Below, piece by piece: positions 1-35,017 of a DNA stretch of 35,017 nucleotides; the first letter of the stretch is position 1; every line of letters starts with the position of its first letter. Under the pieces are notes generated by a model. That model saw nothing but the letters and a program-made list of their open reading frames with translations, made no database searches and was not told the DNA's origin. The DNA is from Candidatus Kapaibacterium sp. (GTDB taxonomy: Bacteria > Bacteroidota > Ignavibacteria > Kapaibacteriales > UBA4661): NCBI GenBank assembly GCA_004292595.1, contig RDXM01000114.1:1-35017 (forward strand), read 5' to 3'. The position numbers and the translations under genes were made by a program.

Positions 1-1
1 C

Positions 2-961
2 GAAGATTACACCGAAGAAATGGAGCGATACAGCGCGAAACTGGAAGAACAAGCCAAAGTCATTGAAGAAAAAAATACCCAACTGCAAAGCAAAAACGAC
101 GAACTCGCTATCGTGAACGAACAACTCGAAGATTACACCGAAGAAATGGAGCGATACAGCGCGAAACTGGAGGCACAAGCGCGGGAAATAACCGCAGCAA
201 GCGCACAAATTCACGAACAAAATGCTGCGCTGCAAGACCTCAACACACGCAAAAATGAGCTTATTGGCGTGGTGGCGCATGACCTCAAGAACCCACTGGC
301 AGCTATCTTGATGTCGTCCTCGCTCATGCTGCGCTATTACGACAAAATGACGAAAGATGACCACTTGCAAAACACCCAGCGCATCAAGGAAACAGGCGAG
401 CGCATGAACAAAATCATCACGGACTTGCTGGATATTGAGGCGATTGAATCTGGTAAATTCAAACTTACTCTCGAAGAATGTGATATTGCTGCGATTGTGA
501 ATGCAACGGTGGAAGATTACCACGATGCCGCCGAGCGCAAGCAGATAAGCATTCTCACCGAAAGCGCACCAAATCTTGCGTTGGGCTATGCTGATAAACA
601 CGCGCTTCGGCAAATTCTCGACAATCTCGTTTCCAATGCAGTGAAATACTCGCCCCCAGAGCGGCGCATCTGGGTGACGACCCACGAAGGCGCATCAACA
701 CAAGGCGCACCAACACAAGGCGCATCAATGCTGCTGGTGGATGTCCGCGACGAAGGTCCGGGACTGAGTGCAGAAGACCAAACCAAGCTCTTCGGACGCT
801 TTGCCAAGCTCACCCCGCAGCCCACTGGCGGCGAGCATTCTACTGGGTTGGGGCTATCCATTGTCAAGCAGCTTGCCGAAGCAATGGGTGGAACGGTGCG
901 CTGTCGCTCCACCGTAGGCGTTGGAACAACTTTTACGGTAGAAATACCGAAAAAAGGATGA
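2..961 (+). CDS. Sensor histidine kinase, 3' part (5' end outside window)
   Basis: Membrane- or cytosol-associated two-component kinase that autophosphorylates on His and passes phosphate to a response regulator. The frame is open to the left edge, so the sensor part is missing. What is visible: about 75 residues of Glu/Lys/Gln-rich coiled coil containing a near-exact 42-residue duplication (EDYTEEMERYSAKLE occurs twice); the HisKA box VVAHDLKNPLAAI with the phospho-acceptor His codon at 278-280; then a HATPase_c domain with N box (LDNLVSNAVKYSPP), G1 (DEGPGLS), F box (LFGRFAKL) and G2 (STGLGLSIVKQL). A short repeated insert (EGASTQGAPTQGASM) sits between the N and G1 boxes. The stop is one base from the ATG of the glycosyltransferase, so they are probably co-transcribed. 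No response regulator is in view. The family call is secure; the signal sensed is unknown. Confidence 0.93.
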   Translation, partial: EDYTEEMERYSAKLEEQAKVIEEKNTQLQSKNDELAIVNEQLEDYTEEMERYSAKLEAQAREITAASAQIHEQNAALQDLNTRKNELIGVVAHDLKNPLAAILMSSSLMLRYYDKMTKDDHLQNTQRIKETGERMNKIITDLLDIEAIESGKFKLTLEECDIAAIVNATVEDYHDAAERKQISILTESAPNLALGYADKHALRQILDNLVSNAVKYSPPERRIWVTTHEGASTQGAPTQGASMLLVDVRDEGPGLSAEDQTKLFGRFAKLTPQPTGGEHSTGLGLSIVKQLAEAMGGTVRCRSTVGVGTTFTVEIPKKG

Positions 962-962
962 T

Positions 963-2189
963 ATGCGCATTTTGTATATTCTGAATCGGATTCCTTTGCC
1001 GCTCACCGATGGCGGTGCAATCTGCTCGTATAATTCAGTAAAATTCCTCCATGCTGCCGGACACGAGGTGCATCTTCTCGCGCTCAACACCAACAAGCAT
1101 CATCAAGACCCCGCGCAAATGCTGGATGTTTGCACAAGTATCGACGCAGTGGATATTGTTACCGATGTTCGTGCGCTGGATGCTGCACGGAATCTTGTTT
1201 TTTCGCGTCGTCCGTACATTGCCGAGCGTTTTCACAAAGAAATATTTGCGAATCTCATTTGCGCGACGCTGCACGATGAAGAATTCGATGTGGTGCATAT
1301 CGACCACACAATGATTGCTTGGTACGTGGATGCCATTCGCGCACGTGTCCCGAAGCCGCCTCCCATCGTGCTTCGGACGCACAACATCGAACACATTATC
1401 CAAGAACGTTTGGCAGCACACGAGCGTAATCCAGCAAAAAAGTGGTATCGGCAGTTTTTGGCGCGGCGTATGAAAGCCTACGAAACGGCATATTTCCCGA
1501 AGTTCGATGCGATTATGGCAATTACGCCCGAAGAACAAGCAATGATGCGCGATATGGGCTATACGGGCAAAACAGAGCTTATTCCAGCAGGAGTGAATAT
1601 TGCTGAATTTAGCCCAAAGCCCAGTATTCAAGCGCGTTCCGAGACGCTCTGCTATATTGGCGGAATGGATTGGCAACCGAATATCGAAGCCGTGCAATGG
1701 TGTGTGCGCGAGGTGCTGCCGCTTGTCCGCCGCATGAATCCTCGTGTGGAGATGCACATTGCGGGAAAGCGAATGTCGGCAGAACTCCGTGCTTTCGGCG
1801 AAGCACACGGCGCGTTCATGCACCCCGACGTGCCTTCGGCAGCAGATTTTCTGCAATCCCACGCAATACTGCTTGTTCCGCTGTTGAGCGGCGGCGGAAT
1901 GCGCTTGAAAATTGTCGAAGCAATGTCGCTTGGAATGCCGATAGTTTCTACGCGGGTAGGCGCAGAAGGCATTGCCGTCAAGCACGGCGAAAGCATTCTG
2001 TTGGCGGACACCGCACAGGACGTTGCCCATGCAATTACCCAACTTCTGCATTCCCCAGACCTCGCACAAACACTCGCTCGCAATGCCCGTAAAATTGCAC
2101 TCCGCGAATATTCGTGGGAAACGATTGCCCAAAAAATGGGTCTGCTCTACGAGCAAGTACGGAAAGAATCAAGCAAGGCACAAGGCTAG
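963..2189 (+). CDS. Glycosyltransferase, GT4 family (GT-B fold)
   Basis: Cytoplasmic glycosyltransferase likely to add a sugar to a lipid-linked glycan. The 408-residue length is normal. The N-terminal Rossmann half starts MRILYILNRIPLPLTDGGA, an arrangement typical of the acceptor-binding half of GT4 enzymes. The C-terminal half has the family landmarks IPAGVNIAEF, CYIGGMDWQPNIEAV, and the nucleotide-sugar binding stretch SGGGMRLKIVEAMSLGMPIVST with the conserved Glu of the E-x7-E region. The ATG at 963 lies one base after the kinase stop and follows an AAAAAAGGA purine run that can serve as a ribosome binding site. It is followed by a flippase gene, so the three together suggest synthesis and export of a surface polysaccharide under a sensor kinase. 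Sugar and acceptor cannot be told from sequence. Confidence 0.9.
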   Translation: MRILYILNRIPLPLTDGGAICSYNSVKFLHAAGHEVHLLALNTNKHHQDPAQMLDVCTSIDAVDIVTDVRALDAARNLVFSRRPYIAERFHKEIFANLICATLHDEEFDVVHIDHTMIAWYVDAIRARVPKPPPIVLRTHNIEHIIQERLAAHERNPAKKWYRQFLARRMKAYETAYFPKFDAIMAITPEEQAMMRDMGYTGKTELIPAGVNIAEFSPKPSIQARSETLCYIGGMDWQPNIEAVQWCVREVLPLVRRMNPRVEMHIAGKRMSAELRAFGEAHGAFMHPDVPSAADFLQSHAILLVPLLSGGGMRLKIVEAMSLGMPIVSTRVGAEGIAVKHGESILLADTAQDVAHAITQLLHSPDLAQTLARNARKIALREYSWETIAQKMGLLYEQVRKESSKAQG

Positions 2190-2206
2190 AAGAGCCGCCA
2201 ATGCTC

Positions 2207-2272
2207 ACTTCGCACTTCATACTTCGCACTTCATACTTCGCACTTCATACTTCGCACTTCATACTTCGCACT
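2207..2272 (+). repeat. 14-bp tandem repeat, 4.7 copies
   Basis: The unit ACTTCGCACTTCAT repeats four times exactly (2207-2262) and is followed by ten bases of a fifth copy. Each unit is itself two 7-mers (ACTTCGC/ACTTCAT). It fills the gap between the glycosyltransferase stop and the flippase start. Read on the minus strand it gives TGA or CGA every 7 bases, the pattern seen in other gaps of this window. Confidence 0.95.
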
Positions 2273-2289
2273 CAACACTTCTTCTCAAA

Positions 2290-3669
2290 ATGGTGCGTAT
2301 TCAAGACCATCTCGGTAAGCTCTCGTGGACTGTTGCTGATAAAATTCTTTTTATCGGATATGGCTTCGTGAACATTGTGCAAAACAACGCGCTTCCTGCG
2401 GAGGAACTTGGCTTGTATGCACTGTTTATGGCGGTGCAAACGTTTTTGTTTACGGTCAGCGATAGTTTTATTTTGCAGGCGATTATTTTGCATGGCGGCG
2501 ATGCGGAAAAACGTGCTGGCATCAATCGTTTCGCGCTGTTTTGGCATACCGTGATTACCGTCGGTGGCGCGTGTGTGCTGTTGGTGCTGCAAAGCGTTCT
2601 GGCGGATTTTTTTGACGATGCCCGCATTGCAGTCGTGATGCGCTATCTGCCGCTTATGTCGCTGGTGAGTATTCCCAGAAAAATAGCAGAAAAGCACTTA
2701 CAACGCGCTGTGCAGGCACGCGCAATTTTTGCAGTGGATATTGTTTGGTTCGGCACGATGACTCTCCTCAGCGCATATTTCCTTGCTGTGGGGCAATTAC
2801 AATCCTTTGAAATCATTTTTTTGATAAGCCTGTGCGGTATGGCAGCAAGCTCGGTTGTGTCCTATACTCTTACGCGCAAGCTCCTGAATCTGCGGAATGT
2901 AGGCGTAGGCGTAGGCGGCGCAGCACATATTTCGTGGAAAGAATTACTGAATTTTGGCGCGTATCAAGGCACAGCAGGAATGTTGGCAAACGTTATCAAA
3001 CAGCTCGACGTAACGCTCGTGCAATACTTTTTCAATACCGCAACGGTCGGCGTGTATCAGTCTGCAAAAACACTATTCCGCTTTTTTGATGAAGCTCTGA
3101 ACGCCATTACGGGGCTGGTCTATCCAACAACGGTGCGGCTTGTACGGGAAAGCAAAGAAGAGCAGATACTCGCGTTATTTTCCAAAATGCTTTCGTTTGG
3201 GGTTGTTTTATCGCTGTGTGCTATCGCTTTGGTGTATGCGGGCGTTGCAGAGTGGCTTGTTTCCTTAGTTCTTGCGCCCAAGTATGCCGCCGCACTTGGC
3301 TACATCAAGCTCCTCGTGCTGAGTACGCCCGCAATGCCCTTTCTTGTGTTGGTTTCGTACATGATTGCTCGCGGCGACGGAAAATTTCTGCTTGTGAGCA
3401 TTGCAAGTGCGGTGGGATGCGGCGTGGCGGCACTTTGCGCTGTTGGGTATGTGGGCATTTCGGAGGCAGTGCCGCTCGGCATTATGACGTATTATTTGGT
3501 GGAAGGCAGCCTTTGCTTTGCGTATCTCCGCCGTTGGATGCACTTTCCTACGCACCTGCTCTGGAGGGCTGTTCCAGACACGCTGTCATTTTTGGGAATA
3601 TGGAAACGCAAAAATATCAGCGATACCACGACAAAGGACGACACGACAAAAGACAACACAACGTATTGA
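2290..3669 (+). CDS. Polysaccharide flippase / MATE-like oligosaccharide exporter (Wzx type)
   Basis: A 459-residue integral membrane protein with about 12 hydrophobic segments, the size and pattern of the Wzx/RfbX branch of the MOP exporter superfamily, which moves lipid-linked oligosaccharide across the inner membrane. The start MVRIQDHLGKLSWTVADKILF at 2290 is chosen because the open frame upstream runs through the 14-bp repeat and into the glycosyltransferase, whereas the first membrane segment begins soon after this Met. An in-frame GTAGGC triplet repeat near 2900 gives VGVGVGG in a loop. The C-terminus ends in a low-complexity tail (TTKDDTTKDNTTY) encoded by a 15-bp tandem repeat at 3627-3663. 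Function follows from family and neighbours; the transported glycan is unknown. Confidence 0.85.
   Translation: MVRIQDHLGKLSWTVADKILFIGYGFVNIVQNNALPAEELGLYALFMAVQTFLFTVSDSFILQAIILHGGDAEKRAGINRFALFWHTVITVGGACVLLVLQSVLADFFDDARIAVVMRYLPLMSLVSIPRKIAEKHLQRAVQARAIFAVDIVWFGTMTLLSAYFLAVGQLQSFEIIFLISLCGMAASSVVSYTLTRKLLNLRNVGVGVGGAAHISWKELLNFGAYQGTAGMLANVIKQLDVTLVQYFFNTATVGVYQSAKTLFRFFDEALNAITGLVYPTTVRLVRESKEEQILALFSKMLSFGVVLSLCAIALVYAGVAEWLVSLVLAPKYAAALGYIKLLVLSTPAMPFLVLVSYMIARGDGKFLLVSIASAVGCGVAALCAVGYVGISEAVPLGIMTYYLVEGSLCFAYLRRWMHFPTHLLWRAVPDTLSFLGIWKRKNISDTTTKDDTTKDNTTY
3627..3663 (+). repeat. 15-bp in-frame tandem repeat in flippase tail
   Basis: Two 15-bp units (CACGACAAAGGACGA, CACGACAAAAGACAA) plus a partial third encode TTKDD-TTKDN-TTY at the flippase C-terminus. 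Confidence 0.8.
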
Positions 3670-3681
3670 GAGCAAACTCTC
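3668..3681. terminator. Short hairpin between convergent genes
   Basis: GAGAG-caaa-CTCTC followed by TTT lies across the flippase stop codon, 11 bases from the end of the receptor gene on the other strand. The stem is only 5 bp, so terminator function is a guess. Confidence 0.3.
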
Positions 3682-3691
3682 TTTCGCACTG

Positions 3692-5884
3692 CTACAAACG
3701 CCATTCTACGCCAATCGAAGCAACGTAATTGAACGGCAAACCCGGCTCAATGTACGGATATTGCCCGTTTGAAGCGCGGTCGGGGTTTATCCAAATCGAG
3801 GCGGCGTATTTCGTATTCGCAAGATTATTCCCGCGCAGAAAAGCGTTTATCCACAAGCGTTCATCCAGCAAGCCTTGTTTTATGCCGATACTAGCGTCCA
3901 GCACCGAAAAACCTTGCGCGGTGAGTGTATTTGCGTCGTTGGCGAAGTACGTGCCGACAGCGCGGTATTCGAGTTCGGCGAAGGCTTGTGGCAAGAAACT
4001 TGGCACGTAGCGAAGGCGCAGAGAGCCGAATACATCAGGGATTCCGGGCATTTTATTCCCCGCATAATCCGCAAAGCGTCCTTCCAGTGAACGGCTCACA
4101 AAGCCTGAATCTATGCGGTATTCCAGAAAATTACTTTGCATAAATGTTCCTGCCCCCATGAGCGACAAACCGTGCGCAAACTGAGCATTGAAGCCAAGTT
4201 CCAGCCCTCTGCGCTGGGAGCGTCCTGCGGTGAAATAAAAACGCCCGCCGCGATAGGGGATAATATCATTGACCACATTCACAAGGTACAAAGCCGCATC
4301 GTAGGAAAATCGCTCAAGGAAGTTTCCTTCGTCCACAAGCAATGCTTGCTTGATGCCAATTTCGTAGGTGGTAGATTCTATCGGCTTCAGGAGGGAATTG
4401 ACGCTGCGCAAGGTGTCTTCGCCCGCAACGCTTGGCGGGTCGGTTTCGTTGCCAGCAGGAACTTCCACGCCGCCGCCAAGATTCGCATACAAGGTCATTT
4501 CCTCAGAAGGGCGGAAAGAAACGCCAATTTTCGGGGTTAATCGCTCGAAACTGCGAATTTCATTGACCGCAGGAGTTATGAAATTCTCGTAAAAATACGT
4601 GATGTTATCGTAGCGCAAACCCGCAAGAACACTGAGGTTGCCGCTAAACATGAGTTCTTCTTGTGCAAACGCACCGAAGTTGTTCGCGCCCTCTCGCCGG
4701 TTGTCACGGAGTGTTGTACCGCGATTGCCGTTCACGAGATTGTAAAAGAGAATTGCACCGTCTTGGTATTGCTGGTCAATGCCAGCCACAAGCGAGTGTT
4801 TAAGCCAACTTGCGAGCTGTCCGTGATTGCGGAAAATTACGTTGCCGCCCGCGTGATAGCGATTGAAGTCGCGAAAGGTATTGCGCTCGGAGCGTTGTAA
4901 ATACTTGCTTTGCAAGAATGCGGTTGTGGAAATGCTATTATGTGCGTCAAATTCATGCTCAAACGTCGTCCCGATGCGCCCTAGACGGTTGAAACGGCGT
5001 TCATTGCGCTGCACGTAGGTTGGATTGTAAATGGCAGGGTCGTCCTGTGCTTGCGCGGGGTCTGCAGCAAACTCCGCTTCGGTAAGCGGTCCTGGAATTT
5101 GAAAGGCATTGCTCGCCGCCACTAAAAACACATTCAAGCGAGATTTTGCCGAAAGATTGGAAACCATGCCCACATATGCCTGCTGCAAGCGGCTCTCGGA
5201 CTGCGCTCGCCAACCTGCAAAGCCCGTATTATTCACCGAAAGAAAGACTTTACCAAAGTCCGTCGGCGTGGAGGCACGAAGCGATTGCTTGGCAAAGCCG
5301 AAACTGCCGAACTGCGTTTGCGCGGACACAAATGCGTGGTTTTGCGTCGGAATCATGCTGATATTCACCACGCCGCCCGAAGCATTGCCCCAGAGCGCGG
5401 AGGCATTCGAGCGCAAGACCTCAACGCTGCTTGCTCCTGCGAGGTCAATGAGGTCGAAGGCAGTACGCCCGTCGGGTTCGGTTTCGGGAATGCCATCAAT
5501 GTAAAAGCGGATGCCGCGCGAGGTGCCAGCATTGGAGCGTTCTCCCGCGCCACGTGCGCCGAAGCCGCGAATCATCACGCGAACATCCTGATTGCCTGTG
5601 CGCGATTGCACCAATGCTCCCGGAACCAGTGATAATGCTTCATCCAGCCCGAAGCCGCGCCCATTCTGAAACATACTTGCTGGAACAACGGTAACGGCAA
5701 GCGGTACTTCCAATGCTTTTTCTGGCTGCCGAAGCGCAATAACCGTGATTTCATCGGCTCTGGCAACCTTTTTACGAGCTGTTTTGTTTGAGTCTGCTTG
5801 CGCAAAACTTGGCAGCGCACAACAGAACTGTGCCGCAAACACAAGGAATGATGCGGTAAAGAAAGAAGAATATTGTGATTTCAT
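3692..5884 (-). CDS. TonB-dependent outer-membrane receptor
   Basis: Outer-membrane gated channel that takes up a scarce nutrient (commonly a ferric chelate or cobalamin) using TonB energy. The 730-residue protein starts with a signal peptide (hydrophobic core FFTASFLVFAAQFCCAL, cleavage probably after SFA). A TonB-box-like stretch DEITVIA follows at about residue 44, then a plug domain with VMIRGFGARG, RFYIDGIPETEPDG and SVEVLRSNASALWGNASGG. The rest is Tyr/Phe/Asn-rich alternating strands typical of a 22-strand barrel, ending in an aromatic-rich last strand (VASIGVEWRL). No SusD-like partner follows, so a glycan-uptake role is less likely. The gene converges on the flippase gene; upstream in the same direction is the NlpC/P60 gene, separated by a 290-base gap with a palindromic element. 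Substrate not determinable here. Confidence 0.93.
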   Translation of the reverse strand: MKSQYSSFFTASFLVFAAQFCCALPSFAQADSNKTARKKVARADEITVIALRQPEKALEVPLAVTVVPASMFQNGRGFGLDEALSLVPGALVQSRTGNQDVRVMIRGFGARGAGERSNAGTSRGIRFYIDGIPETEPDGRTAFDLIDLAGASSVEVLRSNASALWGNASGGVVNISMIPTQNHAFVSAQTQFGSFGFAKQSLRASTPTDFGKVFLSVNNTGFAGWRAQSESRLQQAYVGMVSNLSAKSRLNVFLVAASNAFQIPGPLTEAEFAADPAQAQDDPAIYNPTYVQRNERRFNRLGRIGTTFEHEFDAHNSISTTAFLQSKYLQRSERNTFRDFNRYHAGGNVIFRNHGQLASWLKHSLVAGIDQQYQDGAILFYNLVNGNRGTTLRDNRREGANNFGAFAQEELMFSGNLSVLAGLRYDNITYFYENFITPAVNEIRSFERLTPKIGVSFRPSEEMTLYANLGGGVEVPAGNETDPPSVAGEDTLRSVNSLLKPIESTTYEIGIKQALLVDEGNFLERFSYDAALYLVNVVNDIIPYRGGRFYFTAGRSQRRGLELGFNAQFAHGLSLMGAGTFMQSNFLEYRIDSGFVSRSLEGRFADYAGNKMPGIPDVFGSLRLRYVPSFLPQAFAELEYRAVGTYFANDANTLTAQGFSVLDASIGIKQGLLDERLWINAFLRGNNLANTKYAASIWINPDRASNGQYPYIEPGLPFNYVASIGVEWRL

Positions 5885-5910
5885 TGTGTAAGGAAATTTA
5901 TCAGGAATTT

Positions 5911-6013
5911 ATACTAAAAACGGGTAAAAATTGCATATCAAAAAGTGAAGGAAATGAGATGTAGTCCACCTTTGAGGTGGACTACATCTAAAACGCTGCA
6001 CCTTTTTTAGTAT
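5911..6013. repeat. Palindromic element D, copy 1
   Basis: Ends are ATACTAAAAA (5911-5920) and TTTTTTAGTAT (6003-6013), an inverted pair. The core is a perfect 14-bp stem AGATGTAGTCCACC / GGTGGACTACATCT (5957-5970 and 5976-5989) with loop TTTGA. The same ends and the AAATGAGATGTAGTCC core recur at 19515-19587. Nearly matching 12-mers TCAGGAATTTAT and TCAAGAATTTAT lie at 5901-5912 and 6015-6026 and could be a target duplication. Non-coding, between receptor and NlpC/P60 genes. Confidence 0.75.
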
Positions 6014-6065
6014 ATCAAGAATTTATCAAGAATAGAACGTTCGCAACCACCGCCAAATGCGTATC

Positions 6066-6130
6066 ATGCCGACGCAGGTTGGCATCCATTGGGAAGGTGA
6101 AAACGGCAGAGATACCGACCTCCGTCGGTA
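6066..6130. other. Two related hairpins downstream of the NlpC/P60 gene
   Basis: ATGCCGAC-gcag-GTTGGCAT (6066-6085, one G-T pair) and TACCGAC-ctcc-GTCGGTA (6113-6130) lie 3' of the minus-strand NlpC/P60 gene. They may end its transcript, but neither has a clear T run. Confidence 0.45.
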
Positions 6131-6177
6131 AGACAGATGTGGTGCGCGAGCGCCCGAATCTTTTTGCTATTTTTTTG

Positions 6178-6777
6178 CTATTCTTTCTGCAACGACAACA
6201 CCCGCCGCGCACCCATAAATGCTCGTGTGAGATAGGTTTCAGAAAAGGACTGCTTTACAACACCGTAGGTGCTGGAAGCGTGAAAAACACTGTCTTGCCC
6301 AGCATACACGCCGACATGAGACACGCCAATTCCGTTGGTGTTAAAAAAGAGTAAATCGCCCGTGCGAAGCTCTTGGCGGTCAATGCTGCTGCCGATTGTC
6401 CATTGGTCTTTGGTGCTGCGTGGGAGCTTGCCGACACCTGCCTCCTCGAAGAGGCGCATTGCAAAGCCAGAACAATCTGTTCCAGCACGAGTAGCTGCGC
6501 CATAGCGATAGGGAGTACCGAGCCAATGCTCTGCCGTTACCAGAAGGCGTTCTTGTGTGCTGGTGAGGTTTTCTGGTGGAAAAGAAGGCTTCTTTGCAGT
6601 GCTGTTTGATGAATTGGCACGGCTTTTGGAAGAATGCTGTTGAGAAGGTATGTGTTCCACTTCTTTCACAGAAGAACGAGAACTAAAACGAATACTGCTT
6701 TGACACGACGACATCGCCGCAAGAACGCTTACAATCAGCATTCCACGCAGGTAGTTTCTCGGCAAAAGAAGGTGCAT
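6178..6777 (-). CDS. NlpC/P60 family cell-wall hydrolase, lipoprotein
   Basis: Probable periplasmic peptidoglycan endopeptidase that cuts peptide cross-links, like Spr/MepS. The start at 6777 (MHLLLPRNYLRGMLIVSVL) gives 199 residues with a basic n-region, a hydrophobic core and a lipobox-like AAMSSC, so Cys25 would be lipidated; Met at -3 is less usual. An upstream in-frame Met at 6855 would add 26 residues before the signal and is less likely. After a Ser/Lys-rich linker comes the NlpC/P60 domain: GTDCSGF (nucleophile Cys102), GVSHVGVYAG (His154) and FHASS (His166), the expected Cys-His-His triad. The gene stands alone, with 290 bases to the receptor gene downstream. Family call is firm; the exact bond cleaved is inferred. 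Confidence 0.9.
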   Translation of the reverse strand: MHLLLPRNYLRGMLIVSVLAAMSSCQSSIRFSSRSSVKEVEHIPSQQHSSKSRANSSNSTAKKPSFPPENLTSTQERLLVTAEHWLGTPYRYGAATRAGTDCSGFAMRLFEEAGVGKLPRSTKDQWTIGSSIDRQELRTGDLLFFNTNGIGVSHVGVYAGQDSVFHASSTYGVVKQSFSETYLTRAFMGARRVLSLQKE

Positions 6778-7065
6778 TGGCAAGGTTTCCAGTTGTTTCA
6801 AAACCTTCACAAAGTGAGACACTTTTACGATAACATTTGCAGAGTGTATCAACATAAAACACCGCCGAATTGAGGAACATTGCGTGATGAATGTGTGTAT
6901 TCAAAAGAATACTGCTTCAAAAGCTGTGCCATCTCAGCGACACGCTCTTGCCCGCATCTATGACTTTTAGCCATGAAAGATTATTACTTTCAGCTACTAC
7001 CACAGTTTGTGAAAATTTCCGAACTTTGCAGCAGATGCTCGTCAAAAAGTGAAGTGTCGAAACAA

Positions 7066-7097
7066 AATAGACTTTATTCCGAATAGACTTTTTTACG
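7066..7097 (+). repeat. 16-bp direct repeat, two copies
   Basis: AATAGACTTTATTCCG followed directly by AATAGACTTTTTTACG. It lies just ahead of the 20-bp palindrome. Confidence 0.7.
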
Positions 7098-7100
7098 AAA

Positions 7101-7120
7101 CAAGGCAGCATGCTGCCTTG
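7101..7120. promoter_or_regulatory. 20-bp perfect palindrome
   Basis: CAAGGCAGCATGCTGCCTTG is self-complementary over its full 20 bases with no spacer. It lies in the gap between two divergent genes and could be an operator for a dimeric regulator; no matching regulator gene is in the window. Confidence 0.5.
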
Positions 7121-7259
7121 CTCCAAAACCCTAAAAACCTTATTCGAGATAAACTCTAATAAACAACAACATCCACAACATTTTTATCAACTATGATGCC
7201 GTATTGCTTCTCTGGTTTACTTTAAATCCTTTTCTTGCAATACTTATTTTTTTACTCCC

Positions 7260-7544
7260 ATGCGTACACTCTCTATGAACTCCGCCGCCCCAACAACGCT
7301 CTACAAGCCCAGCTCCGCCGCAGGAGAATGGCTACAGCACGAAATGAAAGATATTTTAGTCAAGCTGCACAGCCGCGAACGCCTTTCGCGCTCCGACCTC
7401 GCAACGGGCGCACTCGCCCTGAGCATGATTCGCCGCTACAATAACCTCCTTGCGCAGGAACGCATCCAAGCGATTCAGCGCATTTTGGAGGAAATCAATT
7501 CTATGCTTGCCGCACACCCAGAGCTTTTGCCCTTTGAACACTAA
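7260..7544 (+). CDS. Small hypothetical helical protein
   Basis: Not recognised. It encodes 94 residues with no signal peptide, membrane segment or Cys. From residue 22 it is predicted mostly helical and amphipathic (GEWLQHEMKDILVKLHSRERL, then SMIRRYNNLLAQERIQAIQR), ending in ELLPFEH. Codon use resembles its neighbours and no competing frame looks better, which supports a real gene. It stands alone, followed by an A-rich heptamer array and a strong hairpin terminator. The length and helix pairs would fit a small DNA-binding or adaptor protein, but no motif supports either. Confidence 0.65.
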   Translation: MRTLSMNSAAPTTLYKPSSAAGEWLQHEMKDILVKLHSRERLSRSDLATGALALSMIRRYNNLLAQERIQAIQRILEEINSMLAAHPELLPFEH

Positions 7545-7547
7545 ATC

Positions 7548-7589
7548 AAAGGCAAAAAGATAAAGGATAAGGGCAAAAGGTAAAAACGA
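7548..7589 (+). repeat. A-rich 7-bp repeat after the small gene
   Basis: Six degenerate heptamers in register (AAAGGCA, AAAAGAT, AAAGGAT, AAGGGCA, AAAGGTA, AAAACGA) begin three bases after the stop codon. They include TAA triplets at 7561 and 7568. Confidence 0.7.
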
Positions 7590-7624
7590 GTATTTTCCCG
7601 CGAAGATTATTTCGTACACCTTCA

Positions 7625-7674
7625 GCCAAAAGCCGCTTTCTCACGCAAACGTGCGTTGGGAAGCGGCTTTTGGC
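7625..7674 (+). terminator. Strong hairpin, probable terminator
   Basis: GCCAAAAGCCGCTT (7625-7638) pairs perfectly with AAGCGGCTTTTGGC (7661-7674), with a further inner ACGCA/TGCGT pairing. It lies 80 bases after the small gene; the tail GTTGTTGTT is only moderately T-rich. A second, smaller stem-loop CTACCGTT-tctg-AACGGTAG follows at 7688-7707. Confidence 0.65.
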
Positions 7675-7707
7675 GTTGTTGTTCGTCCTACCGTTTCTGA
7701 ACGGTAG

Positions 7708-8083
7708 AACGGGTTTCACGGTACTATTTTCTGAGATACTCAATTTCTGCAACACCCGTTCACCGCTTAGGAAAGCGCAGGATGCGAAGACCTGAACAGT
7801 GACAAACACTTTACATAAGCCGAGAAATTCGGCATAAAATTTGCATTCTGTATTCGCGGGTCAAAATGTGCTGCCAGATGCCTAAAAATGGGACAAATGC
7901 AGCCGTGACCAAGACTTGATGAAGAAAAGAACGAAACGAGAGATGATTGAAAAAACAGCACTTGTGAGAAATGTTCTGAATTTGTGTTCTCAATTTGTCA
8001 TGCTTTATTTGTCATGCTTCATGTATCATGCGTTATCCCTCACGAAAATTCCCTCTTTTTAATTCACACACTTCTTTGTTTTT
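7708..8083. other. Leader region of the giant gene
   Basis: About 375 bases with no gene. It holds a weak stem GCCGA/TCGGC at 7819-7833, a near-consensus TAAAATTTG at 7835-7843 with no clear upstream TTTG partner at 19 bases, and the heptamer array 7998-8042. A long 5' leader is possible. Confidence 0.4.
7998..8042 (-). repeat. 7-bp array of antisense stop triplets ahead of the giant gene
   Basis: TCA or TTA (stop codons when read on the minus strand) start at 7998, 8005, 8012, 8019, 8026, 8033 and 8040, exactly seven bases apart seven times. At the base level it is a degenerate 14-bp repeat (ATTTGTCATGCTTT and relatives). Confidence 0.85.
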
Positions 8084-8087
8084 GGAG
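8084..8087 (+). promoter_or_regulatory. Shine-Dalgarno GGAG of the giant gene
   Basis: GGAG lies 8 bases before the ATG at 8096. It favours this start over the in-frame ATG at 8288 that directly precedes the hydrophobic signal sequence. Confidence 0.6.
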
Positions 8088-8095
8088 ATAGGTTT

Positions 8096-11000
8096 ATGAA
8101 CTCTCTACACACTTCTCTTCCGCAGAAAACGCCCATTCGTGGCGTAGCACTGCGCCCTCAGGAAGAGACTTGCGCAGAACGAACCGTATTGCACGGAGGC
8201 GTAACGACGACTGCCATAGCGCAGCGCCGAGCAACGCTCTTTGCCCGCAGTATGGACGCTTTGCGCAAAGCTACTCGTGGCGAAGGTATGATGCCGCACG
8301 TGATAGCCTTTTGTATTGCTCTTTTTGCGGTGCTGAATATGGCACAGGCACAAGCAACATATTTCTGGGTTGGTGCAAATACAACATCTGCTGACTGGGG
8401 ACAACCTGCCAACTGGAGCCTTACTTCTAGCGGTCCTGGTGGTGCTGGTGTTCCGGGCTTCCCATATGGAAACGTTCAAGACGTTGCTATTTTTGATGGT
8501 AATACAAACGTCACCATTCTCACAGGCTTTCCGACGAATGGTGCGGCGGCTGCCGTAGGGCAGATTCGCCTGTTGAATAGCTTTTCCTCTGGTCCGCAGG
8601 TAACCTTTGGTGGTGGTGCATCAACGGTCGCTACTATCCGCTTGGGCGGTACGGCTGCCAGCACAAACTCACCGCTTTTTGTGGGGTCGTTGTGCCGTTT
8701 ATTTATTGACCAAAATATTACGATGGATATGACGGCGAACGTCAATAGTTTAATGAACCCTTCTGCCTCTATTTTCGGTGATTTATCCATTCGTATCGGT
8801 GGCACAGTAACAAACAGCGTTGCTTCTCGCTTTAGAATTGAAGATGGTGGCTCGCTGCGTATGTCGGGTGGTACCTTTACCGCAGCCGGCGCGACGAGTG
8901 CTGTTGAGTACTCGCTTACAGGAAATCGCGGCTCGCTCGTTTATGATCGCGATGACAATACAACCGTTATTATTCCTGCTGCAAATGATGCGACGGAAGT
9001 ACCAACACCAGGAACAGCATTTTTAGGGAATCTTGTTATTCGTCGCCCTATAGCTTCTGTTACAACATTTACCAATGGTGGTGTACGGCAGATTGGTGGT
9101 ACATTAATTGTTGATGGTTGTGCGCTGAATTTACCCAATGCCATTACGATAAATTTGGCAGCAAGCCGTATGGTGAACAACGGTAATATCTTTGCTGCAA
9201 GTACAACATTTAATACGAATCTCGTGTATCGTGATTTGGCGGCGGCGGCGGGCAGAACACCACTTAATCCCACCGTTTCCGACTTGTCATTTGGCGTGAA
9301 CCCTGCGGGAATTATTCCCAATGGTCAGTATCTGGGTAGCTTGACAAACAACATTGCTACGATGAATTTGTCTATTAATTCTGATTTGAACATTGTTGCC
9401 ACTGGTGCTGCAGCTTCTGGTATTACCTTAGGAGATGCCACAGTCCCAGTAGCTGGCGGGCAAATTACCATTCCCGCAACACGCACTCTGACCTTACGTC
9501 TTGGAACAGGCACAATTGCTGCGCCGAACAACACTGGTCGCTTGATAATTGATGGTACCTTCGCCATTGCGACGGGCGCAACGCTCGCAAATAATAATAC
9601 GAATGCCAACAGCCCGCTTGCTGGTCTCTTGATAAACCCAGGTGGTCGTATTCAGCTCAATGGTAGCGCGACAATAACAGGTACTGCCAATGGTGCTTTC
9701 TACAACGGTCCAACAGCAACGTTGGAATATCTTGATAGAAACGCTGCTACGGCGGGACTCATGCGAGCATTTACAGGAGTTGCCGCATATGCTGCTCCAG
9801 CTGGACCGCGCACTGCTTCGACCGCAGAACTTCCCGCAGATATGCGTGGTGCTGTTACGGTGAATCGTCTTTATAGCGAAGCAGGCGGAGCAGCAACCGT
9901 TACCAGCCTTGTTGCGCTGCAGCAAAATACAGTAATGAATGGTCCTTTAACGCTTGCGCAAGGAACGTTAGGCTTGAATAGCCAACAACTTATCTTAAAT
10001 GGTACTGTTACAAGTTCTGGTGGTTTTATATCTGGCAATGATGCAGCCGGAACATCGGCTTTGGTATATAATTCTATTGCTCCAGGAACACTCCTTGTTA
10101 CGACAGCGACAACTGCTCCGCATGGAAATTTCTTCAATTACATGGAGATCAATAATACTGGTAGTCTCAGCCTCGGTGTTCCAGGATTGGCAACGTCAAG
10201 ATTGACTATTAACGGTGCTACAGCGCAAGCTGCATATGGTTTGGCAGGTGTTTCCAACTATAACGGGCAGCTTCGTTTTAACAGTACAGGCAATCTTATT
10301 TTGAATGGTGCCGAAATCACCTTCTCTGGCGCGGGTGCAGCAAACACAACGCCCGCAGCACAGGGTGGTCATATTCCCGTTACGAGCGCGTCAGTCGGTG
10401 CAATTTTTGGTGATGGCTCTTCACAGCTTATCTTCTTGTCCAATCAAATTCGTTCCTTCCCGCGTTTCGCCCCGGGCGGACAGGTGCTGAACGAATTGCG
10501 TGCGCAGGCTGACGGTGTGGCTGCTGCTGCTCCTGGCGGTACGGCTCCCACCGCTTTGATCGATTACATGGTTTCGCTGCGTACAGTCCTCCAAACAAAC
10601 ACGTTGCGCTTACAGAACAACGCAATTCTTCAGCTTGGCAATAACGCAAATCTTACGGTCTTGAACCCACCAGATTTGGCAACGGCGACGAATATCCCGA
10701 ATAATGCGGGCAACTTCATTGATGCGTCGCAGGGCGGTTCTTTGCAGCTTCGTGGCTATCTTGCTGCTGGCAACGTTCTTCTGCCGATGGGTGTGAGTTT
10801 TGTCGGTGTGAACGGTGCAGTTCTGCCCTCGCGGTATCGCCCTGCCATCGTGAGCAATAGCGTTACGACTTCGCCCGGCGAAAACTACACCGTTACGGTA
10901 ACCTCCAACATCGTCAATCTTGTTCCTTCGATTCCTTCGCTTGCCAATAATAGTATGCGCGGGCAATGGAATATCTCCAGCGGCTCGGGTATGAACGGTG

Positions 11001-14000
11001 CTGGTGGTGTGCTGACGCTCGGCTGGGGCAATACAGCATTCCCCCTCCCAGCACCGACGGTTGCGGGCGATAACCCTGCGGCGTTTGCGGCAACGCTCGC
11101 TGCTGCCGGTCCGCCAGCAGGTATCAATTTGACCACAATTCGCCGTTGGACAGGAACAACCTACAGCAACGTCCTTCCAACAACGCCTGTTGTCGGTCTT
11201 GGCGTGAATGCTCGTAGGATTCAGGCAACCTACAACGGTGCGCTCAGTAACACCGTCTTTATTGTTTCCAACGAACTCTTCCCCGTGTACTGGGTTGGTG
11301 GCTCTCAGGCAACAGGTGATTGGGGTGTGGCTGCGAACTGGGCTTCGAGCTCGGCTGGTACGGGTGGTTCGGCAAATCCGCCGGGCGTGAGTGATTGGGC
11401 GGTCTTCGACAAAGCGCAAGCTCCACGCATCACAACCAATATCCCGCCGAATATTCAGCAATTAAGCGTCATTGAAGGAGCAAACGTTACGCTCGCTCCT
11501 ACCGACGTTCCGCGCACACTCAGCGTCAACCGCGACTTGGCAGACAACGACAACATTCTTATTGGTCCAAACTCACGTCTTGCTATCGGTACAGGAGGAT
11601 TTCCCTTTGAATTGACGGTTCCTCTTACAGGAACAGCAAATGGTCCGAACACGTCTATTTTTGGTACACTTTCCGTTTTGGGTAACAGCACCTACAACCA
11701 TAAAGACGGAAACAGTACCATCCTGATTGCCAATGGTGGTACGCTTCATATCGGTGCTGCATCGGGTTCGTCGGTGCCTGCGACGACGACAGGCTTCCAG
11801 AAATTAGCAGCAACAACCTTGCGATATGGTAGCAACACAAACTCTACGCCGCCATACACATTTGCGGGAGCAAACGATTTTAATACGCAAAACGCAACCC
11901 TGCTCTACGAAGATGCTGCTGGTGGAACAGATACTCGTACGCCAACCGGTACAACGGGTGAGCTTCCAGCTGCGCCGTTTCCGGGTAATATTGTTATCAA
12001 TAAAACCTTGCCAGGGGCAAGATTCCGCTTCAATGTGAATTATCAAATTACGAGTACCGCAACCTTGCGTGCTGGCATTCTTGATTTAACAACGGGTGGT
12101 GTGCAGCTTGATGTCGGCACAGCAACCAATCCAGGCGGTAACAGCATTGATAATCCGCCAGGAAGCCGCACATTGAATATCACAGGTTCATTGCCTGACA
12201 CGGGTATTCTCGGCGACCAAACAAATTCTATTCTTCGCTTGAATGGCGCAGGTACGCATACGCTTCAGTTCGTTCCGAATGGTGAGCTTTTGAATACTCT
12301 TACTCTTGAGGACCTCGCAAACCCCGCTCCGAACTCAGCCCTGACCGCAAATCTTGTAACGAATCTCCGCGTAACAACCTTCAACATGACCAATGCTCGC
12401 ACGGCGGTTTCTACTACTGCTTCGGGTATGATTGTGAATCCAAATCTCACCTTCCGTGTTGATGGCACAGGTACTATCACAAGCGGTCGTATGCTCGTGG
12501 ACGGCACACTGGCACTCCCTAGCGGCGGTGCTATGGCTTTGCCAGCAGCAGTTGCAACCGGTGGTATAGATATTGGCACAACAGGAACATTGAATATCAT
12601 TAACAATGGTAACGTAACCGGTACGCCAGGCGTGAATCCTGTGCGCTACTTGAATGCTGCTTCGCGTCTTTTGTATTCTGCCGAAGGTATGGGGTTTGCG
12701 AATAAATTAGCCGTCCCGATGGTATTCCCACAAATTTTCAATGGTAGCTTAGTTATTGATAAAAACTTTTCGGCGGCAACAACAACCAACACTGTGGACC
12801 TAGCTGGTGCGAATGGCTGCCGCGTGGTAACGCAAGGAACAGTCGAACTTCGTGGTGGCGATTTACGCCTCATGGGCTTTATGTTCAAAGTTGGTAGCGC
12901 GGCGCAAACGCTTCCTGCTGCTGCGGACCTTCTGAACAATACCATTTCTCCTACTGCCCGCATTTTGCCGGGTGGCGGTCGTATTTTTGGTGATGATGCC
13001 GCAGGAACATCGTCGTTTGTCTATAACGGCTCACAAAACGGCAATCTTTTCTTGGGAACAGTGAATGCTACTGGCACTCATCTTGGTCGTTTCTTGAATA
13101 AACTTGAGATTAACGGTCCAGCAACCTTGACGCTTTCGACAGGTGCCGTTGTGAATATCGAATCAGGTGGTACGCCTGCCTGCGACGGTACGTATCAAGG
13201 CACACTCCGCTTGGATAACAGCGTAGGAAACTTAGCACTTAATGGTAGCTCATTGCGATTGACAGGGACAACTGCTCCAGCAGCAGGGCAAATCCTCACA
13301 AACGTAACAAGCGGTACGATTTCTGGTGATAATCTTCCGGGTACGTCTATCGCAATTACCTCGCAGCGTATTTTCAATGTGCAGATGGCTTTTAATGCAA
13401 ACTCATTGCGTCAGTTTAGCTTGAATCCTGCTGCGACTGTTCCCGCTGTCGGGCAGCGTCAAATCTCGCTCTTGTCGTCAATGACAGCCGATGCGGTGGG
13501 CATTACGCGGAACATCGTTTCGCTGATGAGCCCGACGGTGAATTTGACGATTACCGGAGCAGGTGCAAATGCAACCAGTGGTAATCTCACGGCTGCACAA
13601 GCAAATTTTGGCTTGCAAAACAATAACTTTATTGACTTGTCGCCCGGTGGCTCGCTGACAATGACCATTCCGAATAACACCTTCCGCACCTTCCCGATTG
13701 GCGTAACGAATAATACACAAAGTTTCATTCGCCCTGCGCCACTGATGATTGGCAATCAAAGCGGTTTGGTAGATACCTACACCATTAGCCTTCAGCGTGG
13801 TTTGACGTTCCAAAACGCAACCTATCCCGACAGAGTAAACGCGCAGTGGACGATTGCAAAAAGCACACCAGCGGCAACAAACCAACTGGTGCATTATGGC
13901 TGGCACACAGAACACGAAACAGGCTTGCCTGGGTTCTTCCGTCAGAATACCTTTGCTGCACAGTGGAATGGCGCGAGCTACAGCCAAACGGCTTCGTCGC

Positions 14001-17000
14001 TTTCTTCGGCTGTTACTGCATCGGCACCGGCGGTGACTGGTCCAGAGTGGGGGCATACGGTAAGCTACTCATCGGTGAACATGGCAGCAACAAACCCGTT
14101 TGTTATTCTCACACCGCCATCGGCAATTATTTTGGCAGCAGACTCGCTTGCTCCATCAGCTTCTGGTGGTTTTAATACGGGTGCTGGCTCGTTTGGCTTC
14201 TTGAGTCCAAATGGTGGGAATCTCACTATCACGAGTGGCGAGCCGTTTACCTTGCGCATTAGCGCGTTTGACGGTTTGAACCAACGTTCTCCCGTCAGAA
14301 CAAACACCTTTGTCCGTGCGAATCTTATGGCACTGCCAGGCGGTACGGCAACCTTCAGCACAACAGGCACAGGTGGACTTATCTTAGGTGTAAACTCACC
14401 GATTCAGCTTCTTCAAGCAGGTAATTCAGTAAGCGCAACCACAACAAACTTGGTGTTTGATTGGTTAAACCCAAGCAATCAATCAAGCACACAAGCAACG
14501 TTGATTTTGTACGACCAGAGCGGAGCGGCAAATGCCTTAACCTCTGTGCCTCTGACTATTACGATTCTTGCGCCGCCGCCACGTTCTTCCACGATTGCCT
14601 ACTCGCAAGTGCAGAACTCTAGCACTGGCACACAAGGCTTTAATGGTGGTGGTTTGGGGCAGTTCAACATCATTGGTGGTGTACAGTTCCCGATTGATTT
14701 CGGCTTCTACTCACGAGACAACTTCTTGCTTGGGACAAATGCAGCAACCAGCGTGTTAGTAACCGTTACACCGCTTACTGGCGGCGCGATGCTTACGACA
14801 ACAGGAAATATTCCCATCACGATGACAACGAGCTTGCTCATCAATCCCGCATATGTGAATGGTACGCTGACAAGTGCCATCAATGGTCGTATCAGTCCGA
14901 TTGTGAACTGGACAAACGCTGGTATGGGAGGTGGTGTCGTGCAGGGGCTACTAACCCTCACGGCGAACCCTGGTACCCCGTTCCGTTTTTCCACAAGCGT
15001 TATCGTCAATATCGGCACAGGAGCAACCGTTCCTGCGCGTTTGGGCTACTCGGTTAATTCAGGTGATATTTCCGACCCTGTTCGTTCGCTCTCTGGCATC
15101 AACAACGCAAACTTCACGCCAGCAGGGACAAATCCGATTATTACGGGTGTTCCGTTCCCATTAAACTTTGCTGCCTTTGCTCAAAACGGCATGGTCGTTC
15201 GTCCTGAGACACCGACGCAGGTAGAACTCACGGTGTCGTCAGCAGCCGGAACAAATGCAACCTTTAGTTTGCTGGGCGGTGGTCCGACCTTTATTGCCTC
15301 CACCAATGGTATTGGCTCGCTACGACCAACCATTATTTGGACAAATCCAGGTTCGGTGCCGAGTTACGGCAACGCAGTCATTACCCTAAGAGCTATTAGT
15401 GGACAAACAACGCTCTTGCTCACGACTGCCAACATTAGCATCTTCACAACAGGTAGTGTGGCGGCGGTCTTTGCGATGAGCCAAAGCTCGACCAACGGCA
15501 CACAAGGCATAAGCCTGAACAACAATCCCATACGTCAAGGCGGCACTGCCGACCCAGTTCGCGTGTCGAGCGGTACACCGTTCAATGTTGATTACGGTTT
15601 CTACAACGCATGGGGTATTCCGACCGCAAATTATCCAGCGAACTCGACCTTTACCCTCACCGTTACGCCGCCCGTTGGTCAGGATGTAACGATAGACGGT
15701 AATACCAACACGTCGTTGCCATTTGCTGTGCAGCGCGGTACGCTTTCCAATATCACTTTGAATTGGCGCAATCCGACAGGAGCAAATCCGCCACCGATTG
15801 ACGTAACGTTGAGGATTGATGCGGCATTTGCTGGCTTATCTACCACCGTTACCATTCGCTTGTCGTCGTCGGCAAATGCTCCAGCCTTCTTAGGCTTGAG
15901 TCAGCTATCCTCGACAAGTTCCGTCGGTATCAATAACGGTAGCCTGAACGTTACAAGCGGTCTTCCATTCAACGTGGATGCTGGTTTGTTTGACTTACAA
16001 GGCGCACTGACGCGCTCCTTGACAAACATCGGTGTCTTGCTGACGGTCGAACCTATTCCGACTGTTCCGGGTAGCGGCAGCGTTACTATCGCAGGTAATA
16101 CAGGTGGTGTATTTGTGAATCAGTCAGGTATTCGCTTCAACAATATTCTTCTGAATTGGAATAACCCAACAAGTAGTCCTTCCAGTACGCAGGTACGCTT
16201 GCGCATTAGCGGTACTTCTGGTGGCGCGGTGCTTTCTACCTCTGCGATTGTAACGGTCAATGCAGGAAACGTGTTCCCACGCATTTCTAACCTTTCTCCG
16301 GCAGTTGGTGGTCCAGGCACGGAAGTGCAGATTACAGGTGTAAACTTTACGGGCGTAAATGCTGTGAGCTTTGGCGGCATTCCAGCAGCGAGCTTCCGCG
16401 TCGCTGGCGATGGTTTGATTATTGCCGTAGCTCCTCCTGGCGTAAACACGGGCGCAGTAACGGTATCGCGTCCAGCGCAGGGAGCAATTCCCGCCGGCTC
16501 GAACGGAGGACAAACTCCAGCAGTGATATTTACCACTGGCTTGACTCCCGTTATTACGGAGCTTGTACCTTCCTCAGGTGGTTTGGGTGCGCGTATTCTC
16601 ATTCGTGGTATCAATCTCTTCAGCGTATCGGATATTCGCATTGCTGATATTCGCGCCGTTGTTGATCCAGACCCGAATTTGAACAACACAACGACGGGCA
16701 ATTTTGTGTGGGTACAGCTTACTGGTCCGCTTCTTGTTACGACGGGATCCTTCAGCGAAAGCCGCTCTGGTCCAGTAACAATGGCAACCTTAGGTGGCGT
16801 TATTACCTCAAGCCAACGCTTTACCTACAATCCGCCGCCAGTGATTACCTCAATTACGCCGAATACTGCCGTTGCAAACGGTCAGCCAGTGTCGGTTATT
16901 ATTCGCGGTACTGGGTTTAATTTCCCATTGAATCCTTCGCAGTCTGATATTATCACGGTTCAGCAATCTGGTGTGTTCTTCAACGTTATCAATAATCCAA

Positions 17001-18820
17001 TGGCAATTAGCCCCGCACTGCGCGTATCGGTGCAAAGCGTAACGCCAACGGAGATTCGCGCAACGATTTCTGGCTCGTTTACTAATCTGCAAGGGCAACG
17101 GTATGTGTACGTTCAAAACCAAGACGCACAATCCACCTTTGTTCCCTTCCAGCTAACGCCAAATCAACCGCCAGTAATTACGAGCATCACGCCAAATATC
17201 ACCACCGCAACGGGTGTGGCATTTGAAGCAATCGTCAATGGCTCGAACTTCTTTGGAGCTTCTGGTTTGACCGTTACGGCTCGCACTGCGGCTGGAGTGG
17301 TTTCTAATCTGCCCTTCCGCACACTCAGTCCATCGCAAGTTGCGGTAACGATTCCGATTCCTCTGAACTCAGCAGCGCAAAACTTAACCATTACGCTGCA
17401 AAACTCGGATGGTCAGTCGGCAGGTGTTGGATTTACCGTCCGCGATCCAGGTCGTCCGCAGATATTTACCGTATCGCCTTCACGGGCAGTTGCTGGCTCT
17501 TCAACGATGACCGTCACAATTACTGGTTCGGGCTTCTTCTTGAACGCAATTCCGAGCCTTGGAAATACTGAACTCCAAGTGTTGGCGCGCTCAACAACCA
17601 GCATCGTGGCAGTGATTCCAGCAGACCTTCTCTCAACGTTTGCTAATCCGACAATCGGAGTACGGAATCCACTCAGCTTCTCGACATCAATATTCTTCCC
17701 GATTGGCTATCCAGCACCGACGGTATCGAGCGTTTTGACAGCAAGCGGTTCAAATCAGGGACAACCTGTAACGGCTGCTTCTATCTTCCCGTTCCAGCTT
17801 GCGGTCAATGGTTCAGGCTTCCGCATCGGCGTGACAGCAACCTTCAATGGTCAAGCCGTTACGGTGGTGAGTACATCGCCAACGCAAGTCGTTATCGCGG
17901 TTCCGGGTGGTTTGAATACGCCAGGCGTGTTCCCCGTAGCTTTGAGCAATGCCGACGGTCAAAACGCATCGGGCTTGTTTACGATTGGCACACCAAATGG
18001 TCCGATTATTACTAGCATCTCGCCCCGCGAGGAAGTAGCTATCGGTCAGCCGTTTGTGATAACGCTCGAAGGACGGAACTTTAGCGTGAACGCGCAAGGA
18101 CAGATTCTTGCTGGAACGCAAGTTCTCTTCAACGGCGTACCGCTTGCAATCTTGCAGGCATCGTCCACACGCCTTGTTGCGCAAGTTCCAGCCGGCTTGA
18201 ACACGCGGGAAGGTAATGCGCTTGTCGAAGCAGTAAACTCCGACTTGCAACGCACCAGCATTCCGCTCACGGTAGGCTGCGCAATCTGTCCGATTGTCCG
18301 CAGCTTCACGCCAACAACGGTTCGCCCAACAAACAACTACGGTCATGACGTAACCTTCACCTTCCGTGGCTCGAATCTCAGCCCGAACTCGACGATAACG
18401 ATTGGCGGCTCGCCGCTTCGTATTGTGAGCGGCTCTGATTCGGTGATTACCGCAATCGCGCCGCAGGGCTTCTTCTTCGGTGATGGTCGCATTGTTGTTA
18501 CCAATCCCGACGGTCGTCGCTTTACGCTCTTCGGTCCGACGGTTGGTGTCAGCAACGTTGTTATTACGCCGCTCGCAGGACGCGCATATCCAAATCCAGT
18601 GGATGATATGCTTACCTTCGAGACCGATATCACCAGTTCAACGCTCTTGCGGGTTCGCCTGAGCGATGTACTTGGCAGAACGGTAACGTCGTTTGAGCAG
18701 CAGGTACAGCGCGGACGCTTCACACATCAACTTGATGTGAGTGGCTTGTCGGCAGGTGTGTATATCTTTGAAATGACCGACGGTCAGCGTCGTTTCACCG
18801 AGAAGATTATTAAACGATAA
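8096..18820 (+). CDS. Giant Type IX-secreted multidomain surface protein (3,574 aa)
   Basis: Probable cell-surface adhesin or fibre exported by Sec and then the Type IX system. A 64-residue Arg-rich extension precedes the signal core (MMPHVIAFCIALFAVLNMAQ, cleavage near AQA87). Two long homologous modules follow: the first opens YFWVGANTTSADWG at residue 89, the second VYWVGGSQATGDWG near 1065. Both are Thr/Asn/Gly-rich with recurring GDDAAGTS-like motifs and share NFIDxSxGGSL near their ends. Five repeats of about 145 residues start near 2020, 2165, 2312, 2457 and 2596. About eight IPT/TIG-like beta-sandwiches start near 2727, 2817, 2913, 3025, 3120, 3206, 3302 and 3398 (core PPVITSITPN...GTGF). 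The end, from AYPNPVDDML at 3497 through LSAGVYIFEM to EKIIKR, is a type A sorting domain. No catalytic domain was recognised. A strong terminator follows, so it is a single-gene unit. Confidence 0.93.
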   Translation: MNSLHTSLPQKTPIRGVALRPQEETCAERTVLHGGVTTTAIAQRRATLFARSMDALRKATRGEGMMPHVIAFCIALFAVLNMAQAQATYFWVGANTTSADWGQPANWSLTSSGPGGAGVPGFPYGNVQDVAIFDGNTNVTILTGFPTNGAAAAVGQIRLLNSFSSGPQVTFGGGASTVATIRLGGTAASTNSPLFVGSLCRLFIDQNITMDMTANVNSLMNPSASIFGDLSIRIGGTVTNSVASRFRIEDGGSLRMSGGTFTAAGATSAVEYSLTGNRGSLVYDRDDNTTVIIPAANDATEVPTPGTAFLGNLVIRRPIASVTTFTNGGVRQIGGTLIVDGCALNLPNAITINLAASRMVNNGNIFAASTTFNTNLVYRDLAAAAGRTPLNPTVSDLSFGVNPAGIIPNGQYLGSLTNNIATMNLSINSDLNIVATGAAASGITLGDATVPVAGGQITIPATRTLTLRLGTGTIAAPNNTGRLIIDGTFAIATGATLANNNTNANSPLAGLLINPGGRIQLNGSATITGTANGAFYNGPTATLEYLDRNAATAGLMRAFTGVAAYAAPAGPRTASTAELPADMRGAVTVNRLYSEAGGAATVTSLVALQQNTVMNGPLTLAQGTLGLNSQQLILNGTVTSSGGFISGNDAAGTSALVYNSIAPGTLLVTTATTAPHGNFFNYMEINNTGSLSLGVPGLATSRLTINGATAQAAYGLAGVSNYNGQLRFNSTGNLILNGAEITFSGAGAANTTPAAQGGHIPVTSASVGAIFGDGSSQLIFLSNQIRSFPRFAPGGQVLNELRAQADGVAAAAPGGTAPTALIDYMVSLRTVLQTNTLRLQNNAILQLGNNANLTVLNPPDLATATNIPNNAGNFIDASQGGSLQLRGYLAAGNVLLPMGVSFVGVNGAVLPSRYRPAIVSNSVTTSPGENYTVTVTSNIVNLVPSIPSLANNSMRGQWNISSGSGMNGAGGVLTLGWGNTAFPLPAPTVAGDNPAAFAATLAAAGPPAGINLTTIRRWTGTTYSNVLPTTPVVGLGVNARRIQATYNGALSNTVFIVSNELFPVYWVGGSQATGDWGVAANWASSSAGTGGSANPPGVSDWAVFDKAQAPRITTNIPPNIQQLSVIEGANVTLAPTDVPRTLSVNRDLADNDNILIGPNSRLAIGTGGFPFELTVPLTGTANGPNTSIFGTLSVLGNSTYNHKDGNSTILIANGGTLHIGAASGSSVPATTTGFQKLAATTLRYGSNTNSTPPYTFAGANDFNTQNATLLYEDAAGGTDTRTPTGTTGELPAAPFPGNIVINKTLPGARFRFNVNYQITSTATLRAGILDLTTGGVQLDVGTATNPGGNSIDNPPGSRTLNITGSLPDTGILGDQTNSILRLNGAGTHTLQFVPNGELLNTLTLEDLANPAPNSALTANLVTNLRVTTFNMTNARTAVSTTASGMIVNPNLTFRVDGTGTITSGRMLVDGTLALPSGGAMALPAAVATGGIDIGTTGTLNIINNGNVTGTPGVNPVRYLNAASRLLYSAEGMGFANKLAVPMVFPQIFNGSLVIDKNFSAATTTNTVDLAGANGCRVVTQGTVELRGGDLRLMGFMFKVGSAAQTLPAAADLLNNTISPTARILPGGGRIFGDDAAGTSSFVYNGSQNGNLFLGTVNATGTHLGRFLNKLEINGPATLTLSTGAVVNIESGGTPACDGTYQGTLRLDNSVGNLALNGSSLRLTGTTAPAAGQILTNVTSGTISGDNLPGTSIAITSQRIFNVQMAFNANSLRQFSLNPAATVPAVGQRQISLLSSMTADAVGITRNIVSLMSPTVNLTITGAGANATSGNLTAAQANFGLQNNNFIDLSPGGSLTMTIPNNTFRTFPIGVTNNTQSFIRPAPLMIGNQSGLVDTYTISLQRGLTFQNATYPDRVNAQWTIAKSTPAATNQLVHYGWHTEHETGLPGFFRQNTFAAQWNGASYSQTASSLSSAVTASAPAVTGPEWGHTVSYSSVNMAATNPFVILTPPSAIILAADSLAPSASGGFNTGAGSFGFLSPNGGNLTITSGEPFTLRISAFDGLNQRSPVRTNTFVRANLMALPGGTATFSTTGTGGLILGVNSPIQLLQAGNSVSATTTNLVFDWLNPSNQSSTQATLILYDQSGAANALTSVPLTITILAPPPRSSTIAYSQVQNSSTGTQGFNGGGLGQFNIIGGVQFPIDFGFYSRDNFLLGTNAATSVLVTVTPLTGGAMLTTTGNIPITMTTSLLINPAYVNGTLTSAINGRISPIVNWTNAGMGGGVVQGLLTLTANPGTPFRFSTSVIVNIGTGATVPARLGYSVNSGDISDPVRSLSGINNANFTPAGTNPIITGVPFPLNFAAFAQNGMVVRPETPTQVELTVSSAAGTNATFSLLGGGPTFIASTNGIGSLRPTIIWTNPGSVPSYGNAVITLRAISGQTTLLLTTANISIFTTGSVAAVFAMSQSSTNGTQGISLNNNPIRQGGTADPVRVSSGTPFNVDYGFYNAWGIPTANYPANSTFTLTVTPPVGQDVTIDGNTNTSLPFAVQRGTLSNITLNWRNPTGANPPPIDVTLRIDAAFAGLSTTVTIRLSSSANAPAFLGLSQLSSTSSVGINNGSLNVTSGLPFNVDAGLFDLQGALTRSLTNIGVLLTVEPIPTVPGSGSVTIAGNTGGVFVNQSGIRFNNILLNWNNPTSSPSSTQVRLRISGTSGGAVLSTSAIVTVNAGNVFPRISNLSPAVGGPGTEVQITGVNFTGVNAVSFGGIPAASFRVAGDGLIIAVAPPGVNTGAVTVSRPAQGAIPAGSNGGQTPAVIFTTGLTPVITELVPSSGGLGARILIRGINLFSVSDIRIADIRAVVDPDPNLNNTTTGNFVWVQLTGPLLVTTGSFSESRSGPVTMATLGGVITSSQRFTYNPPPVITSITPNTAVANGQPVSVIIRGTGFNFPLNPSQSDIITVQQSGVFFNVINNPMAISPALRVSVQSVTPTEIRATISGSFTNLQGQRYVYVQNQDAQSTFVPFQLTPNQPPVITSITPNITTATGVAFEAIVNGSNFFGASGLTVTARTAAGVVSNLPFRTLSPSQVAVTIPIPLNSAAQNLTITLQNSDGQSAGVGFTVRDPGRPQIFTVSPSRAVAGSSTMTVTITGSGFFLNAIPSLGNTELQVLARSTTSIVAVIPADLLSTFANPTIGVRNPLSFSTSIFFPIGYPAPTVSSVLTASGSNQGQPVTAASIFPFQLAVNGSGFRIGVTATFNGQAVTVVSTSPTQVVIAVPGGLNTPGVFPVALSNADGQNASGLFTIGTPNGPIITSISPREEVAIGQPFVITLEGRNFSVNAQGQILAGTQVLFNGVPLAILQASSTRLVAQVPAGLNTREGNALVEAVNSDLQRTSIPLTVGCAICPIVRSFTPTTVRPTNNYGHDVTFTFRGSNLSPNSTITIGGSPLRIVSGSDSVITAIAPQGFFFGDGRIVVTNPDGRRFTLFGPTVGVSNVVITPLAGRAYPNPVDDMLTFETDITSSTLLRVRLSDVLGRTVTSFEQQVQRGRFTHQLDVSGLSAGVYIFEMTDGQRRFTEKIIKR

Positions 18821-18887
18821 CCACATCAGAAAAACATATCCCGCATCATTGACGAAGCGTTGATGAATGCGATAGATAGGTAGGGCA

Positions 18888-18931
18888 AAAGCTCCGATAC
18901 GAGTAACATCGTGTTGGGGCTTTGTTTTTTT
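18888..18931 (+). terminator. Rho-independent terminator of the giant gene
   Basis: AAAGCTCC (18888-18895) pairs with GGGGCTTT (18916-18923, one G-T pair), with inner ACGA/TCGT, followed by seven T at 18925-18931. It lies 67 bases after the stop. Confidence 0.85.
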
Positions 18932-19034
18932 GGGGAGTTTTTTGTGGGGAATCGTATTTTATTCTTGAGCGATGCTGAGGAAAAAATCTTGCTGAAATTG
19001 TAGGAAAATCGTGGTACGACAACAAATAAATCAG

Positions 19035-19042
19035 TATTTTTG
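19035..19042 (+). promoter_or_regulatory. Possible -7 element upstream of ridA
   Basis: TATTTTTG fits the Bacteroidota -7 pattern TAnnTTTG and continues CG, as does a second candidate upstream of the GlmU-like gene (21829-21836). No TTTG was found 19-21 bases upstream, so the call is weak. Confidence 0.3.
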
Positions 19043-19117
19043 CGCCTTCCAAGAACGCCAAAAAATTCATCCAGAAAATTCATTGTTGTTTTCTTCCACA
19101 TTCTTCATTCATACCTC

Positions 19118-19495
19118 ATGAGAAAAATCATCTCGACAACAAACGCTCCAGCAGCACTCGGTCCATATTCGCAAGCAGTCGAAGCACAAGGAACGATGCT
19201 GTTTCTGGCAGGACAAATTCCGCTTTTGCCGAGCGGTGAAATAGTTGCGGGCGGCATTACCGAACAAACAACGCAAGTATTGGAAAACATAAAAGCTGTT
19301 TTGGAAGAAGCTGGTTATAGCTTTGCAAACATCGCCAAAGCAACGGTGTTCTTGAAAGATATGAACAACTTCGCAGCGATGAACGAGGTCTATAGCCACT
19401 ATCTCGGCGACATCAAACCCGCTCGCTCAACCGTAGAAGTGGCGCGACTTCCAAAGGATGTGCAGGTAGAAATTGAAGTTGTTGCACTCAAGTAA
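19118..19495 (+). CDS. ridA: RidA family enamine/imine deaminase
   Basis: Cytoplasmic homotrimer that hydrolyses reactive 2-aminoacrylate and related enamines made by PLP enzymes, protecting them from damage. The start at 19118 ([21 protein letters not shown]) gives 125 residues, the normal RidA length; the open frame further upstream has no family sequence. Hallmarks are the N-terminal GPYSQAV, the central LFLAGQIPL, and the C-terminal signature [23 protein letters not shown], which includes the active-site Arg that binds the substrate carboxylate and the conserved Glu. The closest resemblance is to the archetypal RidA subgroup. It is flanked by a terminator upstream and by element D plus a hairpin downstream, so it is probably transcribed alone. 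Confidence 0.96.
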
Positions 19496-19514
19496 ATATT
19501 TTGGAAAAATCGCG

Positions 19515-19587
19515 CTATACTAAAAAGCGAAATGAGATGTAGTCCGTCTCAAAGATAGACTACATCTGAAGCAACATTGTAGTATAG
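19515..19587. repeat. Palindromic element D, copy 2
   Basis: Ends CTATACT and AGTATAG are inverted (19515-19521, 19581-19587); TATACTAAAAA and the core AAATGAGATGTAGTCC match copy 1 at 5911-6013. The core stem is AGATGTAGTC / GACTACATCT. It begins 20 bases after the ridA stop. Confidence 0.75.
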
Positions 19588-19596
19588 AAAAACATC

Positions 19597-19650
19597 CTGC
19601 TCACAAGAGCAGCAAGCACAGGGGCGAACAGGGTTTCGCCCTTGTTGTTT
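19597..19650 (+). terminator. Tandem hairpins, probable ridA terminator
   Basis: CTGCTC-acaa-GAGCAG (19597-19612) is followed by an 11-bp stem ACAGGGGCGAA / TTCGCCCTTGT (19618-19628, 19635-19645) and the T-rich tail TGTTTATTG. The second stem overlaps a possible TTG start at 19642 for the next gene and argues against it. Confidence 0.6.
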
Positions 19651-19674
19651 ATTGTCCACAAACCGCACAAAACC

Positions 19675-20874
19675 GTGAAATCTTCTCTGCACATCGCTTT
19701 TATCATTCACAATCAAGCAGAAACAGGACCGTATTGGAAAGTCTTGGAGCAATGCGCCGCGTACGTGAAAATGGGACACCGCGTTACGCTTGTTTGCACC
19801 TCAAAAACCGAGCGTTTGCGTTGGCGCGAAATTCTGCGTGATGGCGTTCGCGTGATAGAAGCTCCCGACGCGCTCTGGGGCAAGCTCCGGCAGGGCGTGG
19901 ACCTCTGGAACGCGCTTGTACGCTGCCGCGCACTCAAGCGCATTCACCGCGAGTATCCCTTTGATGTGCTTCACGCGGTGGATTGCCGCCCAAACGTGAT
20001 TATTCCTTCCTTGTACGCCCAACGCCGTTTTCGCATTCCTTTTGTTTTATCGTGGTGGGATTTATTTGGGCAAGGAAGTACGCGCTTTGGCAGCTTTTTT
20101 GCCAATACCGCCGGACGCTTCGAGGGATGGCTTGAAACCTCATTCCGCAAGTATGCCGACGGCGCGACGACCATTACGTATTATTTGAAAAATCGCTTGG
20201 AGCAGCTTGGCTACGCGGCGGAAAAAATTGAAGTGCATCACTTGGGCGTGGACACGAGCCAAGAGACGCTTTCTTTTCCCGATGCGCGGCGGTGGCTTCA
20301 GGAACAATGCGGTATTCAGGAAAACGAATCCGTATTGTGTTTCGCAGGAACAATTTACGAATCGGATTTTCGCTTGCTTCTCGGCGCACTAGATATTGTG
20401 CAAAAGCGTGGTATTTCCTACAAACTCGTCTGGGTAGGCAAGCACGAAATTGATGCCGACACCTGCAAACGCTATCACATCCACAGAACAGGCATTGTAC
20501 CGACGATGCAGGAAGTGTATCGCTACTTTGCTGCCGCCAACGCCTGTATTTTGCCAATGGAAGTGAACGACGCAAACGCCGCGCGCTGGCACTCGAAAGT
20601 AACGGATTATCTGAATGCTGGTGCGCCCGTCGCGCTTACGCCCGTGAGCGATTTCCCGCGTTATTTTACGCGCTTTCCGCTTGGTTGGCTCTCGCCGTCG
20701 GGTTCGGCAGAAGATTTTGCGGCAACCGTCATCACAGCACTCAGCGAATCCCCCGCCGAGCGCAGCACACGAAGCGCACAAACACGCACTTTCATGCGCG
20801 AAGAACTCGACGTGATGACGCAAGCTCGCCGCGCACTCAGTTTTTATCAGCGTTTTGTGGCATTACAGCCATAA
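19675..20874 (+). CDS. Glycosyltransferase, GT4-like
   Basis: Cytoplasmic GT-B glycosyltransferase of 399 residues. The first residues after the proposed GTG start at 19675 (MKSSLHIAFIIHNQAETGPYW) form the first Rossmann strand and loop of the acceptor half. There is no ATG nearby; a TTG at 19642 would add 11 residues but lies in a hairpin. Other landmarks are DVLHAVDCRPNVI, a tryptophan-rich PFVLSWWDLFGQGS, KIEVHHLGVDT, the C-half strand VLCFAGTIYESDFRLLLGAL, and the donor-site region ILPMEVNDANAARWHSKVTDYLNAGAPVALTP, where the usual Gly-rich SGGG loop is replaced by EVNDANAAR. Stand-alone gene, with no sugar-pathway neighbours. The family is fairly certain; donor and acceptor are unknown. 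Confidence 0.8.
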   Translation: MKSSLHIAFIIHNQAETGPYWKVLEQCAAYVKMGHRVTLVCTSKTERLRWREILRDGVRVIEAPDALWGKLRQGVDLWNALVRCRALKRIHREYPFDVLHAVDCRPNVIIPSLYAQRRFRIPFVLSWWDLFGQGSTRFGSFFANTAGRFEGWLETSFRKYADGATTITYYLKNRLEQLGYAAEKIEVHHLGVDTSQETLSFPDARRWLQEQCGIQENESVLCFAGTIYESDFRLLLGALDIVQKRGISYKLVWVGKHEIDADTCKRYHIHRTGIVPTMQEVYRYFAAANACILPMEVNDANAARWHSKVTDYLNAGAPVALTPVSDFPRYFTRFPLGWLSPSGSAEDFAATVITALSESPAERSTRSAQTRTFMREELDVMTQARRALSFYQRFVALQP

Positions 20875-21287
20875 AAATACTCTTTGACCTAGCTACACAC
20901 TAGATGCAATCTGGCTTTCAAGGCTTTTTTTTGAGTTTTGCGCTTCGCATATGATTCCCCTACACGCAAGCTATAATCTGGCTTTCAAGGATTTTTGCCG
21001 TGAGGGTGCGTGAATGCACGTAAAAATGTGTACGCTGCTGCCATGCGTTGCTTTTGCGCTAAACTTTTCTCCGCTACAATGCTTCCAAATAATAGTGTTT
21101 GCGAAAGAAGAGTTTTGCAAACAGCAAAAAAAATCATAGATTTGTAGTCTTGGCTTGAAAGTTTTATGCCCGTACTCTTCATAAATATTCAAAGCGTAAA
21201 CAGTTGATATGTTGTATTTTGACGCTCTATTGTGCGGTGCGGTGTACGTGTTTGGTTCGTGTGTTTTGTTTCAAATTATTTTGTTTC
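20875..21287. other. Gene-free stretch upstream of panD
   Basis: About 410 bases with no convincing gene on either strand. It holds the imperfect 31-bp direct repeat described at 20893-20990 and T-rich sequence near the panD start. Confidence 0.6.
20893..20990 (+). repeat. Pair of 31-bp direct repeats
   Basis: Copies at 20893-20923 and 20960-20990 share CTACAC at the left and an exact 16-mer AATCTGGCTTTCAAGG at the right, 67 bases apart. Each is followed by a T run (8 and 5 T). Confidence 0.75.
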
Positions 21288-21294
21288 AAAGGAG
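21288..21294 (+). promoter_or_regulatory. Shine-Dalgarno AAAGGAG of panD
   Basis: AAAGGAG ends five bases before the ATG at 21300 and fixes that start, which also places the processed Ser at the family position 25. Confidence 0.75.
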
Positions 21295-21299
21295 CAGTG

Positions 21300-21689
21300 A
21301 TGAATCGCATCATGTTCAAATCAAAAATCCACCGTGCGACGGTTACGCAGGCGGAATTGCATTACGAAGGTAGCCTGACTATTGACGAAAATCTCATGGA
21401 TGCCGCAGATTTGCTGGCATATGAGAAGGTGTCGGTGGTGAATATCAATAACGGTGAACGCTTTGAAACGTATGTTATTCCGGGCAAACGCGGCTCGAAA
21501 GTGATGTGCTTGAACGGCGCAGCAGCCCGCAAAGCCATGCTTGGCGACCGTATCATCGTTATCACATATGCCAACATGAGCGACGAGGAAGCCCGTAAGT
21601 ATAAACCGACGGTTGTGCTGGTGGATGAAGATAATAACATTATTCAAAAAAGCCACGAAGTCATTGCCGAAACGGTTGTGCTGAATTAG
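21300..21689 (+). CDS. panD: Aspartate 1-decarboxylase precursor
   Basis: Converts L-aspartate to beta-alanine for pantothenate and coenzyme A synthesis. It is made as a pro-enzyme that cleaves itself between Gly24 and Ser25, turning the Ser into the pyruvoyl cofactor. With the ATG at 21300 the protein has 129 residues, and [10 protein letters not shown] puts Gly24-Ser25 exactly where the family has them; Lys9 and the Tyr of FETYVIPG (substrate site) are also present, as is [17 protein letters not shown] in the barrel. The strong Shine-Dalgarno supports the start. Other pan genes are not in view. The next gene on the same strand begins 220 bases later after a tandem repeat, so an operon is not obvious. 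Confidence 0.97.
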
Positions 21690-21828
21690 AAAAGTTGAAT
21701 TAGAAAAAGTGTCATCGCCCAAAAGCTGTGCAAAGCTGCTGCTATCTGCTCTTTCAGCCCTTGACCTCAATTCTTCCCATCATTTGCTTTTAACATCTTT
21801 TAACGCCTTACTAACGCAGCGCATACCC

Positions 21829-21836
21829 TATTTTTG
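21829..21836 (+). promoter_or_regulatory. Possible -7 element upstream of the GlmU-like gene
   Basis: TATTTTTG matches TAnnTTTG and, like the one before ridA, continues CG. No good -33 TTTG is seen. It lies 12 bases before the 15-bp tandem repeat. Confidence 0.3.
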
Positions 21837-21847
21837 CGTTCCAATGT

Positions 21848-21907
21848 GTTGTCGAAATTTTTGTTGTCGAAATTTTTGTTGTTGAAATTATCTCGTCGAA
21901 ATTATCT
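21848..21907 (+). repeat. 15-bp tandem repeat abutting a start codon, 4 copies
   Basis: GTTGTCGAAATTTTT occurs twice exactly (21848-21877) and is followed by two variants (GTTGTTGAAATTATC, TCGTCGAAATTATCT). The array ends two bases before the ATG at 21910, so it occupies the place of a ribosome binding site. Confidence 0.9.
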
Positions 21908-21909
21908 TT

Positions 21910-22704
21910 ATGAATCAGTCTGCTACAGTTTCTTCGTCATCCTCACTTGCCGTTATTATCCTTGCTGCGGGCAAGGGAACACGCATGAACAATCCCAACA
22001 AAGCAAAAGTCATGTTCGAGCTTTCTGGCGAACCAATGATTGATTTCGTCGTGCGCCAAGCAGAATCGCTCCATCCAGCGAAAATTGCGGTTGTGGTTGG
22101 CTTTCAAAAAGAATCGGTGATGCAGCACTTGGACGCGAGCTTTCATGGGCTTCGCAGCGCGGAGGTGTTGCACTATGCGCACCAAGACCAACAGCTTGGC
22201 ACGGGTCATGCAGTCATGCAGACAGAATCAGCATTGCAGAGCTTTTCGGGTGATGTTCTGATTCTCTCGGGCGATGTTCCTCTCTTACGCATTGAAACCT
22301 TGCAAGACTTCGCCGCATTTCACCGTGACAGCAAAAGTGTTGTTTCGGTGTTGAGCGTGGAAAATCCAAACCCAACAGGCTACGGGCGCATCGTCCGCGC
22401 CGCAAACGGCGATTTCGAGCGTATTGTCGAGCATAAAGACGCAAGCGAACAGGAGCGCAGTATCAAGGAAATTAATAGCGGAATTTACTTCGTTCAATCC
22501 AGTGCGCTCTTCCAAGCATTGCACCAGGTCTCGAACAGCAACGCGCAAGGCGAATACTACCTTACCGATATTGTGAGCATTGTCAGAGCCTCTGACGCGC
22601 CCGTTGCAGCGTGGAAATGCACCGCTTTCGAGGAAGTGCAAGGCATTAACACCGTCGAGCAGCTCGAAGATGCTCGCCGCGCACTCGAAGAGCAGTTTGC
22701 CTGA
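21910..22704 (+). CDS. GlmU-like UDP-N-acetylglucosamine pyrophosphorylase, single domain
   Basis: Probable nucleotidyltransferase making UDP-GlcNAc from GlcNAc-1-phosphate and UTP, feeding peptidoglycan and surface glycans. The 264 residues correspond only to the N-terminal Rossmann-like domain of GlmU: LAAGKGTRM (residues 18-26, nucleotide binding), QLGTGHAV, the metal-binding GDVPLL, GYGRI, VEHKDAS, EINSGIYF and GEYYLTDIV. The left-handed beta-helix acetyltransferase domain that normally follows is absent; the frame ends cleanly at 22704 and no hexapeptide repeats are found after it. The acetylation step must come from another gene, or the true substrate differs. There is no Shine-Dalgarno, because a 15-bp tandem repeat reaches to two bases before the ATG. 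Confidence 0.85.
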   Translation: MNQSATVSSSSSLAVIILAAGKGTRMNNPNKAKVMFELSGEPMIDFVVRQAESLHPAKIAVVVGFQKESVMQHLDASFHGLRSAEVLHYAHQDQQLGTGHAVMQTESALQSFSGDVLILSGDVPLLRIETLQDFAAFHRDSKSVVSVLSVENPNPTGYGRIVRAANGDFERIVEHKDASEQERSIKEINSGIYFVQSSALFQALHQVSNSNAQGEYYLTDIVSIVRASDAPVAAWKCTAFEEVQGINTVEQLEDARRALEEQFA

Positions 22705-22714
22705 AGACAAAGGA

Positions 22715-22752
22715 TGACATCTGAAAAATGAAGGATGAACAACAAAAGCTAA
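22715..22752 (+). repeat. 7-bp array of sense-strand stop triplets
   Basis: Starting ten bases after the GlmU-like stop, TGA begins at 22715, 22722, 22729 and 22736, and TAA at 22750, all in one 7-base register. Successive stops therefore fall in all three reading frames. Confidence 0.75.
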
Positions 22753-22776
22753 AAGCCTCATCAATCTTTGCTTTTC

Positions 22777-22825
22777 ACTCAAAACGTAGCACTCAAAACT
22801 CAGCATTCAAAACTCAACACTGAAA
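22777..22825 (-). repeat. 14-bp (2x7) repeat with antisense stop triplets before mce
   Basis: Units ACTCAAAACGTAGC, ACTCAAAACTCAGC and ATTCAAAACTCAAC are in tandem. TCA (TGA on the minus strand) begins at 22779, 22793, 22800, 22807 and 22814. The array ends four bases before the mce ATG, so no Shine-Dalgarno is present. Confidence 0.8.
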
Positions 22826-22828
22826 AAA

Positions 22829-23248
22829 ATGATTTCTGGCGTTAATCATCTTGGCATAGCTGTCCGCGACCTCGACGCAAGCATGGACTTGTATCGCCGT
22901 ATTTTTCGCGTAGAACACTTTCACCGCGAGCGCGTTGAAGAGCAAAAAGTAGAAATTGCTTCCTTTCGTGTTGGCGGAGTGCTGCTGGAATTAACCGCGC
23001 CGACGAGCGAGGATTCGCCCATCGCAAAATTTCTTGAAAAGCGTGGCGAAGGTATTCACCACGTTGCTTTTACCACCGATGCCGTGAGTGCCGATTTGGA
23101 GCGGCTTGCGAGCGAGGGCGTTCAACTTATCAATACAACCCCACAGTTGGGCGCACACGATATGCTCATTGCCTTTTTGCATCCAAAATCAACAGGCGGT
23201 GTGCTGATGGAATTATGCGAAGCGCAAAAAACCTCAAAGACTGCTTAA
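22829..23248 (+). CDS. mce: Methylmalonyl-CoA epimerase
   Basis: Interconverts (S)- and (R)-methylmalonyl-CoA, linking propionyl-CoA metabolism to succinyl-CoA. The 139-residue protein is a glyoxalase/VOC fold with two paired beta-alpha-beta-beta-beta units. Metal ligands are in place: NHLGIAV (His7), IHHVAFTT (His77/78) and LMELCE (Glu128), with VEIASF supplying the conserved Glu43. FRVGGVLLELTAP and LIAFLHPKSTGGVLMEL are family signatures. The start has no Shine-Dalgarno because it follows the 14-bp repeat directly. The mutase subunits are not in the window. A generic VOC enzyme is the alternative, but length and motifs match epimerase well. Confidence 0.92.
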   Translation: MISGVNHLGIAVRDLDASMDLYRRIFRVEHFHRERVEEQKVEIASFRVGGVLLELTAPTSEDSPIAKFLEKRGEGIHHVAFTTDAVSADLERLASEGVQLINTTPQLGAHDMLIAFLHPKSTGGVLMELCEAQKTSKTA

Positions 23249-23302
23249 AAACTTATGTAGAATCTCATTTTCTCGTTTCACTAACGTAGGAGTTCAGTAC
23301 GC

Positions 23303-24082
23303 ATGAAGCGTTCTCTCTCAATTCTTGTTTGCTGTGGCTTACTGCTCAGTACAAGTGTTTTTGCCCAAAAAGCAAAATCTAGTAAACAATCTAAAAAAAC
23401 AACGGCTACACCAGCAGGAGCAACAACGACTGCACCCACACCGCAAACCCTTGCGGACAAAGACGCAGCCTCGCGCAAAGCCGACCCCGAAATGGCACTG
23501 TTGGATTCACTTCAGAAATCCGACAAACGCTATGAATCCATTGAAGAAGCATTGAAAGAACCAGAAGCGGTGCGCTTTCTCGACCTTCACGAGAAAAACA
23601 TTACCTCGTTGCCGCCTGAAATCGGCAAGTTCGTGAATATGCACACGCTCAGTTTATACGGCAATCAACTTACCAGTATTCCTGCGGAATTTGGCAATTT
23701 GAAAAGCCTCAAGTCGGTAGATTTTGGTAAGAATCAACTGACGGAAGTTCCAGCGTGTGTTACGAAATTGAAGCAGTTGAAGGTGTTGTATTTTACCTCG
23801 AATCAAATTAGCAAATTGCCGAAAGAATTATTCGGACTGACAACGCTCAACGTCTTGGATTTTGGCGGCAATCAACTCACGGCTATTCCGCCTGATATGG
23901 GCAAATTGACCAATGTCCGCCTCTTGAATTTGCGCTACAACCGCATTGAAGCTCTACCCGACAACATGGGAAAGATGAAAAATTTAGAAATCATTATGCT
24001 CAATAATAATCCTATCCCTGAGAAAGAATTACGCAAAATTGACAAAATGCTAAAGAGTACGGACATCCGCTTTACCTATTAA
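23303..24082 (+). CDS. Exported leucine-rich-repeat protein
   Basis: Probable periplasmic or surface protein for protein-protein contact. It has 259 residues: a signal peptide (MKRSLSILVCCGLLLSTSVFAQ, cleavage after VFA), a Lys/Thr/Ala-rich low-complexity stretch to about residue 60, a short helical part, then about seven leucine-rich repeats of 23 residues from residue 90 (LxxLxLxxNxLTxIPxxxGxLxxL, as in LSLYGNQLTSIPAEFGNLKS) and a capping end. AGGAG at 23288-23292 precedes the ATG by ten bases. The stop codon TAA (24080-24082) forms the end of an 8-bp target duplication produced by element A1, so that element is inserted flush with the gene's end. No enzyme domain. The partner is unknown. 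Confidence 0.9.
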   Translation: MKRSLSILVCCGLLLSTSVFAQKAKSSKQSKKTTATPAGATTTAPTPQTLADKDAASRKADPEMALLDSLQKSDKRYESIEEALKEPEAVRFLDLHEKNITSLPPEIGKFVNMHTLSLYGNQLTSIPAEFGNLKSLKSVDFGKNQLTEVPACVTKLKQLKVLYFTSNQISKLPKELFGLTTLNVLDFGGNQLTAIPPDMGKLTNVRLLNLRYNRIEALPDNMGKMKNLEIIMLNNNPIPEKELRKIDKMLKSTDIRFTY

Positions 24083-24276
24083 GTAACTGGTCAGGTCTCA
24101 ACAATGAAGAGGGGACACAGATGAAGATGATTGAATGAATGAAGATGATATTGATAAAAAAAATCAGAGCGTGAATGCAGACCTTATCCGTTGTTGATGT
24201 TTTCTGCATTTTCATCATCTTCATCCATTCAATCATCTTCATCTGCGTCCTCAAAAATCATGACCTGACTAGTTAC
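24083..24276. mobile_element. Element A1: MITE-like, 15-bp inverted ends, 8-bp target duplication
   Basis: Left end GTAACTGGTCAGGTC (24083-24097) and right end GACCTGACTAGTTAC (24262-24276) are inverted with one mismatch. Flanks CCTATTAA at 24075-24082 and 24277-24284 are identical, the mark of an 8-bp target duplication. Inside, a 37-base arm (24113-24149) pairs with 24214-24250 with about two mismatches, and AATGCAG/CTGCATT form an inner stem. It has no coding capacity. The GTAA end and 8-bp duplication resemble IS66-family elements, an inference from general knowledge. A second copy is at 32180-32465. Confidence 0.85.
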
Positions 24277-24483
24277 CCTATTAACCCTATTACCATTTCT
24301 CTGTCAATCTTTGCCTTGTAAATATATAAACGGTGTAGATACTGATGTTGTATGCAGCATCGCTTATCTGCGCCGTTTTTCTTTTGCCGAGAGTCACAAA
24401 AAAACGCTATCTTGCGCTTCTGTACTGGCTTGTCATCGTGTAAAAAATCTTATTTGTATTTTTTCATTATTTCTACATTTGTT

Positions 24484-25110
24484 ATGCCAAATCTTTTTTT
24501 GCTCCGCCACGGACAATCGCAATGGAATCTTGAAAACCGCTTCACCGGATGGGTTGATGTGGAATTATCGCCCAAGGGTGAGGAAGAAGCTCGTGCCGCA
24601 GGACCGCTCTTGGAGCCGTTTCAGATTGATTTGCTCTATACCTCTGTTTTGAAGCGAGCAATGCGCACCGCCGACCTCGCGCTGGAAGCAGCAGGAAAAA
24701 GCGGCATTCCAACCACGCGCAGCGAAAAGCTGAACGAGCGGCATTACGGCGATTTGCAAGGGCTAAACAAAGATGATATTGGCAAGCAATATGGCGAAGC
24801 ACAGCTGAAAATCTGGCGACGCAGCTACGACATTCCGCCACCAAACGGAGAATCGCTCAAGAACACGCAAGAACGCTGCATTCCGTACTATAAAGAGGAA
24901 ATCGAACCGAAACTCAGCGAAGGGAAAAATATCCTCATCGCAGCGCATGGAAACTCGCTTCGGTCAATCGTGATGTACTTGGAAAATCTCACACCAGAGG
25001 AGATTTTGGAAGTAAATATTCCGACGGGTGTTCCCGCAATTTATGAATTAGATGCAGATTTGAAGGTTCTCAGCAAACGCTATTTGGCTGAATTTACCAA
25101 TGCGCATTAA
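24484..25110 (+). CDS. gpmA: 2,3-bisphosphoglycerate-dependent phosphoglycerate mutase
   Basis: Glycolytic enzyme interconverting 3- and 2-phosphoglycerate through a phospho-histidine. The start at 24484 (MPNLFLLRHGQSQWN) places the catalytic His at residue 9 in the RHGxS motif; the longer open frame upstream has no family sequence. Other signatures are NRFTGWVDVELSPKGEEEA, TSVLKRAMRTA, the acid-base Glu in LNERHYGDLQGLNK, IPPPNGESL, and the second His in IAAHGNSLRS. The length of 208 residues is on the short side for GpmA, which usually has about 230-250, but fits the compact versions. A tract from element A1 to the start (24277-24483) holds no gene. TldD-like protease follows after 76 bases and may be co-transcribed. 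Confidence 0.95.
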   Translation: MPNLFLLRHGQSQWNLENRFTGWVDVELSPKGEEEARAAGPLLEPFQIDLLYTSVLKRAMRTADLALEAAGKSGIPTTRSEKLNERHYGDLQGLNKDDIGKQYGEAQLKIWRRSYDIPPPNGESLKNTQERCIPYYKEEIEPKLSEGKNILIAAHGNSLRSIVMYLENLTPEEILEVNIPTGVPAIYELDADLKVLSKRYLAEFTNAH

Positions 25111-25186
25111 ATCTGCACAGACAAGCGCGTCTGCGCTACCGAAGCCATTATTGGAATAATCACCGTTTTCCATTTTCCCTCTCTTC

Positions 25187-26911
25187 ATGCAGCGTCCTAT
25201 TGCCGTCTTTATCAGTCTTGCAGCCGTTTTGGTTGTGAATGTCATTGTGAATATGTGTTGTGTTCCAGAGCTTTCGGCGCAGGAATCCAAAATCTTGCAG
25301 GCAATGAAAGCCGAAATGCAGCGCACCATGACCGACCTCGCCAAAGAGCCGAATCCGCCGTACTTTAGCTCGTTTGCTATTACTGAAACGCAGTATGTTA
25401 CGATAAGTGCGGCATTTGGGAAAATTGTGCTGGAAGACTCCAACCGCACACGCACACTAGACGTGGAGGTGCGCGTTGGAAATTACGACGTGGATAACAA
25501 ACGGCAAATTCGCGGTACAAACTTCGAGATGGGCGGCTACTTTCGCGGTGCGGCGATTCCTCTGGATGATAACGTTGATGCCATTCGTGCGGCAATTTGG
25601 GCAAGCACCGACCGCCAATACAAAGCGGCGGCGGAGCGATATTTGAAAGTGATTTCCAACCGCGCTGTGAAGGTAAAAGAAGAAGATTCGTCGGGTGATT
25701 TTTCCAAAGAAAAGCCCGCGCAATACACCGAGCCACTCATTGAACTCCGCATCAATACTGACGATTGGCGAAAACGCTTGCGCGAACTTTCTGCGCTCTT
25801 CAATTCCGACCCCAAAATGTACGGCGGCGAGCTTTTTCTTCGTGCCGAAGTGCAGCACCGTTATTTCGTGAACAGCGAAGGAACGGTCTTGCAAACAAGC
25901 GATTCCTACGTGCGTGTCTTCGCGCAAGGTCGCACCAAAGCGGACGACGGTATGACGCTTCCGCTCTACCGCTCCTATTTTGCCTTTCAAGCAGATAGCC
26001 TTCCAACGCTTGATTTCATGCGGCGCGACATCCAAGAAATGATTGTGCTGCTTGGGAAATTGCGCGTTGCACCGCTTATGGAAACCTATTCAGGACCATC
26101 AATTTTATCGGGCGAAGCGGCTGGCGTGTTTTTCCATGAAATTTTCGGGCATCGCATCGAAGGGCATCGGCAGAAGGATGTGAATTCCAGCCAAACCTTC
26201 AAAAATCTTGTTGGAGAGCGTATTCTGCCTGAGTTTATTGATGTTGTTTTTGACCCGCGTTTGCGCTCTTTGCGCGGACAAAATGTGGCAGGATATTTCA
26301 AATTCGACGATGAAGGGATTCAAGGACAACCCGTTACGACCGTGAAAAATGGTGTGTTTCGTGAGTTTTTGATGTCGCGTGCGCCGATTGACCAAATGCT
26401 GAACTCCAACGGACACGGGCGGCGACAAGCGGGTTTCCCTGTGGTGGCGCGGCAATCAAACTTAATCGTGAAATCAGCAAAGCAAGTTCCTTTCGACTCG
26501 CTTCGCAGCTTGCTTCGTGCCGAATGCAAAAAACAAAGCAAAGAATATGGTTTGTATTTTGTGGAAATTCAAGGCGGCTTTACCTTCACCAATCGTACCA
26601 TGCCGAATGCCTTCAACGTCTTGCCATTGCTGGTGTATAAGGTATATGCCGATGCCAGCCGAGCCGATGAAATTGTGCGCGGCGTGGACTTGATTGGCAC
26701 ACCGCTCACCACTTTCAAGCAAATAAGCGCGTCGGCGAATGATTTGGGCGTGTTTAACGGCGTGTGCGGCGCGGAATCAGGCGGTGTGCCAGTTTCTGCC
26801 TCGTCGCCGAGCTTGCTCGTGAATGTGATTGAAGCGCAGAAAAAAGCAAAATCCCAAGCAAAACCCCCTATTCTCGGCTTTCCCGCCTTGCCAGAAGGCA
26901 AAACAAATTAA
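25187..26911 (+). CDS. TldD/PmbA family metalloprotease with signal peptide
   Basis: Zinc protease of the TldD/TldE (U62) family. TldD and TldE normally form a cytosolic heterodimer that trims modified peptides. This 574-residue protein carries an N-terminal signal sequence (hydrophobic IAVFISLAAVLVVNVIVNM, cleavage probably at LSA31-Q32), so it should act outside the cytoplasm. The metal site is intact: HEIFGHRIEGH with His317, Glu318 and His322, and the distal Cys ligand region VFNGVCGAESGGVPVS with Cys527. The middle (residues 100-290) is a mixed alpha/beta region also seen in the family. No TldE partner is adjacent. A heptamer stop array starts in register with the TAA. Substrate unknown. 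Confidence 0.88.
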   Translation: MQRPIAVFISLAAVLVVNVIVNMCCVPELSAQESKILQAMKAEMQRTMTDLAKEPNPPYFSSFAITETQYVTISAAFGKIVLEDSNRTRTLDVEVRVGNYDVDNKRQIRGTNFEMGGYFRGAAIPLDDNVDAIRAAIWASTDRQYKAAAERYLKVISNRAVKVKEEDSSGDFSKEKPAQYTEPLIELRINTDDWRKRLRELSALFNSDPKMYGGELFLRAEVQHRYFVNSEGTVLQTSDSYVRVFAQGRTKADDGMTLPLYRSYFAFQADSLPTLDFMRRDIQEMIVLLGKLRVAPLMETYSGPSILSGEAAGVFFHEIFGHRIEGHRQKDVNSSQTFKNLVGERILPEFIDVVFDPRLRSLRGQNVAGYFKFDDEGIQGQPVTTVKNGVFREFLMSRAPIDQMLNSNGHGRRQAGFPVVARQSNLIVKSAKQVPFDSLRSLLRAECKKQSKEYGLYFVEIQGGFTFTNRTMPNAFNVLPLLVYKVYADASRADEIVRGVDLIGTPLTTFKQISASANDLGVFNGVCGAESGGVPVSASSPSLLVNVIEAQKKAKSQAKPPILGFPALPEGKTN

Positions 26912-26939
26912 AGGATGAGGAATGAAATCTGAGGGATGA
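26909..26939 (+). repeat. 7-bp array of sense-strand stop triplets, in register with the gene's stop codon
   Basis: The TldD-like gene's own TAA at 26909 is followed by TGA at 26916, 26923, 26930 and 26937, exactly seven bases apart. All three reading frames meet a stop within 21 bases. Confidence 0.8.
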
Positions 26940-26984
26940 AGTTTGGAACGCGTTTCTTGCACGATGTTCTAGCGCACCATCTCT

Positions 26985-27009
26985 TTACGCCTCACCACCT
27001 CAGCCCTCA
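26985..27009 (-). repeat. Antisense stop triplets before the TatD fusion gene
   Basis: TTA/TCA at 26985, 26992, 27000 and 27007 (steps of 7, 8 and 7), including an exact double heptamer TCAGCCCTCAGCCC. It resembles the arrays before the mce and giant genes but is less regular. Confidence 0.55.
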
Positions 27010-27035
27010 GCCCCCATACTTCCTCCTTTCCAACT

Positions 27036-28514
27036 ATGATTGACACCCATTGTCATATTGACAACAAACAATTCGACAGCGACCGCGCTGCCACGCTGGA
27101 ACGAGCATTTGCTGACGGTATGACGCATTTGATTATTCCCGCGATTGAGCCGACGCGCTTCCAAACCGTTCTGAATATCGTGCGCTCCGATGAACGTATT
27201 TTCTGCGGCATGGGCATTCATCCGCACCATGCCTTAGAAGCCAGTAGCGACGCGCTTCGCCAAGTAGAGGACTTGAGTTTTTCGGAACGTGTGCAAGCCA
27301 TTGGCGAAATTGGGTTGGATTATCACTATGATTTCGCGCCGCGCGATGTGCAGCAGGATGTCTTTCGCGCACAGTTGCGGATTGCCAAGCGACGGAATTT
27401 GCCCGTGATTGTGCATAACCGCGAGTCGGACGACGATATGATGCGCATTCTGGACGAGGAACAAGATGGCAGCTTGCGCGGGGTTTTGCACTGTTTTTCT
27501 GGCACACCCGAACAGGCTGAACGCGCCGTCAATCTTGGCTTTCACGTCTCCTTTACGGGAAATATCACCTTCAAAGCATCCACTCTTTCTGAAACTGTTG
27601 CTTCTGTTCCAATGAATACACTGATGATTGAAACCGACGCGCCGTATATGTCGCCAGTGCCGCATCGTGGCAAGCGCAATGAGCCAGCGTTTGTGCGGCT
27701 TGTGGCGGAGAAAATTGCAGAAATTCGCTCTATGAGCCTTGAAGATGTTCTAACGACAACAAGCGCAACAGCGCACGAGTTTTTTCGTATTCCAACGCGC
27801 ATTTCGGGCGGCAACACCGCACAAATGCTTATTGCGCTGCTTCTTTCTTGCCTTGCATTCGTCTCTACGCAGACCGCCTTTGCGCAAAGCGAAGAAGAAG
27901 ATGACACGCCTGTTCCTTTTGTCAATCCATACCCGAAAACCTTCGGCATCGGCGGAGTTGCTGGTGCGCACACGCTGATTGACGTTCACAGCCCTTCGGG
28001 AACGCTTTCCTACACTGGGCAAGCAATTATCTACGGCGGCAATATGCGGTATTATTTCACGGATGCCATTGCGCTTGATGCTGGCTATTACACGGGCAAC
28101 AACTTTGCACCAACAGTTGCTGTTCCTGGCGGCTCACCGCCACAGCCCTTTCCCAATAGATTTCAAGCTATTGATGCAGGATTATACTTTACGACGAATC
28201 CGGGCAATACCCTCAATGTTTCCTTTGGCGTGGGTGCGTCCTATCTCATTTCCACCTTTAACGCTGGACCAACAACGCCTCCTGATTCTAGCTCAGGCTT
28301 TGGTGCGCATTTGAAGCTCATTTCGGTGGGGCTCAATGTACCGACTTCCTTTGGCTTGCTCTATCCGGGCGCGGAACTGCACATCAATGGCGCATTCTTT
28401 TCGCCGCGCGATAAAGACTATGGTAATGGAACGCGAGTACAGCAGATAGGCTATCTCTATTCGGTCATACGCGCCACGCTGTATTGGTTTCCATCATTTG
28501 GCACAGGCAAATAG
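27036..28514 (+). CDS. TatD family nuclease fused in frame to a signal peptide and outer-membrane beta-barrel
   Basis: Residues 1-252 form a complete TatD metal-dependent DNase: THCHID (His5, His7), GEIGLDYH (Glu91), VIVHNR (His127), VLHCFSG (His152) and ETDAPYMSP (Asp201), ending with ATAHEFFRI as TatD proteins normally do. Without a stop the frame continues through a 10-residue linker to Met264 (codon 27825-27827), where a textbook signal peptide begins (MLIALLLSCLAFVSTQTAFA, cleavage before Gln284). About 208 residues of Gly/Tyr/Phe-rich alternating strands follow, ending in a barrel-like RATLYWFPSFGTGK. Either this is a real fusion, or two adjacent genes that lost the stop between them and rely on an internal start at 27825. 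A terminator follows. TatD identity is certain; the barrel is inferred from pattern. Confidence 0.88.
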   Translation: MIDTHCHIDNKQFDSDRAATLERAFADGMTHLIIPAIEPTRFQTVLNIVRSDERIFCGMGIHPHHALEASSDALRQVEDLSFSERVQAIGEIGLDYHYDFAPRDVQQDVFRAQLRIAKRRNLPVIVHNRESDDDMMRILDEEQDGSLRGVLHCFSGTPEQAERAVNLGFHVSFTGNITFKASTLSETVASVPMNTLMIETDAPYMSPVPHRGKRNEPAFVRLVAEKIAEIRSMSLEDVLTTTSATAHEFFRIPTRISGGNTAQMLIALLLSCLAFVSTQTAFAQSEEEDDTPVPFVNPYPKTFGIGGVAGAHTLIDVHSPSGTLSYTGQAIIYGGNMRYYFTDAIALDAGYYTGNNFAPTVAVPGGSPPQPFPNRFQAIDAGLYFTTNPGNTLNVSFGVGASYLISTFNAGPTTPPDSSSGFGAHLKLISVGLNVPTSFGLLYPGAELHINGAFFSPRDKDYGNGTRVQQIGYLYSVIRATLYWFPSFGTGK

Positions 28515-28543
28515 CAAACATACTTTCTACGCATATCTAAAAC

Positions 28544-28605
28544 AACAACGGCGTAATGATGCGCTCTACAAGAAAAGAGCAGCAGCATTACGCCGTTGTT
28601 TTATC
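28544..28605 (+). terminator. Rho-independent terminator after the TatD fusion
   Basis: AACAACGGCGTAATG (28544-28558) pairs perfectly with CATTACGCCGTTGTT (28586-28600), continued by TGC/GCA and GCTC/GAGC inner stems and followed by a short T run (TTTTATC). It lies 30 bases after the stop. Confidence 0.85.
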
Positions 28606-28720
28606 TGAAATGTTGTCTGAAGTTTTCACGTGCAATCAAGTATTCAAACGCTTTTCATACTTCATAATTGATTCTTCCTCTTAGGAACGATGTCGAAATA
28701 AATGTATGATTTTCTTCATT

Positions 28721-28793
28721 AGTGGCACAGACATTCTTGTCTGTGAGTCTTAAAAGCCTATCAGGACTCACAGGCAAGAATGCCTGTGCCACT
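28721..28793. repeat. Palindromic element B, copy 1
   Basis: AGTGGCAC at 28721 and GTGCCACT ending at 28793 bound an inverted repeat of about 29 bp with two mismatches. Each arm is itself a small hairpin: left ACAGACA-ttct-TGTCTGT, right ACAGGCA-agaa-TGCCTGT. The two mismatches between arms are compensatory within each small hairpin (A-T versus G-C). It lies between convergent genes and could also act as a terminator. Confidence 0.85.
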
Positions 28794-28828
28794 GAAACCT
28801 AAAAAACACTTTATTTTTCAACCGTTCC

Positions 28829-29149
28829 TTAATCCATCATTGGCGGTGGCATGGGTGATTCTACGCGATAAAAGAGTTTTCGCTCAAAGATTTCGCGCAT
28901 AGCGATAAAAGTTGGCTTGGGAATTTTATCAAATTCTTTGCTAATCTGCATTTGGTCGTAGTTGCCATATTCGGTCTCATCTTCAAGCGGGTCAATGTGT
29001 TGCATCCGTGATTGAAGCTGAATCTTTACATCGTCGTTTACTTGGCGAGCGCGTAAGCCCATTGCCGTAATAGCCTCATAAATACTGCCTCTGTCGGACG
29101 AGTCCAGACGAATTGCCACTGGATTGACGATATAATCTTTGCTATTCAT
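28829..29149 (-). CDS. rpoZ: RNA polymerase omega subunit, Rpb6-like
   Basis: Small RNA polymerase subunit that helps assembly of the beta-prime subunit. The start at 29149 (MNSKDYIVNPVAIRLDSSDR) gives 106 residues, in line with omega subunits of this bacterial group; an open extension to 29242 would read through the promoter-leader region. The family core is SIYEAITAMGLRARQVNDDVKIQL, where the GSIYEA...RARQ pattern corresponds to the conserved omega/Rpb6 helices. The rest is acidic (PLEDETEYGNYDQ) with a Pro/Met-rich end (PMPPPMMD). A consensus promoter lies about 43 bases upstream. The crtW gene precedes it on the same strand with 127 bases between, so rpoZ appears to have its own promoter. 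Confidence 0.82.
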   Translation of the reverse strand: MNSKDYIVNPVAIRLDSSDRGSIYEAITAMGLRARQVNDDVKIQLQSRMQHIDPLEDETEYGNYDQMQISKEFDKIPKPTFIAMREIFERKLFYRVESPMPPPMMD

Positions 29150-29191
29150 AATGATATGGAAAGAATGGTGCAAAAAATTTAAGGCGAACCT

Positions 29192-29222
29192 CAAAGATAC
29201 GTTTTTTATAGTGTTTTGCAAA
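29192..29222 (-). promoter_or_regulatory. Bacteroidota-type promoter of rpoZ
   Basis: On the minus strand TTTG (29222-29219), exactly 19 bases, then TATCTTTG (29199-29192). This matches the published Bacteroidota consensus TTTG-N19-TAnnTTTG in full. The -7 box ends about 43 bases before the rpoZ ATG. Confidence 0.75.
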
Positions 29223-29276
29223 AGAATTTTTCTTATCATCAATCATACCAACATTTGCAACCCACAATTACGATTC

Positions 29277-30014
29277 TTAGCCTTGCTGCTTATAGCTTCG
29301 ATGTGCGGCAGGGAGCTTCCACCATGGCACGGCAGGAAATTCGTGATGCTCAATGTGATAGCCAAAATGATAACAGGTAAAAAACGAAAGCAGCGTACCA
29401 AATGAGCTTGAAAGCGAGCGATGACGGTTTGTGTAGCCGCCCTCTGGTTCGCGGTGTGGGAGGTACGTGCCAAAATAAAAAAGCTGCACCGTGCTTGCAA
29501 GCGCGGGAACAACCCAAAACAAAAGGATATTCGCTACGGAGATGTGAAATCCGTGCTGCATGATGTTGAATACCAATGCCATACCGACAAGCTGCTTCCA
29601 AGCAATATAATTCATCAAAAAATGCCTATACCAAGCAAAAAAACCTTTATGCTCGCCGTCGTGATAATCGGGGTCAGCATTCGGCGTGGCAACGTGGCGG
29701 TGATGTTCCCAATGCTTGTGCCAGAGCTTCTCGTAAGAAAACAAGGCGTAGAGCTGCACCGCAGCTATGCCAATCGCCGCATTCAGCCCGCGATAATGCC
29801 GACACACCGCGCCGTGCATGGCATCGTGCGCAGTGATAAACAAGCCAGTGAACAAAAACGTTTGCACAAGCAGATGCACGAGTATTTGTGCGGGATGGAG
29901 CGTGAGTGCGTCGTTGCCTGTGAGCGCGAAGAGCAGATGCCCGCTCCACGCCAGCACAATAGCTAGCGCAATCGTTATTCCCAAGAAACTATCTCGGCGT
30001 TGTGTTCGTGCCAT
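29277..30014 (-). CDS. crtW: Beta-carotene ketolase (CrtW type)
   Basis: Membrane di-iron oxygenase that adds 4-keto groups to beta-ionone rings, giving echinenone/canthaxanthin or, with a hydroxylase, astaxanthin. The 245-residue protein belongs to the fatty-acid-desaturase-like superfamily with about four to six membrane segments. Histidine motifs follow the CrtW pattern: TAHDAMHG (His63, His67), WHKHWEHHRH (residues 98-107), TNRHRSLSSS (His198) and YHIEHHEFPAVPWWKLP (His220, His223, His224). FGTYLPHREPEGGY is also typical of CrtW rather than of fatty acid desaturases. No other carotenoid gene is in the window, so the beta-carotene supply is coded elsewhere. Three 16-bp repeats lie upstream of the start and may regulate it. 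Confidence 0.9.
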   Translation of the reverse strand: MARTQRRDSFLGITIALAIVLAWSGHLLFALTGNDALTLHPAQILVHLLVQTFLFTGLFITAHDAMHGAVCRHYRGLNAAIGIAAVQLYALFSYEKLWHKHWEHHRHVATPNADPDYHDGEHKGFFAWYRHFLMNYIAWKQLVGMALVFNIMQHGFHISVANILLFWVVPALASTVQLFYFGTYLPHREPEGGYTNRHRSLSSSFGTLLSFFTCYHFGYHIEHHEFPAVPWWKLPAAHRSYKQQG

Positions 30015-30064
30015 TGTGCTTGTGGTGAGGATGAGGAAAATTTTTACATACCAAAAACATTACC

Positions 30065-30144
30065 CAGTGGCAGAGACATTCTTACCTGTAAGTATTGGTG
30101 CGGCACTCAGGCGAAAAATGCAGAGAAGAATGTCCAAGCCACTG
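30065..30144. repeat. Degenerate element B copy
   Basis: CAGTGGC (30065-30071) and GCCACTG (30138-30144) form the outer inverted ends, with GAGACATTCTTACCTGTAAG and AAGAATGTCC remnants of the element B arms inside. Many mismatches suggest an old copy. It lies upstream of crtW. Confidence 0.55.
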
Positions 30145-30192
30145 CGGAGTGATAACACTACGCGGTGATAGCACTACGGAGTGATAACACTC
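30145..30192 (-). promoter_or_regulatory. Three 16-bp iterons upstream of crtW
   Basis: CGGAGTGATAACACTA, CGCGGTGATAGCACTA and CGGAGTGATAACACTC are in exact tandem. Units 1 and 3 hold the dyad AGTG-ATAA-CACT. They start 130 bases upstream of crtW and also lie just 3' of the peroxiredoxin gene. Confidence 0.6.
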
Positions 30193-30204
30193 ATTTTTTG
30201 TTCC

Positions 30205-30690
30205 TTAGTTCAACGACTTCAATGTTTCTTCGATTTTCGTGAAGTTTGGCAATTCACGTGCATCTTCCAAGACTTCGGCATGGCGGAGGACACCTTCTTT
30301 ATCAATCACGAAGGCTGAACGCTTGGACACGCCTTGCAAATCCCACACGCCTGGGACGAAATTGCCGTAGAGCGCGTCGTAGGCGGTGGAGGCTTCTTTG
30401 TTGAAATCGGAAAGAAGTGGGAAACTGATGTTATTTTTTTGTGCAAATACTTCCAGCGTAAACGGGCTATCCACGCTAATACCAAAGACTTGCGCGTTCA
30501 GAGAATTATACAATTCCAAGCCGCCGCTTACCGAGCAAAGTTCATTCGTGCAAACGCCCGTGAATGCCATTGGGAAGAACAGCAATACGACGTTTTTGCC
30601 GCGATAATCTGCGAGCGAAATTGTTGAGGGACCTTCGGCGGTCTTGGTTTTGAGCGCGAAATCGGGTGCGGGTTGTCCAACTGTAGCCAT
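30205..30690 (-). CDS. Peroxiredoxin (AhpC/TSA family, Cys-x4-Cys type)
   Basis: Thiol peroxidase that reduces hydrogen peroxide and organic peroxides in the cytoplasm. The 161-residue protein has the thioredoxin-like fold with FFPMAFTGVCTNELC: peroxidatic Cys47 in the PxxxTxxC context and a second Cys52 five residues later, the spacing of PrxQ/BCP enzymes that form an intramolecular disulfide. Other family marks are VGQPAPDFAL at the N-terminus, FGISVDSPFTLEVFAQ and the conserved Arg in SKRSAFVIDKEG. The start is supported by AAAGGA eight bases before the ATG. It follows kynureninase by 80 bases on the same strand and may be read from the same transcript. Confidence 0.93.
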   Translation of the reverse strand: MATVGQPAPDFALKTKTAEGPSTISLADYRGKNVVLLFFPMAFTGVCTNELCSVSGGLELYNSLNAQVFGISVDSPFTLEVFAQKNNISFPLLSDFNKEASTAYDALYGNFVPGVWDLQGVSKRSAFVIDKEGVLRHAEVLEDARELPNFTKIEETLKSLN

Positions 30691-30770
30691 GAATCTATCC
30701 TTTTGAGGTAATGAAAAAAAGAGGGTGTTGAATGAGCATCATTTTTGAAAAATGAGAGTATTTATGCCGC

Positions 30771-32027
30771 TTATAAGGCATTACGGAGGTGTTCGCCAAA
30801 CCGCCAGACATCTTCGTAAGAATTGTACAACGGCGCGGGCGCAGCACGAATAACGTTGGGTTCGCGCCAATCAACAATCACGCCGTTTGCCATGAGCGAA
30901 TCAAAAACGGCGCGTCCGCCGCCATGCACGAACATTGAAAGCTGCGCACCGCGCTCGGCAGCATTACTGGGCGTGATAATTTCAATCCGCTCTTTCGCGC
31001 TGTCTTTCACGATAAACTCCAGAAAGCCTGTTAAATGCTCGCTTTTGGTGCGCAGACGCTCCATTCCTGCTTCGTCGAAAATGTCTAACGCCGCTTTGTG
31101 CGCCGCCATGATGAGAATGGGCGCGTTGCTCATTTGCCACGATTTTGCACCTTCAGCAGCACGAAAACCTTTTTTCATTTGAAAGCGTTCCGATTCCTCA
31201 TTGCCCCACCAGCCCGCAAAACGAGGCGTGGAGCGGTTCAGCGCGTGTTTTTCGTGAATGTACGCACCCGCAATGCCGCCTGGACCAGAGTTCAGATATT
31301 TGTACGAACACCACGCGGCAAAATCAACATTCCAATCATGCAAAGCAAGCGGAACATTGCCCACAGCGTGCGCCAAATCAAAGCCCACAACCGCGCCCAC
31401 CTGATGCGCCGCATATGCGATTGCCTTCATATCAAACACCTGCCCTGTGTAGTATTGCACACCAGAAAACATCACGAGAGCAAGCTCCTGTCCCGCTTCA
31501 CGGATAGCCGCACAAATATCGTCCGTGCGTAAGGTGTGTTCGCCCGTGCGCGGTGCGACTTCGATAATTGCTTCATCGGGGTTGATGCCGCGCAAGCGCA
31601 GATGCGTCTCCAGCGCGTATTGGTCGGAGGGAAATGCTCCTGCTTCGCATAAAACCTTGTTCCGCGTCGGAGTTGGATGATAAAAACTCATCATCAATAA
31701 ATGCAAATTTACCGTCAGCGCGTTCATTGCGACGACTTCATGCGGCTTCGCGCCGACAATCCGGGCAAGCGGTTCTTCAAAGAGCGTGTGATATTGCCAC
31801 CAAGGATGCTGCGCGTGGAAATGTCCTTCCACACCAAGCGTTGCCCAGTCCGACAAGGTTTGGTCAATCATTGAGCGCACAGACTTCGGCTGCAACCCCA
31901 AGGAATTGCCAGTGAAATAGACGACATCGCGGTCATTATGTTGTGGGAAATGAAAACAATGCCGAAAATGCTGCAAGGGGTCGGCATCGTCGTGAACACG
32001 GGCAAATTCGAGCGAATTGATGTACAT
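30771..32027 (-). CDS. kynU: Kynureninase
   Basis: PLP enzyme cleaving kynurenine to anthranilate and alanine (or 3-hydroxykynurenine to 3-hydroxyanthranilate) in tryptophan breakdown or quinolinate synthesis. The start at 32027 (MYINSLEFARVHDDADPL) gives 418 residues, the usual length. The longer open frame to 32141 is rejected because its first residues are coded by repeat element B. Signatures: VYFTGNSLGLQPKS, AFPSDQYALE, the PLP-binding GFDLAHAVGNVPL (Asp217), the Schiff-base Lys243 in CSYKYLNSGPGG, and NPRFAGWWG-like STPRFAGWWGNEES. No kynurenine formamidase or tryptophan dioxygenase is nearby. Repeat elements fill the 480 bases upstream, so its promoter is likely within or next to them. 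Confidence 0.95.
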   Translation of the reverse strand: MYINSLEFARVHDDADPLQHFRHCFHFPQHNDRDVVYFTGNSLGLQPKSVRSMIDQTLSDWATLGVEGHFHAQHPWWQYHTLFEEPLARIVGAKPHEVVAMNALTVNLHLLMMSFYHPTPTRNKVLCEAGAFPSDQYALETHLRLRGINPDEAIIEVAPRTGEHTLRTDDICAAIREAGQELALVMFSGVQYYTGQVFDMKAIAYAAHQVGAVVGFDLAHAVGNVPLALHDWNVDFAAWCSYKYLNSGPGGIAGAYIHEKHALNRSTPRFAGWWGNEESERFQMKKGFRAAEGAKSWQMSNAPILIMAAHKAALDIFDEAGMERLRTKSEHLTGFLEFIVKDSAKERIEIITPSNAAERGAQLSMFVHGGGRAVFDSLMANGVIVDWREPNVIRAAPAPLYNSYEDVWRFGEHLRNAL

Positions 32028-32091
32028 GGGTGTAAAAAGGTGGTGGAAAGTAAGTGGCGCATACCTCAGCACACGACAAAAAATTTTCAAT

Positions 32092-32168
32092 AGTGGCACA
32101 GACATTCCTGTCTGTGAGGTTAGTGCTGGATTCAGGTACAAAACACAGACAGGAATGTCTGTGCCACT
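32092..32168. repeat. Palindromic element B, copy 2
   Basis: A perfect 25-bp inverted repeat: 32092-32116 (starts AGTGGCACAGACATTC) pairs with 32144-32168. Each arm also contains its own hairpin ACAGACA-ttcc-TGTCTGT. It lies 65 bases upstream of kynU and next to element A2; both copies 1 and 2 are followed by GAARCCTAA. Confidence 0.88.
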
Positions 32169-32179
32169 GAAGCCTAATT

Positions 32180-32465
32180 GTAACTGGTCAGGTCATAATT
32201 TTTTTGGACGCAGATGAAGATGATTGAATGGATGAAGATGATGAAAAAGTAAAAAGTATTCATTTTAGGACTTTCGCAAACCTCACAGGCAAGAATGCCT
32301 GTGCCACTACAAAACTGATATATACTGGCTTTGGTGGTACAGACATTCCTGTCTGTGAGCTTCAAAAGCACATTTTGCAAAAGTCCTACATTTATTCTCT
32401 CATCTTCATCAATCCAATCATCTTCATCTGCGTCCCCTTGTTATTGCTCAGACCTGACCAGTTAC
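32180..32465. mobile_element. Element A2: second MITE-like copy, carrying a nested element
   Basis: Perfect 15-bp inverted ends GTAACTGGTCAGGTC (32180-32194) and GACCTGACCAGTTAC (32451-32465). Flanks GCCTAATT (32172-32179) and GCCTGATT (32466-32473) differ at one base, consistent with an ageing 8-bp target duplication. Subterminal arms 32206-32244 and 32398-32435 match those of A1. Its loop is interrupted by element C. Without C and its duplication the element would be about 158 bases, against 194 for A1. Confidence 0.87.
32266..32388. mobile_element. Element C: 123-bp MITE-like element nested in A2, 5-bp target duplication
   Basis: Inverted ends TAGGACTTTCGCAAA (32266-32280) and TTTGCAAAAGTCCTA (32374-32388) match at 14 of 15 positions. 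CATTT flanks both sides (32261-32265 and 32389-32393). Inside are two element-B-type hairpin arms in inverted order around the middle ACTGATATATACTGGC. Non-coding. A second copy in the opposite orientation starts at 34922. Confidence 0.87.
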
Positions 32466-32510
32466 GCCTGATTTTAACAACTGTTCAGGGATTTCACCAT
32501 GTAGAAACAA

Positions 32511-34751
32511 CTACAAATTTTTCTTCCAAAAATCAAACATCAGATTGTACAAGTGAATACGCGCTGGAGCGTCCGAAATGCCGTGTTTGCGCATGGGATA
32601 CATCATCAAGTCGAACTGCTTATTTGCCTTCACGAGTTCGTTGATAAACATCCAGACGTTTTGCGGATGCACGTTATCGTCGTAGGTGCCGTGAACGAGC
32701 AGCAATCGCCCTGAGAGGTCTTTTGCGCGGACGTTGGCGTTGGTTTTATCGTAGCCAGCGATGTTTTCTTGCGGCGTTTTCATGAAAGATTCGGTGTACT
32801 TCGTGTCGTAGTACCGCCAGTCCGACGGCGCAGCGACGGCAATTCCCGCCTTAAATTCCTTTGAGCGCGTCATTCCTTGCAGCGTAAATGCTCCGCCAAA
32901 CGACCAGCCCCACATCCCGATGCGGCTTGAATCCACGTACTTCTGCCCTTTCAACCAGCGCACTCCTGCGAGCAAATCGTTCACTTCGCTGTCGCCTGCG
33001 AGGTCTTTCACGCACGTATTTTCGTAGGTCTTGGAAATGCCTGAACACGAGCGATTATCAAGTTTCACGATGATGTAGCCTTCGTCAGAGAGCATTTGGT
33101 AGAAGTATTTATCGCGGTCTTGCTGCCAGCCGTTTTGCACAACGGGCGCAGACGGACCGCCATAAACGTAGATGATAACGGGATAACGCTTGGTGGAATC
33201 AAAGGTGCGCGGCGTGAGAATCTGCGCGGGCATAGCAAATCCGCCACTGACAGGAATGGTGAAAATGCGTGGCGTTTGCAGGGGAAGTTTCGCGCTGAGG
33301 TCTGTGCGGCTTGCAGCCAGCACCGTTACTTGTTTGCCGTCGTTTTTGTGCAAACGCAGTGTGGGCGGCGTGGTCAAGGTGGAAAAATTGTCGGTGTAGA
33401 AAGCACCGTCATTGCTCATACTCACCGTGTGTGTGCCGCTTTCCTCGCTCAAACGCTCCATTTTCGAGCCATCCAACTGAATTTTGTATAAATGGCGTTC
33501 TACCGAAGACTTCTCCAAAGCGCGAAAATACAGCGTTCCACGCTTTTCGTCCACTGCCGCAATCGCGGTTGCGCGTGCGCCACCTGCTGCCCAATCGCCC
33601 TTCGTTACTTGGTTTGCGAGCTTGCCGTCGAGTGTGTAGCGATAGATGTGGTTGTAGCCCGTGCGCTCGGAAGCCCAGAGAAAATGCTTGTTGTCGGCGA
33701 GAAAATACAAATCATCATGCACATTTACCCAGCCGTCGTTGGTTTCTTTCAAGATTTGCGTGGTTTTTCCCGTCGCCGCATCGGCGAAATGCAGCGTGAG
33801 TTCTGTTTGTGCGCGGTTCATTGTTTGCACGGACAACCGCTTGTTGTCGGGCAGCCACTTCAGGCGCACGATGTATTCTATCTTTGGCTCAACACCAGCA
33901 TATCCGCCGCTTGTAGGAAAATCCACCCAGCGAACCGCGCTTGGATTTTCAATGTTCAAAACGCCCACGCGCACTTTTGGATTTGCCGTTCCTGCTTTCG
34001 GATAGCGTTGTTCGATATTTTCTGGTACAACGGGCTTAAAATCAGGGAAAATCACGGTGCTGACGGGCGATTCATCGCTTTGAAAAAAGGCAATCATTTT
34101 GGAATCTGCCGACCAAGTGTAGCCTTCATCGGCGCGGTCATAGACTTCTTCCCAATACACCCACGAATGCGTACCGTTGTAGAGCAGTTTGCCACCGTCC
34201 GTCGTCAGGCGTGTTTCCTTGCTGCTGGCGATGTCGTACACGTAGAGGTCGTTTGCTCGTACAAAGGCGATTTTTTTGCCATCGGGTGAGAAGCGCGTAC
34301 AATCTTCCTTCACGCCACGGATGGAACGCCATTCCGCCGTGCTGACGTTCAAAATATGCACATCCTCGCCCCATTCCACAAAACCCGCACCACCGCTTGC
34401 GTTGAAGCTCGGAAACGGCACAACGTCTGTACCAACGAGCGTTTTCCAATTTGCTTTTATTTTCGCCATATCACCGTGCGGAGTGCGTTTGCCGCTTGCG
34501 GGGTCGAGCTTCTCGAAAGCGCGTGATGATGCTGCTTGGCGGAAATCCAGCATCACCGCAGAACCGTCCGAACACCATTGCAAAGCGGGCAAGGTAGCAA
34601 TATCACGAAACTGCCCTCGATACATCCCTTCTATCGTGATTTTATCCGATGAAATCTGCGTTTGGGCGATGCTCTGCAATGAGCAAAACGGCGATGTACC
34701 AAAAAAAAGACAAAGAGTGAATATGCGCAGCAGCAATGAAGAGCGATTCAT
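32511..34751 (-). CDS. Dipeptidyl peptidase IV-like serine protease (S9B)
   Basis: Exported prolyl-specific dipeptidyl peptidase that removes X-Pro/X-Ala dipeptides from peptide N-termini, helping protein-derived nutrition. The 746-residue protein has a signal peptide (LLLRIFTLCLFFGTSPF, cleavage near SIA-Q), an N-terminal eight-bladed beta-propeller (to about residue 480, including the family WVYWEEVYDR segment with the paired Glu that anchors the substrate amino group), and a C-terminal alpha/beta-hydrolase domain. The triad is in place: Ser617 in GWSFGGAF, Asp691 in GTYDDNVHPQN and His723 in MRKHGISD. The length is normal. The upstream region is short of a recognisable promoter and contains an 11-bp direct repeat; element A2 lies beyond the 3' end. 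Confidence 0.95.
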   Translation of the reverse strand: MNRSSLLLRIFTLCLFFGTSPFCSLQSIAQTQISSDKITIEGMYRGQFRDIATLPALQWCSDGSAVMLDFRQAASSRAFEKLDPASGKRTPHGDMAKIKANWKTLVGTDVVPFPSFNASGGAGFVEWGEDVHILNVSTAEWRSIRGVKEDCTRFSPDGKKIAFVRANDLYVYDIASSKETRLTTDGGKLLYNGTHSWVYWEEVYDRADEGYTWSADSKMIAFFQSDESPVSTVIFPDFKPVVPENIEQRYPKAGTANPKVRVGVLNIENPSAVRWVDFPTSGGYAGVEPKIEYIVRLKWLPDNKRLSVQTMNRAQTELTLHFADAATGKTTQILKETNDGWVNVHDDLYFLADNKHFLWASERTGYNHIYRYTLDGKLANQVTKGDWAAGGARATAIAAVDEKRGTLYFRALEKSSVERHLYKIQLDGSKMERLSEESGTHTVSMSNDGAFYTDNFSTLTTPPTLRLHKNDGKQVTVLAASRTDLSAKLPLQTPRIFTIPVSGGFAMPAQILTPRTFDSTKRYPVIIYVYGGPSAPVVQNGWQQDRDKYFYQMLSDEGYIIVKLDNRSCSGISKTYENTCVKDLAGDSEVNDLLAGVRWLKGQKYVDSSRIGMWGWSFGGAFTLQGMTRSKEFKAGIAVAAPSDWRYYDTKYTESFMKTPQENIAGYDKTNANVRAKDLSGRLLLVHGTYDDNVHPQNVWMFINELVKANKQFDLMMYPMRKHGISDAPARIHLYNLMFDFWKKNL

Positions 34752-34801
34752 AGCATCAAGGAAAATTGGGTGGAATGGTGAACTGAATTAGACGACACAC
34801 G

Positions 34802-34823
34802 ACAAATACATTACAAATACATT
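34802..34823 (-). repeat. 11-bp tandem repeat upstream of the S9B peptidase gene
   Basis: ACAAATACATT occurs twice in a row, about 50 bases upstream of the peptidase ATG; on the gene's strand it reads AATGTATTTGT twice. It could be a binding site, but nothing else supports that. Confidence 0.5.
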
Positions 34824-34921
34824 ACAGCAGCCTTCAATTTACCGTTTTTTTTCACAAGCGCACAAGGCTTGTTGCGAAAAAAATGCGTATGAAGATATTT
34901 GAGTGGAAATGTATAACTAAA

Positions 34922-35017
34922 TAGGACTTTCGCAAAATATGCTTTTGAAGCTCACAGACAGGAATGTCTGTGCCACCAAAGCCAGTATCTATCAGTTTTG
35001 TCGTGGCACAGGCATTC
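34922..35017. mobile_element. Element C, second copy, cut by the window end
   Basis: Begins with the element C terminus TAGGACTTTCGCAAA and matches the reverse complement of 32388-32293 at 91 of 96 positions, up to the last base of the window. The far end is outside. Confidence 0.85.

Follow-up and report, generated by a model that had tools for sequence, protein, structure and literature searches.

The window analyzed here is a 35,017-nucleotide stretch of a 4.6 Mb draft genome (G000) of Candidatus Kapaibacterium sp., and one of its gaps separates a TldD-like gene from a TatD-like gene. On the left of this gap the TAA stop of the TldD-like gene (26909–26911) is followed by TGA at 26916, 26923, 26930 and 26937, with a spacing of exactly 7 bases. 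These triplets belong to a left arm on the forward strand (26912–26943), assigned to a repeat family that we call family A; the arm begins with AGGA directly after the TAA and continues as TGA-heptads. A right arm, also of family A, lies on the reverse strand (26996–27023) and ends 12 bp short of the TatD-like start at 27036. Antisense stops on this side of the gap are at 26985, 26992, 27000 and 27007. Linking both arms is a predicted imperfect hairpin on the forward strand (26909–27029; -35.3 kcal/mol, z -2.55). The TldD-like protein has its closest relatives in MAGs labelled Ignavibacteria bacterium or Candidatus Kapaibacterium, so its host is not a cyanobacterium. Relatives without the array have the TldD stop at the same position, indicating that the array did not create this stop. 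Roughly half a dozen other genes do use the first TGA of their array as stop codon.

Similar arrangements occur elsewhere in the window. For example, a family A left arm on the forward strand (22715–22742), with four TGA triplets 7 bases apart from 22715, lies 10 bp past the stop of a nucleotidyltransferase gene (21910–22704), and a reverse-strand right arm of family B (CACTCAAAACTCAACACT; 22789–22816), with four antisense stops 7 bases apart from 22793, lies 12 bp ahead of the start of a glyoxalase-like gene at 22829. The forward-strand loop core of this gap, AAAAGCCTCATCAATCTTTGCTTTT (22753–22780), resembles the cores of other copies. A shared loop core of approximately AAAGCCTCATCAATACTTGCTTT is present between arms of different families in several gaps, including window 22753–22780 and L195 9700–9730, and the similar sequence CCATCAATAGCCTC follows an array in a locus of the cyanobacterial phylum (L269). 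A more partial arrangement spans 7548–8042, where a looser, TAA-containing (AAAGATAAAGGATAAGGGCAAAAGG) purine array of family C (AAAGGATAAGGG; 7545–7592, forward strand) directly follows the stop at 7544, and seven antisense stops 7 bases apart (TCATGCTTTATTTGTCATGC...; 7998–8049, reverse strand) lie about 50 bp ahead of a giant gene at 8096. Its open frame (8096–18820) is 3574 residues long and contains IPT/TIG domains as well as a Por secretion sorting domain at the C-terminus. An antisense array of 14-bp units of the CACTTCGCACTTCAT type (2206–2268, reverse strand) lies 21 bp ahead of a gene at 2290. No Rfam family matched above its gathering score in the window. The initial annotation had placed stop triplets every seven bases across 26909–27009, with like arrangements at 22715–22816 and, in part, at 7548–8042, and all of these are present in the sequence with the one exception that the antisense step from 26992 to 27000 is 8 rather than 7.

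Repeat unit, excess and orientation

Some 1.56 Mb sampled from the genome served for calling genes with a codon model and for deriving a weight matrix for the repeat unit; base-by-base reading covered about one third of the genome, and statements about the whole genome are based on pattern counts together with this sample. The unit is a degenerate TGA-R-R-K-N heptad that occurs in tandem, with 3–16 units per array. Its matrix frequencies are 0.90 for T, 0.99 for G and 0.99 for A, followed by a purine, a purine, G or T, and any base, where the T, G and A figures are partly built in because training used TGA seeds. The linkers draw on a small vocabulary of GGGA, AATC, AATA, GGGC, AGTA, AGGA and a few more, and runs such as (AGTATGAAATCTGA)n occur among the arrays, with units duplicated between orthologues. 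Besides the looser family C there is a second family, family B, with TGAGTTT and TGAGTGC units.

In the 1.56 Mb sample, which includes stretches picked for arrays, there were 58 intergenic arrays of at least 14 bits, whereas three rounds of dinucleotide shuffling gave 0, 0 and 5, indicating that the arrays are not a product of chance. The unbiased part of the sample contained 23 such arrays in 173 kb of intergenic DNA versus 6 in 901 kb of coding DNA, while a smaller first unbiased sample (83 kb intergenic) held 6 sense and 4 antisense exact arrays of at least four stops, relative to shuffle means of 0.5 and 0.8. The exact pattern TGA-N4-TGA-N4-TGA-N4-TGA occurs 129 times in the 4.6 Mb. A search for any period-7 array regardless of content showed no clear excess, which presumably reflects how degenerate the units are. 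The unbiased intergenic sample also contains many short tandem repeats of period 11, 12, 14 and 15 (18–26 segments each), with about one segment each for periods 11, 12 and 14 in shuffled intergenic DNA.

Arms start with a head, AAAGGA, that faces the gene, and as this holds on either side of a gap the TGA reads away from the gene, on the sense strand after stops and on the antisense strand before starts. The initial annotation had described such a strand preference around individual genes, and it is borne out by 77 of the 81 arrays located no more than 30 bp from a gene border in two species pooled. These comprise 44 of 47 in the genome of the window and 33 of 34 in that of a sister species at about 88% identity (G041/G005), with the sister-genome stretches picked around arrays and the gene calls being our own codon-model calls. 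As both the excess over shuffled DNA and the strand bias are present, the initial observation stands. At 3' ends the array mostly starts 1–14 bp after the stop, and at 5' ends antisense arrays lie 4–29 bp ahead of the start, with 21 of the 23 within 30 bp reading outward; outward-reading arrays are commoner at 3' than at 5' ends (35 versus 13). Closeness to genes is also evident in gaps of at least 150 bp, where 36 of 59 arrays lie no more than 15 bp from a gene relative to 8.2 expected under uniform placement.

Arm pairing and turnover between sister species

Where a gap holds two arms these converge in 24 cases and diverge in 1, with loops mostly of 14–52 nt, and a further 69 gaps hold one arm only. 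Among all gaps of 60–300 bp the median folding z relative to their own shuffles was -3.7 for two-arm gaps, -1.9 for one-arm gaps and -1.4 for array-free gaps. Individual gaps vary: besides the TldD–TatD gap at z -2.55, three other two-arm gaps fold at z -4.8 to -6.9, the two-arm gap in L195 at z -1.15, and window gap 22702–22828 at z -0.45, a weak fold that we ascribe to its arms belonging to different families (A and B). Arms that share a gap do not pair better than arms drawn from separate gaps (p = 0.10 and 0.14 by permutation), indicating that pairing follows from the common vocabulary, with no sign in these tests that individual loci maintain it. Locus-specific co-evolution of the arms was likewise not seen in this comparison, and the idea that each seventh base pair of the hairpin is mismatched by design, which several folds had suggested, was rejected given 41% Watson-Crick pairs at this position within gaps and 42% between gaps. 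The earlier proposal that the arrays pair as RNA, TGA against TCA, is supported in that the arms can pair, face each other and fold better in two-arm gaps, but the permutations do not show pairing to be selected.

A comparison of 48 orthologous gaps with G041 gave an array-like match in neither species for 31, in both for 3 and in one only for 14, with some of these 14 matches being weak or belonging to other repeats. One clean presence/absence site for a whole two-arm element was found among the gaps compared: the empty site (L112:10020-10080) measures 61 bp, and its filled orthologue (L195:9660-9820) measures 161 bp and holds a complete two-arm element a few bases past the stop of the upstream gene. 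At shared sites (L040:8930 versus L202:7352; L038:11570 versus L199:14599) the words differ while the TGA cores are mostly kept. No target-site duplication was recognised. REP/BIME elements are short intergenic palindromes that occur in high copy near gene ends; these have no tandem 7-base structure, and the arrays for their part have no REP-associated transposase (TnpA-REP) or other transposase partner beside them, with neither of the only two Y1-transposase matches (PF01797) in the genome adjoining an array.

Other repeats were also observed. Just after position 7722 of L051, a TldD relative of 96% identity has a long palindrome (CCCTCACCCAACCCTCTCCCAGAGGGAGAGGG) in place of the heptad arrays, a few bases past its stop, and the same or a similar sequence is present in L198, L202 and L091. 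An inverted-repeat element with AACTGGTCAGGTC ends and inner repeats of the GATGAAGAT type is located at window 24080–24290 and 32180–32245 and at about 13890–14035 of L084. A recurrent inverted repeat, GTGGCACAGACATTCTTGTCTGTG...CACAGACAAGAATGTCTGTGCCAC, which is often located within heptad gaps, is present at window 28720–28795, 30060–30150, 32135–32180 and 34950–35017 and also in L036, L037 and L112.

Distribution and related heptad systems

The head pattern AAAGGATGA-N4-TGA-N4-TGA has 62 copies in the genome of the window and 76 in its sister species (G005), with at most 2 copies in each of the other 294 genomes among the 296 sampled from the phylum, and the reversed-pattern control gave 0 in both sister species. 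Family A is thus restricted to two sister species within this phylum sample. Two genomes from other families of the order (G033 and G026) have many heptamer arrays made of other words (TGACRAG; TGAACCC/TGAACTA; 72 and 103 matches). Plasmid records matching an array query were mostly enterobacterial, and some of them matched at several places. In the cyanobacterial phylum, one genome of 146 (G386) has 31 head-plus-array matches, and in the eight of its loci inspected, two of them overlapping, several heads lie 0–16 bp from a gene, with head AAAGGATGA and the words AGTA and AGGA. A Dolichospermum enrichment is described as the source of a Kapabacteriales MAG of the same group (PMC7714850), an association that would allow exchange with cyanobacteria without demonstrating it.

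The likeness to cyanobacterial heptanucleotide short tandem repeats (STRR) raised by the initial annotation is well founded. STRR heptanucleotides form hairpins between genes, for example upstream of hoxW and between hupS and hupL in Nostoc/Anabaena, and roles in transcript stability or translational coupling have been proposed for them (PMC2670836). The arrays likewise consist of tandem degenerate 7-bp units, are intergenic with many copies in one genome, can form a hairpin between genes in two-arm gaps although many gaps are one-armed, and share a common head with the cyanobacterial-phylum matches; one STRR case also lies near the 3' end of the preceding gene. They differ in having a host on the Bacteroidota side (Kapabacteria/Ignavibacteria) and words of their own (AATC, AATA, GGGA, GGGC), and the head-faces-gene rule measured here was not found stated in the cited STRR literature. 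TAACTGA direct repeats, which occur sporadically in Beggiatoaceae, some Cyanobacteria and Bacteroidetes and whose three-frame stops were noted by their author (MacGregor 2015, PMC4679880), are also intergenic heptamers with stops in all frames that are sporadic between species, and they often adjoin a start codon. However, TAACTGA is a single fixed heptamer that mostly runs forward toward the start, while the arrays have a degenerate vocabulary with the opposite sense (TCA) before starts and TGA after stops, and the TAACTGA unit itself is not formed by the linker tetramers found in the arrays. The P6b stem of the Nostoc trnL intron is built of Class I (TDNGATT) and Class II (NNTGAGT) heptads with wholesale class replacement (PMC4476775). 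Its stem arms of degenerate heptads are similar to the arrays, and family B (TGAGTTT, TGAGTGC) fits NNTGAGT, but the P6b heptads sit inside an intron stem and the arrays between genes. We file the arrays as the STRR-heptanucleotide kind, of cyanobacterial type, in a new host lineage and with an orientation rule that is clear. What they add to this kind is the host, the measured rule, a family (A) confined to two sister species, and a site that is filled in one species and empty in the other.

Origin and possible roles of the arrays

The initial annotation had read the arrays as stops which, at a spacing of 7, fall in all three frames and make the gaps opaque to read-through on both strands. 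The 7-base spacing of a stop core and the outward orientation fit this reading, but the variants of the core contradict it. Specifically, among 220 interior triplets between TGA cores 14 bases apart there are 201 TGA, 5 CGA, 3 TAA and no TAG, so TAA and TAG do not stand in for TGA, which argues against selection for stops since this would accept both. The constraint also extends outside the stop triplet, the two purines after TGA (purine-purine-K) being as much a part of the unit as TGA itself, and before starts the outward rule holds equally on the antisense strand, for which read-through does not matter. Genes followed by an array end in TAA, TGA and TAG in 36, 14 and 7 cases, close to the 413, 147 and 104 of the genome, so that no particular stop codon is associated with the arrays. 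The TGA pattern and the reversed control (AGT), moreover, have similar overall frequencies across 41 genomes of the order, and arrays are gained and lost between the sister species. Stop codons are neither interchangeable within arrays nor confined to the sense strand after genes, and on the core variants, the antisense placement before starts and the ordinary stop usage we reject a stop-array function as extremely improbable. Nothing suggests that the arrays work as stop signals, and the stop triplets are probably a by-product of the TGA core.

Selection for a cis-acting RNA, in which a purine arm with a hairpin after the stop would protect or end the mRNA and a G-poor TCA arm would serve as a leader for Shine-Dalgarno-independent ribosome landing, has more in its favor. 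Besides the tight distances after stops (mostly 4–14 bp) and the preponderance of 3' over 5' ends, the family B pattern AAAACTCA-NN-ANTCAAAACTCA lies 10–32 bp upstream of the ATG in 15 of 23 sites among the loci inspected in the genus. These leaders are nearly G-free, and few genes of this organism have Shine-Dalgarno-like motifs (79 of 552, versus 18 in a control stretch), which from the sequence makes a leader function for family B plausible. The arrays are, however, mostly unshared between species at about 88% identity, the arms of a gap do not covary and most genes have no array, and as a general explanation we consider a cis-acting RNA rather unlikely. Plain microsatellites, arising through replication slippage on chance seeds with neither transposition nor function, would account for runs such as (AGTATGAAATCTGA)n and for unit duplications between orthologues. 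Slippage on random seeds does not produce a head and vocabulary common to scores of unrelated loci, nor the orientation rule or the closeness to genes, and this explanation is quite improbable. Still more improbable is a binding array for a putative protein reading TGA-RR heptads (S1, cold-shock or CsrA-like), as proposed for the TAACTGA repeats. The core being kept while linkers change at shared sites is in line with such an array, as is the report that the cold-shock protein CspB binds as one protein per heptamer (PMC4679880), but the arrays lie on opposite strands at 5' and 3' ends and are rapidly gained and lost.

We consider it moderately probable that the arrays are arms of a small STRR-type intergenic repeat. 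Each arm consists of the head AAAGGA and about 3 to 9 degenerate TGA-R-R-K-N heptads set against a gene border with the head toward the gene, and two arms in one gap are predicted to form an imperfect hairpin spanning it. The family would spread non-autonomously, its arms being copied to gene borders and then remodelled by slippage, and an effect at the RNA level, through a hairpin beside the stop or a leader poor in G ahead of the start, may be tolerated or mildly useful. Points against such copying are that most arms are solitary (69 one-arm versus 24 two-arm gaps) and that neither a transposase nor a target duplication was recognised. The basis for mobility is thin, with one clean empty site and several orthologous-gap matches that are weak or belong to other repeats. 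A more specific version, in which a putative enzyme recognising gene borders or mRNA would copy the repeat to translation boundaries, a few bases past stops or ahead of starts and head to gene, with horizontal exchange between co-living Cyanobacteria and Kapabacteria, is speculative and on balance unlikely.

Neither the origin nor the function of the cyanobacterial heptanucleotide repeats is settled, and their occurrence with the same head in a second, unrelated lineage, under a rule that can be measured (head to gene, within about 15 bp), makes a vague repeat class testable. Comparing which sister species has an array at a given site yields the insertion point, and from the location beside stop and start codons clear predictions follow for mRNA ends and translation.
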